A DNA stretch of 64,000 bases from Aliivibrio sifiae (GTDB lineage Bacteria; Pseudomonadota; Gammaproteobacteria; Enterobacterales; Vibrionaceae): NCBI RefSeq assembly GCF_002954705.1, contig NZ_MSCO01000001.1, positions 1,446,066 to 1,510,065 on the forward strand, read 5' to 3'. Under the pieces are notes generated by a model. That model was not told where the DNA came from, made no database searches, and was given only the letters and a program-made list of their open reading frames with translations. Below, piece after piece: positions 1 through 64,000 of the stretch. How positions within the stretch are numbered: the first letter of the stretch is position 1; every line of letters starts with the position of its first letter. A program made the translations under genes and the position numbers.

Positions 1-102
1 AACTATTACTCTACTCGGACCATTAGCAATTATATAATTTAAAGATAATACTATTTATATAAATCCAGTAATTCCAATAAACTATAGAGTCAAATATAAA
101 CG

Positions 103-702
103 TTATTTAAACAATGAATTTAATTTATAACCAACAAGCAGTGAGATATCTTTTTGGTCTAAATCAGAGTGTAAATCAACCTCAGTATAGCGAATACCAA
201 TAAACCAATCTGTCATATTAAGGTCTGCCCCTACTCCATATTTAAAACCATACGATGTATCGTCCATTGATGGATCTGTTTTAAGCATTGAGTAGCCAAT
301 AAGACCATAAGCATCAAGATCAATAGATTCAGACAATTCAAATCTCTTTCCTAGTGGAATATTTGCTGATAATGCGTATTTCTCTTTAAGGCCAATTGAA
401 TCTTGAAGAGAGGAGTTTTGAATTATCTGACCTTCTAGTTCTCCACCAACAAAAAATGAATTTTCATAGATGTTTCTAGCGCCAAAGTACCCTTCAAATG
501 CATCACCCGTTTTATCTGATAACTCATGAGAGGAGTAACCAGCAGCAATATAGACATCTTGATATTTGTCATTAGTTTCTTGTGCAAATGTTGAAAATGA
601 ACACACGGTTACAAGTAAAGGAAGTATTTTATACACTGTTTTATTCCATAAAAAGATTTTATTTCGTAGTTTACTTATAAGTGAAAAATGAAGACATAGC
701 AT
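103..702 (-). CDS. Outer-membrane beta-barrel protein, porin-like
   Basis: The protein is 199 aa. A hydrophobic stretch ending in FSTFAQE (about residues 27-41) looks like a signal peptide cleaved near AQ-ET. The mature part has alternating short strands rich in Gly, Tyr and Asp (for example AAGYSSHEL, GYFGARN, FIGIRYTEVDL) and ends with LLVGYKLNSLFK, as in small 8-stranded outer-membrane barrels. The first 22 residues before the signal are unusual, so a downstream start (GTG near 637) is possible. No ligand or specific family can be named. It lies alone upstream of the cassette region, with no attC site seen beside it. Confidence 0.65.
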   Translation of the reverse strand: MLCLHFSLISKLRNKIFLWNKTVYKILPLLVTVCSFSTFAQETNDKYQDVYIAAGYSSHELSDKTGDAFEGYFGARNIYENSFFVGGELEGQIIQNSSLQDSIGLKEKYALSANIPLGKRFELSESIDLDAYGLIGYSMLKTDPSMDDTSYGFKYGVGADLNMTDWFIGIRYTEVDLHSDLDQKDISLLVGYKLNSLFK

Positions 703-799
703 ATCCTCATTAAGTCTTTTCTGGATATGCTAAATTAGGCATTTGAATTCGCCTGTATCTAATCACTTATACCATAAAGCGATTCCTGTTATCCCAATT

Positions 800-840
800 A
801 CCTGTGAACGGTTTTATGCGCTCACAGGGGGATTTTATCT
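800..840. other. Hairpin in a non-coding stretch
   Basis: CCTGTGA and TCACAGG pair around a 14-base loop. No T-run follows on either strand, so this is not a clear terminator. Nothing else was recognised between the outer-membrane gene and the frameshifted remnant at 900. Confidence 0.35.
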
Positions 841-899
841 GTAAGAAGGTACTGCCACGTGTAAATCAAACTTTATAACAGAGCCCTCATGTTTATTAG

Positions 900-1111
900 T
901 TAATAATACTTTACAAATAAAAGATCAGCATAACCATACTCATTCTTCGGTTCATGCGTATAAACCTTCTCGTATGTTACGGGTCTTAGGTCTCCTCTGA
1001 TGAAGCCTTTTTCTGTTCATGGACTTCAAAACCATAACTTACGAGCATGTCACCTAAATAATCGTTTTCTGGTTCTTTATCTTTCTCAAATTTCACCCTA
1101 AATACGTTCAT
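900..1111 (-). pseudogene. Frameshifted small gene remnant
   Basis: From an ATG at 1111 the frame reads MNVFRVKFEKDKEPEND and continues to a stop after 41 codons. Moving one base at the five-base A run (minus strand, 1008-1012) continues in protein-like sequence (GFIRGDLRPVTYEKVYTHEP) to a TAA at 900-902, giving about 70 aa. A sixth A in the run would join the two parts. The frame is also open upstream of 1111, toward about 1170, with plausible residues (RISKDNLIVFSIFPK), so the original start may be further up. I do not recognise the family. A single base deletion is the simplest reading; a sequencing error in the homopolymer is the alternative. Confidence 0.45.
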
Positions 1112-1167
1112 CGAATTAGACAATTTCGGAAAAATGGAAAAAACAATCAGATTATCTTTACTTATTC

Positions 1168-1449
1168 TTAGCTCCCTAAAAAAACAGGATAAAGAAAAAG
1201 TATAATAAATATAATTAGCATAAAACTAAATGATAATTCATCATTTGATTTTTTAAGATAGAAATCAAACAAAAAAATGATTGGAGCACTTAACATATAT
1301 ACCCATAAAGTAAGTTCCACATTCTTATTTATCCAAAAACTAAAACAACATAAAAAAAATAACGAAATACGATGTGGCCATGTATTTGTAGTTAATAATA
1401 TTAAGATAACAAATTCAGCAATAACAAAAAGAAAAGCTAATTGTGGCAT
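1168..1449 (-). CDS. Small hydrophobic membrane protein
   Basis: From the ATG at 1449 the product is 93 aa with three or four membrane-spanning segments (LAFLFVIAEFVILILL; RISLFFLCCFSFW; LWVYMLSAPIIFLFDFY; FMLIIFIILFLYPVF) and few charges. The start overlaps the end of the upstream secreted glycine-rich gene by 13 bases, and an AGGTGG sequence lies just before it, so the two are probably translationally coupled. No family was recognised. A small membrane protein coupled to a Gly-zipper secreted protein could be an immunity partner, but that is inference only. Confidence 0.5.
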   Translation of the reverse strand: MPQLAFLFVIAEFVILILLTTNTWPHRISLFFLCCFSFWINKNVELTLWVYMLSAPIIFLFDFYLKKSNDELSFSFMLIIFIILFLYPVFLGS

Positions 1450-2018
1450 GATGAACAACCACCTGAAGCAGATACTCCTAACCCACCGGCGGCAACAGTA
1501 CCAAAAACTCCAGCTCCCATAATAGGAGTTAATCCTCCACCAACTGCACCAGAAAAAGCGCCAATCGCTACCTCTCTAAAACCAGCATCAGGGTTACTTC
1601 CTACCACAGCCATTGCCCCAACAACAGCTCCGCCTCCAGCATAGATCACAGCAGGAGCGATCTTTAAAGTAACCTTCTTTTTATCCAAGTCTCGAGCAAC
1701 AATAAGCCCTTTTCCTTCCAAGCCAATAACGACACCTTTTGCATTATTAAGTGCAAACTTACCCGTAGTCGTTAAATATTCTTTTGGATATACAATGTAT
1801 GACGATTGCTTTAAATCTATACTTTCAATTTTAGCGGACGATAAGTTAATAAATACCGCCTTATCAACTTTTGTCTGCAAGCAGTACCCATCATTCGTGT
1901 CTAAACTATAGTACTTCCCTAATTTTAATATATTACAATCATTAATATTGTATGCATCAGCATATGATTGTGGAGCCATTGTTGCCAAACAAAACACTGC
2001 GATCGTTCTAATTTTCAT
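1437..2018 (-). CDS. Secreted protein with glycine-rich hydrophobic tail
   Basis: The start is placed at the ATG at 2018, because AAGGA lies 8 bases upstream and the product then begins with a signal peptide (MKIRTIAVFCLATMAPQSYA, cleaved before DAYN). This gives 193 aa. Residues about 20-110 are a soluble part with conserved-looking beta strands. From about 118 the protein is a Gly/Ala-rich hydrophobic stretch with many GxxxG steps (AGGGAVVGAMAVVG, GAFSGAVGGG), ending CSSCHN. Such glycine zippers occur in membrane-inserting peptides and in surface lipoproteins. The downstream membrane gene overlaps it. No function is assigned. Confidence 0.55.
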   Translation of the reverse strand: MKIRTIAVFCLATMAPQSYADAYNINDCNILKLGKYYSLDTNDGYCLQTKVDKAVFINLSSAKIESIDLKQSSYIVYPKEYLTTTGKFALNNAKGVVIGLEGKGLIVARDLDKKKVTLKIAPAVIYAGGGAVVGAMAVVGSNPDAGFREVAIGAFSGAVGGGLTPIMGAGVFGTVAAGGLGVSASGGCSSCHN

Positions 2019-2104
2019 CCTAGCCATCCTTCTTATTATAAAATTAACAGAACAATAACACTGAATGATAACTATTACCAATAGTTAGTATGTTTTTAAT
2101 GCCC

Positions 2105-2166
2105 ACAGTAATTCGTTACACACAAAAAACCGAGCGTTGATAATCCGTCTTAAACACTGTTATACG
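2105..2166 (-). repeat. attC-like site, degenerate
   Basis: On the minus strand it begins TATAACAGTGTTTAAGACGG and continues to CAACGC, matching the R''/L'' half of Vibrio attC sites (compare 8212-8337). It overlaps the stop codon of the nucleotidyltransferase remnant, as attC sites do downstream of cassette genes. The other half is poorly preserved. Confidence 0.5.
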
Positions 2167-2777
2167 TTTATGACAAATGCAGCCAATCTCTTCAATTTTT
2201 CAATATTTTGCGGTTCTTCATATACCTCTGAAAATAGTTCAAATGCAGCCTCATTATTGACTTTAAGCCATGAAAAACTTTGTTTGGCCCCAAGATACCA
2301 AAGTCCACGTAAGGTGAAGTACGCTTGTAAAAGATCAGATTGAAGCCACGCTTTTTTATAGTTGCCCTCAAGTCCACCTTTACATACTTGCTTTAAGATT
2401 TTTTGCCTTAATTCGATAAAATTCGCTTTATCTAAATCACTTAATGGTAGCGGGCCTTTTTGATATTCTTTCTCGACTTCACAAACTAACGTTTGACAAA
2501 GACCGCGTTTATCTATAACACAGTGCGCTTTATGCAATTTTATAAACTCAACAGCCTCATTCATCAACTCCGTTGGATATACCCAAGCGTCAATAAATAC
2601 ACCATGATGACTTCTCGTATGTTCGAACATTTCCGAGCCATCAACAAAACATGCAAGATCCACATCACTTTCAGCCGAGGCATCTCCTCTAGCTCATGAG
2701 CCATAAACGATTACAGTATGAGGATTATACTTTTCAACTATCTCATTTACCGCAAACTTTGTCGCCTTATCCATCAT
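2160..2777 (-). pseudogene. Nucleotidyltransferase with in-frame stop in catalytic motif
   Basis: Read from the ATG at 2777 (AGAGG nine bases upstream) the frame gives 205 codons. Residues 22-45 read VIVYGS-stop-ARGDASAESDVDLACF, which is the Pol-beta/MNT nucleotidyltransferase signature GSxARGxxxxxSDxDL. The stop (TGA, 2694-2696, codon 28) sits where Arg is usual; one C-to-T change from CGA explains it. The rest is intact to the TAA at 2160 and contains a helical C-terminal half like that of small aminoglycoside or antitoxin-type nucleotidyltransferases. A GTG at 2663 could give a shorter product without the GS motif, which would be inactive. Its attC-like site overlaps the stop, so this is a dead integron cassette. 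Confidence 0.75.
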
Positions 2778-3005
2778 CAAATCAAGCCTCTGAGCTTTGA
2801 TATTTACGTCGAAATTACGACTTTCCACGTCTACTTCTATGCAATAGAACTTACAGTAGCAAAGCCAGAAAAAGAATCGTTAATTATTGCCACTAATAAA
2901 TGTATTGAGCTTTACTTAGAGCTTAGAGAAAATGAACAAATAGAAAGAAACATACAAGCACAAGAAATGTGCATTACCTACTTAAAGCAAGAAACTCAAG
3001 GGTAA
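2718..3005 (+). CDS. Possible truncated plus-strand gene, unknown
   Basis: The frame is open from 2718, but the first 25 codons are antisense to the nucleotidyltransferase and do not look coding. From about 2796 the product is protein-like (FDIYVEITTF, AIELTVAKPEKESL, YLELRENEQIER) and ends at 3005, followed 10 bases later by a terminator hairpin. No ATG with a ribosome binding site is visible near 2790, so the gene may have lost its 5' end when the neighbouring cassette was inserted. Family unknown. Confidence 0.35.
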   Translation: MRIILFNYLIYRKLCRLIHHQIKPLSFDIYVEITTFHVYFYAIELTVAKPEKESLIIATNKCIELYLELRENEQIERNIQAQEMCITYLKQETQG

Positions 3006-3015
3006 TGTGATATTT

Positions 3016-3041
3016 AGGGGATTGAGATATATCCCCTTTTC
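3016..3041 (+). terminator. Rho-independent terminator
   Basis: GGGGAT and ATATCCCC form a stem and are followed by TTTTC on the plus strand. It directly follows the stop at 3005, which supports that open frame being transcribed. Confidence 0.6.
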
Positions 3042-3057
3042 GTTGGTGAAAATTTGG

Positions 3058-3085
3058 TATAACGCCGCAATCACACGTTTACTGC
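3058..3085 (-). repeat. attC half-site
   Basis: TATAACGCCGCAATCACACG matches the GCGGCGTTATA end (R'/L') of the attC sites at 7100 and 8212. The matching R'' half toward 3110 is not clear, so the site seems truncated or diverged. Confidence 0.5.
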
Positions 3086-3094
3086 GACATAGAC

Positions 3095-3559
3095 TTAACT
3101 GAGTTTCTCCATCACGTAATTAACAAGCTTTTCACCACGAACTTCAATAGTTTGCTCATTAACCACGGTAAAACCAAAATGCTCATAAAATGGTTTGGCT
3201 GTAATACTAACTTCAGAATAAAAACGAGTAATGTTTAGATCTTTTCCTTGGGACATTACGTGATCCATTAAAGCACGACCTACACCTTTACCTTGATATT
3301 CATGATGGCAAAAGAAATGATCTATTAGGCCACTACTTTGCAAATCCGTATATCCAACAATTACACCATTAATTTCTGCGACAAATGGGTTTATCGTTCT
3401 CAATTTTGTTTTCCAAACTGAAAAATCAAATGATTCTGGAGCCCATGCTTCAACTTGTGATTGAGAATAGTCACGAGAGTTGATAATTCGGATTGTATTA
3501 AAAAAGATGTGCCAGAGAGCTTCCGCATCATTTTCAGTGTAATGTCTTATTAAAACCAT
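3095..3559 (-). CDS. GNAT family N-acetyltransferase
   Basis: The 154-aa product is a single GNAT domain of typical length. The acetyl-CoA binding loop is HHEYQGKGVGRALM (about 85-98, Q/RxxGxG/A type) and a late FYEHFGF (about 124-130) carries the usual Tyr region. The N-terminal IRHYTENDAEAL is the common first strand and helix. These proteins are frequent cassette cargo; the substrate is unknown. It is read in the main cassette direction, with an attC half-site just past its stop. Confidence 0.85.
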   Translation of the reverse strand: MVLIRHYTENDAEALWHIFFNTIRIINSRDYSQSQVEAWAPESFDFSVWKTKLRTINPFVAEINGVIVGYTDLQSSGLIDHFFCHHEYQGKGVGRALMDHVMSQGKDLNITRFYSEVSITAKPFYEHFGFTVVNEQTIEVRGEKLVNYVMEKLS

Positions 3560-3733
3560 AGAACCTCTCTTGCAATGATTTGGTTGATTCTAAGTCCTTT
3601 GCACCAAACTCTACATAATTTATGTTTTTCATGCTGATTCATTTCGTACCCCTTTTTGATTTCCCCGAGCGTGGTAAGTTGTGTTAATGCATTTGCTAAC
3701 TGCGTGCCAAAGTGACACAGAATGGAGATTATT

Positions 3734-4006
3734 ATGGCTACTGCATTACCTCGTATTACAGCACGTGTAGATATTGAGACACAAGAACTACTGTCTCAAG
3801 CTGCGGCTATTGCCGGTATGTCTAGCATTAACTCATTTGTGCTTAGTGCGGCTGTAGAAAAAGCAAAAACTATTATGGAACGTGAACGTGCCTTACAACT
3901 AAGTCAGCAAGATGCTATGAGTTTAATGACTGCGTTAGACCAACCAGCTAAACCAAACAGCAAATTACAAAAAGCCGCTTCACGTTACATGGATAAAACT
4001 CAATAA
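3734..4006 (+). CDS. DUF1778 antitoxin (TacA type)
   Basis: The start is set at the ATG at 3734 because GGAG (3724-3727) is six bases upstream; an ATG at 3722 lies over that ribosome binding site. The product (90 aa) begins MATALPRITARVD with a ribbon-helix-helix N-terminus (about 5-50) and a C-terminal tail ending SRYMDKTQ, as in DUF1778 antitoxins that wrap around a GNAT toxin. It ends with TAATG, overlapping the toxin start by one base. Members of the family repress their own promoter. It lies opposite to the main cassette direction, which is common for toxin-antitoxin cassettes with their own promoter. Confidence 0.88.
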   Translation: MATALPRITARVDIETQELLSQAAAIAGMSSINSFVLSAAVEKAKTIMERERALQLSQQDAMSLMTALDQPAKPNSKLQKAASRYMDKTQ

Positions 4007-4509
4007 TGAATACGGTCCAATTAGAAAAAACTAAACATGACCGAAATCGTTTTGATTGTGGTATTACCCCACTCAATAATTACTTAAAAGTTATGGCAAG
4101 CCAACAAGCTAAGAAAGACAATACTCGTACCTTTGTTCTTGAAGATAAACAATGTCCTGAGCACATTATTGGTTATTACACATTAACAATGATACCCATT
4201 GATATTCAGGATTTACCTCCTAAATTACAAAAGAAACATCACAGTGTAACTTCTGGTGGTTTGATTGCTCGCTTAGCCGTTGACCATAGATACAAAGGTC
4301 AAGGTTTCGGTGAATGGCTTTTGATTGATGCGCTTAGAAAACTATTAATGGCAAGTAAAACAGTCGCCTTCCCTGTTGTCATAGTTGACGCAAAAGATGG
4401 CGCTGAGTATTTCTATGAAAAATACGGATTTACCGCATTCAAAGACGCTGATAACAAACTGTTTATTACAATTGCAGACATTAGAGCCAGTATCGGTGAA
4501 TTAATTTAA
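4006..4509 (+). CDS. GNAT toxin of TacAT pair
   Basis: The 167-aa product pairs with the DUF1778 antitoxin upstream and overlaps it by one base. It has the family pattern: HDRNRFDCG near the N-terminus (11-19), SGGLIARLAVD (83-93), the acetyl-CoA loop RYKGQGFGEWLL (95-106) and the catalytic Tyr in YEKYGF (Tyr 140). Known members of this family acetylate the amino group of charged tRNAs and stop translation. The acceptor tRNA here cannot be told from sequence. Confidence 0.88.
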   Translation: MNTVQLEKTKHDRNRFDCGITPLNNYLKVMASQQAKKDNTRTFVLEDKQCPEHIIGYYTLTMIPIDIQDLPPKLQKKHHSVTSGGLIARLAVDHRYKGQGFGEWLLIDALRKLLMASKTVAFPVVIVDAKDGAEYFYEKYGFTAFKDADNKLFITIADIRASIGELI

Positions 4510-4641
4510 ACCGAGAACCAGTTAACGAGACTGTAGGATTTCTCCCTCGCCCATTCTCAACCAAGATCCTATCCACATTTCATCATAATAGAAGATTGAA
4601 TACACCAATATGCAATCTCCCTGAACTTCGAAGTATTAGTA
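4510..4641. other. Non-coding spacer after toxin gene
   Basis: No open frame of useful length. It contains GTTAAC near 4527, which might be a diverged attC core, but no convincing inverted repeats were seen. Confidence 0.3.
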
Positions 4642-4684
4642 ATAAAAAAGTCTCAGCTTGAGGGGAAACTCCAAAACTGAGTTA
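4642..4684 (-). terminator. Terminator-like hairpin for the epimerase gene
   Basis: On the minus strand CTCAG...TTGGAG pairs with CTCAAGCTGAG and is followed by ACTTTTTTATT. It lies about 20 bases past the stop at 4704. Confidence 0.5.
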
Positions 4685-4712
4685 TTGACAGAATAGTCGT
4701 TTGTTAGCTGCG
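4685..4712 (-). repeat. attC-like left half
   Basis: Minus strand GCTAACAAACGACTATTCTGTC overlaps the stop of the epimerase gene and resembles the R''/L'' part (xYTAACAAA) of the other sites. The second half is not identifiable. Confidence 0.4.
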
Positions 4713-5585
4713 TTTCAAAATTGGTAATACTTCTGCTGTTTCAGTATCTAGCATTTCCAAAACACTTTCAAAACCATGTATAGGTAACCAGCCTAATTTC
4801 TCACGTGCGGACGATGAATCATATACGCGATCTAAGCTTTGAGGTAACTGCCAATTTCTTTGTTTAAATGCTAGTGCGATTTCAGGGCACTTACGTTTGA
4901 TGACAGCTTCGGCATCAGTATATAGAGCTTCGCAATCAGAAAGATGAAAAGGTGTTGCCCCTGAGATTATAAAACGATTAAAACCGCTTAGCCGTTTTTC
5001 CACTGCACATAAATGAGCATTTGCTACATCGCGAGCATCAATACCACGAGTCAAACGAAATACTGCCATTAAATCCGCAGGCTCAGGAAAGCATCTCGAC
5101 ATTTGGAGCACAGTCACTGGAAACTGAAACAGATTTGAAATTTCTTCTAGCTTAGTCTCAGCCGCAATTTTACTTTTATGATAAATCGACTTGGGTTGCG
5201 GGATAACTTCCTCATCAACCCAACCTGCAATACTTTTAGGAGTCGAAGCATAGCCGTATAACGCTGTTGTACTGGTAAAAATAAAGTGCTTAATACCTGC
5301 TTTTACACCAGCCAAAGCCAGTTTTTCAGTCGCGTCTACGTTGATAGATTGAAACTCTGAATCAGGTACTAATCCAACATGAGGGGCATGAAGAGCCGCT
5401 GTATGAATGATGACATCGATATTTTCCAGAACCCCATCCATCATAGCACTATCACGAATATCACCGACGTAATCAGCTGTTGAGCAAGGCGTTTTATCAA
5501 TGCCTACTACGTCATGTGTTCGCATTAATTTAATATAGATTGCACGCCCAACTCTACCCGCAGAGCCTGTTACCAAGATTCTCAT
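4704..5585 (-). CDS. NAD-dependent epimerase/dehydratase (extended SDR)
   Basis: The 293-aa product has the Rossmann motif TGSAGRVGRAIY (6-17), the acidic residue after strand 2 (GIDKT), DVIIHTAAL, STTALYG and the catalytic YHKSK (about 138-142) of extended short-chain dehydrogenases. Length fits sugar-nucleotide epimerase relatives. The substrate is unknown. It is in cassette orientation with a clear attC site upstream belonging to the next cassette (5620-5703). Confidence 0.85.
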   Translation of the reverse strand: MRILVTGSAGRVGRAIYIKLMRTHDVVGIDKTPCSTADYVGDIRDSAMMDGVLENIDVIIHTAALHAPHVGLVPDSEFQSINVDATEKLALAGVKAGIKHFIFTSTTALYGYASTPKSIAGWVDEEVIPQPKSIYHKSKIAAETKLEEISNLFQFPVTVLQMSRCFPEPADLMAVFRLTRGIDARDVANAHLCAVEKRLSGFNRFIISGATPFHLSDCEALYTDAEAVIKRKCPEIALAFKQRNWQLPQSLDRVYDSSSAREKLGWLPIHGFESVLEMLDTETAEVLPILKRS

Positions 5586-5619
5586 TTACGACACCTTACT
5601 AATTGTTGACCTCAAAGCA

Positions 5620-5703
5620 GCTAACGCCACGTTAAACACAAAACCCAACGATAGAATGAAAAAAGCCATGCGTTGAAAATCTGTCTTAACGCATTAGTTA
5701 TAA
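5620..5703 (-). repeat. attC site
   Basis: Minus strand begins TTATAACTAATGCGTTAAGAC, contains CAACGCATGGC, and ends TTTAACGTGGCGTTAGCTG. The two ends are complementary in the way of Vibrio attC sites (TAACTAATGCGTTAA against TTAACGTGGCGTTA). It follows the GNAT gene at 5711. Confidence 0.75.
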
Positions 5704-5710
5704 TTTGTGG

Positions 5711-6241
5711 TTAAGACAACACACATTCGTAGAAAGTGACGCCATTGCCACCCTCTTGAGTTGCAACAAAACCAACTTTTTCAAGTAACTTTTCCGAAAC
5801 TACATTTCCAATATCTACACCACCAATAAGTTTTTCTACTAATTGGTTATCACGACAGCTTTTAAGTAAACCAAATAATAACTCACTACCGTAACCTTGA
5901 TGCCAACTAGGTTCAGCTAATAGATAACCTAAATGAGCTGTAGCATTATCTGATTCATAAAGGAAAACGAAACCAATAATCGGATCAAAACCTTTACGTT
6001 TAACTGAAAACAAATGGCTTTCTGATACCATTTTCAAAAGCCAAACTTCAGCATCTGATTCAGTATTAATATCATGAAAATATGGAGGTAATGCTCCAAC
6101 AACCGAGGGAGAAAGTAAGCTAACAATTTCAGACAATAACTGTGACTTCAACAATCCTGACGCCAAATAAGAGTCAACATTTTCAACCTCAAGTCTCGTT
6201 GTCGTAAATGCTATAGATTTCAACTTTGAATTACTAATCAT
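5711..6241 (-). CDS. GNAT acetyltransferase, RimJ/RimL type
   Basis: The 176-aa product has LKSIAFTTTRLEVENV at the N-terminus, FLYESDNATAHLGYLLAEPSWHQGYGSELL with the acetyl-CoA loop (about 115-125), and the final SEKLLEKVGFVATQEG, all typical of RimJ/RimL-like N-acetyltransferases. Substrate unknown. Cassette gene with its attC at 5620-5703. Confidence 0.82.
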   Translation of the reverse strand: MISNSKLKSIAFTTTRLEVENVDSYLASGLLKSQLLSEIVSLLSPSVVGALPPYFHDINTESDAEVWLLKMVSESHLFSVKRKGFDPIIGFVFLYESDNATAHLGYLLAEPSWHQGYGSELLFGLLKSCRDNQLVEKLIGGVDIGNVVSEKLLEKVGFVATQEGGNGVTFYECVLS

Positions 6242-6257
6242 ATTGTTACCTTAAAAA

Positions 6258-6366
6258 ATTATAACGCACTGAAGACCTTGAACTATTATCTCTTGCCGCA
6301 GAACGAGAGAATGAAGAAACGATTTCGGTAAACATCCATGACTTATAAGTTAGATTTCAAAAAGAG
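6258..6366. other. Outer part of a long attC-like region
   Basis: Begins at TATAACGCACTG (an R'-type end) and runs to the 91-base block at 6367. No open frame was seen. Together with that block it would form a roughly 200-base attC-like region behind the RelE/ParE toxin gene. Confidence 0.35.
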
Positions 6367-6457
6367 CGCACAATTTACTATAAAGAAGTGGCTACGGGCT
6401 TGTTCTACACCCGGGATTTAACGCTGACTGCGCAGCGCTTAATCCTTATTTGTTATA
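6367..6457 (-). repeat. 91-base duplicated attC-like block, copy 1
   Basis: Nearly identical to 7401-7491: three mismatches by eye over 91 bases. On the minus strand it starts TATAACAAATAAGGATTAAG and contains GCGCTGCGCAG and CCCGGG. In both copies it begins immediately behind a toxin-antitoxin operon. Confidence 0.8.
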
Positions 6458-6460
6458 ATT

Positions 6461-6748
6461 TTATATATCAGCCATAGTCAGCAATTGACTACAGTTACGA
6501 ACCGTTAAAATATTTATGCTTAACGTTACGCTATAAATAATGCGGTAATTACCAAAAATGATTTCACGATAATTCGCTTTATTCAGCTCAGGGACAAGAC
6601 GACCCAACTCTGGAAATGAACCTAAATTCTCAGCTTTATCGAATACATCGTTAACCCATTTTTCTGCCGCTGATGGATTGTCTAATGCTATGTATTCTGC
6701 TGTCTGCCCTATTTTGTCTAAAGCAAGCGGCGACCAAATAACATTCAT
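6461..6748 (-). CDS. RelE/ParE-family toxin
   Basis: The 95-aa product has the family layout: WSPLALDKIGQTAEYIA, DNPSAAEKWVNDVF, FPELGRLVPEL and a C-terminal YREIIFGNYRIIYSV strand pair. The ATG overlaps the antitoxin stop (ATGA at 6748). RelE members cut ribosome-bound mRNA and ParE members poison gyrase; the FPELGR motif and the late R-I-I-Y pattern favour the ParE side, but the target is not proven. It follows a Phd/YefM antitoxin, a mixed pairing that is common. Confidence 0.85.
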   Translation of the reverse strand: MNVIWSPLALDKIGQTAEYIALDNPSAAEKWVNDVFDKAENLGSFPELGRLVPELNKANYREIIFGNYRIIYSVTLSINILTVRNCSQLLTMADI

Positions 6749-7026
6749 TAACGTAAGCGCCCTAAGATTTTAGAACGAGCATCGTCATTTGATAAACCTA
6801 AACCACTAGCGATTTGTGCTTCAGCTTGTTGCACCTCTTCCAGTAACTCTATTTTTTCTTGCATAGCTTCATACTCAGCAACGTCTAAAACAACAGCGAC
6901 GCCTTTACCACGCTGAGTGATAACTAAAGGTCTACGAGTTTCGTTAATTTGACGAATAAACGACGCTACGCCAGCTCTAAATTCTGAAAGTGGTTGAATA
7001 TCTTGGTCCAATCTTAGTCGAGTCAT
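6748..7026 (-). CDS. Phd/YefM-family antitoxin
   Basis: The 92-aa product has an N-terminal DNA-binding fold of the Phd/YefM type (PLSEFRAGVASFIRQI, RPLVITQRGKGVAVVLDVAEYEAM, residues about 12-56) and a charged C-terminal helix (57-92) that would bind the toxin. A strong promoter with an overlapping palindrome is directly upstream (7039-7088), consistent with autoregulation. Confidence 0.85.
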   Translation of the reverse strand: MTRLRLDQDIQPLSEFRAGVASFIRQINETRRPLVITQRGKGVAVVLDVAEYEAMQEKIELLEEVQQAEAQIASGLGLSNDDARSKILGRLR

Positions 7027-7038
7027 AATAGCACCTTA

Positions 7039-7088
7039 ATTGTACTTAATTTTGTACCAATTATAGTGCAAGTATAAATATTCAGCAA
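7039..7088 (-). promoter_or_regulatory. Promoter and operator of Phd/RelE-type operon
   Basis: Minus strand TTGCTG (7083-7088), a 17-base spacer and TATAAT (7060-7065) make a near-consensus sigma-70 promoter. TTGGTAC and GTACAA lie as inverted repeats around the expected transcription start (about 7039-7058), a likely antitoxin operator. Confidence 0.65.
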
Positions 7089-7096
7089 TACTAAGA

Positions 7097-7400
7097 AAAA
7101 TTATAACGCCGCAATAACACGTGCGAACGCCTTAATTACCAAGCCAATTATACTCTAAACCACGAATGCCGAGTGTAATAGTATCGTGTTGATTGCTTTG
7201 TTGAACGAAGCCGCTTCGCGGCAAAGATAGCCGAAAGGCAAACATAATAAGGATAATGGCTGAGGTTAAACCAGAGGAGAAACAACATATAAGACGATTT
7301 TAAAAATAGCTAACCCATTGATAAAATTACCATCGTAATCTTATCTTGGCCTCACTCACCTTGAAAAAAGACTCAAGGCGATATGCCCACCAAACTAGAT
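7097..7400. other. Non-coding gap inside a long attC-like region
   Basis: Starts with TTATAACGCCGCAATAACACG, a standard attC R'/L' end. It then holds about 300 bases with no convincing gene: a GCCGCTTCGCGGC hairpin near 7210-7222, next to TTGCTTTGTTGAACGAAGCC, which resembles the ends of some insertion sequences but cannot be assigned. The region ends in the 91-base block at 7401. Confidence 0.45.
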
Positions 7401-7491
7401 CGCACAATTTACTATAAAGAAGTGGCTACGGGCTTGTTCAACACCCGGGATTTAACGCTGGCTGCGCAGCGCTTGATCCTTATTTGTTATA
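7401..7491 (-). repeat. 91-base duplicated attC-like block, copy 2
   Basis: Second copy of 6367-6457, with three mismatches. It overlaps the last codons of the HigA-2 gene and starts TATAACAAATAAGGATCAAG on the minus strand. Confidence 0.8.
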
Positions 7492-7801
7492 GCTCAGCGA
7501 TGTGTGACAGGGTTTCTGGATGACGCTGAACCAATTTTAAAAGGGTTACCGCTTGTCCATTTGGTGCGCTACGCCCTTGTTCCCAATTTTCTAATGTACG
7601 AGATGATGTATGCAATAAACGCGCAAACACACCACGAGACATATTAAATTGTTCACGAATACTCACGATTTCATTAGGTGAAATATCTAACTCACTAAAA
7701 TCATTAACTTGATGATTTTTAAGGGTTAACTTACCCTCAGAATGTTCTTTAGCCTCAATAATAGCTGAACTTAACTCTGTAAATAGGTCACGATTGCTCA
7801 T
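7487..7801 (-). CDS. higA-2: HigA-2 antitoxin
   Basis: The 104-aa product has a disordered N-terminal part (1-40) and a Cro/C1-type helix-turn-helix (SIREQFNMSRGVFARLLHTSSRTLENWEQGRSAPNG, about 47-82). I recognise it as very close to V. cholerae HigA2, itself an integron cassette gene. The gene follows and overlaps the toxin gene, the toxin-first order that defines hig modules. It would neutralise HigB-2 and repress the shared promoter. Confidence 0.92.
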   Translation of the reverse strand: MSNRDLFTELSSAIIEAKEHSEGKLTLKNHQVNDFSELDISPNEIVSIREQFNMSRGVFARLLHTSSRTLENWEQGRSAPNGQAVTLLKLVQRHPETLSHIAEL

Positions 7802-8120
7802 TACGCCACGCCTCCATAAAAGCCTTTAATTGTTTCTTTTGGTCTGCGGTTAAATCGGACATTTCATTCTTGCCATAAATTGTCAGCAAGTAGAAACGAC
7901 GCTTTTCATCGAAGAAGTAGTAGATAACACGAGATCCGCCGCGCTTACCTTTCCCTTTACTTGCTACTCGAATTTTTCGCAAACCACCTGTACCTTGAAT
8001 CACGTCACCTTGTTTCGGGTTAGACATTAATTCAGCTTGAAAAAGTCTAAACTCTTCATCGCTGAGATACTCATTACGGTACTTTTCAAATATGGTCGAT
8101 TCGACAAATATACTTTTCAT
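7788..8120 (-). CDS. higB-2: HigB-2 toxin, RelE-fold mRNA interferase
   Basis: From the ATG at 8120 the product is 110 aa (MKSIFVESTIFEKYRNEYLS...), the same length as V. cholerae HigB2, which it closely resembles from memory. Conserved pieces include GGLRKIRVASKGKGKRGGSR and YYFFDEKRRFYLLTIYGKNE, the basic surface and active-site strands of RelE-fold ribosome-dependent nucleases. A TTG six bases further up gives the alternative MHMKS. The gene overlaps higA-2 by 14 bases. Its promoter is so close that the mRNA may be leaderless. Confidence 0.92.
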   Translation of the reverse strand: MKSIFVESTIFEKYRNEYLSDEEFRLFQAELMSNPKQGDVIQGTGGLRKIRVASKGKGKRGGSRVIYYFFDEKRRFYLLTIYGKNEMSDLTADQKKQLKAFMEAWRNEQS

Positions 8121-8170
8121 ATGCAAAGTATACGCAAGTAACGTACAGATAGCAAAACTGTACGCTATTA
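8121..8170 (-). promoter_or_regulatory. higBA-2 promoter and operator
   Basis: Minus strand TTGCTA, a 17-base spacer and TATACT, with only TTGCAT between the -10 box and the ATG at 8120. CGTACAG (8142-8148) and CTGTACG (8158-8164) form an inverted repeat across the -35/spacer, a likely HigA-2 operator. Confidence 0.65.
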
Positions 8171-8211
8171 ACGTAGTTATAATTTTTTGAAAGCTATACT
8201 GACCTGAGCTA

Positions 8212-8337
8212 TAACGCCGCGTTAAGTAGTGAGCAACGCAACCACTGAACTTGACCTATAGTACAGTAAACACTAAAGCCGATTAAGACCAAAAATGCCA
8301 CGCGTTGCGAATCTGTCTTAAACGCTTTGTTAGGGCT
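8212..8337 (-). repeat. attC site
   Basis: Minus strand starts CCCTAACAAAGCGTTTAAGAC, contains CGCAACGCGTGGCA, and ends CTTAACGCGGCGTTATAGC. The ends are complementary. This is a typical Vibrio attC of about 125 bases, overlapping the stop of the gene at 8330. Confidence 0.85.
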
Positions 8338-9097
8338 TAGAACTACAACACTCAGCTTCTAGTTCCATGAACCCTTCGATCACGCCTTCACGCAAAGTGT
8401 TAACGAAGCTTTCCAATGGCAGCCAGTTTTCTTTATCTAGCCAAACAATTGGGGATTCTTTTTCAGATGGTGGATTTAATTCTGCATAGTCCAAAGGGAA
8501 ATCTGTCTGGTGTGCCAGTTTATCTCGCAGGCTACGCCCTTTTGTAGAGTCAGAAATTATTGAAACCCATGATTTAGGGTCTTTTTTTAAGTCCTCAAAA
8601 TAGACGGCAATTTCAGGCTTTGGGTCAACTTTTGATAGATCTTTTATTAAGGAGTTGAAACTATCATAGCTATTTTTCTTCAGCTCATAAGGAAGCCTTT
8701 TATGAATCACTCCTGTAGCGACGTCCATCGCAGAACGAGCAAGTAAAACAAATGACTCCAAATGATAATGTATTTTAACTGCGTCATCACCGAACAGAGC
8801 AGGAGCATCCTGTACTGTTGTTGAATAAAAATCACGTTCTGCTTCCAACGCCTGCTCGCTTGCATACCACATTACACACAACTTTCTACAACTTTGAGTA
8901 AGCTTAGTGTATTGATAATGAATCTCTTCCTCGGTCTCATCTAAGTTAAGAATCAAATCTTCTAAGTCTAGCCCTGGAAGCTGACGCTTTATATTAAGTG
9001 AAAGCCGTTCATTGATTTCCACCCTAGTATCTTCTGGAATACCGATCTTGTCACCAAATGGCTGCTCTGAATATACTAATATTTCTAATTCTTTCAT
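8330..9097 (-). CDS. Unknown cassette protein, possible HEPN-like
   Basis: The 255-aa product is mostly helical and has no signal peptide or membrane segment. Residues about 106-135 (VKIHYHLESFVLLARSAMDVATGVIH) and 187-200 (GRSLRDKLAHQTDF) stand out: R191-x4-H196 fits the RxxxxH motif of HEPN nucleases, and a long helix with a preceding polar residue is found in that fold. The motif is short and could be chance. It ends inside its attC site. No partner gene shares the cassette. Confidence 0.7.
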   Translation of the reverse strand: MKELEILVYSEQPFGDKIGIPEDTRVEINERLSLNIKRQLPGLDLEDLILNLDETEEEIHYQYTKLTQSCRKLCVMWYASEQALEAERDFYSTTVQDAPALFGDDAVKIHYHLESFVLLARSAMDVATGVIHKRLPYELKKNSYDSFNSLIKDLSKVDPKPEIAVYFEDLKKDPKSWVSIISDSTKGRSLRDKLAHQTDFPLDYAELNPPSEKESPIVWLDKENWLPLESFVNTLREGVIEGFMELEAECCSSKP

Positions 9098-9124
9098 TCT
9101 CGAAAATCTCTAAATTGAGGTGGA

Positions 9125-9226
9125 GCCCTAACGCCGCATTAAGGTGTGAGCGGCGCTTGGCTATACTTGAGCGAAGCAAAACTGCCAAGCGTTGTGAATC
9201 ACTCTTAAATGCTTTGTTATAGGGCT
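9125..9226 (-). repeat. attC site
   Basis: Minus strand CCCTATAACAAAGCATTTAA at one end and CTTAATGCGGCGTTAGGGC at the other, with GCTTGGC and GCCAAGC inner repeats. Almost identical to the site at 9970-10070. It follows the gene at 9252. Confidence 0.88.
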
Positions 9227-9251
9227 TTTGGTAACAAATTATATTAACTAG

Positions 9252-9893
9252 CTAAACATCAAGTTCTCTAAGTAGTCTAAATATTTTAATTGCATGATCA
9301 CGTGGTATCGCAAACGCAACAGTTAAATCGGTACACTCATCATCCCGATTAGTCCTTTCTGTAAATGTATGGACAATAGTAATATCAGGATCGTTAGACG
9401 TAGAAAACATATACCCACCTGCAATAGCATTGTATTTCTGAAAGTCCGATTTTCCATATCTACGACAAAAATCATTATATTCCTTTCCAACTTGTATCCC
9501 ATACATTTTAGAAACACGATAAAGACAGAAGTGGTACAAATACCAATCTACAGATAATGCTAATTCCTTGTTAGTTTTAGCTGACTTCTCGACCCATTCT
9601 GTAACTAGAGCATCAGCCTCACTAGTGCATGCCATATGTAGTGCTTTGAAGTATATGACCATTTCTTCACCAAACTTTTCGCGTTTGAAGTCGTAGAATC
9701 CTCTCCCCCAATCAGTACCTATTTTAATTCGCTTTGCTTCACTAGCTTTCACGAGAATTAAACTTCGGCGCTCCCTCATATTCTGGGGGTAATTAATAGA
9801 ATCAAGGTAAGCTTGAACCCCACTATTTTTAAGAAGACTAACGAAGATTGGAATTTCTTCTTTTGTTGGCAGTTCAAGTAGTTTGTGTGACAT
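9252..9893 (-). CDS. Unknown cassette protein, 213 aa
   Basis: I do not recognise a family. The product is soluble, with no signal peptide; it starts MSHKLLELPTKEEIPIFVSL and has a mixed helix/strand C-terminal part (VAFAIPRDHAIKIFRLLREL). Cys residues are spread without a metal-binding pattern. It is a single-gene cassette bounded by attC sites 9125-9226 and 9970-10070, in the main cassette direction. Confidence 0.7.
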   Translation of the reverse strand: MSHKLLELPTKEEIPIFVSLLKNSGVQAYLDSINYPQNMRERRSLILVKASEAKRIKIGTDWGRGFYDFKREKFGEEMVIYFKALHMACTSEADALVTEWVEKSAKTNKELALSVDWYLYHFCLYRVSKMYGIQVGKEYNDFCRRYGKSDFQKYNAIAGGYMFSTSNDPDITIVHTFTERTNRDDECTDLTVAFAIPRDHAIKIFRLLRELDV

Positions 9894-9969
9894 GCTAGTA
9901 CTTACCTAATAATGAGAAATATTGATAGAGCCCTAGTCGTATCATGCACAACAATATGAATGATGACTA

Positions 9970-10070
9970 GCCCTATAACGCCGCATTAAGGTGTGAGCGA
10001 CGCTTGGCTATACTTGAGCGAAGCGAAAACGCCAAGCGTTGCGAATCACTCTTAAATGCTTTGTTAGGCT
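9970..10070 (-). repeat. attC site
   Basis: Minus strand starts GCCTAACAAAGCATTTAAG (a proper RYYYAAC core) and ends TTAATGCGGCGTTATAGGGC. It differs from the site at 9125-9226 at only a handful of positions over about 91 bases, so the two cassettes probably share a recent source array. Confidence 0.88.
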
Positions 10071-10287
10071 AATCTTGCGTGTAGTCTTGCCCTAACATAC
10101 CAAATTCAAACAACAGTGTATCGAGGTCCCCAAGTAGAGGATCGGTTGGGTATTTGCGTTTGGTATTTTCAATAACACGTTCGTAAAATCTGTAGTTAAT
10201 AGTACCACGCGCACCTGTACTAACTTTACGCGCCTCTTTCGAGAACTCTGCTTTTAACCAGTTAATTTGCTCTGAAATTTCACTCAC
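10069..10287 (-). CDS. Small unknown cassette protein, 72 aa
   Basis: Soluble and highly charged (MSEISEQINWLKAEFSKEARKVSTG...), without a known motif. It starts 14 bases after the stop of the 92-aa gene upstream and ends on its attC, so the two form a two-gene cassette. That layout suggests a functional pair, but neither member resembles a toxin or antitoxin I know. Confidence 0.6.
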   Translation of the reverse strand: MSEISEQINWLKAEFSKEARKVSTGARGTINYRFYERVIENTKRKYPTDPLLGDLDTLLFEFGMLGQDYTQD

Positions 10288-10301
10288 ACGACACCCTACG
10301 G

Positions 10302-10580
10302 TTAACTGATAGAAAACAAACCCGTAGTTTTGAACATTTCTAGATATTTTGGATTCATCGACTTCAAATTTTTGTGAAGATCTTCTAACTGAAAACCATC
10401 TGCTAGCATGATTTGAACAACCATGTTGTCTTCAGAAGCAATTTCAGTACAAGAGAACAAATTAATGTCTTCAACAAAAGCGCGAATGTACATATCAGCT
10501 TCTTCATGCTCTGGAATGATCGGACGCTCGGGACGCAAATCTTCATCTTTCAGGTATTCAAGTTTTAATTGGTAACGCAT
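10302..10580 (-). CDS. Small unknown cassette protein, 92 aa
   Basis: Begins MRYQLKLEYLKDEDLRPERP, acidic overall, with a strand-helix pattern (YIRAFVEDINLF, VVQIMLADGFQLEDLHKNLK). GGTG lies 7-8 bases before the ATG. First gene of the two-gene cassette bounded by attC 9970-10070 and the core site near 10644. No family recognised. Confidence 0.6.
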   Translation of the reverse strand: MRYQLKLEYLKDEDLRPERPIIPEHEEADMYIRAFVEDINLFSCTEIASEDNMVVQIMLADGFQLEDLHKNLKSMNPKYLEMFKTTGLFSIS

Positions 10581-10643
10581 CTTTACACCTCTTAATATTA
10601 TCTATGTAAACACTACCACTTTTGCTTGTTTTTTCATACATTT

Positions 10644-10814
10644 GCCTAACGCTCTTTCTACGACAAAATGTCTTATAGTCCCCTACCAGATTTGTCGCTA
10701 CTTATTCTATTAAGGCTTACTAGCCTTTTTCTTAAACTGAAATAAATCAACATCATAACAATTCGACATTCATCGCAGCATTCATGCTATGCGACAATCT
10801 GTCGCTTTATGCGG
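10644..10814 (-). repeat. Possible diverged attC behind the GNAT gene
   Basis: GCCTAAC at 10644-10650 is GTTAGGC on the minus strand, a good R' core. Between it and 10815 the minus strand has GCGACAGATTGTCGC and, further on, GCGACAAATCTG, which can pair as long inverted repeats. The R'' core is not clear. This may mark the last recognisable cassette toward the fdh locus. Confidence 0.4.
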
Positions 10815-11354
10815 CTAGTTCAAAGACTGCTTTAATAAACCATAAATAGCATGGTTAATAATACGTCCATTGAGGTTTTCTCGATTAGAAATAATGCCTT
10901 CTAATATCATGCCTAAACGCTCACAAACCTTACGGCTTGGTAGGTTGTGCTCGCCTGCTGCAATTTGAATTTTCTCAAGCTGTAAATCTGTGAATGCAAT
11001 CTCGATTAACTTAGAGACGGCACGAGTAATAATGCCCTTACCTTGGTAAGACTCACTAAGCCAATAACCAATTTCAGCCATTTTTAACTGGTGATTAATC
11101 GTATTGAAGCTAACATTACCAACCAACTCACCTTGGTAAATCATGGCGCAAACCATTCCTTTACCTTCGGCATAATCAAGTAACGATTTACGCACAAAGC
11201 GTAGAAAGAAATCCTCAGATTTAGCGTGTGACGGCCAAGCTAGCCATTGAGATAAATAGGCTTCTTCTTTTGAGACGATTTCAAAGTACTTTTTCGCAAA
11301 AGATGGCTCAATAAGTGCCAATTTCAATTCACTATCAACTTCCACTGTAAACAT
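10815..11354 (-). CDS. GNAT acetyltransferase, RimJ/RimL type
   Basis: The 179-aa product shows YLSQWLAWPSHAKS, EIGYWLSESYQGKGIITRAVSKLI (the acetyl-CoA loop, about 98-121) and LPSRKVCERLGMILEG (about 143-158), the usual order in ribosomal-protein serine acetyltransferase (RimL) relatives. Its true acceptor is unknown. It is in cassette orientation at the right end of the array. Confidence 0.85.
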   Translation of the reverse strand: MFTVEVDSELKLALIEPSFAKKYFEIVSKEEAYLSQWLAWPSHAKSEDFFLRFVRKSLLDYAEGKGMVCAMIYQGELVGNVSFNTINHQLKMAEIGYWLSESYQGKGIITRAVSKLIEIAFTDLQLEKIQIAAGEHNLPSRKVCERLGMILEGIISNRENLNGRIINHAIYGLLKQSLN

Positions 11355-11528
11355 AAGTCATCCTTTGAGGTGGTTATTTATCTTGCGTATATCATACCCT
11401 TTCTTAGGTAGATTTCATGTTTTTCTTTCTGTTTTGTTGTTGTTCTCTAAACTTGCTAACACCTTAAGTTATTGATAATAATGACAACAAATTGAGTTGC
11501 ATTAGTTCGGCTTTTGCTGAGCTACAGA

Positions 11529-11563
11529 CAAAAAAACCGAGCAAGTTACCCTGCTCGGTTTTT
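11529..11563 (-). terminator. Terminator of the fdh operon
   Basis: ACCGAGCA and TGCTCGGT form a perfect 8-base stem with A and T runs on both sides, so it can work in either direction. It lies about 35 bases past the fdhC stop. Confidence 0.8.
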
Positions 11564-11598
11564 GAATGTCGTATCAATTAAGAAGAACTAGATACTTA

Positions 11599-12615
11599 CT
11601 ACTTTTTGTCTTTTGGCTGATTCTCTGGTAAGTCTTTTACTTCTTCATACCATAAATCGTGGTGTTCTTTAGCCCATGTTTCGTCAACATCGCCTGTCAC
11701 CATGCCTTCTAGTCCAGCTTCCATACCGAATAAACCGATGTAGATGTGGAAGATGAAACCACAAATCAAGATCAACGCTGCAAGCATATGGATTAAGCTC
11801 GATAATTCCATATCACGGCGTAATTGGCCGAAGATAGGGAAATCTAGTACAAACCCACTGATCGCTGCGATTGCACCAAACCAGATTAGAAGCCAGAAAA
11901 TCGCTTTTTCACCACCGTTTGAGAAACCTGCTGATGGGTGCGAGCCTTTATGCTTACCAACCATACCGCCCATTTTCATGAACCATTGAATGTCAGTTTT
12001 GTTTACAATGGATTTTCTCCACCATTTCACTAAAACAGTCATTAATAGAATGCCAAAGATTGGGCCCATGTAGTTGTGATACTGCTTCGCGGCATAAATG
12101 ATCATGCCCCAAATATCGGTCGGTAATACTGGCTTTAAAAAGTGCTTACCATAAACCAAACATAATCCACTGAACGCCAGTGTTAAAAACGTGAACGCCA
12201 TGCTCCAGTGCAATGCACGGTCCATTTTGCTCCAACGTTGAATTCGACGTCCTGTTTTTGGTTTACTTAATTTTAGGGGACCGATGGTAAAATACGCCAA
12301 AGTCACCATTGCTAAACTACCAAAGATCGCTAATGCACCTAATGGTGACATCCACTTCTCTTTTAACACATACCACGTTTCACCTGCTGTACTGATAAGC
12401 ACACCATGCTCTGGTGATTGTGAGGTCGTATAGCCTTCTTCGCCCTCTCTTACTTGACGCCAAAAATCAGCACCACCAAGTTGGGTCATTTCTTTCTCTG
12501 CACTTTTCGCGGCTACACTGTCATTTGCCATGCTAGGCATAGCAAATGTCAGTGTTAATGCTGCCAATACTGGCAGCAATAACGAAAGAGAAAGACGTTT
12601 TAGTTGTTTCAACAT
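11599..12615 (-). CDS. fdhC: Formate dehydrogenase gamma subunit, cytochrome b
   Basis: The start is the ATG at 12615: it has GGAGAGAG just upstream, lies 16 bases past the fdhB stop, and gives a signal-like N-terminus (MLKQLKRLSLSLLLPVLAAL... cleaved near SMA-ND). A longer frame to 12696 would overlap fdhB. The 338-aa product has a periplasmic part followed by at least four membrane helices (LGALAIFGSLAMVTLAYF, ALHWSMAFTFLTLAFSGL, GPIFGILLMTVLV, LIHMLAALILICGFIFHIYIG). His in LHWSM, YHNY and IHML are likely heme ligands. It would pass electrons from FdhB to quinone. Confidence 0.92.
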   Translation of the reverse strand: MLKQLKRLSLSLLLPVLAALTLTFAMPSMANDSVAAKSAEKEMTQLGGADFWRQVREGEEGYTTSQSPEHGVLISTAGETWYVLKEKWMSPLGALAIFGSLAMVTLAYFTIGPLKLSKPKTGRRIQRWSKMDRALHWSMAFTFLTLAFSGLCLVYGKHFLKPVLPTDIWGMIIYAAKQYHNYMGPIFGILLMTVLVKWWRKSIVNKTDIQWFMKMGGMVGKHKGSHPSAGFSNGGEKAIFWLLIWFGAIAAISGFVLDFPIFGQLRRDMELSSLIHMLAALILICGFIFHIYIGLFGMEAGLEGMVTGDVDETWAKEHHDLWYEEVKDLPENQPKDKK

Positions 12616-12631
12616 CGCTCTCTCCACCGGA

Positions 12632-13240
12632 TTAGCTCTTAGTCGCATCGAACGATAAGTCTTCACCATTTGTCCAACCTGCGTCTTTCGCACCACGCTC
12701 TACAACACGTTGACGGAAGATGTCTGATACTTTTTCTGCATCACCAGCAAGCAGTGCTTTAGTCGAACATAGAGAAGCACACATTGGTAGTTTGCCTTCT
12801 GCAATACGGTTTGCGCCGTATTTTTCACGCTCTTCTTTTGATCCCGCTTCTGTTTCTGGTCCACCTGCACAGAACGTACATTTGTCCATTTTTCCACGCT
12901 CAGCAAAAGCACCCTGTTTAGGGAATTGCGGCGCACCAAATGGGCAAGCAAATAAGCAATAACCACAACCGATACAAAGATCTTTGTTATGCAATACAAT
13001 GCCATCTTCTGTGTGTTCAAAACAATCCGCAGGACAAACCGCCATACAAGGCGCATCAGTACAATGCATACAGGCAACTGAGATTGAGGTTTCACCCGGT
13101 TCACCATCGTTTAGTGTTACTACGCGACGACGTTGGATGCCCCACTCTAGTGCATCATCATTTTCGTTTTTACATGCTGTGACACAGCCGTTACATTCAA
13201 TACAACGCGTGGTGTCACATAAGAACTTCATTCTAGCCAT
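12632..13240 (-). CDS. fdhB: Formate dehydrogenase beta subunit, four 4Fe-4S
   Basis: The 202-aa product carries Cys groups CIECNGCVTACK (18-29), CMHCTDAPCMAVCPADC (about 57-73), CIGCGYCLFACP (about 88-99) and a last set CTFC...CASLC, i.e. the binding sites of four 4Fe-4S clusters. It has no C-terminal membrane helix, unlike E. coli FdnH, and therefore relies on FdhC for anchoring. It starts 14 bases after fdhA and is followed by fdhC. Confidence 0.93.
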   Translation of the reverse strand: MARMKFLCDTTRCIECNGCVTACKNENDDALEWGIQRRRVVTLNDGEPGETSISVACMHCTDAPCMAVCPADCFEHTEDGIVLHNKDLCIGCGYCLFACPFGAPQFPKQGAFAERGKMDKCTFCAGGPETEAGSKEEREKYGANRIAEGKLPMCASLCSTKALLAGDAEKVSDIFRQRVVERGAKDAGWTNGEDLSFDATKS

Positions 13241-13253
13241 TTTATATCACCCC

Positions 13254-16109
13254 TTACGCTTTCGTGATTTTACATAGTGTCACTTTGGTTTCCTGCATTT
13301 GTGTTACAGGATCATAACCATAAGTGGTTGCTGTGTTTGCTGCTTCGCCAATAACGTATGGAACCGTACCTTCTGGGTACTTGTTCGTTAAGTCTTCACC
13401 TTGGAATTTACCGCCAAAGTGGAATGGTACGAACGCTAAGCCCGGTTTAACACGACGTGTTACCATTGCTTTAACGTGAATTCGACCTTTCTCTGCACCT
13501 TCAACCCAAACCATGTCACCGTCTTTAAAGCCGATGTCGTTTGCGTCTTTCGGGTTAACTTCGACAAACATTTCTTGTTGAAGCTCAGCAAGCCATGGGT
13601 TTGAACGCGTTTCTTCACCGCCACCTTCGTACTCAACCAGACGACCAGATGTCAGAATAATTGGGTATTCTTTTGACTTGTCTTGATCTTGAATTGTTTT
13701 GTACAACGTTGGAATACGGAAGTTAGCCGCGCGGTCATCCCATGTTGGGTAATCAGCAACTAAATCACGACGTGGTGTGTATAACGGCTCACGGTGCTGT
13801 GGAACACGGTCAGGGAACGTCCATACAATCGCACGTGCTTTTGCATTACCAAATGGCATACAACCGTGTTTAATTGCAACACGTTGAATACCACCAGATA
13901 AATCGGTTTTCCAGTTTTTGCCTTCTGCTGCTACTTTTTCAGCCGCAGTCAGATCGTCCCACCAACCAAGTTGCTTAAGCAGTTTGTCGGTGAATTCTGG
14001 GTGACCATCTTCAATTTCACACCCTACTGGGTAGCTGTCTTCAGCAAGTAGGCTTTCACCTTCAAATTCCACACCAAAGCGGGTACGGAAGTTACCGCCA
14101 CCTTGCGCTACAGGTTTAGACGTATCATAAAGAATGTGCGTACCTGGGTGCTTCATTTCTGGTGTACCCCAACAAGGCCAAGGAAGACCGTAGGTTTCAC
14201 CGTTTACAGGTCCACCTTCTGCTTCTAGCGTTGTTTTGTGGAACGTATGCCAGTTCATTGTGTGCGCTTTAATACGCTCTGGGCTTTGGCCTGTGTAACC
14301 AATTGTCCACATACCTTTGTTGAATTCACGGGTAATGTCTTCAATTACAGGTTGGTTATTCTGATCAATTTTGATGTTTTTGAACAGTTGATCTGAGTAA
14401 CCTAACTTTTTAGTCAGTAGGTACATGATCTCGTGGTCAGGTTTTGATTCAAACAACGGCTGAATCACTTGCTCACGCCATTGGAATGAACGGTTTGATG
14501 CGGTTACAGAACCGTGCGTTTCAAACTGCGTTGTTGCAGGAAGAAGGTATACGCCATCGGTACGATCGTTCATTACTGCTGCAACGGTTGGGTATGGATC
14601 GACGATAACCATCATATCCAGCTTGCTCATTGCTTTTCTGATCTCAGTACCACGTGTTTGTGAGTTTACTGCGTGACCCCAGTAGAACATTGCACGGATA
14701 TTGTCGTTTTGTTCGATGTTTGCTTTATCTTCTAAAACACCATCAACCCAACGAGATACAGGAATACCAAAGTTATTCATTGGCGTTTTGCCGTTGTATT
14801 TACCTTGGTCGAATCGGTTTTTAACCCACTCGTAATCTAGATCCCATACTTTAGTCCAGTGTTTCCATGCGCCTTCACCAACACCGTAGTAGCCTGGAAG
14901 CGTATCAGAAAGAACACCTAAATCCGTTGCGCCTTGTACGTTATCGTGACCACGGAAGATGTTTGCGCCACCGCCTGATTTCCCCATGTTACCAAGAGCA
15001 AGTTCTAGGATACAGTATGCACGTGTGTTGTTGTTACCCGTAGTATGTTGAGTACCACCCATACACCAAACAACACAGCCTGGACGGTTTTCAGAAAGCA
15101 GTTTTGCTGTCTCAAACACTTCTGCTTCTGTAACGCCAGTTACACGCTCTACTTCTGCAGGGTTCCATTTTGCTACTTCTGTGCGGATCTCATCCATACC
15201 AAACACGCGTTGGTTAATGAATTCTTGATCTTCCCATTTGTTTGCAAATACATGCCACAGTACGCCCCAAATAAAGGCAACATCTGAACCCGGACGCAAT
15301 GAAACATAGTGATCCGCTTTTGCTGCTGTACGTGTACGACGTGGGTCGGCAACAACGATCTTACAACCATTCTTCTCTTTTGCGATCAGAATATGTTGCA
15401 TTGCCACTGGGTGAGCTTCTGCTGGGTTTGAACCAATGAACAGCATAGATTTACAGTTATGCATGTCATTAAATGAGTTGGTCATCGCACCGTAACCCCA
15501 AGTGTTTGCTACACCGGCTACTGTGGTTGAGTGACAAATACGCGCTTGGTGATCGACGTTGTTTGTACCCCATAGTGACGCCATTTTACGGTACAAATAC
15601 GCTTGTTCATTATTGTGCTTCGCAGAGCCTAACCAGTACACTGAGTCTGGACCTGATTCTTTGCGGATCTCAAGTGTTTTGTTACCGATCTCTTCAATCG
15701 CTTGATCCCAAGACAGTTTTACCCATTTGCCATTTTCTAGCTTCATTGGGTATTTTAGACGACGTTCGCCATGACCATGCTCACGCAGTGCTGCGCCTTT
15801 TGCACAGTGACCGCCGGCGTTAAATGGGTGATCGAATGCTGGCTCTTGTCCAGTCCATACGCCATTTTGTACTTCAGCGTAGATACCACAACCTACAGAA
15901 CAGTGAGAACAAATGGTACGTTTCACTTCTGTTGGTGCATCAACTGGCACTTCTTTCGCTTGTGCTTTTTTCATCATGCTTGGAACAAACATACTTGCAC
16001 TTGCAACTGCACCCGCAGCAATACTTGAAGTACGCATGAACATACGACGTGTAATGCCCAGCTGGTTCTCTTGCTTTTGTACCGAATCGGAACGTTTAGT
16101 CAATTTCAT
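13254..16109 (-). CDS. fdhA: Formate dehydrogenase catalytic subunit, Cys form
   Basis: The 951-aa product has a Tat signal (RRMFMRTSSIAAGAVAS, Arg 21-22), a 4Fe-4S site (C67, C70, C74, C102) and a bis-MGD molybdopterin oxidoreductase body. The metal ligand is Cys 192 in ARICHSTTV, where E. coli FdnG has selenocysteine; the following Arg/His region (HSTT, GAMTNSFND) is conserved. It oxidises formate to CO2 in the periplasm. The neighbouring regulation with tungstate uptake suggests W may be used, but sequence alone does not separate W from Mo. Length is typical for the Vibrio/Shewanella-type enzyme. Confidence 0.95.
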   Translation of the reverse strand: MKLTKRSDSVQKQENQLGITRRMFMRTSSIAAGAVASASMFVPSMMKKAQAKEVPVDAPTEVKRTICSHCSVGCGIYAEVQNGVWTGQEPAFDHPFNAGGHCAKGAALREHGHGERRLKYPMKLENGKWVKLSWDQAIEEIGNKTLEIRKESGPDSVYWLGSAKHNNEQAYLYRKMASLWGTNNVDHQARICHSTTVAGVANTWGYGAMTNSFNDMHNCKSMLFIGSNPAEAHPVAMQHILIAKEKNGCKIVVADPRRTRTAAKADHYVSLRPGSDVAFIWGVLWHVFANKWEDQEFINQRVFGMDEIRTEVAKWNPAEVERVTGVTEAEVFETAKLLSENRPGCVVWCMGGTQHTTGNNNTRAYCILELALGNMGKSGGGANIFRGHDNVQGATDLGVLSDTLPGYYGVGEGAWKHWTKVWDLDYEWVKNRFDQGKYNGKTPMNNFGIPVSRWVDGVLEDKANIEQNDNIRAMFYWGHAVNSQTRGTEIRKAMSKLDMMVIVDPYPTVAAVMNDRTDGVYLLPATTQFETHGSVTASNRSFQWREQVIQPLFESKPDHEIMYLLTKKLGYSDQLFKNIKIDQNNQPVIEDITREFNKGMWTIGYTGQSPERIKAHTMNWHTFHKTTLEAEGGPVNGETYGLPWPCWGTPEMKHPGTHILYDTSKPVAQGGGNFRTRFGVEFEGESLLAEDSYPVGCEIEDGHPEFTDKLLKQLGWWDDLTAAEKVAAEGKNWKTDLSGGIQRVAIKHGCMPFGNAKARAIVWTFPDRVPQHREPLYTPRRDLVADYPTWDDRAANFRIPTLYKTIQDQDKSKEYPIILTSGRLVEYEGGGEETRSNPWLAELQQEMFVEVNPKDANDIGFKDGDMVWVEGAEKGRIHVKAMVTRRVKPGLAFVPFHFGGKFQGEDLTNKYPEGTVPYVIGEAANTATTYGYDPVTQMQETKVTLCKITKA

Positions 16110-16121
16110 TATAAAGCTCCG

Positions 16122-16319
16122 TTATAGGCTATCGTAATAATCACGAATATGTTGAGTTTCACGATATCCATCGCCTTTCTTCTCAACGTCTTTTTTATCC
16201 GTTATTGTGTTTGCACTTGCTGTCCCTGAAACCGCAGCGGCTACTGTTCCTACGGCTGCAGCAGTTGCAAGGCCCTTCAGTACATTTCGGCGGTTTAGGT
16301 CCGTTTTGTTATTGCTCAT
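16122..16319 (-). CDS. Formate dehydrogenase region Tat-target peptide
   Basis: The 65-aa product begins MSNNKTDLNRRNVLKGLATAAAVG, a clear twin-arginine signal, and after AxA cleavage leaves only about 30 charged residues (ITDKKDVEKKGDGYRETQHIRDYYDSL). Short Tat proteins of this kind are found just before fdhA in many proteobacteria; the role is unknown. It is 12 bases upstream of fdhA in the same operon. Confidence 0.88.
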   Translation of the reverse strand: MSNNKTDLNRRNVLKGLATAAAVGTVAAAVSGTASANTITDKKDVEKKGDGYRETQHIRDYYDSL

Positions 16320-16395
16320 TCAATGCTCCTTTGCTTCCAATTAACTTGGAATGGGCGTCTGTTTTTATGGTTTTAATTCTGTTTTTAGTAACCGC

Positions 16396-16998
16396 TTAAA
16401 TCGCCGTTACTTCAATCTCATTTGGATTTTTTGCAAAACGTGTTTGTTCAACGGTAAAGAACGCCTCAACTAGACACGCCACTGACTTATAGAAATCTGC
16501 ATTTTCAGCGTTATTAATTTGCTCGCATAGAGAGACATACCAAGGTTGAATATGACGATTAAAGAAGCGTTGTTGCAGAACTTCTGCATCACCCGCTTCA
16601 ATAAGCATAGCCATTACCTCACATAATGCTGAGATATGATCTTCTGGCTCTTTTACGTCATCTGCGCGCTCAAAACCTAATTGCATTAAGTCTTGGCGAA
16701 GTGCGACTAATGGTTTTTCCATTAATGCGCCCGCAACATGCCATGAGCCAAACGGCATCACTTCACCACGGCCAACGCCAATGAATAAGTTTTGGTATTC
16801 GTCTGTTAGTGCTTCTTGATTCGATTCTTGAGCGGCTTTTGATACTGCTGCCCACGCTTGGCTCATCTCATGGTTTTCATTGCTTTCCACTTCAAGCGTA
16901 CTTAACCAATCAATCACCATTTGATCAGGTGCAATACGAAATAAATGCGCTAATAAACCATAGATTTCTTGTCTTACTTGTTGTTCATTCATGGTCAT
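16396..16998 (-). CDS. TorD-family chaperone for FdhA maturation
   Basis: The start is at 16998, where TAATG overlaps the upstream stop by one base and AAAGGTG precedes it; the frame further up lies within the upstream gene. The product (200 aa) is all-helical and has YQNLFIGVGRGEVMPFGSWH (about 70-89), the signature of TorD/DmsD chaperones, followed by MEKPL and EPEDHISALCEVMAML. Such proteins bind the Tat signal of a molybdoenzyme and help insert the cofactor; here the client would be FdhA. Confidence 0.9.
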   Translation of the reverse strand: MTMNEQQVRQEIYGLLAHLFRIAPDQMVIDWLSTLEVESNENHEMSQAWAAVSKAAQESNQEALTDEYQNLFIGVGRGEVMPFGSWHVAGALMEKPLVALRQDLMQLGFERADDVKEPEDHISALCEVMAMLIEAGDAEVLQQRFFNRHIQPWYVSLCEQINNAENADFYKSVACLVEAFFTVEQTRFAKNPNEIEVTAI

Positions 16999-18674
16999 TA
17001 CACCTTTAATTGTTTTTCTGGATTTGCTGATAAATCGACGAAGATATCTTTCACTCGACAATCTTCACACATGTATAAACGGTTAATTGAGGCTTCATCA
17101 CTAAAATGAGGGTTACCTTGTAACTTTGTTCTTAGCATTTCAATCATTGATGCAGGAGCAAACGGTTTGCCACACGTTAAACAACATGCTGCATCTTCTT
17201 TATGCATTATTTGTGTTTCTTGACGCTGTGCTTGGCTCCAGTTCATTTGCACTTTCATGCTCAATACTTTTTCTGGACACGCATTCACACACAAGCCACA
17301 TTGAACACAATCTTGCTCAATGAACTTTAAGGTTGGAGAATCAGGATCACTGTGTAATGCACGCGTTGGACATACTGCGACACAACCCATGCACAACGTA
17401 CAATCTTTCGTTTCACAGCTCACACTGCCATAAGGCGCATGAGAAGGCAGAGACTGAATTTCTGTAATTTCGATATTATTTGAAGCCGCATCAGCAGCTA
17501 AGTGATCTAACGCCCCCATTAAGCGAGCACGTTTATTACCTTCTAAAGGTTGTTCAATTACCGCTAATGGTGTATCGATAAGCGTCATTTCGTGTAACGC
17601 TTCCATGTAAAGCACTTGGATGCGTTGAGGATCTAACTCTAGTTGAGATAAGAAAGTCTGTGCAATTTCTACTTCTTGCGTTAATACACGTTGAATGGTT
17701 TCTGGCATTCTGCGGCTGGCAATAAACAGAACTTGTGCAGCCCCATTAACTAACGCAGAGAACCATGTATCAATACCGACAGAAAGAAGCTCATCAAGAA
17801 CCACAGGGATAACATGATCTGGCATGGTTTTAAGAGCCATGACATTGAAGTTTTCATGACGATCACTACAGAAAGCGATAATTGGTGTTTCACCACCCTC
17901 TTTCTTATAGTTCGCTAATAAACGAGACGCAAAGTTTTGTGTTTTCTCAGCTTCTGGTAACGCGTAGCTGATCGCTTCGGTTGGACACGCAGTGGCACAC
18001 GTACCAACACCTTGACAAAGGTATGGGTTAATTTGAATATGATGACCGCTTTCGGCAGTACCTTCACTGGTTAATGCGCCAGCAGGACATGCATCAACAC
18101 AACGCTCACACCCTTTCACGCCACGAGAACTGTGCGCACATAAATCTGGGTTTAAACGGAAATATTTTGGTTTATCAAACGTTCCAACTAAACCTGGTAA
18201 CTCGTCTAATACTTGAGCTAGCGTTGGATAACCACGACCGACTGGATAGTAACCCGGTACTGGCACTTGCTCTGACATTACGCTGTCTAGTTTCATGTCT
18301 AACACAAGATCAAATGCAGTTGCACCAATGGTTGCTTTTGCTAGATTAACGCGTTCACCATTTAGCGTACACTCAACATCAAATGCACCTAAAAAGCCTT
18401 TTACTGATAATTCTTTGGCAAAGTAAACTGTACGCTCTGATTCATGTGCTTGATTTTCTGATTCAGTAGAGACAAGCGTGATGCTGTTTAAATCAGTAAA
18501 CTGCTCAGCAACATCAACAATGATGCGAGTAGGTCCGATAATAACAAGGTTGCCACGGCTTTCGTAACTTACTGTTGGTGGGATCAAGTTGTTCAGCTCT
18601 ACCGTTTGCGAAATAGCAAACTGACGTGCTTTGGCATTTGTTGTTTCAGATTGTGCTAAAAATTGAGATAACAT
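16998..18674 (-). CDS. Multi 4Fe-4S ferredoxin-like protein, fdh operon
   Basis: The start is the ATG at 18674 with AGGTGA seven bases before it; the longer frame adds only eight residues. The 558-aa product has two dicluster regions: CERCVDACPAGAL with CQGVGTCATACPTEA (about 195-235), and CTLCMGCVAVCPTRAL with CVQCGLCVNACPEKV (about 425-475), plus a C-terminal CLTCGKPFAP...CEDC pair that could bind zinc. The middle part looks like an NAD(P)-less Rossmann region (IAFCSDRHENF). It is the first gene of the sigma-54 driven fdh operon. It may move electrons to or from the formate dehydrogenase system; no precise reaction is known to me. Confidence 0.85.
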   Translation of the reverse strand: MLSQFLAQSETTNAKARQFAISQTVELNNLIPPTVSYESRGNLVIIGPTRIIVDVAEQFTDLNSITLVSTESENQAHESERTVYFAKELSVKGFLGAFDVECTLNGERVNLAKATIGATAFDLVLDMKLDSVMSEQVPVPGYYPVGRGYPTLAQVLDELPGLVGTFDKPKYFRLNPDLCAHSSRGVKGCERCVDACPAGALTSEGTAESGHHIQINPYLCQGVGTCATACPTEAISYALPEAEKTQNFASRLLANYKKEGGETPIIAFCSDRHENFNVMALKTMPDHVIPVVLDELLSVGIDTWFSALVNGAAQVLFIASRRMPETIQRVLTQEVEIAQTFLSQLELDPQRIQVLYMEALHEMTLIDTPLAVIEQPLEGNKRARLMGALDHLAADAASNNIEITEIQSLPSHAPYGSVSCETKDCTLCMGCVAVCPTRALHSDPDSPTLKFIEQDCVQCGLCVNACPEKVLSMKVQMNWSQAQRQETQIMHKEDAACCLTCGKPFAPASMIEMLRTKLQGNPHFSDEASINRLYMCEDCRVKDIFVDLSANPEKQLKV

Positions 18675-18738
18675 TGCTTCACCTATTCTTGACCCCATTT
18701 GGGCCTATTCAGCTCTATGACTGGTTTCTAGGTGTTAT

Positions 18739-18760
18739 ATCGCAATAACCGTACCAACTT
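18739..18760 (-). promoter_or_regulatory. Sigma-54 promoter of fdh operon
   Basis: Minus strand TTGGTACGGTTATTGC: GG (18754-18755) and GC (18742-18743) are exactly 10 bases apart, and most other consensus positions (TTGGCACG-N4-TTGC) match. Start of transcription would be near 18730, about 55 bases before the ATG at 18674. Confidence 0.8.
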
Positions 18761-18836
18761 AATGGATAATAAATAATTGTATTAATAGGAAGGAATGCTG
18801 TTTTTTTGCACTAATTTGGTCATTTCATTTAGCAGA

Positions 18837-18871
18837 GGGACATTTTGTCTCAAATTGGTTCAAAATGTCCC
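18837..18871. promoter_or_regulatory. Paired upstream activator sites, fdh
   Basis: GGGACATTTTGTCTC (18837-18851) and the reverse copy GGGACATTTTGAACC (18857-18871) have centres 20 bases apart, i.e. two helical turns. They lie about 90-110 bases upstream of the -24 element. The same motif is upstream of tupA (54756-54827). Confidence 0.75.
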
Positions 18872-18877
18872 TATTAT

Positions 18878-19444
18878 CTAGGTGGTCTTTTTTGTCTCAC
18901 TTTCTTGTTCTTTATCGCTTGCAAATTGTTGATATTTATTATCATTCGCGTTTAATGCATCACTGATTTCTACATCATCAACTTCCTGTTCAGCTAACAG
19001 TTCAGGATCTAACTCGCTTTCTTCTTCCTCTACGGGCTCCACCATCCAATCGCGCAATTTAGCCGCTGTTTCGCTATCTAGCTTTGGTGGTGTTGAGTAG
19101 TTAGGCTCATCTTCCATCGCAAATTCTGGATTTAGAAACATCTTACGCAATGCGGCCTTTTTTAAATTTTTATCGACTCCTGTTGCCATAAACTGACTGA
19201 CATTACTGGTGCCATTAATACTAATAAGGTCATCTTCTGTCGGTAAATCTATACGTTTTTCTGTAACCTTTTTTTCCTGTTCAAGCAGATCAACAGCCTC
19301 TTGCTCTGCCTGCGTATCTACTAACTTCTGAGTTGAAATCAGTTCATGTTCTTCAGGAATAACAACAGAGGCTTCATCACTAACTGATTCACCTTGCTGA
19401 ACTTTTCGCTTTCTTAATGACCATCTACTTAGGAAGTTGCTCAC
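18878..19444 (-). CDS. DUF3306 protein of the formate dehydrogenase locus
   Basis: The start is a GTG at 19444 (V-S-N-F-L-S-R-W); the family typically begins with SxFLxRWSxRK, seen here as SNFLSRWSLRKRKV. The product is 188 aa, very acidic and low-complexity, apart from the segment QFMATGVDKNLKKAALRKMFLNPEF (about 88-112) that characterises the family. It overlaps DUF3305 by 20 bases. Genes of this pair sit beside formate dehydrogenase genes in many bacteria; the function is not known to me, a maturation role being likely. Confidence 0.85.
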   Translation of the reverse strand: MSNFLSRWSLRKRKVQQGESVSDEASVVIPEEHELISTQKLVDTQAEQEAVDLLEQEKKVTEKRIDLPTEDDLISINGTSNVSQFMATGVDKNLKKAALRKMFLNPEFAMEDEPNYSTPPKLDSETAAKLRDWMVEPVEEEESELDPELLAEQEVDDVEISDALNANDNKYQQFASDKEQESETKKTT

Positions 19445-19886
19445 TTGCGCGCCCCGCACCTTTACGTTTCTTTCTACGAACTTCTATCAGTTCACCATGT
19501 TTACCAATAAAGGCTTCTAACCATGCTTGCATTGGCAATGGCATACCAATAGATAACACAACATAATCACCATCCATATATTGTCCAATCATACTTTGCG
19601 AAACCGTGATCATTACTGGCGTTAATACGTCGTTATCATTTTCAAAAGCAAAGAATAATTTAGGGTCTTGTGAACTCAGGTTAAAACGATAATCGGTCCT
19701 TTCGTCACGGAAAATCTCTAAATTACGCTCAAATAAAACGGCATTACTTTGAGCCGCGGCTTCTGCGCGTTCATAAAGGTGAATATCACCAATATGCCAA
19801 GAAGGAGCACTCCAACGACCGACTTTTTTAATCTCTTCAATTACTTCAAATTGCAGTGGCCAAACGCTTTCTGTCTTCTGTTCCAC
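19425..19886 (-). CDS. DUF3305 protein of the formate dehydrogenase locus
   Basis: The 153-aa product has the family features WPLQFEVIEEIKKVGRW, RAEAAAQSNAVLFERNLEIFRDERTDYRFNLSSQDPKLFF and a C-terminal basic tail (RRKKRKGAGR). It has no signal or membrane part, so is cytoplasmic. It is divergent from fdhD and overlaps the DUF3306 gene downstream, so the two are likely co-made. Confidence 0.85.
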   Translation of the reverse strand: MEQKTESVWPLQFEVIEEIKKVGRWSAPSWHIGDIHLYERAEAAAQSNAVLFERNLEIFRDERTDYRFNLSSQDPKLFFAFENDNDVLTPVMITVSQSMIGQYMDGDYVVLSIGMPLPMQAWLEAFIGKHGELIEVRRKKRKGAGRASEQLPK

Positions 19887-20038
19887 AAGTTACCCTTCTT
19901 TTTATGAGGTTTTTTATCGCTATTGATAATATAAAGCAATCCTTATACCAACAGCGTTTTATTTCTAATTTATCCTGTGGTATAAATTTTGCGTGTAATA
20001 AACCAATAACCTTAAATTTCACTAATTTGGAGCTTACT

Positions 20039-20878
20039 TTGAGCCAATCACCAAGAATAATAACTACTGGCGCTGTACCTAAACAAACTCTTACTGTAGA
20101 TGTTTATGATGAATACGGTGAGAAGCTGACAAAAGAAGTCGCCTGCGAACAACCATTAACGGTTATGCTGAATTGGCAAGAAGTCGTAACGTTAATGACT
20201 CTGGGTGCTCGCCCTGCTGAACTCGTTATTGGCTATTTAAAAAACCAACACTTTATTAGTGATGTGACGCTATTAGAATCCATCATGATTGATTGGGAAA
20301 CAAAAACAGCGGCGGTGAATACTAAAGAAACCACTGAGCACGTTAAAGAGAATTTAAAGAAGAAGACGGTTACCTCTGGCTGCGGTCAAGGCACCATGTA
20401 TGGCAACGTAATGAAGCAACTTGAGAATTATCAAGTACCTCAAGTAACGATTAATCAATCGGACCTATATGCCTCTTTAGAAGCACTGACCTATCACAAT
20501 GACACTTATAAAGCCGCTGGTGCCGTTCATGGTTGTGCGATTTGCGAAAATAACCAAGTACTTTCATTTGTGGAAGATGTAGGCCGCCATAACGCAGTTG
20601 ATACTCTTGCAGGTGAGTTATGGTTAAACCGTGGTACTGGCGACAATAAGCTGTTTTACACCACAGGTCGTTTAACCTCTGAAATGGTGATTAAAGTCGC
20701 TCAAATGGGCATTCCCGTTCTACTTTCTCGCTCAGGCGTAACACAAATGGGTTTAGATTTAGCTCAGAAATTTGGTATTACCATTATTGCTCGTGCTAAA
20801 GGTAAGCGCTTCCAAGTGTTTGCTGGGCATGAAAAAATCAATTTTGATGTGAAAGGCGAAGCTGCGCTTGGGGATTAG
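20039..20878 (+). CDS. fdhD: FdhD sulfurtransferase, TTG start
   Basis: I set the start at the TTG at 20039: GGAG (20029-20032) is six bases before it, and the product (279 aa) then matches the usual FdhD length of about 277. The ATG at 19856 lies inside the divergent DUF3305 gene and would add 61 unlike residues. FdhD passes sulfur from IscS to the Mo/W cofactor of formate dehydrogenase. The loop TVTSGCGQGTMYG keeps the first active-site Cys but has Gly where E. coli FdhD has the second Cys of its CxxC. GRLTSEMVIKVAQMGIPVLLSRSG is the conserved C-terminal part. Confidence 0.92.
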   Translation: MSQSPRIITTGAVPKQTLTVDVYDEYGEKLTKEVACEQPLTVMLNWQEVVTLMTLGARPAELVIGYLKNQHFISDVTLLESIMIDWETKTAAVNTKETTEHVKENLKKKTVTSGCGQGTMYGNVMKQLENYQVPQVTINQSDLYASLEALTYHNDTYKAAGAVHGCAICENNQVLSFVEDVGRHNAVDTLAGELWLNRGTGDNKLFYTTGRLTSEMVIKVAQMGIPVLLSRSGVTQMGLDLAQKFGITIIARAKGKRFQVFAGHEKINFDVKGEAALGD

Positions 20879-20884
20879 TCTCAA

Positions 20885-20980
20885 GGGACGAGTATTTAGG
20901 GGCTAGGTTCTAGGAAAAGCAGGAACGAGTATTTGTTTTCTTTTACTCGTCCCTAACCCCTAAAAACTAGCCCCTGCTTC
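20885..20980. repeat. Complex inverted repeat between convergent genes
   Basis: GGGACGAGTA (20885-20894) pairs with TACTCGTCCC (20944-20953); GGGGCTAG (20899-20906) pairs with CTAGCCCC (20967-20974); AGCAGG pairs with CCTGCT. GGACGAGTATTT is also directly repeated as GGAACGAGTATTT. It lies exactly between fdhD and the convergent HD-GYP gene and may act as a two-way terminator or be a member of a dispersed repeat family. Confidence 0.7.
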
Positions 20981-20983
20981 TAC

Positions 20984-23191
20984 CTACTGATTATTCTCAA
21001 AAATAGCTCTGAACTCTTCATGATGATGTAAAAATAGATCAACAATTATTGGATCAAATGAGACGCCTCGCTCTTCTGCAATTATCTCGATTGCAACCTC
21101 ATGAGTGAACCCTTCTTTGTACACTCGCTTTTGTCTTAACGCATCATACACATCAACAATACTTACGATTCTTGCTTCAATTGGAATATCTTTACCAGCA
21201 AGATGTAAATACCCTTTTCCATTCCACTTTTCATGATGATAAAGCACAATGTTTTTGGTGATTGTACTTAATTCGGTATTCTTTATGATCTCATAACCAA
21301 TGTTAACGTGTTGCTTCATCACATCGAATTCATCAGGATCAAGCTTACCCGGTTTCTTTAGAATGTAATGAGGGATACCAATTTTGCCGATATCATGCAG
21401 AGAAGCAATCATGCGAATGTCCTCTACGAAGGGCTTTGGCATATTCAACAACTTAGATAAATGCTCAGAATAAGTATTTATCCGTTTGTTATGCTCACTC
21501 GTTTCCTCATCACTGTACAGTGATGCCATTTCTAATGAACCAATTAAAGATTCATTCATAGTAAGAAGGCGAGCCTGTGCTTTTTTAGCGATAAAATCTC
21601 GAACCAATAAGAGACTGATAATGAAAAGGCTGCCACTTAAAATACTAATTAATAGCCACAAGTCATTTCTTTGATATTTTTCATTTTCATTTATATATAT
21701 ATTCTTAATTAATCGTTCATTATCTGAACTTATCGATATAAGATTGATTGAATCAAACAATGCCTCATATTCTTTTTTTACCGCAATATAAACAGAGACT
21801 TTTTCAGTTAATGTTCCCGCTGTTTTTAGATCATACATGTCATGATTAATAGTATGATTTAACAATAATCGTTGGTCACCAAAGGCATAATCTACTCGCC
21901 CATCATTTACCGCTTTAATAATTTCATTAAAAGTATCAAAAAATACCATTTTAACATTTCGCGTATTATTCTTTACGTAGTCATAGTAATACGCATTCTT
22001 TAACATTCCGACGGTTGAATAATTCACATCTGCAATTCGAGATATAAAATTGCCTTCTAGTTTATTAAAGACAGAAAGTTCAAAACTATAATAAGGCTTC
22101 GTTAAAAAGTAATTATCGGTTATGCATTTATTTTCAAATGCAGAAAGTAGAATGTCATAATCATTGCAGTCACCAAGAGTTGGCTCTGTAAAATTTACTA
22201 CGTCTTTAAAAATCAATTTAATGCTATCAAAGAGCGTTGGCGCGATACCATGATATTGATTGTTTATAAGATAACTGGTTGGAAACTCATTAAACCCATA
22301 ACCAACACTGATCTCTAATCCTTTAAGCTCTTCACTCTTTTTAAATAAATAGATGAAATAATCTTCACGAGACTTTTTCACCATTTCTTTTACTTCTTCT
22401 GACGTTAACTCAGTAAAATATTTAATTAAAATAGCATATAACTCACTATGCTCCTTAGAAATAGCAAATGAGGTATATAAATTCTCCAGTCGTGGCAAAG
22501 AAAGCGTTGGATAAGCTTTATCTGTAATCACCTGTGTATCTGCTACAAAAGCATCAATATCTCCAACCTGTAAAGCTGACGTTAGTTCATTTAAATTCTT
22601 ATACTTAACAGGTATATAGTGTATTTCACCTTCGTATTGATTCACAAAATTAGTTGTAGAATACCAATCATCAATAAGGCCAATTTTTTTATGGTTTAAG
22701 CTCACTAAGTCTTTAATATTTTTAGTATCTTTAAAGAAAACCTTAGTGCTTACTCGATATAAAGTAGGTACAAAAAAGTAATTTTCACGTCTTTCTTTTG
22801 TATTCGCAAAATCAAAATATGCACCAGAATCTAAATTCTTAAACTTATTATGTAATAGGTCAACATCCTCAACATATATAGTAAAGTATGTGCCTAATTT
22901 CTTATTAATATCATCTATTAAATTCTTATAAAGACCTTTCGTTTCTCCATTTTCAATAAAGAGCAGTCTTGAGTCATAGTCATCATTATAAAATATGAAA
23001 TTATTATTATTTTTTAACCATGTACCTTCTTCTTTTGTTAAATCAATTGACCATAAAAATGAAGAGTAAATATATAGGATAAAAACGAAAATTCGTTTCA
23101 ATTTATTAGCACCATAGCAATAATTATAGGCACGAGAAATGCAATAAATCATATTAGCAACATACTGAATTTGATTTATTACACTTCTCAA
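20984..23191 (-). CDS. HD-GYP phosphodiesterase with SBP-type sensor
   Basis: The N-terminus includes a signal/anchor (KRIFVFILYIYSSFLWS, about 32-48), then two periplasmic solute-binding-like regions (about 50-275 and 290-505; SBP_bac_3 style, e.g. VGDIDAFVADTQVI and VNDGRVDYAFGDQRLL), a membrane helix (LWLLISILSGSLFIISLLLV, about 508-527) and a cytoplasmic HD-GYP domain (about 550-730) with LHDIGKIGIPHYIL and HHEKWNGKGYLH. The GYP tripeptide reads GYL, so activity on cyclic di-GMP should be tested. The start is uncertain: the longest frame begins with TTG. It follows mltC by 13 bases. Confidence 0.85.
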   Translation of the reverse strand: MRSVINQIQYVANMIYCISRAYNYCYGANKLKRIFVFILYIYSSFLWSIDLTKEEGTWLKNNNNFIFYNDDYDSRLLFIENGETKGLYKNLIDDINKKLGTYFTIYVEDVDLLHNKFKNLDSGAYFDFANTKERRENYFFVPTLYRVSTKVFFKDTKNIKDLVSLNHKKIGLIDDWYSTTNFVNQYEGEIHYIPVKYKNLNELTSALQVGDIDAFVADTQVITDKAYPTLSLPRLENLYTSFAISKEHSELYAILIKYFTELTSEEVKEMVKKSREDYFIYLFKKSEELKGLEISVGYGFNEFPTSYLINNQYHGIAPTLFDSIKLIFKDVVNFTEPTLGDCNDYDILLSAFENKCITDNYFLTKPYYSFELSVFNKLEGNFISRIADVNYSTVGMLKNAYYYDYVKNNTRNVKMVFFDTFNEIIKAVNDGRVDYAFGDQRLLLNHTINHDMYDLKTAGTLTEKVSVYIAVKKEYEALFDSINLISISSDNERLIKNIYINENEKYQRNDLWLLISILSGSLFIISLLLVRDFIAKKAQARLLTMNESLIGSLEMASLYSDEETSEHNKRINTYSEHLSKLLNMPKPFVEDIRMIASLHDIGKIGIPHYILKKPGKLDPDEFDVMKQHVNIGYEIIKNTELSTITKNIVLYHHEKWNGKGYLHLAGKDIPIEARIVSIVDVYDALRQKRVYKEGFTHEVAIEIIAEERGVSFDPIIVDLFLHHHEEFRAIFENNQ

Positions 23192-23204
23192 TAAAAAATC
23201 TTAT

Positions 23205-24314
23205 TTATGCTTTCTCATTAAATTCTTTTTGAAACTTCAGTACTTTTTCTAGATAACGTCGCGCTTCCGCTTTTGGATGTTTATTCGTTAACGCCCAATA
23301 TAATTGACTTGGTTGTAAACTATTAATCTCATTAATCGCTTTCGTTTTACTCGGATCAAATGTCGAAAACACACCACCAGAGCCACCATTATAGGCCGAG
23401 ATCATGCTGTAATGTTTATTTGTCCCATGAGTGATGTCTCTTAGATAGCGGTTCTTTAAAATATAAAAATAGGCCGTACCCGTATCAATGTTGTTTGCGG
23501 GGTTAAACAAGTATTCTTTGGTTGGTATACCTGACTTATTTTTTACCAATTTAAATACATCTGCCCCTGCCGTTTTTGGGATTACTTGCATTAACCCATA
23601 TGCCCCAGCATGGCTTACTGCATAAGGGTTAAAACTACTTTCAGTCTGGATAATGGCATAAATTAAATCGATTGATATATCGTATTCTTTCGATGCTTTT
23701 TTGATCAAATCTGCATATTGGAATTCACGCTGCTCTAAATGATCATCTACCATTGAGATCTCAACGTAATACGCTTTACCATTTTTAATGGTTTTAGATT
23801 GCAGTTTGTTTTCAATTAAATAATCTGCGTATTTCCCTGCTCTCCAAGGCCATTCAATGTCTTTATTCTCTTGATCTTTAATTTGACCAAGTAAAAAAGG
23901 ACGGCCACGTAAAGGGATTGACTTATCACTAAACAAATCCACATGTGATGGATCTGCAGGCATTAAAACTGTGCCTATAATGGCTTTTTTAAGAGTTTCT
24001 TTCGGTTGATATTGAGAAATGGTTGAGACGTAAATTTTACCTTTATCAAAATCAATATGTGCACGTGTACGGTAGCCATCAAGATACTTAACGTAGCGAT
24101 GCTTACCCGCCTCTAAAAACTCTTTATCGCCCCACTTGTTGTTTACTTGATTAGCAAGGTTAGATAATTGCTCTTCTACTGATTGAGTTGGTTTTGATAG
24201 GCCACCACTACAATCGCATGGTTCTGAATTTGATTGATTGTAATTACTATCGAAAATTGGAGTACAAGAAACTGTTGCTAAAGAGATAACAAGAGCAAAT
24301 AATACGTTTTTCAT
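23205..24314 (-). CDS. mltC: Lytic murein transglycosylase C, lipoprotein
   Basis: The 369-aa product has a lipoprotein signal (MKNVLFALVISLATVSC, lipobox TVSC), an N-terminal MltC-specific domain (about 45-195) and a C-terminal SLT domain (about 205-365) with the catalytic Glu in IIQTESSFNPYAVSHAGAYGLMQVIP. It cleaves peptidoglycan glycan strands, giving 1,6-anhydro ends, at the inner face of the outer membrane. Length agrees with E. coli MltC (359 aa). Confidence 0.93.
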   Translation of the reverse strand: MKNVLFALVISLATVSCTPIFDSNYNQSNSEPCDCSGGLSKPTQSVEEQLSNLANQVNNKWGDKEFLEAGKHRYVKYLDGYRTRAHIDFDKGKIYVSTISQYQPKETLKKAIIGTVLMPADPSHVDLFSDKSIPLRGRPFLLGQIKDQENKDIEWPWRAGKYADYLIENKLQSKTIKNGKAYYVEISMVDDHLEQREFQYADLIKKASKEYDISIDLIYAIIQTESSFNPYAVSHAGAYGLMQVIPKTAGADVFKLVKNKSGIPTKEYLFNPANNIDTGTAYFYILKNRYLRDITHGTNKHYSMISAYNGGSGGVFSTFDPSKTKAINEINSLQPSQLYWALTNKHPKAEARRYLEKVLKFQKEFNEKA

Positions 24315-24508
24315 TTATGTCCTAAAGGTGTATTCATCTTTATTTTCAATACACTAGAATAATTAACACATTGGGTGTTAGCCAGTAAGGAGGCGTATTC
24401 TACACCTTGTTTTACTTTTGGGAATAGTTAATGAAAGATGTTTATCAAATATTTTATAAGTTGTTCCTCCCTCTTTCTTTTTGAATGGAAATCACATTTT
24501 TTTGACAC

Positions 24509-24536
24509 AAAAAAACCGTCAAAAAATGACGGTTTA
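24509..24536 (-). terminator. Terminator after chemoreceptor gene
   Basis: AACCGTCA and TGACGGTT form the stem; on the minus strand a run of seven T follows. It lies about 17 bases past the stop at 24553. Confidence 0.8.
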
Positions 24537-24552
24537 ATTAAGTTGTTAGCGT

Positions 24553-26445
24553 TTAAAGTTTATAACGTTTGATCTCTTCTTCTAATGAATCAGCTAACGA
24601 TTTTAATGCCTCTGCTTGCTGTGCTGCGATTTCTGCTTCACTCGCCATTTGGTTTGCAACTTCTTGCACTCCTTCTGTATTGCGACTGATCTCAGCGGTC
24701 ACGCTTGATTGCTCTTCAGCTGCTGATGCTATTTGCGTCGCCATGTCGCTAATCACATTAATTTGAGTCGCTATATTTTCAATACTCATGCCTGCTTCAT
24801 CGACATCTTTCACACTGGTTTCTGCCAAGTGATGACTGTCCGACATAACAGAGACGGCCTCTTGCGTTGTCGACTGTAATGTTTCAATCATTGATTGAAT
24901 TTCTTCTGTTGAGGTATGAGTTCGTTGAGATAATACACGGACTTCATCAGCAACGACTGCAAATCCACGCCCTTGTTCTCCAGCTCGTGCAGCTTCAATT
25001 GCAGCATTTAAAGCTAGTAAGTTAGTTTGCTCTGCAATCGAACGAATAGTGGCAAGAATTGAGCTGATCTTTTGTGCATGACCATCTAAGTCTTCAATGA
25101 TCCCTACAGCGCTATTTACTTCTCGCGCTAAGTTACCAATAGAAGATTGGCTTTGATTAACTTGCTGATGGCCTTCTTGGGTTAAACCTACCGCTTGTGA
25201 TGCTGACTTCGCCGTATTTTCAGCATTACCTGCAATTTCTTGTGTCGCACTTGCCATTTCTGTTACCGCAGTGGCAACCATAGTAATTTCATCTTGTTGC
25301 TGACGAATATTCTCACTTCGCTGAACTGCCGAATCTTCGGAGTCCGCCGCAGAACGATTAAGCTCTAAGGTAATTGCACGTAAGTTCGATGCCATAGTAT
25401 GTAAACGAGAAACAAACTGGTTGAAATTTTCAGCCAATTTACCAACTTCATCATCTGATTTAACATTGATTCTAACCGTTAAATCGCCTTCCCCATTAGC
25501 AATATCTGCAAGTGCTTCCGATACCGTACCAAGCTCACGTAGTTGACGAGTCACTAACCAACCTGTAAATAAGGAAACAAACAATAAGATCAAGCCACCG
25601 ATAAGTAATAACTTAACAAGCATGGCATTTAATGGCGCCTCTAGAGTTTCTTGGTCCATAACCAATGCAACAGCCCAATTAGTATTTGGAACGGCTGTTA
25701 TCATCACTGCTTTTTCTTTATCATCTTGCTTGGTAAAGAAAAAACCATCCGATGCAATTTCACTGCTTAAATTGGTCGCATCAAAACCTTGACCGAGTTC
25801 TGAAATAGGTTTTAACGCCATTTTCTCATTTGGATGTGCAACAACAATTCGGTTACTCACATCTAAAAGCATGGCATAGCCATTTCCTGGAACTGAAATA
25901 TCAAGAACATCTTCGATTAAAGCACCAAGTGCTAAGTTGGATCCTGTTACCCCAATGATTCGGCCATTCTCACGAACAGGTTCAGTTAACGTCACTACTA
26001 ATGCTTGCATAGTGTGACTAACATAAGGTTTTGTTGTAATCGCTTTATTTGCGGCTAATGTTTCTTTATACCACCCTCGTGTACGAGGATCGTATCCAGC
26101 TTTATTTAGCGATGGATCTTGGCGTTGCATAACGCCTTCTGCATCACCGTAATAACTCAAACCAAAACCACCAGAAGTAAACGTTTGTTTTAAATGTGCA
26201 ACCATATCTAGATTTTGGTCGCGCTCAATCGCTTCTTTCATTGCTGTAATCGCATCTTGACGACCTTTAAACCAATCACCAATACCTAAACTGTATGCTT
26301 TTGCGGTATTTCCACTTTCACTACGAATAGAATCCCACGCTTGTGTTTTCATTGTTTGGTAGGAAAAAGTACCTAGCGATATGATCGTTAAAACAATCAG
26401 TGCGACACTTGTTAAAACAAGCTTAATTTTTAAGGTTAACTGCAT
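24553..26445 (-). CDS. Methyl-accepting chemotaxis protein, dCache sensor
   Basis: The 630-aa product has an N-terminal membrane helix ([19 protein letters not shown], about 9-27), a large periplasmic dCache region (about 35-275; [29 protein letters not shown]), a second helix ([20 protein letters not shown], about 278-297), HAMP (about 298-352) and the signalling domain with the hairpin tip [32 protein letters not shown] (about 470-500). Arg/Tyr/Asp in the YDPRxRxWY motif suggest amino-acid-type ligands, but the ligand is unknown. No C-terminal NWETF tether for CheR is seen. Confidence 0.92.
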
Positions 26446-26741
26446 AATAAATCTACTTTTTTGTAATTATAAATAATATAAAGCAATGCTGGATTATCAG
26501 TGGAGCCTACACCTCACCCACACTGCATAACTCATTAATGAAACAAGTGGTTACATTACGAATCATAGTAACAGCATCTACATTTTTAAATGTGTCCTTT
26601 TTCACAAACAGAACCCAAAAACAAGCGAAAATTTACGCTTGATTTTTGATAAAGAAAACACTTAGCATCATAAATACACACACTTAACACCGAATTTACA
26701 ACTTACTGAAACATAATGGTTATTTATATGTTTATCATTAA
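26446..26741. other. Chemoreceptor upstream region
   Basis: AT-rich, no gene seen. It must hold the promoter of the chemoreceptor gene. No sigma-28 or other clear element was recognised. Confidence 0.4.
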
Positions 26742-26742
26742 A

Positions 26743-26774
26743 AAACCCAACAGTATGAATAATTGTTGGGTTCA
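26743..26774 (-). terminator. Terminator after pcp
   Basis: AACCCAACA and TTGTTGGGTT form a stem around TATGAATAA; the minus strand continues TTTTTTAA. It lies about 30 bases past the pcp stop and closes the oxoproline gene cluster. Confidence 0.8.
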
Positions 26775-26804
26775 AATATAAAAGTGAAATTATCTGTTTT
26801 TAAA

Positions 26805-27443
26805 TCAACAAATAGTACCTGCCCCTTCTTGAATATCTTCACTATTATCAATAATGGCTTGTGCCGCAATAGCTAAGCCCTCTGCTATTTGCTCTAACTT
26901 CATTGTTGGCTGAGAGCCATCCACTGATTGCTCTGGCAATAATGGAATATGAATAAACCCATGACGAATATTAGTGTCTTTTAAATAATGTTGAATCCCG
27001 TAGAACAGGTGGTTACATACAAAAGTACCTGCGGTATTTGAGACTTGGGCTGGGATCCCTTTTTGTTGTATTTCACTCACCATCGCTTTGATTGGTAGTG
27101 TCGTAAAATAAGCATCTGGACCTCCCTCTACAACGGGCTCATCAATCACTTGAATGCCATCATTATCAGGGATCCGAAAATCATCGACATTAATCGCAAT
27201 TCGCTCTGGTGTTATTGCAGCGCGACCCGAAGCTTGACCAACAGTAATCACTGCATATGGTTGCAGCTCTTCAATCGCCTTTTTTACCGTCTCAATAGAT
27301 TTATAGCGAACAACTGGTACTTGGCAAATACTGATCTCACCGCCATTAAGTTTGCGGCCAGCAATTAATCTCACAGCTTCTAGCGCAGGGTTAATTTTGT
27401 CATCACCAAAAGGTTCGAAACCTGTAATTAGAATCTTTTTCAT
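26805..27443 (-). CDS. pcp: Pyroglutamyl-peptidase I
   Basis: The 212-aa product begins [19 protein letters not shown], the family signature, and has the catalytic Cys in [14 protein letters not shown] (about 133-146) and the His in [11 protein letters not shown] (about 162-172); the catalytic Glu lies in the [11 protein letters not shown] region. It removes N-terminal pyroglutamate from peptides in the cytoplasm. It is the last gene of the 5-oxoproline cluster, 10 bases after the DUF979 permease gene, so the released 5-oxoproline would feed PxpABC. Confidence 0.94.
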
Positions 27444-27452
27444 CGTTAATCC

Positions 27453-28358
27453 CTAAAAGGCAAAAAAGTACATAAAGGTAGTGTTAATTAATAGCATGAT
27501 AAAACCAGGAATAAACTGAGTGATAATCACTTGGTTTTTATTGTCTAGCTCTAACAAAGCCGCAGGAACCACATTAAAATTAGCCGCCATTGGCGTCATT
27601 AATGTTCCACAATAGCCAGAAACCATACCTAGAACACCCACTACGATAGGATCTCCTCCCATCTCAACAATTAATAATGGGATACCGATACCTGCGGTAA
27701 TTACAGCAAAAGCAGCGAACGCATTACCCATAACGATAGTGAAAATCGCCATACCAAACGTATATGCAATAACATAAGCTAGTACACTACCATGTGGCAC
27801 AATTTCTTTTACTATTTGTGAAACTGTATCACCCACACCAGCCTGACCAAATAAATATCCTAATGCCGCTAAAAATTGCGATAAAATCGCTGCCCAGCCA
27901 ATAGTATCAATTAATCGACGTCCTTCATGGATACTTTGAACAGGCTTACACTTAGTCAGCCAATTAGCGACAAACAATGAAAGAACAGAGCTTATCCCTA
28001 AGCCAATAAGTGCACTTTCCCCTGTTACTTGGCTCCATAAAATCGTACCGACAGGAACAATAATCGCCGGAAGAAACAACATGTTCTGTAACGATTTGGC
28101 ACTGTTTTTTCTAAACTCATTATCACTTGAATTATATGACCCAATACCCATTAAACCCACTGAAGCAATTAACGTCATAATTAAGACTAAAACGCCAACA
28201 ACCCAATCGGGTAATACGCTGCCTAAACAAAAAGAAACACCATAAGCTAACCAGAAAAGTCCTGTGCCTATTGCTTTTGGGTTCTTTTTATCCATGAAAC
28301 TCTGAAGAGAAAACGCAATAAGAAGTAAGCCTGTCGCTTGATAAATATACTCTAACAT
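27453..28358 (-). CDS. DUF979 membrane protein, putative oxoproline permease part
   Basis: The 301-aa product has about nine hydrophobic helices. It shares one base with the DUF969 gene upstream, so the two are a coupled pair. DUF969/DUF979 pairs are repeatedly found next to pcp and pxp genes and have been suggested to carry 5-oxoproline or its peptides; transport has not been shown here. Conserved stretches include VIVGVLGMVSGYCGTLMTPMAANFN (about 236-260). Confidence 0.82.
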   Translation of the reverse strand: MLEYIYQATGLLLIAFSLQSFMDKKNPKAIGTGLFWLAYGVSFCLGSVLPDWVVGVLVLIMTLIASVGLMGIGSYNSSDNEFRKNSAKSLQNMLFLPAIIVPVGTILWSQVTGESALIGLGISSVLSLFVANWLTKCKPVQSIHEGRRLIDTIGWAAILSQFLAALGYLFGQAGVGDTVSQIVKEIVPHGSVLAYVIAYTFGMAIFTIVMGNAFAAFAVITAGIGIPLLIVEMGGDPIVVGVLGMVSGYCGTLMTPMAANFNVVPAALLELDNKNQVIITQFIPGFIMLLINTTFMYFFAF

Positions 28359-29044
28359 TATTCTTGCTCCTGCTTACCGGCTTTTGCCAAACGTGAATCT
28401 TCTATCCATGCGCGAACATAAAATACGACACACGAAGCCAACGCCGTTGGAATTGCCCACATAAACATGTCATTTAATGCGACGTGGTAGCCATGCTCTT
28501 CAAGTACACCTTTTATTAATAACAAACCACCAGCGCCAATAAAAATCAATTGGCTGAAGAAGTTAGCAAAATTCTCACTCATTGCAGCAAGTGCACGAAG
28601 GTGCTGTTTTTCTTTATGCGTTAATGGTTTTCTGTTTTTCTCTGCCGCCGCCTCTGCCATTGGAGCAACTAAAGGACGGATCATCGATGGGTGCCCACCC
28701 AAATTTAAACCTAATGCATTCGTTACTTTACGCAGCAATAAATACGTAAACATAACTCGGCCAGCAGAGGCTTGTTTGATTGAGCCAATCAGTGTTTCTG
28801 CGCGTTCCCTTAGGCCAAATCGTTCTAATACACCAATCATAGGCAATACTAGAATAAATAAGGACATGTAGCGGTTTTGAGTAAATGATGCACCTAAAAT
28901 GGATAAGATCTCAATAAAATCAATCTTTGCAACCAACCCTGTCACTATCCCTGCGGTTAAAATAACCAATAACGTGTTTAAACGTAACGCCAGCCCAAGA
29001 GTAATGATTACTACCCCTATTAAAGGCCAAAAATCAATCATCAT
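28358..29044 (-). CDS. DUF969 membrane protein, putative oxoproline permease part
   Basis: The 228-aa product has five or six hydrophobic helices with a long loop carrying LNLGGHPSMIRPLVAPMAEAAAEKN (about 113-137), typical of the family. It is the first gene after a gap of 200 bases behind the NRAMP-like gene; a strong palindrome sits in that gap and may control it. Paired with the DUF979 gene downstream. Confidence 0.82.
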   Translation of the reverse strand: MMIDFWPLIGVVIITLGLALRLNTLLVILTAGIVTGLVAKIDFIEILSILGASFTQNRYMSLFILVLPMIGVLERFGLRERAETLIGSIKQASAGRVMFTYLLLRKVTNALGLNLGGHPSMIRPLVAPMAEAAAEKNRKPLTHKEKQHLRALAAMSENFANFFSQLIFIGAGGLLLIKGVLEEHGYHVALNDMFMWAIPTALASCVVFYVRAWIEDSRLAKAGKQEQE

Positions 29045-29119
29045 ATATCCTTATTTTTTGCTTAGGCTCTTTATCATAAAGAGCCGCTATAATTTATTTT
29101 TATTAAAACCAAATAAACC

Positions 29120-29145
29120 CCAATATGTTCAATTGAACGTATTGG
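29120..29145. promoter_or_regulatory. 26-base palindrome before permease genes
   Basis: CCAATA.GTTC.AATT.GAAC.TATTGG, with one mismatched pair (positions 7 and 20). It is about 75 bases before the DUF969 ATG. A regulator site or a stem-loop attenuator are both possible. Confidence 0.55.
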
Positions 29146-29245
29146 AGTCATTAATGAGTATATTAAAAACCGTACTAATAAAAAGTACTCATTCGCACTA
29201 TAATTCTAAAATACATCTCAATTTTGCAAAAACCATTTCGGTTGA

Positions 29246-30490
29246 CTAAAACACCATCACATACAAAGTGTATATGCTCATGATTGCCATCATAACAGTG
29301 ATCAACCATCCAAAGACCGACATCCAAACTGGGTGTTTATAATCACCAACAATTGATGACTTGGTTGCCGCAATCAACATAAGCCCTAATGTGACTGGTA
29401 GGATAAACCCATTTAAAGCTCCAGCAACAATCAATAGCATCACTGGCTTACCAATAAAGCAGAATATAAATGTTGATACGACAATAAACCCAATAATAAA
29501 TCGACGTGAATGTAACTCAATAATTGGATGTAATGTCTTTAAGAATGACACTGAGGTATACGCCGCACCAATAACAGAAGTGATCGCTGCTGCCCAAAGC
29601 ACTAAACCAAAGATCTTGTAACCCACATTGCCCGCAGCGTATTTAAACATTGATGCTGGAGGATTTGTTGGATCTAAGGTAACCCCAGAGCTAATAACAC
29701 CCAATGCAGCCAAAAATAGGATCACACGAACAACTGACGCTAAACTGATGGCTGAAACTGACCCTCGGTTAACTTGTGGTAGTGCTTCTTGACCCGTTAC
29801 ACCCGCATCAATCAAACGGTGAGCACCTGCAAAAGTAATATAACCGCCAACGGTTCCCCCTACCAAAGTGATAATGGCTAACACATTCAGTTTTTCTGGC
29901 CATACCGCTCGATATAACGCTTCCCCTACTGGTGGCGAAGTCGAAAATAAGACATATAAAGTCATCGCTATCAATGCAGCCCCCATGACTATGGTAAAGC
30001 GATCCATTACTTTAGCGGCATCTTTCAACATGAAGATAGCAACGGCAACTACCGCACTGATAGCAGCTCCTGAGATTGGCGTGATGCTTGGAAATAATAC
30101 GTTCATTCCCATTCCTGCACCGCCGATATTACCGATATTAAAAGCTAAACCACCAATGGCGACCATTCCTGCAATCACATAACCAAGCCCGGGTAAAATA
30201 TCGTTCGCAATATCTTGTGCTCGTTTTTTAGAAACAACGATAATTCGCCAAATATTAAGCTGAGCACCAATATCTAAAATGATAGAAATAAGAATAACAA
30301 AGGCAAAGCTTGCACCTAACGTTTGAGTAAACACGGTAGTTTGAGTTAAAAATCCCGGGCCTACTGCTGAGGTCGCCATTAAAAAAGCAGCCCCCATAAT
30401 CAATGACCAACTAAAGCCCGATCGCACCGCTGGTTTTCCTTCATCTTGCGTCACACTAGACGACTGAGGTTCAATTTTTTCTAATGACAT
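29246..30490 (-). CDS. NRAMP-like transporter lacking metal motifs
   Basis: The start is the ATG at 30490 with AAGGAAA before it; the longer frame adds seven residues. The 414-aa product has about eleven helices and aligns with NRAMP proteins at GPGF...GASFAF in helix 1, but the metal-binding DPGN is missing (GPGFLTQTTVFTQTLGASF), and helix 6 has GGYITFAGAHR instead of the usual MPH. It is therefore unlikely to carry Mn or Fe. B. subtilis YcsG is an NRAMP-like protein in the same gene context (ycsF-ycsG-ycsI-kipI-kipA), so an organic substrate such as 5-oxoproline is more likely. Confidence 0.85.
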   Translation of the reverse strand: MSLEKIEPQSSSVTQDEGKPAVRSGFSWSLIMGAAFLMATSAVGPGFLTQTTVFTQTLGASFAFVILISIILDIGAQLNIWRIIVVSKKRAQDIANDILPGLGYVIAGMVAIGGLAFNIGNIGGAGMGMNVLFPSITPISGAAISAVVAVAIFMLKDAAKVMDRFTIVMGAALIAMTLYVLFSTSPPVGEALYRAVWPEKLNVLAIITLVGGTVGGYITFAGAHRLIDAGVTGQEALPQVNRGSVSAISLASVVRVILFLAALGVISSGVTLDPTNPPASMFKYAAGNVGYKIFGLVLWAAAITSVIGAAYTSVSFLKTLHPIIELHSRRFIIGFIVVSTFIFCFIGKPVMLLIVAGALNGFILPVTLGLMLIAATKSSIVGDYKHPVWMSVFGWLITVMMAIMSIYTLYVMVF

Positions 30491-30604
30491 ACGATTTCCT
30501 TTTGTGGTCACACTTCTGCATATTGCTATTGCAGCGTATTCTCGTTAATCGAGATTATTGTATTAATGTTTTTCTCTTAAATATTAAACTAACGGTTCGT
30601 TGCT

Positions 30605-31561
30605 CTAAGAGCTATACGAAGTAAAAAACTGACGCTGTATCATCAATTCGGCTTCTGAGCAGTAGAGTTCTTTTTCATAAAATTGCACAGTCGAACCCGG
30701 TAAACATTGAGCTAAACGGCTAATATCAGCATGAACAACACACCCTATTTTTGGGTATCCTCCAATGGTTTGACGATCTCGCATCAGCACAATTGGCTGG
30801 CCATCACTCGGAATTTGAATTGCCCCAAGTGCAATCCCTTCCGAAATTAAATTATTACGCTGACAGTGAATAGCCTCACCTGATAAACGATAACCCATTC
30901 GATCAATATTGGCTGAAACCGTATAAATTGATGAAAAAAATCGTTCGCGATCAGCAATCAAAAAATCCTCATATTGATAGCTTGGGATCACGCCAATATT
31001 AATATGGCGGTCATAACTAGGAATAAACCGACTCGGTACTTGCTTACGTAATCTTGGCTCAGAAAAAGAGGTTGATAACTGTGATACATCAACCGAATAA
31101 CGAATCAAACTATTTACCGTTAATGGAGTGCCTTTACCATCATTGCCACCTAATCCATCACGAGTTACCGTCGCTGAACTTCCTAAAATCGTTTCAACTT
31201 TAAATCCACCACTCACAGCAAGATAAGCACGTAACCCTGATTGAGCGATGCTCATTTCCAATTTATCACCAGCATTAATCGCGTAGCTTTGCCAAGGGCT
31301 GATCGCTTCATTATTAAGCTTCGCTCCCATGTCAGCACCAGTCAGGGCCATTGTGTTTGCGGCATAAAACGTACAACTAAATTGTCCTAGTGTAATTTCA
31401 ATTTGAGTGGCATTTAAATCGTTATCAACTAATTTATTCGCCCAATCAAACGCATGTTCATCCATTGGGCCACCCGGTGTCACTCCTACTGATTGGTGAC
31501 CATATCGACCTTTATCTTGAAGCAATGCTAATGGGCCCGTACTGTGAATTCGTAATGTCAT
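30605..31561 (-). CDS. pxpC: 5-oxoprolinase subunit C (KipA/PxpC)
   Basis: The 318-aa product has LLQDKGRYGHQSVGVTPGGPMDEHAF (about 14-39) and LMRDRQTIGGYPKIGCV (about 259-275), the signatures of the biotin-dependent-carboxylase-like family that includes KipA/PxpC. With PxpA and PxpB it forms the ATP-dependent 5-oxoprolinase. It overlaps pxpB by four bases. Confidence 0.93.
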   Translation of the reverse strand: MTLRIHSTGPLALLQDKGRYGHQSVGVTPGGPMDEHAFDWANKLVDNDLNATQIEITLGQFSCTFYAANTMALTGADMGAKLNNEAISPWQSYAINAGDKLEMSIAQSGLRAYLAVSGGFKVETILGSSATVTRDGLGGNDGKGTPLTVNSLIRYSVDVSQLSTSFSEPRLRKQVPSRFIPSYDRHINIGVIPSYQYEDFLIADRERFFSSIYTVSANIDRMGYRLSGEAIHCQRNNLISEGIALGAIQIPSDGQPIVLMRDRQTIGGYPKIGCVVHADISRLAQCLPGSTVQFYEKELYCSEAELMIQRQFFTSYSS

Positions 31562-32274
31562 GCTTTATCATCCTCTTCCACTAATGAGGCCTCTGGCAAT
31601 TCGCCCCCCATCTCTAGATACTCTTCTCGTGAAATCGGGGTAAAAGTCACTTTTGCCCCCATTTCAAAAACCGTTAGGTTGTCACGATTAAAATCAATCA
31701 AGTTAACAGGCGTTCGCCCTATCACTTGCCATCCTCCCGGTGAAGATTTTGGATAAATGGCGGTTTGTTGCTCTGCAATAGCTAAACTGCCAGCGGGGAC
31801 TTTCAAGCGCGGTGTGCTTTTACGAGGAATATGAATACGAGGATCGGTATTACCTAAATAAGCAAAACCCGGAGCAAAACCAATAGCGTAAACGCGATAC
31901 TCTTGAGAAGAATGAATAGAAACAATCTCATCAAATGACAATCCGGTATGACGACTTATTTCTTCAGCATCAAGAGAGACTTCTGGCCCGTAATAAACCG
32001 GTAACTCAATCACCATAGAAGATGATAATTGAGTTTCTTGGTTATCCTGTTGAAGGCATTGATTTAGTCGAGACATAAACGTTCGCAGTTCTATTCGAGT
32101 TAAATCATAAGTGAGCAAAATAGAAGTATATGACGGCACCATATCAACAACGAACAAATCTGGCTGTTGGTTAATAACGATAACAGATTGAGCAATAAGA
32201 TCTGCAGTCTCAGGGCTAACACTATCGGCAAATACCACTAAAACGGTCGATTCATTAACGGCTGATATTTTCAT
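31558..32274 (-). CDS. pxpB: 5-oxoprolinase subunit B (KipI/PxpB)
   Basis: The 238-aa product shows LPVYYGPEVSLDAEEISRHTGLS, VYAIGFAPGFAYLGNTDPRIHIPRKSTPRLKVPAGSLAIAEQQTAIYP and SSPGGWQVIGRTP, the conserved core of the KipI/PxpB family. It starts three bases after pxpA ends. Together with PxpC it activates the 5-oxoproline ring opening. Confidence 0.93.
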   Translation of the reverse strand: MKISAVNESTVLVVFADSVSPETADLIAQSVIVINQQPDLFVVDMVPSYTSILLTYDLTRIELRTFMSRLNQCLQQDNQETQLSSSMVIELPVYYGPEVSLDAEEISRHTGLSFDEIVSIHSSQEYRVYAIGFAPGFAYLGNTDPRIHIPRKSTPRLKVPAGSLAIAEQQTAIYPKSSPGGWQVIGRTPVNLIDFNRDNLTVFEMGAKVTFTPISREEYLEMGGELPEASLVEEDDKA

Positions 32275-32276
32275 TA

Positions 32277-33017
32277 TTATTGAGCCTTTTTCTGAAGCTT
32301 TTTATGCAAATATACGGCTGTCGGCACAGAAAAAGGACCATCACCATGAATGCATAATGTGTCGGCATGGATCGTTATTTTCTTTCCAGTCAGCGTTGTA
32401 ACACAACCTTGATCAATCAGTTGATCTGCTTGGCGTTGAATTGCTTCATTCGTATGATGGCTTGAATTAGGAACACTACGCGGAACTAATCGCCCTTCTT
32501 CGTCATAAGTCCGATCTACAAATGCTTCGAACCATAATGTGATGCCAAATTTATCGGCCAATGCTTGGTAGCGAGCGTGATCAGGAACTGCCATAATAAC
32601 CAATGGCAACGTGACATCGTAACGTTGAAGTGCGGATAACAAGGTCTCAAGAATAGCGTCATCCTTCATCATCATGTTATAAAGTGCGCCATGAGGCTTT
32701 ACATAGCTTAGTTTTGTATTCTGGCTTTGACATATCCCTTGTAATGCACCTAATTGATAGATAAACAACGACGCAAGATCAACAGAACTCATCGCTATAT
32801 CTCGTCGCCCAAAACCTTGTAAATCGTCATATCCAGGATGCGCTCCAATCATTACATCATGCTCTTTTGCTAACGCGACCGTTTGCATCATAACGCTGGG
32901 ATCTGAAGCATGCATACCACAGGCAATGTTTGCCATATCTAACGCAGGCATGACAGCGGTATCATCGCCCAATGTCCATAACCCAAAGCTTTCACCCATA
33001 TCACAATTAATTTTCAT
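32277..33017 (-). CDS. pxpA: 5-oxoprolinase subunit A (LamB/YcsF)
   Basis: The 246-aa product begins MKINCDMGESFGLWTLGDD and continues with MDMANIACGMHASDPSVM and KPHGALYNMMM, all hallmarks of the LamB/YcsF family. Its Asp/His residues in these motifs are the proposed catalytic set. First of the pxpABC genes in transcription order, about 60 bases after the DUF1445 gene. Confidence 0.94.
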   Translation of the reverse strand: MKINCDMGESFGLWTLGDDTAVMPALDMANIACGMHASDPSVMMQTVALAKEHDVMIGAHPGYDDLQGFGRRDIAMSSVDLASLFIYQLGALQGICQSQNTKLSYVKPHGALYNMMMKDDAILETLLSALQRYDVTLPLVIMAVPDHARYQALADKFGITLWFEAFVDRTYDEEGRLVPRSVPNSSHHTNEAIQRQADQLIDQGCVTTLTGKKITIHADTLCIHGDGPFSVPTAVYLHKKLQKKAQ

Positions 33018-33078
33018 TCCATTTCCTTAATTATTTTTGGCGACTTGATAACAACGATGTAAAAAGAACATTTACTGA

Positions 33079-33864
33079 CTACAGCACTGCAAATTCGGAA
33101 CTTAAACGATCTGTAATCAACATTTTCCCTGGAGCATGAGTAATACAAAAAGGTGGACGGCTTTGACGAATAACATTTTGAGGGGTCACGCCACACGCCC
33201 AAAACACGGGAACCTCCCCTGAATTGATATGTACAGCATCGCCATAATTAGGGATAGCTACATCTGATATGCCAATCGCGCTAGGATCACCAAAATGCAC
33301 TGGTGCACCATGGGACTTAGGAAAACGAGTCGTAATTTGAATCGCTCGAATTGCATCCTTAGGAGTAAATGGACGCATAGAAACCACAAAGCTACCGTTA
33401 AACTTGCCCGCAGACTCGCAAGGAATGTTCGTGTCGTACATGGAAACATTTTTGCCTTCATCAATATTTCGAATAGACAAACCTGATTGGATTAATGCCT
33501 CTTCAAATGAAAAAGAGCATCCTAAAACAAACGTAACCAAATCGTCTTGCCATAATTCGGTAAGATTAGAGACTGAGGTTTCAAAATTCCCATCGTAGAA
33601 CACATGATACTCAGGAACGTCCGTAGATAAATCAATATCAGCCCCAATAGAAGGAAGGTATCTCTCTCCCGGTTCAGTTACATCAATTAATGGACATGCA
33701 ACAGGATTCTTCTGGCAGAAAAGCAAAAAATCCGCAGCCCAAAGCGCTGGTAAAATGACAAGATTGGCTTGTAAATAACCTGATGCATAACCTGAAGTTG
33801 CGCTGGTAAATTCGTTATTTCTGATTTTTTCACGCAGTTGATTGAGCGATATATCCTTATCCAT
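33079..33864 (-). CDS. ycsI: DUF1445 hydro-lyase, D-glutamate cyclase-like
   Basis: The start is the ATG at 33864 (GGGAGAG nine bases before). The 261-aa product has [44 protein letters not shown] (about 117-130) and a C-terminal [10 protein letters not shown], as in the YcsI/DUF1445 family. A mammalian relative converts D-glutamate to 5-oxo-D-proline; whether this bacterial form does so is not shown. It is the first gene of the minus-strand cluster and is divergent from the LysR gene. Confidence 0.88.
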
Positions 33865-34013
33865 CCTACTCTCCCTTATAATCATTGTAACTCTATCGTT
33901 AATTAAAGGTTACATTACTGCTTATTTTAATAATGTCTATTCGTATTTTTCTGCTATTCTTGATAAATATTTTTTATCACCTAGCAACAGAATAAATCTA
34001 AGAGAGGTATGTT
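33865..34013. promoter_or_regulatory. Divergent control region, DUF1445 and LysR genes
   Basis: Contains the imperfect palindrome CATTA-N13-TAATG (33913-33935), the usual size for a LysR-type site, midway between the two genes. Promoter boxes were not resolved. Confidence 0.45.
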
Positions 34014-34907
34014 GTGCTAAATTTAAAACAACTTGAAACCTTTGTATGGATAGCGCATTTAGGCAGCTTTAGAAAGGCAGCAAAGCACTTATGTACCACA
34101 CAACCTGCAATTTCAACGCGTATTTCAAACCTTGAAGACACCTTAAATGTGCCACTATTTTTTCGTGATACAGGTTCAATATCGTTAACAGCAAAAGGAC
34201 GAGAACTGCTCCCTTTTGCTGAAAAACTGTTAAGTAATGCAGACCAGCTTCATGCGCTGGCTAATAATTCAGAGGCTATTTCTGGGATATTACGGATTGG
34301 AGTATCAGAAACAATAGTGCATACATGGTTGCCACAGTATCTTTCTTTAATTCACCAAAACTTACCTCATTTAGAGGTTGAGCTTATCGTGGATTCAACG
34401 ATCAATCTTAGAAAAGAACTGTTAGCTCGCAACATTGATATTGCGATTTTATTAGGAAACGTTGTTGAACCGAATGTGGTTAGCCAACATATTTGTGATT
34501 ATTCTTTACATTGGGTCGCAAGCCCAACAATACAGCGAACGTCATTGCATGCAACGACCAACTTCTCTCATTGGCCAATCATTACTTATGCACGAAATAC
34601 AGCGCCGTATCATGAGGTTGAACGTTATTTTACACAACATAACAATCAACCCACGCGATTCTATTCTGCAAGTTCACTCTCTGCCAGTATTCGCTTAGCC
34701 GAAAGTGGCGTCGGTATTGCAGTGTTACCTAAAGAAGTCATTACCGATGCCCTTAACAATAAAACATTAAAGATCATTAATACTGATTGGACACCAAGCC
34801 CGTTGCAATTTTCAGTGGCTTATTTAGATACACCGATTAACTTAATGACGATTGAAGCAATGAAGCTCACTTTTGAAGCCGCAAAACAATATAAAGCCTT
34901 CTGTTAA
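34014..34907 (+). CDS. LysR-family regulator of oxoproline genes
   Basis: Starts with GTG at 34014, seven bases after GAGAGG. The 297-aa product has the N-terminal helix-turn-helix (LETFVWIAHLGSFRKAAKHLCTTQPAISTRISNLEDTL, about 6-43) and a C-terminal effector domain (about 90-290). Position divergent from the pxp cluster is the classic arrangement for a local regulator; the effector may be 5-oxoproline or a related amino acid (inference). Confidence 0.9.
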   Translation: MLNLKQLETFVWIAHLGSFRKAAKHLCTTQPAISTRISNLEDTLNVPLFFRDTGSISLTAKGRELLPFAEKLLSNADQLHALANNSEAISGILRIGVSETIVHTWLPQYLSLIHQNLPHLEVELIVDSTINLRKELLARNIDIAILLGNVVEPNVVSQHICDYSLHWVASPTIQRTSLHATTNFSHWPIITYARNTAPYHEVERYFTQHNNQPTRFYSASSLSASIRLAESGVGIAVLPKEVITDALNNKTLKIINTDWTPSPLQFSVAYLDTPINLMTIEAMKLTFEAAKQYKAFC

Positions 34908-35009
34908 TCGATGAATTCTGACGCATTCACTCCTACAGCGGGGTATAGCAATTTGAATAAATTATCGTTCAGAACCGTTTAATATAAAAATCAAATATTT
35001 ATAAGTCGA

Positions 35010-35360
35010 TTACAATCCGAAACCGATTTTAGGTTGACGACGAACAGAGCGAACGCCCCATGGACCTAGATCTGGTTTTGGTTGACCTTCAAAGTCACCA
35101 AGACAGATATAGCCTTTAGACAGGTAACGGAACAAGAAGTCACCGCCATCTAGAGAACCTGTTTTATCATCACCGAAAGGTAAATGAATACGCTCAACAC
35201 GAAGATCTTGTGCTTTCTTGAATGCAGGATAAGCCGTTGAGTTAATTTGGTATGCATCTAAGTTTTTCAGTAACGCTTTATCTGACATCTTTGCTTTCAT
35301 ACGCGCAAAGATCATTATTAGACGTTTCTGTTTTTCAGAAGAGACGATGATCATTTCCAT
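35010..35360 (-). CDS. Conserved-looking small protein, unknown
   Basis: The 116-aa product (MEMIIVSSEKQKRLIMIFARMKAKMSDKALLKNL...) is soluble, with SLDGGDFLFRYLSKGYICLGDFEGQPKPDLGPWGVRSVRRQP at its C-terminal half. The Gly/Pro/Trp-rich end looks conserved but I cannot name a family. It stands between the LysR gene and a GNAT gene without close neighbours. Confidence 0.65.
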   Translation of the reverse strand: MEMIIVSSEKQKRLIMIFARMKAKMSDKALLKNLDAYQINSTAYPAFKKAQDLRVERIHLPFGDDKTGSLDGGDFLFRYLSKGYICLGDFEGQPKPDLGPWGVRSVRRQPKIGFGL

Positions 35361-35423
35361 TATAGAAATTCCTTTGAAACAAGAAAGTATATAGCAACCC
35401 CTGCTTTAGAGCTATATCTCACT

Positions 35424-35954
35424 CTATATCACTGTCGACAACTGCTTAATTACGCAGCGATATTCATAACAATCAATAATTTCACCGTCGACAATAGTAA
35501 ACTCAGGCTTAAATCCGACTTGTTTAAAACCATTTTTACTTAGTACCCTTTGTGAGGCTAAATTATCTGTTGCTGCAGTAGCAATTAACTGACTCAGCGC
35601 TAATGTCTCTCTGGCAACCTCAATCAATACTTTAGTTGCATAAGTAGCGAGTCCTTGAGAAACAAACTCTTCACCAATTCGATAACCAATAAAGCCTGAT
35701 TCTTTTTCTCGATTAATATTATAAAGATTGGCTCGACCACAAATAGTTCCTTGAGCATTCTTCAATATCATTGGGTAAATCCTGTCTTTTTCATATTCCG
35801 AGAGATAAAAATCGATATGATCTTTGATCCCTTCTTCATTGAAAAAATCTTCATCTCGCGCTTCAATATAGGATTCAAACCATTCTTGATTGACCAATTC
35901 AAACTCTAATAACGCTTCTGCATCTTCTGTTTTGAGTAGTTGTAGTGTCACCAT
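35424..35954 (-). CDS. GNAT acetyltransferase, RimJ/RimL type
   Basis: The start is the ATG at 35954 (AGAGGA upstream; a TTG six bases further up is the alternative). The 176-aa product shows LLKTEDAEALLEFELVNQEWFESYI, ESGFIGYRIGEEFVSQGLATYATKVLI (acetyl-CoA site, about 91-117) and NLASQRVLSKNGFKQVG, the family pattern. Substrate unknown. Not attached to an attC site. Confidence 0.85.
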   Translation of the reverse strand: MVTLQLLKTEDAEALLEFELVNQEWFESYIEARDEDFFNEEGIKDHIDFYLSEYEKDRIYPMILKNAQGTICGRANLYNINREKESGFIGYRIGEEFVSQGLATYATKVLIEVARETLALSQLIATAATDNLASQRVLSKNGFKQVGFKPEFTIVDGEIIDCYEYRCVIKQLSTVI

Positions 35955-36028
35955 AGCCAATTCCTCTCATTGTTTATAATTGCACTTCTGCTATACCAAA
36001 CTCATATTTATTATTGAATTATAGACAA

Positions 36029-36060
36029 AAAAAGCCGTGATATGTGATCACGGCTTTATA
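36029..36060 (-). terminator. Terminator after U32 protease-like gene
   Basis: AAAGCCGTGA and TCACGGCTTT form a 10-base stem with a 7-base loop; A/T runs flank it on both sides. It lies about 30 bases past the stop at 36091. Confidence 0.8.
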
Positions 36061-36090
36061 TTTTTCGGTAATATTAGTTAAGCGTCAATC

Positions 36091-38343
36091 TTACAGACCT
36101 TGTTGATATTGGTCATTAGTATTGATTGGAACCATGGTGAATAGTTCTTCTTGTACACTCATATCGCCATTGATCAGTTTCTCAAAATGCGTAACCAACT
36201 CAACTTTATCGGCTTGCTCTTTGGAGCCCCCACCGATGTTGGTTAAATCAATGAAGAATTCATCAAATAGATCAGAGAAATCTGTCACGATATCCATATT
36301 CAAGAACTGTTCGTGATTATAGATGCTTGGGTAACCACCTTTTTGCTTATCAACCGCGAATGAAATGCCTTTCACATTGGTAATTGTGGTCGCTTTCTCA
36401 CACTTCAGCATACAACCCGCTTCAATCGCTGGTTTGTTACAACCTACGGTTTGTTGGAAGAAGCACTGACGGCTTGTCATCATCAGGATTGGATGATAAA
36501 TGCTGTAAGCTAATTTGAAGTTCTCAGGACGACGAATATGTTTCATCTGACCTTTATTAATCTCATTTGAAATAAACGCACCCGCACAGTTTAGCGTTTC
36601 TTTCATTGTCACTAACGCGTGTGAGTTAGTTGTATTTAGGAATGGACCAGCAACCCATTCAATACCCATCTCAAAGGCTTTGTAAGCAATACCTGTGTTA
36701 TTGGTTACGATACGAGCCGGTTTTACTTCTTCAAGTACTTTCACTGCTTCATCGTAATCTTTACCAATAAGAACCGCTGGGAACCATGGGATCAAACGTG
36801 GGTTCTCTAAGAAAATATTGATGTATTTACGATCACGCTTTTTAAAGCTTTCTGGTAATTTGAAGTAGATATCCGCATCTGTTGCATCACATACATTTAA
36901 GTCAGCAACATCAGCAATCAGCATTGATAACTTAGGCTTCTCTTCCACTTTTGGATATACTGGCAATGCAGCAACTTCAGTATGTTTAATCACTTCTTTA
37001 GAACCATTCATCAAGAAAGCAACTTGATCTTTAAGTTCTGTAAGCTCACGGAATGGAACGGCTAAGTTTTCCCCTAGCTCAGAGAAATCATAACCTAGTA
37101 GTTCATAGTTAGGATTGATTACGCCTTTAAAGCGTTTTTCTAACTCTTTTGAAGTGATCGCTTTTTGACCCGCTTCGCTTAGTAATGATGTTGATTTCAC
37201 TTCAAATGTGTCTTGAGCTTCATCTTTTGGTGTAACAGTCACCGTTAGTGGTTCACCTAATGCCGCTTTGAAAGCAATAGTAACCGCAATTTTATCGATG
37301 CTTAGCGATTTCACTTTTTCTTCTAGTGTCGCGCCAATTGCATTTTTATCGGTATATAGATCTTGTTTTACATCTTGGATCTGTACCACATCAATCGCAT
37401 TACTCTTTTCAACCGCGTAATTTACACTGTTGTCACGAGGGTTATCGATAAACATGTCTTTAGTTAAATTGCCTTTTAAAAACTTGTTGGTTAAACCACG
37501 GTTAAACACTTTATGTAGATTTGAGTCATCTTCATATAGCTCGCCCGTCTCAACAAATTTATTGATATTTTTACGCCAGTTTTCAACCACGGTATATACG
37601 TAGTGAGCGCCTTTAATACGGCCTTCAATTTTTAATGAATCGACTTTTGCATCAACTAATTCAGGAAGATCAAAATACGCTGAGTTATCTTTTAAGTTTA
37701 ATGGGTACTTAGTGCCAACATTTGTTACTTCGTATTCATCACGACACGCTTGGCTACAACGACCACGGTTACCTGAGTTACCTACACTTACTGAGCTTGA
37801 GTAACATTGACCAGAGAATGCAATACACAAAGAGCCATGCACAAACACTTCTGTCAGCATGTCATGTTCATGAGCAACCGCTGTCATTTCTTTAATTTCA
37901 TCAATGTTCAATTCACGAGATAAGTTAACGCGAGATGCTCCAACTTTACTTAAGAACTTTAATTGGCCTTCATTGTGTGTTGTTAGCTGAGTAGAAGCAT
38001 GAACATCCAACGTTGGGAAATGCTTTTTGATTAGATTAAAAACACCTAAATCTTGCACGATAATGCCATCAACAGTTGTATTCACTAACTGATTCAGTAC
38101 TTTAACTAATGATTTGATTTCATGCTCTAAAATAACAACGTTTAAAGTCAGAAATACTTCACAACCGTACTCATGAGCTAATCGCAATACGCCATTTAAC
38201 TCATCAAATGAAAGATTGGATGCGCGGTTACGGGCATTAAAGATATCTAGGCCACAGTAAACAGCATTTGCCCCAGCAACGATGGCCGCTTTAATCGCTT
38301 CAACATCACCACCAGGTGCCAATAATTCAAGTTTTCTACTCAT
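36091..38343 (-). CDS. U32-family protein, RlhA-like
   Basis: The start is the ATG at 38343 (MSRKLELLAPGGDVEAIKAAI); 17 residues further up are unlike the family. The 750-aa product has the U32 core with LEGRIKGAHYVYTVV-type sequence (DSLKIEGRIKGAHYVYTVVENWR) and the Cys set FSGQCYSSSVSVGNSGNRGRCSQACRDEY (about 174-202), which binds an iron-sulfur cluster in RlhA/TrhP proteins. E. coli RlhA hydroxylates a cytidine in 23S rRNA; TrhP acts on tRNA uridine. A second half (about 480-690) with a second Cys set (CFFQQTVGCNKPAIEAGCMLKC) makes it longer than E. coli RlhA. Substrate not fixed. Confidence 0.82.
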   Translation of the reverse strand: MSRKLELLAPGGDVEAIKAAIVAGANAVYCGLDIFNARNRASNLSFDELNGVLRLAHEYGCEVFLTLNVVILEHEIKSLVKVLNQLVNTTVDGIIVQDLGVFNLIKKHFPTLDVHASTQLTTHNEGQLKFLSKVGASRVNLSRELNIDEIKEMTAVAHEHDMLTEVFVHGSLCIAFSGQCYSSSVSVGNSGNRGRCSQACRDEYEVTNVGTKYPLNLKDNSAYFDLPELVDAKVDSLKIEGRIKGAHYVYTVVENWRKNINKFVETGELYEDDSNLHKVFNRGLTNKFLKGNLTKDMFIDNPRDNSVNYAVEKSNAIDVVQIQDVKQDLYTDKNAIGATLEEKVKSLSIDKIAVTIAFKAALGEPLTVTVTPKDEAQDTFEVKSTSLLSEAGQKAITSKELEKRFKGVINPNYELLGYDFSELGENLAVPFRELTELKDQVAFLMNGSKEVIKHTEVAALPVYPKVEEKPKLSMLIADVADLNVCDATDADIYFKLPESFKKRDRKYINIFLENPRLIPWFPAVLIGKDYDEAVKVLEEVKPARIVTNNTGIAYKAFEMGIEWVAGPFLNTTNSHALVTMKETLNCAGAFISNEINKGQMKHIRRPENFKLAYSIYHPILMMTSRQCFFQQTVGCNKPAIEAGCMLKCEKATTITNVKGISFAVDKQKGGYPSIYNHEQFLNMDIVTDFSDLFDEFFIDLTNIGGGSKEQADKVELVTHFEKLINGDMSVQEELFTMVPINTNDQYQQGL

Positions 38344-38524
38344 TATGAAATTGCTCGCTTCGGTTTTTATGTAATAATTTTTTTGAGGGGGCATTCTACT
38401 CGCCTCACGCTTTCATTACCACTTATTCGGCTTTTATTGATCCAGATCATGAATAAATAAAGGTGAATCCCATTATTTATTCAGTTACCATCCTCTTATT
38501 GCCCTCTATTTTGAGTATTTTATC

Positions 38525-39172
38525 ATGACAACGCCGATCCTTTATTCATTACGACAATGCCCTTATGCAATGCGTAGCCGTCTCGCTATTTTGCATGCCC
38601 AGCAAACTGTGGTGCTGCGTGATATTGATATGAACAATAAACCTGAAGAAATGTTGTCGATTTCACCAAAAGGGACGGTTCCTGTATTACGATTAAGTGA
38701 TGGCTCAGTAATAGATGAAAGTATTGATGTAATGGTATGGGCGCTTACTCAATCAGATCCTAATAATTTGCTCTATTCTCACGATAAAAATAGCTTGATT
38801 GCCATGCTTGAATTAATAAAAAATAATGACATCAATTTTGTAGGGGCATTACAAAAATATCGCGCAGCTTCTCGCTACCATGATAATAATGAAACAGAAT
38901 TCCGTGATATGTGTTGCGAGTGGTTGAGAGAAATAGAACTGCGCTTATCTCAGCACGCCTACATTATGGGAGAAACACCAAGTCTAGTTGATTACGCTAT
39001 CTTACCATTCATTCGTCAGTTTTCACGAGTAGATAAGAAATGGTATGCGCAAGCGCCTTTTCCTTATTTACGTTCATGGCTAGTCAATCATTACAATGAC
39101 TCCACATTCTCAAAAGCAATGGTTAGTTATCCGAAATGGTCAATAGATTCTGATCCCATCATATTTGGTTAA
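38525..39172 (+). CDS. Glutathione S-transferase family protein
   Basis: The 215-aa product has a thioredoxin-fold N-terminal half with LYSLRQCPYAMRSRLAI (7-23) and the cis-Pro/ESxD region GTVPVLRLSDGSVIDESIDVMVW (about 50-72), then an all-helical C-terminal half (about 85-205). The Cys in the CPY motif suggests an omega- or glutaredoxin-like active site. It converges with the GNAT gene, overlapping it by four bases. Confidence 0.85.
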   Translation: MTTPILYSLRQCPYAMRSRLAILHAQQTVVLRDIDMNNKPEEMLSISPKGTVPVLRLSDGSVIDESIDVMVWALTQSDPNNLLYSHDKNSLIAMLELIKNNDINFVGALQKYRAASRYHDNNETEFRDMCCEWLREIELRLSQHAYIMGETPSLVDYAILPFIRQFSRVDKKWYAQAPFPYLRSWLVNHYNDSTFSKAMVSYPKWSIDSDPIIFG

Positions 39173-39633
39173 TAGCCCATATAACCATTAAAACAAAGTG
39201 ATCGTTCCATATCGACGAAATGCTTATCTTCATTCACAATTTGATAGCCTAAAGATAAGTAAAAGTCGATCACCTGTTGATTCGATTTAAACGCAGAAAG
39301 GCAGCATTTAGTTACCTTGTCACTATAATGACGTTGGTAATATTTCATAACTGCAGAACCCACTCCTTTCTTCTGATATTTATCAAAAATAATCAACAGA
39401 TGAATATGAACACTCGCTTCTTCTTGTTTAGTACAAATAAAACCTAAGCGCTCTCCATTAAACATGATCCATTCGAACCATTCTTTTTTATATGCGCTTG
39501 TGAAACGCTGAATTTGATACTCTTCATCCCAACCAAAGCTGACTTCAACTGCAGGATAGATATATCTTTTATAGATCGGAAACAATGATGGATATTCACA
39601 CGTTGTCACTTTTTGAAAGGTGATTCTATCCAT
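39169..39633 (-). CDS. GNAT family N-acetyltransferase
   Basis: The 154-aa product has the acetyl-CoA loop KYQKKGVGSAVMKYY (about 95-109) and a late QQVIDFYLSLGYQIV. N-terminal part DRITFQKVTTCEYPSLFPIYKRY is of the usual GNAT size. Substrate unknown. Convergent with the GST gene with four bases overlapping. Confidence 0.82.
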   Translation of the reverse strand: MDRITFQKVTTCEYPSLFPIYKRYIYPAVEVSFGWDEEYQIQRFTSAYKKEWFEWIMFNGERLGFICTKQEEASVHIHLLIIFDKYQKKGVGSAVMKYYQRHYSDKVTKCCLSAFKSNQQVIDFYLSLGYQIVNEDKHFVDMERSLCFNGYMGY

Positions 39634-39741
39634 CGCTTATCCTTATGCTCTCTGTTTGAACGAGTAACTAATCAATTTTGATTAGGCCTACCTCAATTGT
39701 AGACCATAACGCCACACTACTTTGAAAAGGGAAGGCTATTA

Positions 39742-40182
39742 TTATGTAGACATATTCTTTTGAAACTTAATCTTACTATTTTCAGAATTGCCTTCATCTT
39801 CATATCCTGAAATATGATAACCACTTGAAATAAGAAGTTGTAACATTGCAGGATATCTATTCATCGATTTAACATAGATCGTTTGATAGCCTTTTTCTTT
39901 TACCCATTCTTCTTGTATGACTCTAAGTTGAGTTGCAATGCCTTTTTTACGGGCATTAGGAATAACGCCACCTAACCAACTGTAGAACTCAGTCCCTGAG
40001 AGTTGATAACCCATTTTATACGCAACTGGCAAGCCATTTTCAAATGCAATAAGGATCAGATGATCTAAACCATTCAGTCGCAAAGCCAATTTCTCCTTGG
40101 TATTACGATTATCAAATTCAGGGATTTGGCAATCGACACAAACTACATCTTTAATCGTACCTTGACGTATTTCCATCTTCAT
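39742..40182 (-). CDS. GNAT family N-acetyltransferase
   Basis: The 146-aa product has SWLGGVIPNARKKGIATQLRVIQEEW (about 67-92), a RxxGxA-type acetyl-CoA loop, and a final YPAMLQLLISSGYHISGYE. It overlaps the small upstream gene by four bases (ATGA), so they are co-translated. Substrate unknown. Confidence 0.82.
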   Translation of the reverse strand: MKMEIRQGTIKDVVCVDCQIPEFDNRNTKEKLALRLNGLDHLILIAFENGLPVAYKMGYQLSGTEFYSWLGGVIPNARKKGIATQLRVIQEEWVKEKGYQTIYVKSMNRYPAMLQLLISSGYHISGYEDEGNSENSKIKFQKNMST

Positions 40183-40397
40183 TGCTTATTCTCTATCATC
40201 TTTTTAATCTTAAACGCTTTTTCAAAATGATCTAATTTATGAGTTAAGATCCACCACGTCGCCGCTTCCATCAATACTTCTGGTTCATCATTTTTATTGG
40301 CAAAGAAAGCATAAAAAGACAACCCAACATTATCGCCCTTTTGAGCGATTTTCTTATCGCACACTTCAATGATTTTCTTGCGTAAACTGTCTCTCAT
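40179..40397 (-). CDS. Small conserved-looking protein, 72 aa
   Basis: Sequence MRDSLRKKIIEVCDKKIAQK then GLSFYAFFANKNDEPEVLMEAATWWILTHKLDHFEKAFKIK: a compact helical protein with an unusual Trp-Trp. I believe similar short proteins are found in other vibrios but cannot name a family with certainty. It is coupled to the GNAT gene and starts 18 bases after the sulfurtransferase gene. Confidence 0.65.
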   Translation of the reverse strand: MRDSLRKKIIEVCDKKIAQKGDNVGLSFYAFFANKNDEPEVLMEAATWWILTHKLDHFEKAFKIKKMIENKQ

Positions 40398-40414
40398 TAA
40401 TGGTCCTACTTCTA

Positions 40415-41260
40415 TTACTCAATCGGTAATGTGTGATTAGTTCCCCAATCTGCCCATGAACCATCGTATAAAACAACGTCTTTATAACCAATCGATACCG
40501 CAGCAAGCATCAAAATGCATGCAGTGATACCAGACCCACAACTGAAATACGATTTTGTATCTACTGATGGTACTCTTTCTGAAAAAATAGTTCGTAATGT
40601 CTCTTCATCGTGATAAGTATAACTATCTAACAAGATGGAAAACGGGAGGTTTTTCGAACTTGGAATGTGCCCACTACGACCCCCTTCTCGTGGCTCTGGT
40701 GCTTTGCCTAAAAAACGCATTTCTGCACGCGCATCTAGAATTGCAACATCACCATTTATCACGCTAAGTACTTCGTCTGAGTCACATGCTAAGCCTTTCA
40801 CTTCTTTTGCTATCGCATTACCCTGTGTAACTGCTGTAGTGTATTCAGAAACCGTTTCTCTTTCTTCTTTTGTCCATTGAGGTAAGCCACCATTCAGAAC
40901 ATAGACATCTTTAAAGCCCATCACTTTAAATGTCCACCACGCCCTAGGAGCAGAATAAATACCTTGGTTATCATAGAGAACAACCACGCTGTCGCTATTA
41001 ATGCCTAATGCTTGAACAGCTTGAGTAAACTGTTGCTCAGTTGGTAGCGCATGACTTTGAGAAGATGAATGGTCACAAAAATCAGCTTCAATATCTAATT
41101 TACGAGCTCTTGGTAAACATGAAAATACATCATAAACTAACGGCTCTTTACCGACGACATTCGCCATATAGGCATCAACAATAACTAGATTATCGTCATC
41201 AATATGCTCAGCTAACCATGCTGTCGTTACAAGTGGATTAGTGTCTAATAGATTACTCAT
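40415..41260 (-). CDS. sseA: 3-mercaptopyruvate sulfurtransferase (rhodanese pair)
   Basis: The 281-aa product has two rhodanese domains (about 8-135 and 155-275). The first has LPRARKLDIEADFCDHSS; the second carries the active Cys in YFSCGSGITACILMLA. The CGSG(I/V)TA loop is that of mercaptopyruvate sulfurtransferases rather than thiosulfate ones (CRKGVT). It moves sulfur from 3-mercaptopyruvate to acceptors in the cytoplasm. Confidence 0.9.
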   Translation of the reverse strand: MSNLLDTNPLVTTAWLAEHIDDDNLVIVDAYMANVVGKEPLVYDVFSCLPRARKLDIEADFCDHSSSQSHALPTEQQFTQAVQALGINSDSVVVLYDNQGIYSAPRAWWTFKVMGFKDVYVLNGGLPQWTKEERETVSEYTTAVTQGNAIAKEVKGLACDSDEVLSVINGDVAILDARAEMRFLGKAPEPREGGRSGHIPSSKNLPFSILLDSYTYHDEETLRTIFSERVPSVDTKSYFSCGSGITACILMLAAVSIGYKDVVLYDGSWADWGTNHTLPIE

Positions 41261-41284
41261 TATTCTATCCTTAATTAATGTCGT

Positions 41285-42073
41285 TTAGATGTCATAAGAA
41301 ATTTGCATCACATCAGGGTAGATAAACTCATAACCCAATGTCTTTTTAATTTTTTCATTACTAATAATTTTAAAAGTTTGAGTTTCTGATTCTATAAATT
41401 CCGGAGTGCTCACACCAATGTTTTGAGTTGCTTTGGTATAGAACTCACGTTTACTTGGATGACTATCTGCACATGCATTAAACACTTCACCCCACTTTTT
41501 TTGCTTTATAATCTGCGTAATTAACTCAACGCAATCATCCTGATGGATCATATTTACAGGAGCATCTGGATTACTCACAGAACGCCCACTTTTCTGGAAA
41601 AATCGTCCCGGATTTCTTTGATAGCCGACTAAACCACTAAAACGGATCACTGTTGTTGTGAATGCTGGCGATTGAGTAAATAGTGACTCAATTTGAAATA
41701 ATACAGAAGATTCAGATTCAACCATTTCCTCTGTTATCACAGCATTGTTATCTGCATATACCGACGTTGAACTAACAAAAACCACCTGTTTAACAGAAGA
41801 AGTTTCTAAAACAGAGATCAAAGAACTAAAGCCTGCTTGATTCTTAGACGGAATGGCAATAATTAAAATATCTGACTCTACAAATGCTTTCCATAATTGT
41901 TCTATCATCTCATTATCGATATCCAATACAAATGGAGTCACAGAGATACTTTTCAGTAACTCTGTTTTTTCTTTGCTTCTAACAGAGCCTTTAACCTCAA
42001 AACCGTTACTAATCAAATGTGCAGCTAACGGTAACCCTAACCAACCACAACCAAGTACGCTTATTGATGTCAT
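41285..42073 (-). CDS. NAD(P)-binding SDR-like protein, YeeZ type
   Basis: The 262-aa product starts TSISVLGCGWLGLPLAAHLI, a GxGxxG dinucleotide site, followed by VKGSVRSKEKTELL, then VVFVSSTSVYADN and FSGLVGYQRNPGRFF. This fits atypical extended SDRs such as E. coli YeeZ. The catalytic YxxxK is absent, so its enzymatic role is unclear. It ends 25 bases before the sulfurtransferase gene and probably shares its transcript. Confidence 0.8.
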   Translation of the reverse strand: MTSISVLGCGWLGLPLAAHLISNGFEVKGSVRSKEKTELLKSISVTPFVLDIDNEMIEQLWKAFVESDILIIAIPSKNQAGFSSLISVLETSSVKQVVFVSSTSVYADNNAVITEEMVESESSVLFQIESLFTQSPAFTTTVIRFSGLVGYQRNPGRFFQKSGRSVSNPDAPVNMIHQDDCVELITQIIKQKKWGEVFNACADSHPSKREFYTKATQNIGVSTPEFIESETQTFKIISNEKIKKTLGYEFIYPDVMQISYDI

Positions 42074-42227
42074 GACTTATCCTTAAAATAGCTTCAACTG
42101 ACTTTCATCGGATAAAACCCACGCACTGTTGTGTGCTTCAAAACTAATTTGCGAGTAATAACCTCCGCTTGTGGGGCAGATAACTGTTACCATCAAGTTC
42201 GAGTTATCCAGTATCGCTTGTATGTTT

Positions 42228-42677
42228 TCAAGACACAACAATATCTAGGGCAAGAACAAGACGATCTTCACCAATATCAAAATAGTCTTGTTCTTCTTCT
42301 ACTAAGTAAAAGCCATACGATTGATATAAGGTATACGCACCTGTATTTTTAGGACACACCGTTAATAGCAGTCGCTTATATTCTTTGGCATTCTTAATTG
42401 CTGTCTCTAGCAGCTTCTTACCTAATCCTTTTCCTTGAGCTTGCTTAGAAACCGCTAAAGACAATACCCACGCATCCCCTATAGACTGGCTCGACGGTAC
42501 TTGAAGAACATAACCAAATACTTGGGCTTTATCTTTTGCAACTAATAACCCATTTGACCAACAATCAAAGGCTTGCCTAATAAAAAATGAAGGATAGCCA
42601 TGAGAACCAAAGGCTTCGGTTTCTATTTCATAGATCTTTTTTAAATCGTTTTTTTCTGCTGCTTTGATGCCTATCAT
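42228..42677 (-). CDS. GNAT acetyltransferase, RimI-like
   Basis: The 149-aa product has IGIKAAEKNDLKKIYEIETEAFG, LAVSKQAQGKGLGKKLLETAI (acetyl-CoA loop, about 77-97) and NTGAYTLYQSYGFYLVEEE, an order close to RimI-type protein N-acetyltransferases. The actual acceptor is unknown. Confidence 0.84.
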   Translation of the reverse strand: MIGIKAAEKNDLKKIYEIETEAFGSHGYPSFFIRQAFDCWSNGLLVAKDKAQVFGYVLQVPSSQSIGDAWVLSLAVSKQAQGKGLGKKLLETAIKNAKEYKRLLLTVCPKNTGAYTLYQSYGFYLVEEEQDYFDIGEDRLVLALDIVVS

Positions 42678-42862
42678 TATTATAATTCCCTTACTAGCAT
42701 GTAAATCACACTATGAATGTACTTTTTTTTATAATTTATACTCTTTGAAACAACTCGCATAGTTAAAAGTGATTTATAACTCTCGATAACCAAATCTCAT
42801 AAAAACTCCTATAGTTATTCCAACTTAATTTTATTTTAAAATTATCACAAGGAGCGTTAATA

Positions 42863-44536
42863 ATGTTTAAACTTGCTTTATTACCAACACTACTCGCTTG
42901 TAGTTTTGCAGCTAACAGTACTACAATGAATCCTCAGCCCGATCCTGAAAACCCAACAGGCTATATTGTTACTCAAGCTGAAATTGATGCAGCTGAAGCC
43001 GCAAAGACAGCAGATCCAATGTATGATGTTTGGGCGAAAGCCTTAGCAACTCAACCTAACTCCGTTGTTGATGCCATTGATACTGGTTTAGCAACAAACC
43101 CTGCCAACGTAAAACGTGTTGAACGTGTTTTCCCTGCATCTGAATGGTTCTTTTTAACTCAGATGGCTGCTCCTGAATATTCTTATACTCGTTTTTTACA
43201 AGCAATTGGTAAATTCCCTGCTTTCTGTGGTGATTATACCGATGGGCGTGATGCTGATGCTATTTGTAAAAAATCGATTGTTACCGCATTTGCACACTTT
43301 TCTCAAGAAACTGGTGGCCATATTGCTGTAGACAATACATGGGATAACCCATTAGGACTTGAAGAATGGCAACAAGCTTTAGTACATGTTCGCGAAATGG
43401 GTTGGTCTGAAGGCCAAGAAGGCTACACCACAGGTTGTGGCCAAAACGATTGGCAAAACAAACGTTGGCCATGTGCGGCGGGACAAGGTTACTTTGGCCG
43501 TGGTGCAAAACAATTATCTTACCACTTTAACTACGGCGCTTTTTCTGAAGTGATGTATGACGGTGATGCCACAGTATTGCTAAATAACCCGGGGCTAGTC
43601 GCTGATTCTTGGTTAAACCTTGCCTCGGCTATTTGGTTCTTCTTAACACCACAAGCACCAAAACCTGCCATGCTTCATGTTATCGACCGCACTTGGACAC
43701 CATCTCAACGTGAGACAGATGCCGGTATTGGGTATGGATTCGGTACAACGATTAATGTCATTAACGGTGGTATCGAATGTGGTGAACAAAATAAAGACAA
43801 AGGGCAACCTGTTAACCGTATTCGTTATTGGGAAGGACTATCGTCTCATTATCAAATCCCTGTTGAAGCAGATGAAGTAAACACCTGTTGGCAACAAACG
43901 CCTTACGGTAGTTTAAACCTAAATGGCGCGACAGATGTTCTTTACACTAACTGGGATGGTAACTGGAAATACTACCCAGATCGCCCAGAAGGCGCTTCAT
44001 TCGAGTGTGAATTAGTTGGCTTCCAAACCGCATATTCCGCACTTGTACCTGGTGATTATGAGAAATGTGTAACTAACTTCTATGAATCACACGCTAACTG
44101 GCCTGCGACTCGTGTTGTTGAAACACTACCAACAGATCCATCTGAACCAACCGACCCGACAGATCCAACAAATACTTGGGATGCAGGCAAGGTTTACAAC
44201 ACGGGCGATCAAGTGGTTGTCGATGGTGTAACTTACCAAGCAAAATGGTGGAACCAAGGCGAAAACCCAGTAACAGGAACCACTGGCGTTTGGGAAGTAA
44301 TCAGCGGGACTCCAACAACACCTGTCAGCCCTGCTCCAGTAGAACCGACACCACCAGCTCCTGTTGAACCTACACCAGTAGAGCCAACAGATCCATCATC
44401 TACATGGAATGCAACGGCAGCTTATAATACCGGTGATCAAGTGACGGTTAATGGCGTGACTTATCAAGCTCAGTGGTGGACTCAAGGTAACAGCCCTGAG
44501 ACATCTGGCGAATGGGGAGTTTGGAAAAGGGTTTAA
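42863..44536 (+). CDS. Secreted GH19 chitinase with two chitin-binding domains
   Basis: The 557-aa product has a signal peptide (about 1-20), a GH19 catalytic domain (about 60-400) with the Glu in AHFSQETGGH (about 147-156), CAAGQGYFGRGAKQLSYHFNYG and NVINGGIECG, and two CBM5/12 chitin-binding modules (about 437-482 and 513-557), each with YNTGDQV..GVTYQA.WW.QG. The linkers are Pro/Thr/Glu-rich (EPTDPTDPT; VEPTPPAPVEP). It would be exported to attack chitin. GAGCG (42850s, AAGGAGCG) lies before the ATG. A terminator follows at once, so it is a single-gene unit. Confidence 0.93.
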   Translation: MFKLALLPTLLACSFAANSTTMNPQPDPENPTGYIVTQAEIDAAEAAKTADPMYDVWAKALATQPNSVVDAIDTGLATNPANVKRVERVFPASEWFFLTQMAAPEYSYTRFLQAIGKFPAFCGDYTDGRDADAICKKSIVTAFAHFSQETGGHIAVDNTWDNPLGLEEWQQALVHVREMGWSEGQEGYTTGCGQNDWQNKRWPCAAGQGYFGRGAKQLSYHFNYGAFSEVMYDGDATVLLNNPGLVADSWLNLASAIWFFLTPQAPKPAMLHVIDRTWTPSQRETDAGIGYGFGTTINVINGGIECGEQNKDKGQPVNRIRYWEGLSSHYQIPVEADEVNTCWQQTPYGSLNLNGATDVLYTNWDGNWKYYPDRPEGASFECELVGFQTAYSALVPGDYEKCVTNFYESHANWPATRVVETLPTDPSEPTDPTDPTNTWDAGKVYNTGDQVVVDGVTYQAKWWNQGENPVTGTTGVWEVISGTPTTPVSPAPVEPTPPAPVEPTPVEPTDPSSTWNATAAYNTGDQVTVNGVTYQAQWWTQGNSPETSGEWGVWKRV

Positions 44537-44548
44537 AAGACCGTAGAA

Positions 44549-44580
44549 ACAATAATAGGCCGTATTAACGGCCTATTTCA
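44549..44580 (+). terminator. Terminator after chitinase gene
   Basis: AATAGGCCGT and ACGGCCTATT form a 10-base stem with a short TAA-like loop. Serves both the chitinase gene and the convergent lipoprotein gene ending at 44582. Confidence 0.8.
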
Positions 44581-44581
44581 T

Positions 44582-45376
44582 TTAGAATAAATTAAGCAAC
44601 ACTGTTTCTTCCGCTTTAAAATCAAGTGTAATGTTTCCAACATGCTGAACTGGTATAGCCAAATCATTAGTTCCACTAATATTCGCTATAATATTACAGC
44701 TTTCATATGATGCCTGAAGCTCTTGAATGGTTTTGTTATATTGAGAGGTTAAATCAATAGATATAGACGGTGACACTTCTTGGCTAACGTATTCAGAATT
44801 ATTCGGCGCTATATTTTCAACAAGAGCATTCTCGTTATAACAACTCAAAGAGCCAACATCTAACGTATAAGTATGATCTACAAAACCATCCCATGATACC
44901 GACACGATACTTATAGCCATCTTTCTCAATACTGAAATATTATTAATCGGCTCAGGAAGTCGGTCTATTGAGCTATATCCAACTAAATGATCATTACGAT
45001 ACCAATTAAACTCATACATAGAGGCTGAAGTATCTAACACTGCATATTGAAGAGACAAAGGATCACTTCTTGTAAGTAGAACACCATCCTGAAGAACTTC
45101 TACACGTTCAATATCCGAAATGAGCATTTCATAAGGAAATACAGGCGGCTTATACTCACTGTAAAAACTGCCACTTAACAACATACTATTATCATTATGC
45201 AAGTACATTGTGTATTTCAACTCCAATTGTGATACTGGATATGTACATGTCATTTCTTGCTCATTACTACAATAACCATAAGGAGGTTCGGCCACATCAT
45301 TGCTTCCTCCACTATCACTTCCACCACATGCAGTAAGTAAGCTAAAACATGATATTACAAATAATTTTTTCTTCAT
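44582..45376 (-). CDS. Lipoprotein of unknown function
   Basis: The 264-aa product has a lipoprotein signal (MKKKLFVISCFSLLTAC, lipobox LTAC) followed by a GGSDSGGSND linker. The rest is beta-rich with several Cys (CSNEQEMTC, C at SLSCYNE and ESCNII) that could form disulfides. No family recognised. It converges with the chitinase gene. Confidence 0.7.
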   Translation of the reverse strand: MKKKLFVISCFSLLTACGGSDSGGSNDVAEPPYGYCSNEQEMTCTYPVSQLELKYTMYLHNDNSMLLSGSFYSEYKPPVFPYEMLISDIERVEVLQDGVLLTRSDPLSLQYAVLDTSASMYEFNWYRNDHLVGYSSIDRLPEPINNISVLRKMAISIVSVSWDGFVDHTYTLDVGSLSCYNENALVENIAPNNSEYVSQEVSPSISIDLTSQYNKTIQELQASYESCNIIANISGTNDLAIPVQHVGNITLDFKAEETVLLNLF

Positions 45377-45569
45377 TGTTATCTATCCTTGATAAAATAC
45401 TGAAGAAGATTTTACAAACAAGAACATCACATTTCATTTACATAAATGATACCAAATGATAGCTGTCGCAATTTTATGTTTTAATAAAAATATTCTGCGA
45501 GTAATTTCATTGTTACTCATTAAATATCGATTTATGTAATTGACTTATTTAAAAACATCGAATAACAAA

Positions 45570-46010
45570 TTAATCTACGATCCTAGTCTGAGCTAATTTT
45601 AGATATGAATGAAGTTCATCATTTTTGTATTCGATGGCAGAATGAATATTGATGCAAGAATTCGCAACAACAACAAAGTCGTATTGGTTTTCACCTTTAA
45701 ATATTGATACGTACAATAAACCATCAACTAGCTCCCAATGCCCTACTGTTTTTAATCTATCAAACAACGTAAACTCAGTTAGACTCCCAGTCGCTTTAAA
45801 AATAAGCTCTGTAATGTAACCCGCAGTACATGATTTAATCCAAGTAGATGCATCTATTTCTTCAACTAAAAAATCACGTTTCTCAGAAAGCCACTTATCA
45901 TATTGTTCGATTTGTATATCAGTTAGTGATTGACTGCCTCGCTCTATGATTGGTCTTCCTTGCGTCTCTCTAAAAAATAACTGCTGTAAAATAGCGGTTT
46001 TGTTTTTCAT
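45570..46010 (-). CDS. Unknown cytoplasmic protein, 146 aa
   Basis: No signal peptide or membrane segment. Sequence has AILQQLFFRETQGRPIIERGSQSLTDIQIEQYDKWLSEKRDFLVEE at its start, then a beta-rich middle (FTLFDRLKTVGHWELVDGLLYVSIFKG). AGGTAA lies before the ATG. Family unknown; isolated between the lipoprotein and the BCCT gene. Confidence 0.6.
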   Translation of the reverse strand: MKNKTAILQQLFFRETQGRPIIERGSQSLTDIQIEQYDKWLSEKRDFLVEEIDASTWIKSCTAGYITELIFKATGSLTEFTLFDRLKTVGHWELVDGLLYVSIFKGENQYDFVVVANSCINIHSAIEYKNDELHSYLKLAQTRIVD

Positions 46011-46104
46011 TCTTACCTCATCATATAAGCTTATTTAGGACTTATGACTGTTTTATCACACTTAATGATGTTTCATCTACCTACTTAGTACAAATAACAG
46101 GCAT

Positions 46105-46141
46105 TAAAAAAGGCTTACCACAGATCCTGCGATAAGCCTTT
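46105..46141 (-). terminator. Terminator after BCCT gene
   Basis: AAAGGCTTA and TAAGCCTTT form the stem around a 15-base loop, with T-rich flanks on the minus strand (TTTTTTAATG). It lies about 20 bases past the stop at 46163. Confidence 0.75.
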
Positions 46142-46162
46142 CATTCAATATTAATTTACCTG

Positions 46163-47722
46163 TTATGCCGTCGCTGTTTTCTGGCTAACCGCTTCAGACT
46201 GGTTGCTTTCTTGCTCTACTTTTTTCATTCGTAATACAGCAATCGGTGCTGAAATAAACGTAAAACCTAGTAAGACTGATACAGGAACCGCCGTGATTAC
46301 AATGAAAGATTGCAGCGCATTTAGTCCACCATCTCCAGCAATCAATAGTACACCAGCAACCACACCCATCATTAACGCCCAAAATAGACGTTGGAAACGT
46401 GATGGTTTATCTGTCCCTTCAACGGCCATTGCAATTGAATACGCCATCGAATCCCCCGTTGTAGCAACAAACGTTGTCGTCAGTACTAAGAATGCAGGAA
46501 TTAATAACCAACTTAGCGGTAACTGCTCCAATGATGCTAATAGTACCGCAGGTAATCCAGCTTCTTGTAACGGACCAGAAATACTACCAGGCGTTTGCAA
46601 CTCAAGGAAAATCCCAGTGCCACCTAACGCAGAGAACCAAAAGTTTGTCGCAATAGGTGCAATAATTGCGACCGTAATTACAAGTTCACGAATACTGCGA
46701 CCTTTAGAAATACGAGCAATGAAAATAGCCATCATTGGTGCAAAACCAATAAACCAACCCCAGAAGAACCATGTCCACCACGAATTCCATGCTGGATCAG
46801 CAGTGCTTAAACTCATTTCTGGAAGGTGTTGAATATAGTTACCAAAAGCCAGACCAAACTCAGTAAAAATAAAGCTTGTTGGGCCTAATACCAAAATAGC
46901 AACTAATAAAGTAACCGCACCAATAACATTCATTCGGCTTAACCACTGTAAGCCCTTGTCCATCCCACTGAAGGCTGAAACTGAATAAATAGCAACTATT
47001 ATCGATAAAAGACCGATTTGGCTCATCAGCGAGCTTTCAAGTCCTGTGAGCACAGTTAGACTATAGCTAAGCTGCGTTGCTAAGAAACCAATCGGACCAA
47101 TAGTACCTGCTGCAACTGCTATAATTGAACAAGCATCAATTAGTGAACCTAACCAATGATTTTCAAGTTTCGTCCCTAAAATCGGGTATAACAACGCACG
47201 AGGACGTAATTTAACACCACAGTTATAGTGTGCATACATTAATACAATCGTACTGAGTGTTCCCAACACAGCCCATGCTAGAAAACCCCAATGCAAAAAA
47301 CTTTGGCTTAATGCTGGAGTTACCGCAGCAAGAGTGCCACTTTTAACGTCTGAGAAAGTTGGAGAAGGTGTGATGAAGTGAAAGATAGGTTCTGCGGCTG
47401 ACCAAAAAACGCCACCGCCAGCAAGTAAGGTACACATGATCATTGCGACCCATTTAAACGTACCGAACGTTGGTTTTTCTTCACCACCCATTTTGATTTT
47501 GCCGTAGCTGCTCATCGCGATGATAAGAGCTAGAACAAATGTGATGATCATTAACCACTGCCACCACAAACCAAACATTGTCGATGCAGACATGAATACA
47601 GTTTGAATCGTTGCAGTAAATGTTGAGAGATCAACAAGAGCAAAGAGAAGAAATAAAAGGATGAAACCTATAGTAAGTGTTGGAACTAGTTTATCGCTAT
47701 TTTCATTGCTATTTTTAAACAT
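46163..47722 (-). CDS. BCCT-family betaine/choline/carnitine transporter
   Basis: The 519-aa product has twelve predicted helices and the family hallmark WWTWFFWGWFIGFAPMMAIFIARISKGRSIRE (about 313-344), with the Trp cluster that forms the quaternary amine site. FWSAAEPIFHFITPSP is the other conserved segment. Gly/Ala residues at the Na+ sites cannot be judged by eye, so coupling ion and substrate remain open. Likely imports glycine betaine, choline or similar compatible solutes. Confidence 0.92.
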   Translation of the reverse strand: MFKNSNENSDKLVPTLTIGFILLFLLFALVDLSTFTATIQTVFMSASTMFGLWWQWLMIITFVLALIIAMSSYGKIKMGGEEKPTFGTFKWVAMIMCTLLAGGGVFWSAAEPIFHFITPSPTFSDVKSGTLAAVTPALSQSFLHWGFLAWAVLGTLSTIVLMYAHYNCGVKLRPRALLYPILGTKLENHWLGSLIDACSIIAVAAGTIGPIGFLATQLSYSLTVLTGLESSLMSQIGLLSIIVAIYSVSAFSGMDKGLQWLSRMNVIGAVTLLVAILVLGPTSFIFTEFGLAFGNYIQHLPEMSLSTADPAWNSWWTWFFWGWFIGFAPMMAIFIARISKGRSIRELVITVAIIAPIATNFWFSALGGTGIFLELQTPGSISGPLQEAGLPAVLLASLEQLPLSWLLIPAFLVLTTTFVATTGDSMAYSIAMAVEGTDKPSRFQRLFWALMMGVVAGVLLIAGDGGLNALQSFIVITAVPVSVLLGFTFISAPIAVLRMKKVEQESNQSEAVSQKTATA

Positions 47723-48027
47723 GGGTATCCCACTTGATGCGTGAGGTATGGGACTCTAGCAGTTTGAAAAACGTAAAACCAGTGAAATATTTTTAAAAAA
47801 GGCAAAAAAACAGTCAAATAATTATGATTTCAATCACAAAAAATAACACTTATCGATTAAAATCAACACCTTATAAATAGCACTATCAAATACCACAATC
47901 ACTCACAATAATTTACACATTTATCAAAATAACTCATTATTGGTAGGCCTTTTAAAAGGTAAATTCATGTTCTATTCATCTTCATTGTTTTATACTGCAT
48001 CATGTATTGACTTAACTAGGAAGCATC
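47723..48027. other. Intergenic region upstream of BCCT and PepSY genes
   Basis: AT-rich and without a gene. It contains the 12-base palindrome CCTTTTAAAAGG (47947-47960 area), and TATACT near 47992 is a probable -10 box for the PepSY gene. Two divergent promoters are expected here. Confidence 0.45.
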
Positions 48028-48417
48028 ATGCTTAGAAAATCTGCTTTATACCTAGCAACCCTTTTTTCCTTGTTTTCAGTTTCTCAACATGCTTTTGCTG
48101 ATGAACATCAAAATGGACACAAATTAATCCTTGATGTCCCTCAAAATGAAGCTCGAATCGAAATTGAAGAAGATCAAGATGAAGTCTACGATGCTGTCCA
48201 AGCTGGATTAGTGAAACCATTCTCAGAGTTATACGCCATGGTTGATAATGATTTTCATGGGCGCATTATTAAAGTTGAGTTGGAGGAAGATGACGATGAA
48301 TGGACTTATGAGTTAAAACTTGTTCATGATAATAACGTGATTAAAGTTGAATACAACGCAACAACCTTAGCAATTACTGAGATCAAGGGACGTGATATTC
48401 GTTCAGCCTTGAAATAA
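48028..48417 (+). CDS. Secreted PepSY-domain protein
   Basis: The 129-aa product has a signal peptide (MLRKSALYLATLFSLFSVSQHAFA-DEHQ) and one PepSY domain (about 50-125: DEVYDAVQAGLVKPFSELYAMVDNDFHGRIIKVELEEDDDEWTYELKLVHDNN). Very acidic. It is the first gene of an operon with a response regulator and a PhoQ-type kinase. PepSY proteins often modulate a neighbouring kinase or protease; this is inference. Confidence 0.88.
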   Translation: MLRKSALYLATLFSLFSVSQHAFADEHQNGHKLILDVPQNEARIEIEEDQDEVYDAVQAGLVKPFSELYAMVDNDFHGRIIKVELEEDDDEWTYELKLVHDNNVIKVEYNATTLAITEIKGRDIRSALK

Positions 48418-48452
48418 CAATCCCTGCATAATCACTAGAGATAAAAATTATA

Positions 48453-49109
48453 ATGAAAATTTTAGTTGTAGAAGATGAATCTCGTCTAGGCGAACAAATT
48501 ATAGAAACATTAGAAAGTGCAGATTGGGTTCCTGAATTATCTCAAGATGGTATAGATGCACTATATCGAGCAACAACAGAAGAATGGGATGCCATTATTT
48601 TGGATCTTGGCCTACCTAAATTAAACGGCTTAACCGTATTAAAAAGTATTCGTGACGAAAACATTAATACGCCTGTTATTATTTTAAGTGCACGTGACAC
48701 GCTATCTCAACGTGTTGAAGGCTTAAATGCCGGAGCGGATGATTATTTAACTAAACCATTTGAAATGGTCGAGTTGATCGCCCGTATTCGTGCTCAGTTA
48801 CGTCGAGCATCAGGAAACGCATCCCCTATTCTCAAAATTGGCGACTTAAGTCTAGATACCAGAAGCTCAAAAGTGTTATGGAAAGAGCAAGCCGTTAGTC
48901 TTACCGCATTAGAATATAAAGTTATTGCCTATTTTATGCACAACCCTGAAAAGGTAATCTCAAGAACCACTTTAGTTGAACATATTTATAAGCAAGATTT
49001 TGATCGTGACTCAAACACCGTTGAAGTTTTCATTGGTCGAATTCGTAAGAAAATTGCCCCTAATATAATAAAAACGGTTCGCGGTCTTGGTTATCAATTA
49101 AACCCTTAA
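48453..49109 (+). CDS. OmpR/PhoP-family response regulator
   Basis: The 218-aa product has a receiver domain (1-115; ILVVEDE, phospho-Asp in IILDLGLP at about 51, Lys in YLTKPF) and a winged-helix DNA-binding domain (about 125-218; SLTALEYKVIAYFM, TVEVFIGRIRKKI, IKTVRGLGYQL). Operon with PepSY gene upstream (35 bases) and kinase gene downstream (15 bases). The set resembles the PhoPQ/CarRS (VprAB) type of vibrios that senses cations or antimicrobial peptides; that link is a suggestion. Confidence 0.92.
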   Translation: MKILVVEDESRLGEQIIETLESADWVPELSQDGIDALYRATTEEWDAIILDLGLPKLNGLTVLKSIRDENINTPVIILSARDTLSQRVEGLNAGADDYLTKPFEMVELIARIRAQLRRASGNASPILKIGDLSLDTRSSKVLWKEQAVSLTALEYKVIAYFMHNPEKVISRTTLVEHIYKQDFDRDSNTVEVFIGRIRKKIAPNIIKTVRGLGYQLNP

Positions 49110-49124
49110 AATAAAAGGTCTACT

Positions 49125-50489
49125 GTGAAAAGAGCACCTAGACACCTTAAAGGTACGTTCAAAAAATTGAGTTTAAAAAGCCGCTTGCTTCTTGCTGCGG
49201 CTTTTTGGCTATCTGCCATGATCTTAGCTGCAGGTATTGGTATTCCAAAATTAGTCAGTGACTATTTAGTTCAAGATGAGAAAGATCAGCTCTCTCTTTC
49301 TATGGACGAAATTACAGCTAATATAGAAGTGAATAGTAAGGGAGTTCTCACCATGCCCTCTCTTTTATCCGATCCTCGTTTCAATCAGCCTTACAGTGGC
49401 CTTTACTGGACAGCCAGTACAAAAAAAACAGAACTACGCTCTCGTTCCTTATGGGATAAAAAACTCACATTCGAAAAAGATACATTGCACCTTAATCCTA
49501 AGGTCAAAGGAGCGAATAATGAAAAGCTCATTTATATTCAAAAGGAAATTTATCTTCCTGAAATAAAAAATCCAGTAACAATTACCATCGGTATTGATGA
49601 AGATCCGCTAGAAAAGACATTACAACAACTCACAGGTCAGCTTTGGGTCATTCTTGGTTTATTATTTAGTGGGGTATTATTTCTAATCGGAATTCAAGTC
49701 AGTTGGTCACTTCGCCCTTTGGTACGAATGCAAGCAGAGTTAGTAATGCTACGTAAAGGCAAACAAAAGAGTTTAAGTCAACATTACCCTCAGGAGATCT
49801 CCCCTTTAGTCTCAGATCTCAATGCACTGCTATTCCATTATCAAGAACTGCTTGAACGAGCTCGTAACCATGCAGGCAACTTATCCCACTCACTTAAAAC
49901 CCCATTATCGGTATTAAAAAACGAGTTATCTTATTTAACAGACGAAGAAAAAAACCGCCTTTCAGTGCCAATAAGACAATTGCAAGAACACATTGACTAT
50001 CATCTTGGTCGCGCTCGAATGGCCGGAGCAATGAACATTCTTTCTGTCGCTACATCACCTTCTGAGCGCATCGATGCAATATCAATGGCATTCGATAAAG
50101 TCTACGCAGAACGTGAAATTTTATTAATTAATGAACTTGATACAGAATCAAAAATAACTGTCGATAAAACCGATCTCGATGAAATGCTAGGTAACTTACT
50201 TGAGAATAGCTATAAATGGGCACACTCGATGATCCGCGTTCATTCCTCTATCCCTATTAATAACCAAATAAGCATTATTATTGAAGATGACGGGCACGGA
50301 ATTCCAAAAGAAAAATTCGAACACGTTTTAAAGCGAGGATTTCGTTTAGATGAATCGACACCAGGTACAGGGCTTGGTTTACACATAGTTAATGAGATGG
50401 CACACAGTTATCGAGGTTCATTAGCATTAGAGAAGAGCTCAATGGGCGGCTTAAAAGCGACACTGACCTTCCCTTTGGTACAAGATTAG
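49125..50489 (+). CDS. PhoQ-like sensor histidine kinase
   Basis: The 454-aa product has a first membrane helix (LLLAAAFWLSAMILAAGIGI, about 21-40), a periplasmic part (about 41-175), a second helix (LWVILGLLFSGVLFLIGIQVSW, about 176-197), HAMP, the phospho-acceptor in LSHSLKTPLSVLKNEL (about 258-273; the HSLKTPL box is that of PhoQ-type kinases) and an ATPase domain with LLENSYKWA (N box), EDDGHGIPKEK and GTGLGLHIV. It partners the regulator upstream. Confidence 0.92.
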   Translation: MKRAPRHLKGTFKKLSLKSRLLLAAAFWLSAMILAAGIGIPKLVSDYLVQDEKDQLSLSMDEITANIEVNSKGVLTMPSLLSDPRFNQPYSGLYWTASTKKTELRSRSLWDKKLTFEKDTLHLNPKVKGANNEKLIYIQKEIYLPEIKNPVTITIGIDEDPLEKTLQQLTGQLWVILGLLFSGVLFLIGIQVSWSLRPLVRMQAELVMLRKGKQKSLSQHYPQEISPLVSDLNALLFHYQELLERARNHAGNLSHSLKTPLSVLKNELSYLTDEEKNRLSVPIRQLQEHIDYHLGRARMAGAMNILSVATSPSERIDAISMAFDKVYAEREILLINELDTESKITVDKTDLDEMLGNLLENSYKWAHSMIRVHSSIPINNQISIIIEDDGHGIPKEKFEHVLKRGFRLDESTPGTGLGLHIVNEMAHSYRGSLALEKSSMGGLKATLTFPLVQD

Positions 50490-50798
50490 TTTGTCTACTT
50501 CATCATAGCTTAATACACCTAACCACACTTACTTAGTATGGTTATTCTTACCCACATCTCTGCCTCCAAATTATATTAATGGATTAACTTGGAACGAAAA
50601 TACATAGAGGGGGATTAATATATAGTGATAATTTATTCATATTAAGTTAATACCATTGAAGAAAACTAAGGTGTTTTTTAATAATATACTTTCTTTTATT
50701 TTATAAATCTTAAATTCCATTTTTACTTGTAGCACATATTAAAAGTAAGTCTTATGGTTAAAGAGACATTACGTCATTTGTAGCTAAGGAGAAAGTAA
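50490..50798. other. Intergenic region before the 60-aa gene
   Basis: AT-rich, no longer open frame. No clear hairpin terminator for the kinase gene was found, and no unique motif. Confidence 0.4.
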
Positions 50799-50981
50799 AT
50801 GAAAGTGCTCATTCAATACATTCAAACTGGTGTTTATAAGGATCATCCTTGGGAGGCTTCAAGCGTACGTTTAAAAGGTCAGCTTCATGCTGTAACGCCT
50901 TCTTACGCAGCCCAACTTATCGAACAAAGCAAAGCGCAATTACATACAGATCAAACTGATAGCATTGTAATCATTGACTAA
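50799..50981 (+). CDS. Small protein of 60 aa, unknown
   Basis: MKVLIQYIQTGVYKDHPWEASSVRLKGQLHAVTPSYAAQLIEQSKAQL... is a well-formed short protein with AAGGAG (50787-50792) six bases before its ATG. No signal or membrane part. A stable hairpin follows about 75 bases downstream. No family recognised. Confidence 0.6.
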   Translation: MKVLIQYIQTGVYKDHPWEASSVRLKGQLHAVTPSYAAQLIEQSKAQLHTDQTDSIVIID

Positions 50982-51054
50982 TATAGTGATGCGAGAGATT
51001 TGTTAGAACTTTAGAATAAGAGTAAATAAAGAAAAGATAAATAGAGGAAAAAGG

Positions 51055-51082
51055 AAAGCCACACGTCTCAGAATGTGGCTTA
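51055..51082 (+). terminator. Hairpin downstream of the 60-aa gene
   Basis: AAGCCACA and TGTGGCTT pair around a 10-base loop and are followed by AATTTGG. The T-run is weak, so termination may be partial. Confidence 0.55.
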
Positions 51083-51083
51083 A

Positions 51084-51240
51084 TTTGGTACTGTTCGGGG
51101 TCATAACCGGACGACCTAACTATCTAATAAGACTGACTAAATTTCAACATTTTTCGATAACATTACGGTCAAAAAACAGACAAAAAACACGCTATTCAGC
51201 ATTTTTGTGAGGGGGGTAACATTTCCGCCCCTCTTTTTCC
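51084..51240 (+). ncRNA. Candidate small RNA with terminator
   Basis: GTTCGG-GGTCATAA-CCGGAC (about 51089-51108) forms a 5' hairpin; then about 90 unpaired AU-rich bases; then GAGGGG...CCCCTC followed by TTTTT (51206-51236), a strong Rho-independent terminator on the plus strand with no plus-strand gene of its own. No promoter was identified, so it may instead be the 3' end of the transcript from 50799. Confidence 0.4.
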
Positions 51241-51261
51241 TAAATAGATACGGTTTACTTT

Positions 51262-53304
51262 CTAACCAACCAAATTATTATACTGGTGATGCTCAGATTT
51301 GGTCGGTAAATAAATAATAAACGTTGACCCTTCCCCAAGCTGGGAGCGTGCTTTTATTTCTCCTCCCGTTTGACTGAGTAAACTTTGGGATACAGAAAGC
51401 CCAAGTCCTGTTCCATCACGCTTAGTCGTATAGAACGGATCAAATATTCGATTCAATTGTTCTGCATTTATTCCAGAGCCAAAGTCTTCAATCTCAATAA
51501 TTGCACCAAGCTCAATCTCTTCTTCATACCAAGTTCTACTGCGAATAATTAACTTACCTTTGCTGTTCATTGCATGAATGCCATTCATTTGTAAATTAAC
51601 TAGAACTTGCAGTAAATGGTGTCGATTTACTTCAACTTTTGGCGGTTGCTCAAAATCAAACTCAACTTCAATATCACGCTTATGTGAACCAGTTCGAACT
51701 AAAGTGACGCTCTCTTCAATAATCGGATTGATGTATTGCCACGTCACCTCATCTTGAATGCCACCCTGTCGACTGTATTGCAATAAACTGCGGGTGATAT
51801 TACGAATACGATCAATCTGCTCCATTATTGCATCGAGTTCTTCAGAAATAACATGAGCACCGTCACCGAGCTCATACTTAATCAGCTCGGCATTACCAAG
51901 AATAACCGCCGTTGGGTTATTGATCTCATGAGCAATACCTGCGGTTAACTCACCTAAAGACGCCAGCTTTTCACTCATCACAAGTTTATCTTGTGCTTGT
52001 TTCAATAATTTAATGTACTGCTCAAGCTCAATCGTCTTTTCATGCAAACTGGCGGTACGAGATTCAACTTTAGATTCTAATTCTTTAGAAGCACTTTGAA
52101 TCTCTATATTTCGTTGTTGCAATTGATCCAACATATTATCAAATTGCTGTGCAAGACTAGCTAATTCATGCCCATTATCTAGCCCTAAATCCCCAATTCG
52201 CCTTTCTTTTCCAAGCTGAACTGATTTCACCACATAATGAATTTTTTCAATTGGTTGAAAAAGATCTCTTGCTCCACGATGCACAAAAATAGTCGATAGT
52301 AATAGAGTGATGAGTATTGTCACCCCAGCTTCCACTAAATTCTGCAAGTATTGCTTAAGTAACGGCCATTCTAAATATCCGGTATACAACATACCTATGA
52401 CTTTATTATCCATGTCTTTTATTGGTTGATACGCAGAGATATACCAATCGTTGTAAACATAGGCTCGGTTAGTCCAACGTTCTCCATTTTCGACCACAAT
52501 TCTTTTTACTTCTGGTGAAACGATGGTTCCTATTGCTCGCCCTTGATTAAGCGATTTATTTGCAAAATCATTATGTAACGGAACATTAGTACTAATGCGT
52601 AAATCATCTAAAAACAGAGTAACAGTACCGTAATTATCTGCGGGTAAGTCTCCCTCAGGGTAAATAAGATCTCGAATCCTATCAACTAAGAGAGTGCTAT
52701 TATTAAGAATAATACCGCTATCAACTATCCACGCTAAATCCCCTTCTTTATCAAAAATAGGAATTAGCGTTCTACTCACTAAACCACGCTTTTCTATGCT
52801 GCCGTCTTTCTTATTAATCACTTGAACCTGAGTGCTCAACTGGGGATTAATATTATACAAATCCTTATTCGTCATTACCTGAAAAAAAGTACGAGAGATC
52901 CCTAAGGATAAGGCTTTTACTGATGACTCAGGAAGGTGCTTACTATAAGAAACAGGATGAACAACAATGAAATCAGAATTATAATTATCTGCTTGATGCT
53001 CAGCCCAATATTGAAGAGCTGGATCATTATCTTTCAATCTTATTTGAAATTGATATGACTCAACAAAACTACGAAGCTCTGCCTCTTGCTCTTGTTGTAA
53101 AAAATCAATGCTATTCTCTGCAACTGATAATTTACTGCCAACATCATTAAGTGCGTTTTGCCACGTATAATGCACAGACCAAAACGCAGTAATAATAACT
53201 AAAGCGAGTAAAGTTAAAAACAAAGGAACGGAGTTTAACCATAGCAAGCGATATCTCACCATGGTTTTTACTCTGTGTTTCCATAAAAGAGGAGATAACA
53301 TCAT
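51262..53304 (-). CDS. Sensor histidine kinase of sigma-54 two-component system
   Basis: The 680-aa product has membrane helix 1 (about 26-45), a periplasmic Cache-like sensor (about 46-320), helix 2 (about 323-341), HAMP (about 342-398), a coiled coil (398-440), the phospho-His 459 in LTAGIAHEINNPTAV and an ATPase domain with EIEDFGSGI and GTGLGLSVSQSLL. This is a DctB/NtrB-like layout. It overlaps the response-regulator gene by four bases. The signal might be formate or an oxyanion, given the neighbouring tupABC and the predicted fdh target; unproven. Confidence 0.9.
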   Translation of the reverse strand: MMLSPLLWKHRVKTMVRYRLLWLNSVPLFLTLLALVIITAFWSVHYTWQNALNDVGSKLSVAENSIDFLQQEQEAELRSFVESYQFQIRLKDNDPALQYWAEHQADNYNSDFIVVHPVSYSKHLPESSVKALSLGISRTFFQVMTNKDLYNINPQLSTQVQVINKKDGSIEKRGLVSRTLIPIFDKEGDLAWIVDSGIILNNSTLLVDRIRDLIYPEGDLPADNYGTVTLFLDDLRISTNVPLHNDFANKSLNQGRAIGTIVSPEVKRIVVENGERWTNRAYVYNDWYISAYQPIKDMDNKVIGMLYTGYLEWPLLKQYLQNLVEAGVTILITLLLSTIFVHRGARDLFQPIEKIHYVVKSVQLGKERRIGDLGLDNGHELASLAQQFDNMLDQLQQRNIEIQSASKELESKVESRTASLHEKTIELEQYIKLLKQAQDKLVMSEKLASLGELTAGIAHEINNPTAVILGNAELIKYELGDGAHVISEELDAIMEQIDRIRNITRSLLQYSRQGGIQDEVTWQYINPIIEESVTLVRTGSHKRDIEVEFDFEQPPKVEVNRHHLLQVLVNLQMNGIHAMNSKGKLIIRSRTWYEEEIELGAIIEIEDFGSGINAEQLNRIFDPFYTTKRDGTGLGLSVSQSLLSQTGGEIKARSQLGEGSTFIIYLPTKSEHHQYNNLVG

Positions 53305-54719
53305 GCGACCTCTTCACTCCACTCTTTAAATTTTCTCTCTAAAGTTTTACGAGCAACACCTAACTGCCTTGCTGCCGCTGACTTGTTCCCGTCATGCAAG
53401 TCAACAACCGTAATTATGTGCTTCTTTTCAACTTCTTTTAATGTCCACTGCTCAGGATATTCATCCATCTCTGGCATGCAAGTACATTCTGTTGGTTCTT
53501 GATTTAAAATCTGCGCTTGATTAGGTGATTGATGCAATGGCGTATCACCTTGTAAACTAGACCAATGCTCTACTGGTGGCTTTCCTAGTAAGATACAACG
53601 CTCAATCATGTTTTTAAGTTCACGAATATTACCAGGCCAATCATAATGAGCCATCGCGACGATATCTTCGTGTGCCCAATGAATAGGCTTTAATCCCATC
53701 TCTTTCGCTATCATGTGCGAGAAATGCTCAGTTAAACAGGCTAAATCGGCTTTACGTTCACGTAATGCAGGCAGAGAAACCGTTAATACGTTTAAGCGAT
53801 AAAATAAATCTTTTCTAAAATTACCCTTTTCAACTTCTTCTAGTAAATTACGGTTAGTTGCGGCAACAATACGAACATCAACGGGGATCTCTTTTTCAGA
53901 TCCAACAGGTCGAATAGCTTTCTGCTCTAACGCTCGAAGTAATGATGATTGCATCCCAATCGGCATTTCACCAATTTCATCTAAAAATAAAGTTCCACCG
54001 TTAGCAACTCTAAATAGCCCTTCCCGACTTTTTTTGGCTCCGGTAAATGCACCAGATGTATGGCCAAACAATTCACTTTCTAAAAGATCTGGGGCAATAG
54101 CACCACAGTTAAGAGGAACAAACGGACCATTTCGATTACTTAATTGATGTAAACCACGTGCAACCAACTCTTTACCCGTGCCAGATTCCCCTTCAATTAA
54201 CACCGCTGCATTTGATGGTGCAAGTTGAGCGATCATTTGTTTTAGTTGTAAGGTTTTATCTGCATTACCAATGATCTCTATTGGATTATTCTTTTCAATT
54301 TCTCTTTGCAATGCAAAATTAGTACGTTCAACAAGGCGACGATCCATACAACGCCTCACTGCTTGCAACATGTTTTCTAAATTAAATGGTTTTAAAATAA
54401 AATCAGCCGCACCTAAACGAAGCGCTTGGATCGCGGTATCTAACTCTGCGTATCCCGTCATAAATATAACGTCGTAGTTTCGAGAGTCACAAGCAATACT
54501 CTCTTGCCACTCTAATCCCGTTTGACCCGGTAAATTAATATCTAAAATAATAAGATCAAGATGGTGAGATTGACGGATAGCTTCTGCATCTTCAATAGTT
54601 CCCGCGGTATGAACTTGACCGAATTGTTTGCTTAATGCTTTTTTAAGTATGGTTTGCATACCTATTTCATCATCAACAACAAGAACTGAGAATGCGTGCC
54701 AATCTGATTTCGTGACCAT
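53301..54719 (-). CDS. Sigma-54 dependent response regulator, NtrC family
   Basis: The 472-aa product has a receiver (1-125; phospho-Asp 60 in LIILDINLPG, Lys in FILKPFN), an AAA+ domain (about 148-385; Walker A GESGTGKE at 177-184, GAFTGA at 223-228 for sigma-54 contact, FLDEIGEM) and a Fis-type helix-turn-helix (about 432-472; KSAAARQLGVARKTLERKFKEW). Cognate kinase gene overlaps downstream. Divergent from tupA, with the palindromic sites 54756-54827 between them. It is the obvious candidate to bind those sites and the identical ones at fdh. Confidence 0.93.
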   Translation of the reverse strand: MVTKSDWHAFSVLVVDDEIGMQTILKKALSKQFGQVHTAGTIEDAEAIRQSHHLDLIILDINLPGQTGLEWQESIACDSRNYDVIFMTGYAELDTAIQALRLGAADFILKPFNLENMLQAVRRCMDRRLVERTNFALQREIEKNNPIEIIGNADKTLQLKQMIAQLAPSNAAVLIEGESGTGKELVARGLHQLSNRNGPFVPLNCGAIAPDLLESELFGHTSGAFTGAKKSREGLFRVANGGTLFLDEIGEMPIGMQSSLLRALEQKAIRPVGSEKEIPVDVRIVAATNRNLLEEVEKGNFRKDLFYRLNVLTVSLPALRERKADLACLTEHFSHMIAKEMGLKPIHWAHEDIVAMAHYDWPGNIRELKNMIERCILLGKPPVEHWSSLQGDTPLHQSPNQAQILNQEPTECTCMPEMDEYPEQWTLKEVEKKHIITVVDLHDGNKSAAARQLGVARKTLERKFKEWSEEVA

Positions 54720-54755
54720 AATGTTTCCTAATTAAGAGTACTGACAGGGATTTGT

Positions 54756-54827
54756 GGGTCAAAATGTCCTAATTATTCTAACCTGTATTCTACAAAATGT
54801 ATCCTTTCTAATGAGACATTTTGTCCT
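54756..54827. promoter_or_regulatory. Upstream activator sites, tup operon
   Basis: GAGACATTTTGTCCT (54813-54827) and the reverse copy AGGACATTTTGACCC (54756-54770), with a weaker copy keeping the ACAAAATGT core at 54792-54800. Centres are about 100 and 156 bases upstream of the tup -24 element. Same motif as at 18837-18871. Confidence 0.75.
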
Positions 54828-54916
54828 AATCACATTTTTTGTAAGGTTTTTATGGCAGAATGCCATTCAATTATTTATATACCATTGTTTTATAGATAAA
54901 AGCATCAATTCAAATT

Positions 54917-54934
54917 TTGGCATAGTGATTGCTT
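54917..54934 (+). promoter_or_regulatory. Sigma-54 promoter of tup operon
   Basis: TTGGCATAGTGATTGCTT: GG (54919-54920) and GC (54931-54932) are 10 bases apart, matching TTGGCAC-N5-TTGC well. Start would be near 54944, about 60 bases before the tupA ATG. Confidence 0.8.
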
Positions 54935-55002
54935 TAATGCCAATGAGTCTATTCGTTTGAGACATTTACTAACGATATTACCTTTCATTACATGGATATA
55001 AC

Positions 55003-55824
55003 ATGAACAATAAAATCAGTACATTTTCAGTTATGGCTACACTGGCTCTTGGTTCTTTCTCTGCTGCGAACGTATATGCAGATGACGCAAGCACCATCCG
55101 TCTGGCAACAACAACGAGTACTTACCACTCAGGTTTATTAGATTATTTATTGCCTGAGTTTAAAAAAGATTCAGGTTACGAAGTTCAAGTGCTTGCAGCT
55201 GGCACTGGTAAAGCTCTTAAAATGGGCGAAAACGGTGACGTTGATTTAGTGATGACTCACGCGCCTAAAGCCGAAGCTGATTTTGTTGAAAAAGGTTATG
55301 GTATTGAGCCAAAATCATTAATGTACAATGACTTTGTACTTGTTGGTCCTAAAGCTGATCCTGCACATATTCATGGTATGAAAGATGTTACTGCAGCATT
55401 CAAAAAAATGGCAGAGACTGACGTAACTTTTGTTTCTCGTGGCGATGATTCAGGCACAAACAAAAAAGAATTGAATCTTTGGGCTCAAACTAAGATCGAA
55501 CCTAATTTCGGTGGTTACAAAGCGGTAGGCCAAGGTATGGGACCAACATTAAACATGACCTCTGAACTGCAAGCTTACACACTAACAGACCGTGGTACAT
55601 GGTTAGCTTACCAAAACAAATTAGATCTTGAGATCATGGTTGAAGGCGATAAACGTCTATTTAACCCATACCAAGTAATCCTAATTAACCCTGAACGTTA
55701 CAACAACTTAAACACCAAAGGTGCGCAAGTATTTAGTGACTGGTTAGTTAGCGATAAAGGCCAAGCAATGATCAACAGCTTTAAACTAAGCGGTAAACAA
55801 CTATTTACTGCGGACGCTAAATAA
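55003..55824 (+). CDS. tupA: Tungstate-binding periplasmic protein
   Basis: The 273-aa product has a signal peptide (about 1-26, cleaved at VYA-DD), then IRLATTTSTYHSGLLDYLLPEF with the TTTST oxyanion loop, DLVMTHAPKAE, FVSRGDDSGTNKKELNLW and GQGMGPTLNMTSELQAYTLTDRGTW, signatures of the TupA family. It binds tungstate (family members prefer W over Mo strongly) and passes it to TupB. First gene after the sigma-54 promoter. Confidence 0.93.
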   Translation: MNNKISTFSVMATLALGSFSAANVYADDASTIRLATTTSTYHSGLLDYLLPEFKKDSGYEVQVLAAGTGKALKMGENGDVDLVMTHAPKAEADFVEKGYGIEPKSLMYNDFVLVGPKADPAHIHGMKDVTAAFKKMAETDVTFVSRGDDSGTNKKELNLWAQTKIEPNFGGYKAVGQGMGPTLNMTSELQAYTLTDRGTWLAYQNKLDLEIMVEGDKRLFNPYQVILINPERYNNLNTKGAQVFSDWLVSDKGQAMINSFKLSGKQLFTADAK

Positions 55825-55827
55825 TTC

Positions 55828-56526
55828 ATGAGTATATTAGCCACCTCTCACGAAGCAATTCAATTACTGTTCAGTGGTGATACGGCATTATGGAGCATCG
55901 TTGGTGTTTCATTTTCTGTGTCATTATTTGCAATGGCGGTTGTATTACTCCCTGCTTTATTACTGGCATTTGCGCTTGCTTATGGCTCGTTTCCGGGACG
56001 GTGGCTGCTGCTCTCTATTATTAATACCTTACAATCAGTACCTACCGTCGTTATCGGTTTATTGTTGTATATGATGCTTTCTCGCTCAGGACCTCTGGGA
56101 GATTGGCAGCTACTATTTACGCAAGAAGCAATGGTCATTGGCCAAATGTTTATCTGCTTCCCTATCATGGTTGCTATGATGCATGGTGCATTTCAACACA
56201 GTGATCGCCGAGTATGGGAAACTGCGTTTACACTCGGCGCTTCATTACCGCGTGCTTTTGGTAGCTTAATTTGGGAAACTCGATTCCCTATCCTAGCCGC
56301 CGTTATTGCTGGATTTTCTCGGATCATTACCGAGGTTGGTTGTTCTATGATGGTCGGCGGTAACATCTTTAATGCTACACGAAACATTCCAACCGCAATC
56401 GCTATGGAAAGCCAAAAAGGCGCATTTGCTCAAGGGATTGCTCTTGGTATGGTGTTATTAATCTTAGCGCTAGTGTTAAACTTTTTACTCTCTATCACTC
56501 GTGGTAAAGGGTATTTACGTACTTAG
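55828..56526 (+). CDS. tupB: Tungstate ABC transporter permease
   Basis: The 232-aa product has five or six membrane helices (e.g. VVLLPALLLAFALAYGSF, TVVIGLLLYMML, IALGMVLLILALVLNFLLSI) and the ABC-coupling loop ETAFTLGASLPRAFGSLIWETRFPILAAVIAGFSR (about 132-166). It starts three bases after the tupA stop codon. Close to TupB/CysU-type permeases. Confidence 0.92.
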   Translation: MSILATSHEAIQLLFSGDTALWSIVGVSFSVSLFAMAVVLLPALLLAFALAYGSFPGRWLLLSIINTLQSVPTVVIGLLLYMMLSRSGPLGDWQLLFTQEAMVIGQMFICFPIMVAMMHGAFQHSDRRVWETAFTLGASLPRAFGSLIWETRFPILAAVIAGFSRIITEVGCSMMVGGNIFNATRNIPTAIAMESQKGAFAQGIALGMVLLILALVLNFLLSITRGKGYLRT

Positions 56527-56538
56527 TAGGCATAAAAA

Positions 56539-57246
56539 ATGACAATAAGAATTACTGCCGATAATCTATCAATGCGATTTAATGATCGTGTGCTTTTCCA
56601 CATCCCGCATTTGTCATTAGGGCCAAAAGAATCAGTCTATTTGCGTGGCGCTAATGGTGTGGGTAAAACAACACTGCTTAAGATTTTATCTGGTTTACAA
56701 ACCCCGACGGCAGGTAAGCTCAACCTTAATCAACCACACTGGACGGCTCGCCTATTAGGACGATCTGGAAATAATCAAATAGTCTACTTACATCAGAATC
56801 CATTTCTATTTGATGGTACGGTTTTCGACAACGTTATTTATGGCATGAAATACACCACCATGAATAAACTTGAAAAACGCAACATGGTGATCAATGCGCT
56901 ACGTATGGTAGGCCTTGAGACCTTAGCTGATGAACACATTTCCGTATTATCTGGTGGTGAAAAACAACGTGTCGCTATGGCTCGTGCGTGGGTATTAAAA
57001 CCTTCTATTTTATTAATGGATGAACCAAGCGCCAGCGTTGACCAAGAATCCATCGATTTATTGGTTATTATGGCAAAAGATCTGCTCGAACGCGGTTCAA
57101 GTATTGTCGTAACTAGCCATCAAACTAACGCCTTAACTGAAATTTGTCATCGCCAATGGACCATTTCAGACGCAAAGCTGATAGAATCTACCCCATTAAA
57201 AGTGATTGTTAGCAAGGATAAGTATGCTCCAGCCAAAGCAAACTAG
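56539..57246 (+). CDS. tupC: Tungstate ABC transporter ATPase
   Basis: The 235-aa product has Walker [12 protein letters not shown] (about 39-49), Q-loop VYLHQNPF, signature [15 protein letters not shown] (about 139-153), Walker [14 protein letters not shown] and His in VVTSHQ. Length is that of a single-domain ATPase. Its last 23 bases overlap mobA. Confidence 0.92.
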
Positions 57247-57808
57247 TTGGGTGATTTTAGCGGGCGGACAAGCCCGTCGCATGGGTGGCCAAGATAAAGG
57301 CTTTGTTTCATTTCAAAACAAACCTCTTATCGAACATGCAATAGAGATACTAACGCCTCAAACCGATCAGATTGCCATCAATGCTAATCGCAGTATCGAA
57401 CAATACTCAAGTTACGGCGTCACTTTTTCTGACCAGTTTAGCGATTACCCAGGGCCATTGGCAGGAATGCATTCTGGTTTAATCAATATGAATTCTGATT
57501 GGGTTGGTTTTATTCCTTGTGACTCCCCTAACTTACCTGACAACCTTGTTGCTTTATTGTGTGATGCGGTAAAAGAAGACACTGATATTGTGGTCGCTCA
57601 TGATGGCGAATACATGCAACCAGTTGTCACTTTAATGCATAAACGTATCATTCCTAAAATTGATGCTTTCTTAGCGCGCGGTGATAGAAAAATCATTCTA
57701 TTATACAAAGAGTGTAATACCGTCTTTGCTGATTTCTCTAATTACCCAAATGCTTTTATCAATTTGAATAGCCCTCAAGAACTCGAACAATTTGGATCTT
57801 TATTATGA
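57224..57808 (+). CDS. mobA: Molybdenum cofactor guanylyltransferase
   Basis: I place the start at the ATG at 57224 (AAGGA seven bases before), six residues inside the longest frame. The 194-aa product has [22 protein letters not shown], the nucleotide-binding signature, then [17 protein letters not shown] and [13 protein letters not shown]. It links GMP to molybdopterin to give the MGD form that FdhA needs. It overlaps tupC and mobB-moeA and so is in the same operon. Confidence 0.93.
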
Positions 57809-59586
57809 GCTTAACGACTGCGTCTATCCCACTATTGGGTTTTGCTGCTTATAGCGGCACAGGTAAAACGACATTACTAGAAAAGCTATTACCAAAACTG
57901 AATGAAATGGGACTAAAAGTCGCAGTCATCAAACACGCTCATCACAATTTTGATATCGACCAAGAAGGTAAAGACAGCTACCGTTTGCGTAAAGCCGGTG
58001 CAAGCCAAATGTTGATCAGCTCTCGTTTTCGTAATGCATTAATTACGGAAACACCTGATGAAGAAACCACCTGTCAGCAACTCATCAATAAGTTAGATCA
58101 AACTGAACTTGATTTGATTCTTATTGAAGGCTTTAAACAACTGCCATACACCAAGATTGAATTGCACCGTGATGAAGTCGGTAAGCCGTGGATCTTCCCT
58201 GAAGATGACAACATCATAGCTATTGCCGCAGACTCAAAAGCAGAATCTAAACTTCCTCAAATGGATATCAATGATACCGATTCAATCACTGCCTTCATTG
58301 TTGACTACGTAAAACAACACCAGCATAAACAACAAAGTGACTTATCTGCTAATTGTGATGAATTATCTCCTGCGTTTTTATCAGTTAGCCAAGGCAGAGC
58401 TAAGATTTTAGAGACTATTACACCTCTAAAATCAAAAAGTAATGTCTCTTTAGTTGAATCCATTAATGCATTAGCGGCTCAAGATATTTTATCGCCGATT
58501 AATGTTCCTCAGCATAATAATTCAGCAATGGATGGCTATGTGATTTGTGGTGATGACTTAGACCGTAATGACTACACAGTGGTTGCCGAGATCATGGCAG
58601 GACACAGTTACGATCCCCCTCTTCAACATGGTGAAGCAGCAAAAATCATGACAGGAGCACCAGTGCCACAAAATGGTAATGCGGTGATCATGCGTGAACA
58701 AGCTATTCAAGAAGGCAATCAAGTACGCTTTGATACTGGAAAATCTGGCATTCGTAAAGGCCAAAACGTCCGTTTAGCAGGTGAAGATCTGGCTATCGAT
58801 CAAATCTGTGTAGCTAAAGGCTCACGTATTACTGCCCCTGAAGTTGGCATGCTTGCTTCGCTTGGTATCGCCTCTATTCCTGTGTTTAATAAAATTAAAG
58901 TCGCTATCTTCTCTACTGGCGATGAAGTTCAAGCTCCAGGTGAAGCACAAAAAGCCAACTCTATTTACGATTCAAATCGCTTCACGTTAACGGCATTATT
59001 GCAGAAGATCGGTTGTGAAGTGATTGATTTCGGTATCATTGAAGACAGTGAAACCGCTCTAGAATCAACGCTTTCTCAAGCATCACAACAGGCAGATATG
59101 ATCTTATCTTCTGGTGGTGTGTCGGTTGGCGATGCCGATTACATCAAAACGATTTTAGACAAACTAGGCAATATTAACTTCTGGCGTATTAATATGCGTC
59201 CGGGTCGCCCTCTTGCATTTGGTCATATTGGTGATACTCCGTTCTTTGGTTTACCGGGTAACCCTGTTGCGGTAATGGTGGCGTTTTTACAATTTGTTGA
59301 GCCTGCATTACGTAAACTTCAAGGCGAAGACAATTGGCAACCAGAGACTTTTACGGCAATTGCTAAAGAGTTTATTCGCTCTCGCACTGGCCGAACTGAA
59401 TACAGCCGTGGTATTTACTCGATTAACCAAAATGGTCAAATGGAAGTAGTAACTACAGGTAAACAAGGCTCTGGTATTTTACGTTCAATGAGCGAAGCCA
59501 ATTGCTTAATTGAAGTGCAACCTGAGGTCGAATCGATAGATATTGGTCAGAAAGTAACAATTATTCCATTAGGAACAAGAGTTTAA
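57805..59586 (+). CDS. Fused MobB-MoeA cofactor protein
   Basis: The 593-aa product joins two proteins. Residues about 8-172 are MobB: Walker [64 protein letters not shown]. Residues about 192-590 are Moe[67 protein letters not shown]. MoeA inserts molybdate (or tungstate) into adenylated molybdopterin; MobB is a GTP-binding helper for MobA. Normal lengths for both parts (about 170 and 400), so the fusion is intact. Last gene of the tup operon, overlapping mobA by four bases. Confidence 0.93.
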
Positions 59587-59618
59587 AGCACCTGAATAAC
59601 TTAAAATAACGCTAAATT

Positions 59619-59646
59619 TAGCCTCACTTTTGTGGGGCTTTTTCTT
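59619..59646 (+). terminator. Terminator of the tup-mob operon
   Basis: AGCCTCAC and GTGGGGCT form a stem with a TTTT loop, followed by TTTTTC. It lies about 35 bases past the mobB-moeA stop. Confidence 0.8.
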
Positions 59647-59801
59647 ATAAGGCTACATAAAAAACAATATCTGCATGGCACAAACTTCACTCTTATCACT
59701 CCCCGTAAACACTGAACAAATATCACACTTTACTTCCTGTTACACCTTCAATGAGAGCGCAAAATAGCTTAAAATAGAGGCATAAATTATAAGGAAGAAT
59801 T

Positions 59802-60851
59802 ATGAAAAACAAATGGTTAGGATTCGCTTGCTTACTACCACTATTAAGCGGCTGCAACGATGCGAACTCCTCTATTAGCGCATCAAGTGACACGGTATCA
59901 AAACAACAAATTGATACCATTATTACCAACATCAATAAGCAGTACCCTGATGCATCCAATGAATTAAAACAAAATGCATTAAACACTGCGGTTCGTGCTA
60001 TTGAGAATCTCGTGTTCGTAAAAGGCGGCAGTTTTGAGATGGGGGACTTTGGTGCTCCTTGTGAAATACCAAGCAGAACAAGAAATAGAATAGATTGGTC
60101 ACCAGATGTACAATGCCTAAGTTCATTCTTTAGTGTCAAAACAGGAATTGATAATTTACATAAAGTAACATTAGATTCTTATTCTATATCTGCTTATGAA
60201 ACCAGCTTTATGGATATGGAGTGGATGCGGCAGCTTAATAATTTACCAGTAGCTGCAACTGATTTTTCAACCCTATCAAATATGCACAGAGACTCTGAAC
60301 TATATCAGCAATATATAGCTAAACTAAATAATAGTGCAGCAGTTACAAAACATTGGCAAGAAGCAAAAAACTATTGCCAATGGTTAGGTGATGTGACTAC
60401 TTTACCTTTTGATTTACCAACCGAGGCACAATGGGAGTATGCAGCTCGCAGCCGCGGCCAAAAAAAATATTTTGCAACCAATAATGGCTACCGACAACTA
60501 CAAGGAAGTGATTATTATAATCCAAATACTGAGTATTACGTTGATTATAATGATGATGATGTTAACGCTAGCACAAACTCAGAAAAATATATTGGTCAAT
60601 GGCCTGCTAATCCATTGGGGATATACGGAATGAGTAACCAGATAAGTGAATGGGTTAATGATTGGTATTCTGCTGATTATTATCAAGAATCCCCAGAGTA
60701 TAATCCACAAGGACCAAAGGCTGGGAAACAAAAAGTCATGCGAGATGCCTCTGGTGCAATTATGGTTTTTGAACGATTCGATACAAAACCTGAATACTAT
60801 ACAGTGAGTTTTCGTTGTTCACTTCAGCAAGCAGCAACTATAAAGCCTTAA
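59802..60851 (+). CDS. SUMF1/FGE-fold lipoprotein
   Basis: The 349-aa product has a lipoprotein signal (MKNKWLGFACLLPLLSGC, lipobox LSGC) and a formylglycine-generating-enzyme-like domain (about 66-345): FVKGGSFEMGDFG, TLDSYSISAYETSF, AKNYCQWLGDVTTLPFDLPTEAQWEYAARSRGQ, GIYGMSNQISEWVNDWY and the final SFRCSL. In FGE relatives such domains act as modified oxidases or as ligand-binding modules; Cys use here is unclear. It converges with the LysM/T6SS-like gene, so it could be a periplasmic partner or immunity protein (inference only). Confidence 0.82.
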   Translation: MKNKWLGFACLLPLLSGCNDANSSISASSDTVSKQQIDTIITNINKQYPDASNELKQNALNTAVRAIENLVFVKGGSFEMGDFGAPCEIPSRTRNRIDWSPDVQCLSSFFSVKTGIDNLHKVTLDSYSISAYETSFMDMEWMRQLNNLPVAATDFSTLSNMHRDSELYQQYIAKLNNSAAVTKHWQEAKNYCQWLGDVTTLPFDLPTEAQWEYAARSRGQKKYFATNNGYRQLQGSDYYNPNTEYYVDYNDDDVNASTNSEKYIGQWPANPLGIYGMSNQISEWVNDWYSADYYQESPEYNPQGPKAGKQKVMRDASGAIMVFERFDTKPEYYTVSFRCSLQQAATIKP

Positions 60852-60863
60852 TCATATTTTATA

Positions 60864-60894
60864 AAAAGGCCTACAACCTTACTATAGGCCTTGT
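60864..60894. terminator. Bidirectional terminator between SUMF1 and LysM genes
   Basis: AAGGCCTA and TATAGGCCTT form the stem around CAACCTTAC, with A/T-rich flanks on both sides. Serves the convergent genes ending at 60851 and 60903. Confidence 0.75.
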
Positions 60895-60902
60895 TAGATT
60901 TA

Positions 60903-63437
60903 TTATGTATAACGCAACTCACTAGAATTATTAAGCATAGCAATCTGTTGAGTTACTTGGGCTTTTTTACGCTCAAAAAGCTCGCCAGTTCTAGCCTCAA
61001 ATGGCACTGTACTACTTGCAACCTGAAGATTACCTTCAGCTAACTGGTAAACCCAATAATTAAATTCTCGTTGTTGTTCATTGTCTAGAATTGTATTGAT
61101 ACGTTTTAAATTTTTAAACAATTCAGCGTCTCCGCCAACTTTGTCTCCATTATCATTTATCCGCGATAAAATTTCTTCAAACTTTCGCCAATTATACGTC
61201 GTCTTTTTCAATAACTCACAAATAGCCGTTTCTTGCTTCTCATTCATGCTAGTCCAAAACTCTTCTACCAAGGTATTCAACATCATGCCAACAACCTCTG
61301 GCAATAATTGATCTGGGGGCATCCCACTAAAAACACTATTATTCATAATGCGTTCGGATAATAAATAAGCCTCTTTTTTACGCTGTTCAACAAGCCCTCT
61401 TTGTTTCCAAAAACCACCAATTATATTTTCACCTTTCTCAACTGTTTTATAAAGAGCTTGTTCTGGGTCTTCAATCAAATCAGAGGCAAACGCTAAATAA
61501 CTTGCTTGAACTAAGTAATTATATGTATCTTCATCAATATTCTTAAGCATTCTATAATCTATGTATTGCAACCCTTGCCAAATAATTTGAGTTACGTTCC
61601 AAAACTCTCTACCATCTAAAGCAGCACCAAAGCTTCCACTACCACCCGCACCCCAAACCAGTCGACCTGAACATATTAAAAGGAACTTGTTACCTCTGAG
61701 GCTCAACTGAAAATCAGCACCAGCACCTAAACCTGCGGCAACATTACCCTCCACTTTAATTTCTGCCAACGTTGCAAAATCTAACGTATTGTTCTTTTCT
61801 GGTGCTAACCACTCAACACCACCAGATAATTGCCCACCAGCTTGCGCACCTGCAAACCCTTCAGCCTTAAACCCAACCTGTCCTTTCGTTGAATTACCAA
61901 AACCAACTCTTGGTGTGAATAACATCCCAACGCTACCATCACCTCTAGGTGGTGCTTTTTTATTATTTATCTTCGCCCCAACAGAAACCATTCCACCAAC
62001 AAATGCACTCAGTAATAAACACCCTTTTGTTCTGAAACAACCAAACGAGTACGTTGCGTCTTTCCCATTTGCATCTTTATAATTTAATGTGACAGGATAA
62101 CCACTTTCATAAGGTAAAAATGAATCAATTTTAACCGACCCTTCAACCAAAGAAACGCTAGCTTCTGCACCAAAACCAACATCTACGTCACCGGTTTGGG
62201 GTTTAATGTCAGCCTTAAAAGCGGCTTGAGCTCCCCAACGTAATAACTGAGCATCTTGACTGATGGCAAAACGAGTTTCTCCCTCTTCAGTTAAAATATG
62301 TTGCGCCGCTTTAAATTCTAACCAATGCCCACCATCGGCTTTCCATTCTTGAAATTTAATCTCCAGTGGTATGCCATTACTTAACTTACTCTTGATATCA
62401 TTTTGAATATCTTCTTTCACAGCTCTAGCAAAACCAGCTTTATCATTATTTTCAATGGCCGCCATGGTTTTTGAACGATTTTTTATTGGTCTCCAACGTC
62501 CTTTATTTTCAGCTTTCTCTTGCTCAATAAATTCACTTCTCAGATAAAGATATCTGTTATGGCGCATAGAGTAGACTTCAACGATATGCTGCTTCACTTT
62601 TGGATTAATTAGCTGCTTACCAATTGAGTTAAAGTTATCCAGATTCACTGACTGTTTATTGGGAGCTTCTGGTTTTTTAGGTGATTTATCCAAGCTCTGC
62701 CAATACGAAATCTCATCTTCAATTTTTGCTAATACTTTTCTTTTGAGTACCTCAACAGAGTCGTCATCTAAAAACCATGATTCATCATAATTAGTGACAA
62801 TACGTTTTCGCTTATCTAACGCTTTTAATTTATCTAATACTCGTTGTTGGTTCTCATCATTCTTTTTTTCTGTACCGCCACCAAAAGCTGACGCTACTTT
62901 CCGACCTATCTTTGCTTCTGTTGATTCAACCAAACAAATCGCACCTGCATTACTTGCGTCATTTAGCCACACTTGTCTCTTTTTCGCGTGCTGCTCTACT
63001 TGTTGTTTAGTAACATTTTTGCCTTGAGGGGTTTCTTTTAAAAGTGTTGCATAACCTTCTAGCAAGGTGTCCATACACTTCGCTTCTTCATCCATGTATT
63101 GAATAGATTTTTCATCTAAACAATAGAAATCAGTCATTGCTTCACCAGTAACAAATACAACATCATGCACTTCTTTGGCTTCACATTCTGGTGCAGCCAT
63201 TAATGTGCATGTTTCCGCTGTGGGGCGTACTTTTGAAATAGGTTCGACGGTGTTGGTTTGCTCTACCTCTTCATCTTCAACTTCCTCAGGCAGACTAATA
63301 CTGTCACCCACATGAATTAAATCTGGGTTAGGTTGATATTTTGGGTTCAGCTCAAGTAACGTGGTAAAAGGGACATCATTATCAATGGCAACTTTAAGCA
63401 GCGTGTCACCGCGTTGAACAATATAAGATTGGCTCAT
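60903..63437 (-). CDS. LysM-domain putative T6SS effector
   Basis: The 844-aa product starts with a LysM domain (4-48: YIVQRGDTLLKVAIDNDVPFTTLLELNPKY...VGDSISLP). A central helical part (about 100-430) is followed by a glycine-rich, beta-type region (about 410-610; GFGAEASVSL, GFAGAQAGGQLSGG, AAGLGAGADFQLSL, GAGGSGSFGAAL) and a helical C-terminus. No signal peptide. It lies 15 bases downstream of a DUF4123 gene, the adaptor family that loads effectors onto VgrG. The glycine-rich region could insert in membranes, but the killing mechanism is not identified. Unlike a housekeeping LysM enzyme there is no hydrolase motif. Confidence 0.75.
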   Translation of the reverse strand: MSQSYIVQRGDTLLKVAIDNDVPFTTLLELNPKYQPNPDLIHVGDSISLPEEVEDEEVEQTNTVEPISKVRPTAETCTLMAAPECEAKEVHDVVFVTGEAMTDFYCLDEKSIQYMDEEAKCMDTLLEGYATLLKETPQGKNVTKQQVEQHAKKRQVWLNDASNAGAICLVESTEAKIGRKVASAFGGGTEKKNDENQQRVLDKLKALDKRKRIVTNYDESWFLDDDSVEVLKRKVLAKIEDEISYWQSLDKSPKKPEAPNKQSVNLDNFNSIGKQLINPKVKQHIVEVYSMRHNRYLYLRSEFIEQEKAENKGRWRPIKNRSKTMAAIENNDKAGFARAVKEDIQNDIKSKLSNGIPLEIKFQEWKADGGHWLEFKAAQHILTEEGETRFAISQDAQLLRWGAQAAFKADIKPQTGDVDVGFGAEASVSLVEGSVKIDSFLPYESGYPVTLNYKDANGKDATYSFGCFRTKGCLLLSAFVGGMVSVGAKINNKKAPPRGDGSVGMLFTPRVGFGNSTKGQVGFKAEGFAGAQAGGQLSGGVEWLAPEKNNTLDFATLAEIKVEGNVAAGLGAGADFQLSLRGNKFLLICSGRLVWGAGGSGSFGAALDGREFWNVTQIIWQGLQYIDYRMLKNIDEDTYNYLVQASYLAFASDLIEDPEQALYKTVEKGENIIGGFWKQRGLVEQRKKEAYLLSERIMNNSVFSGMPPDQLLPEVVGMMLNTLVEEFWTSMNEKQETAICELLKKTTYNWRKFEEILSRINDNGDKVGGDAELFKNLKRINTILDNEQQREFNYWVYQLAEGNLQVASSTVPFEARTGELFERKKAQVTQQIAMLNNSSELRYT

Positions 63438-63452
63438 GGTGTTAACACTCCT

Positions 63453-64000
63453 TTACCATTGAGTTGAGATGGATTGCATGGACGCAAAATGCTGTTCAGT
63501 CATTGTCCATTGATAATCAGAAAACGGAGGGGTTATAGCAACAGGTACTGAAACAGTAAGCCATGATTTATTAAACCACGTTATTTTAGTCACCGATCCG
63601 AAATAGTCTCGACGATCTGTATCAGACATAGATGCCACTAAAGGCAATAATCCTCTTGGATCGTAATAGCGTAAAAATACCTCTCCATTGCCCTTTTTAA
63701 CTACTAACGCATTACGTAATGAATACATTAATTCACTGCTGTTAGTTGTGTTCTCTGTATAAAGCAACGCACCACAATGCGCTGAACTCATTTTATCAAC
63801 ACAGGCATTTAATAAGGGTTGAGAGTGCGATAAATCAATAACAATAGGTCCATTTTTTATCGCATTAAACTGCGTCGCTTTAAATAGCTCAAACGTATTT
63901 AATTCCTCAACGTATAGACTCAGCTCCGCATGCCATTCAGGCCATAACTCTGATTCAATTAATGCGTAAATATTTTCTGATGAGTTAAGTAATGGGGTTT
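63453..64000 (-). CDS. DUF4123 T6SS adaptor/chaperone, partial
   Basis: The frame stays open from the stop at 63453 to the window edge, so the 5' end is missing; an internal ATG at 63791 is not the start. About 182 residues are visible. VFLRYYDPRGLLPLV matches the DUF4123 signature (RYYDPR), preceded by HSQPLLNACVDKM...HCGALLYTENT and followed by the aromatic segment ITWFNKSWLTVSV. Such adaptors (Tap/TEC) bring T6SS effectors to VgrG. The LysM gene follows 15 bases downstream and would be the cargo. Confidence 0.82.
   Translation of the reverse strand, partial: TPLLNSSENIYALIESELWPEWHAELSLYVEELNTFELFKATQFNAIKNGPIVIDLSHSQPLLNACVDKMSSAHCGALLYTENTTNSSELMYSLRNALVVKKGNGEVFLRYYDPRGLLPLVASMSDTDRRDYFGSVTKITWFNKSWLTVSVPVAITPPFSDYQWTMTEQHFASMQSISTQW

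Follow-up and report, generated by a model that had tools for sequence, protein, structure and literature searches.

A predicted sigma-54-dependent two-component system for formate dehydrogenase, tungstate uptake and cofactor synthesis in Aliivibrio and other Vibrionaceae

Described systems closest to the locus

Transport of molybdate and tungstate is usually controlled by metal sensing of the ModE or TunR/TaoR type. In Escherichia coli, a sigma-54 activator, FhlA, governs a formate dehydrogenase together with accessory genes, and responds to cytoplasmic formate through sensor domains of its own. The system considered here resembles the FhlA regulon in joining a sigma-54 activator to a formate dehydrogenase and its accessory genes, but it has a receiver domain and a separate kinase, a different enzyme, and a metal transporter within the predicted regulon. 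With activators of the NtrC, ZraR and AtoC type it shares the domain plan, the promoter type and the upstream palindromes, while the regulon content and the site, GGACA-N3-TGTCC, are different. A further precedent comes from Desulfovibrio, where one regulator, TaoR/TunR, reportedly addresses both tupABC and a tungstoenzyme with opposite effects on each (Rajeev et al. 2019, as cited in PMC10102598). That regulator is a one-component, metal-responsive protein, whereas the present system has two components, uses sigma-54 and is proposed to activate both targets; the likeness is that a single regulator serves tupABC and the tungstoenzyme. Because the TaoR precedent already pairs a tungstoenzyme with tup, the new part would be the sigma-54/two-component wiring and the site of the activator.

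Two studies bear closely on the gene content. In Methylorubrum extorquens, tungstate uptake is grouped with cofactor genes for formate dehydrogenase in moeA1-mobB-tupBCA; co-regulation was suggested there from gene order, and the accessible part of the report mentions no sigma-54 system (PMC13197769). In the RpoN regulons of V. parahaemolyticus and V. cholerae, fdh and VP1501 are RpoN-dependent as here predicted, and the accessible text names neither the activator, nor its site, nor a link between the two operons, all of which are proposed here (PMC9817140). The original prediction, made from the letters of this DNA, held that a sigma-54-activated regulon of an enzyme and its metal would be new; this stands for the wiring and the activator's site, but not for RpoN control of both operons, which had been published for V. 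parahaemolyticus. A search of part of the openly licensed literature found no description of a shared activator, its site or an enzyme-metal-cofactor regulon, and likewise no named tup activator in Vibrio and no binding test of the regulator.

The tup and fdh loci of Aliivibrio sifiae

The window, by which we mean the whole stretch of 64,000 nucleotides analysed, holds a two-component gene pair on the minus strand that is divergent from tupABC-mobA-mobB/moeA (plus strand, 55003-59586), and an fdh operon (11599-18698) that lies 36 kb from tup (Table 1). This separation had been part of the original prediction and holds in the window, but not everywhere: several relatives carry fdh, tup and the two-component genes inside a stretch of about 20 kb. 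Elsewhere in the window there are two families of direct repeats of 91-95 nt, with two copies each, at 6363-7491 and 9129-10066, between small ORFs. The second family, which starts with TAACGCC and ends with GTTA, resembles integron attC sites, so that a cassette array may be present here.

Table 1. Positions in the window of the genes, promoters and candidate regulator sites of the fdh and tup loci
Feature	Position	Strand	Basis or conservation
fdh cytochrome b subunit	11599..12696	-	PF01292
fdh iron-sulfur subunit	12632..13240	-	Pfam
Formate dehydrogenase catalytic subunit	13254..16109	-	TIGR01591, 478.5 bits, below the cut-off of 666
Chaperone, nitrate-reductase delta family	16396..17061	-	PF02613
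First fdh-operon gene, multi-cluster ferredoxin-like protein	16998..18698	-	Relatives at E <=1e-60 in 26/61 genomes
Sigma-54 promoter of the fdh operon, TTGGTACGGTTATTGC	18742..18757	-	Motif scan; conserved in the genus
F2, candidate regulator site upstream of fdh, AGACAAAATGTCC	18838..18850	-	Conserved in the genus
F1, candidate regulator site upstream of fdh, GGACATTTTGAAC	18858..18870	-	13/14 genus fdh loci; the 14th, L042, seen separately
DUF3305 and DUF3306 genes adjoining the fdh operon	18878..19886	-	PF11749, PF11748
fdhD, formate dehydrogenase accessory protein (start codon uncertain)	19856..20878	+	PF02634
Third sigma-54-like site, before the DUF3305-DUF3306 genes, TTGGTATAAGGATTGC	19936..19951	-	Motif scan
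Sensor histidine kinase; sCache_3_3 sensor domain, HisKA, HATPase_c	51262..53304	-	Pfam PF17202, PF00512, PF02518
NtrC-type response regulator, proposed sigma-54 activator	53301..54719	-	Receiver, AAA+ and Fis-type HTH by Pfam
T1, candidate regulator site, GGTCAAAATGTCC; originally read as AGGACATTTTGACCC at 54756-54770 (-)	54757..54769	+	Present in 14/14 genus tup loci
Degenerate third site between T1 and T2, TACAAAATGTATCC	54791..54804	+	Weak; core kept in most of 14 genus sequences
T2, candidate regulator site, AGACATTTTGTCC; originally read as GAGACATTTTGTCCT at 54813-54827 (+)	54814..54826	+	Core kept in 14/14 genus loci
Sigma-54 promoter of tupABC-mobA-mobB/moeA, TTGGCATAGTGATTGC	54917..54932	+	Sigma-54 site in 26/27 tupA upstream regions
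tupA, tungstate-binding protein	55003..55824	+	255.5 bits, below the curated NCBIfam cut-off of 400
tupB, permease	55828..56526	+	164.5 bits, below the TupB cut-off of 320
tupC, ATP-binding protein	56539..57246	+	TupC 102.8 bits, below the cut-off of 400; another ABC family scores better
mobA	57206..57808	+	TIGR02665 above cut-off; ORF overlaps tupC
mobB-moeA fusion	57805..59586	+	NF011060, 997 bits against a cut-off of 532; ORF overlaps mobA

The regulator scores above the gathering thresholds of PF00072, PF00158 and PF02954, which places it among NtrC-type (group I) bacterial enhancer-binding proteins by domain content, and it carries both a Walker A sequence, GESGTGKE, and a GAFTGA loop. 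Across 20 aligned orthologs the G and the FTGA of this loop are invariant, save for one protein with S for A, and the residues GNKS, LG and RKTL-RK of the helix-turn-helix show no variation. None of the 25 NCBIfam models listed for the regulator reaches its curated cut-off, the formate hydrogenlyase activator (FhlA) equivalog included (243.2 bits against 830). A V. fischeri ES114 protein, VF_1401, appears among class I activators in the available part of PMC10162802, where no function is stated for it; with an A. fischeri ortholog present in L126, VF_1401 is probably the counterpart of this regulator. The kinase is probably located in the membrane, as read by eye, and its orthologs adjoin the regulator in many of the loci mapped. 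Fifteen kinases were aligned, those of L153 (stop codon), L155, L159, L171 and L174 being left out. A sequence search with the sensor domain against the PDB gave a single match, meaningless at E 0.31, and the AlphaFold model of the domain, with a mean pLDDT of 55.3, was too poor for comparison. The abstract of PMC10469919 names VP1502 and VP1503 and may bear on the two-component pair.

None of the TupA, TupB and TupC equivalog cut-offs of NCBIfam is reached; by these models the transporter is Tup-like, and the name tupC follows from gene position. Its relative 3muq/VP1501 adds support, VP1501 being the TupA of V. parahaemolyticus (PMC5517513). The PDB relatives of TupA include both 3muq and 5my5; aligned to the latter, the protein retains the TTTS motif and an arginine that matches the selectivity residue R118 of D. 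alaskensis TupA. Both are named for oxyanion binding in the accessible text of PMC5517513. From its genetic linkage with tup, this formate dehydrogenase is likely to use tungsten, although it may instead carry molybdenum.

The sequences and palindromes that had been named upstream of tupA were all found in place, and so was the same palindrome at fdh, where two copies, 20 bp apart, stand upstream of the sigma-54 promoter. The distance from the site centre to the -24 element is 98 bp for T2 and 88 bp for F2. Both promoters are conserved and have two mismatches each to the consensus TGGCAC-N5-TTGCA (GG-N10-GC). T1 lies about 40 bp upstream of the start codon of the regulator, and its off-phase position (155 bp) next to that gene suggests that it might serve autoregulation. 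Between T2 and the sigma-54 promoter there is a terminator-like hairpin (54852-54866, plus strand) with a T-rich stretch after it; the stem of the hairpin is not retained in the other genus sequences. The third sigma-54-like site was found in similar form in 13 of 13 aligned genus loci (13 of the 14 were aligned; in L042 DUF3305 falls past the contig end), and no palindrome with up to two mismatches occurs within 330 bp upstream of it.

Taken singly, these elements are within chance. With up to one mismatch, GACANNNTGTC is matched 19 times in the window (20.0 expected), GGACAWWWTGTCC occurs at 13 places genome-wide, as often as its reversed control, and TTGGCAY-N5-TTGC has 6 matches against 3.4 expected, a number reached in 17 of 100 shuffles. 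One further candidate in the window, GACAAAATGTC at 10662, was put down to chance, there being no composite at that place. The combination of palindrome and sigma-54 element is beyond chance. The base composition of the window predicts about 0.007 cases per genome of a palindrome followed after 65-95 bp by a sigma-54 element, whereas the strict composite pattern, GACAWWWTGTC-N65..95-TGGYNY-N5-TTGC, occurs exactly twice in each of 14 Aliivibrio genomes, against no occurrence of the reversed control pattern. Matched to gene positions, one of the two is at tup and the other at fdh, as had been predicted for a motif and promoter shared by these operons. In the genus alignments the palindromes and the -24/-12 elements form conserved blocks amid more variable stretches.

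Cytoplasmic metal sensing offers another account of these operons, in which metal availability, read by ModE or a TunR/TaoR-type sensor, mainly controls tup and fdh, and the sigma-54 promoters play a secondary part. In Desulfovibrio, tupR (DVU3193) has been described as a tupABC regulator, and a ModE-like pattern, allowed three mismatches, is matched 26 times in the window where 18.1 would be expected, with as many in 4 of 100 shuffles. None of the 26, however, falls within 54756-54934, and the N-terminal DNA-binding domain of ModE (TIGR00637) has no match in the genome, although the same profile matched 7 of 14 control genomes. A modA gene is present on another contig. From these searches, which concerned ModE, we regard control chiefly by a cytoplasmic metal sensor as very unlikely, and sigma-54 activation from the shared palindrome as the better reading.

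Distribution of the motif and of the regulator gene

The regulator (E <=1e-150) is present in 111 of 150 Vibrionaceae genomes, and the composite occurs in 83 of these and in 4 of the other 39. No genome of the 150 matches the reversed control pattern. A Fisher test of this co-occurrence gives 9e-13, which overstates the case because the genomes are related. Of the four exceptions, one (G025) has a fragmented regulator gene, two (G473 and G535) are genomes 87% and 85% complete with the site at fdh, and the fourth (G019) has no regulator and a composite that is not at fdh. In the locus of G025 (L151) the regulator, fdhD and fdh genes are all in several pieces, which may be due to sequencing indels. 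Conversely, 28 of the 111 regulator-bearing genomes have no match to the strict pattern; the two of them that were inspected, G021 and G029, have looser versions.

Outside Aliivibrio there are 88 distinct composite promoters, of which 61 precede the first fdh gene, 25 are on the regulator-tup side and 2 are elsewhere. Those on the regulator-tup side are no more than 400 bp from the regulator and are directed away from it; all 25 belong to one genus (g12), and tupA was confirmed beside the site in the two that were mapped (G024 and G035). One of the two off-target composites (G524) precedes genes whose translations read by eye as nifU and nifS; the other is that of G019.

In a smaller set of 61 genomes, regulator orthologs (at least 61% identity) are found in 24, that of A. 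sifiae included, fdh (E <=1e-60) in 26 and tup (E <=1e-40) in 27. Where the regulator occurs, in 24 genomes, fdh and tup are always present too, and 34 of the 37 genomes without it have neither; the other three are G023 and G025, with both, and G033, with tup only. A looser scan, which accepted a palindrome with up to two mismatches upstream of a sigma-54 site, found the palindrome in 23 of 27 tupA upstream regions, the sigma-54 site being present in 26. Some genomes, G036 among them, have the regulator but no palindrome within two mismatches at tup. Both elements were likewise found in 23 of 26 fdh upstream regions. The misses are G023, G041, in which the composite stands before DUF3305 in place of fdh, and L042 (G008), which was missed because the contig ends near the gene and whose sites were seen on separate inspection. 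In L144, L179 and L180, all of one genus, the interval from fdhD to the kinase contains two more TupC-like stretches (25-28% identity).

Among the 61 fdh promoters from other genera, 56 have a gap of 71-73 bp between the -24 element and the strict palindrome closest to it, and the other 5 a gap of 93 bp. Centre distances, counted with sites of two mismatches included and with some genomes entered twice because two locus sets were pooled, cluster near 77-79, 88, 98-99, 108-109 and 139-140 bp, in steps of about one helical turn. Off these steps are T1 (155 bp, in 14 Aliivibrio sequences), groups at 53 and 127 bp with four sites each, and scattered singles.

It might be argued that a different sigma-54 activator, or some other regulator, binds these sites and that the neighbouring two-component pair is merely linked to them genetically. 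The genome holds many related activators (26 scored matches, mostly paralogs), and binding of the sites by this particular regulator is itself deduced from sequence. Against this, motif and regulator gene are largely present or absent together in Vibrionaceae, and even distant families show enrichment of the motif on the upstream side of the regulator, as described below. In addition, G023 and G033 have other activators and lack both this regulator and the palindrome: in G023 no palindrome and no convincing sigma-54 site was seen up to 450 bp from either operon, and G033 retains a sigma-54 site at tup. These cases fit a loss of the site together with the regulator, though two are few. We consider binding by another protein very unlikely; the comparison of genomes strongly indicates that the adjacent NtrC-type regulator activates the fdh and tup operons via GGACA-N3-TGTCC.

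Beyond Vibrionaceae, relatives of the regulator with 47-57% identity (E <=1e-120) were found in 23 of 368 other genomes of the class. In maps of 40 loci one cluster keeps recurring, made up of fdh genes, DUF3305/3306, fdhD, kinase, regulator, tupABC, mobA and mobB/moeA; many of the distant maps are cut by contig ends or miss members, and a few yielded no kinase or no tup genes. The motif test covered 22 of 25 distant loci, L158, L173 and L175 having little or no upstream sequence. A palindrome with up to one mismatch stands upstream of the regulator in 8 of the 22, against 0.26 in shuffles (none of 300 reached 8) and 0-1 loci for four control palindromes of the same shape; with up to two mismatches there are 25 sites for the motif against 3-10 for the controls. 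A sigma-54 site directed away from the regulator, to the tup side, is present in 12 of the 22 (shuffles 0.74), as opposed to 3 in the opposite direction. In none of the nine distant loci examined did a motif stand directly before the first fdh gene. Composites occur elsewhere in the fdh cluster in L159, L168, L176 and L177, and L154, L174 and L175 have a sigma-54 site with one mismatch before the delta-subunit gene and no palindrome. These results make tup-side control the best-supported ancient feature; control of fdh appears clear in Vibrionaceae and is indicated in a few others. Conservation of the palindrome in relatives had been put forward as a test of the original prediction, and the palindrome is kept at both operons in Vibrionaceae and enriched at the regulator-tup side in distant Gammaproteobacteria. 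The small regulon that had been foreseen, of formate dehydrogenase, uptake of its metal and MobA/MobB-MoeA, thus gains support from conservation, regulator co-occurrence and enrichment at a distance.

Published data on V. parahaemolyticus are in keeping with a role for sigma-54. According to the accessible parts of PMC9817140, deletion of rpoN lowers VP1510-VP1515 (fdh) about 9- to 27-fold (log2 -3.2 to -4.75) and VP1501, labelled hypothetical, by log2 -1.45 in RNA-seq. The same source lists the VP1510 and VP1501 promoters with sigma-54 sites and marks both genes with V. cholerae RpoN ChIP-seq peaks, and it also reports VP1508 as RpoN-dependent. In an EMSA, RpoN did not bind the VP1510 promoter, and the authors judged the effect to be indirect, granting that other components or co-factors may be required in vitro (PMC9817140). 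The site of VP1508 is one base apart from the site before DUF3305 in L144. Among 227 genomes of the genus to which G024 belongs, 15 match the published 19-mer of the VP1501 promoter, and in all 10 loci examined of these 15 it lies between the regulator and tupA, with palindromes (of one and two mismatches) that begin 129 and 84 bp upstream of it. In V. cholerae, VC1522-VC1523 may be the regulator and tup genes. If so, a quorum-sensing regulator binds that same intergenic region, as AphA ChIP-seq places a target between VC1522 and VC1523 (PMC6855506).

Proposed mechanism and significance

From sequence comparison we think it very probable that the two-component genes at 51262-54719 encode a sigma-54 activation system devoted to a single enzyme together with its supply chain. 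The kinase would perceive a signal and phosphorylate the response regulator, which phosphorylation would presumably activate. The regulator would then bind GGACA-N3-TGTCC palindromes some 77-110 bp upstream of the -24/-12 promoters, often present as at least two copies, and form an AAA+ oligomer. With the DNA looped, it would contact RNA polymerase-sigma-54 by its GAFTGA loop and open the fdh and tupABC-mobA-mobB/moeA promoters. As a result, formate dehydrogenase, tungstate uptake and the late steps of cofactor synthesis would be produced jointly, with mobA and mobB/moeA probably carried on the tup transcript and tungsten as the likely metal of the enzyme.

The kinase may respond to formate or a related small carboxylate, although this is a guess. 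It is conceivable, and we put it forward tentatively, that a formate- or carboxylate-sensing two-component system of Vibrionaceae and other Gammaproteobacteria provisions the metalloenzyme on demand, so that apo-enzyme, importer and cofactor assembly are triggered together by the substrate in place of metal sensing of the ModE type. A variant of this explanation has the kinase sense a shortage of the oxyanion, tungstate or molybdate, rather than formate, so that metal status sets expression of the enzyme. The regulator is divergent from tup or adjoining mob genes in most maps that hold both, and the clearest sites in the distant loci are on the tup side; yet linkage to fdhD and fdh is common and suggests that the cue is the substrate or redox state, and we hold the variant to be somewhat doubtful, slightly more so than sensing of the substrate.

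In summary, an uncharacterised sigma-54 activator, present in 111 of 150 Vibrionaceae, may now be assigned a specific regulon by prediction, together with a DNA site and a physiology that can be tested. Genes of V. parahaemolyticus that depend on RpoN, one of them labelled hypothetical, can be read as parts of a single tungsten/formate programme. The logic of trace-metal supply in these bacteria would also be a different one, with activation linked to the enzyme as against repression by the metal.
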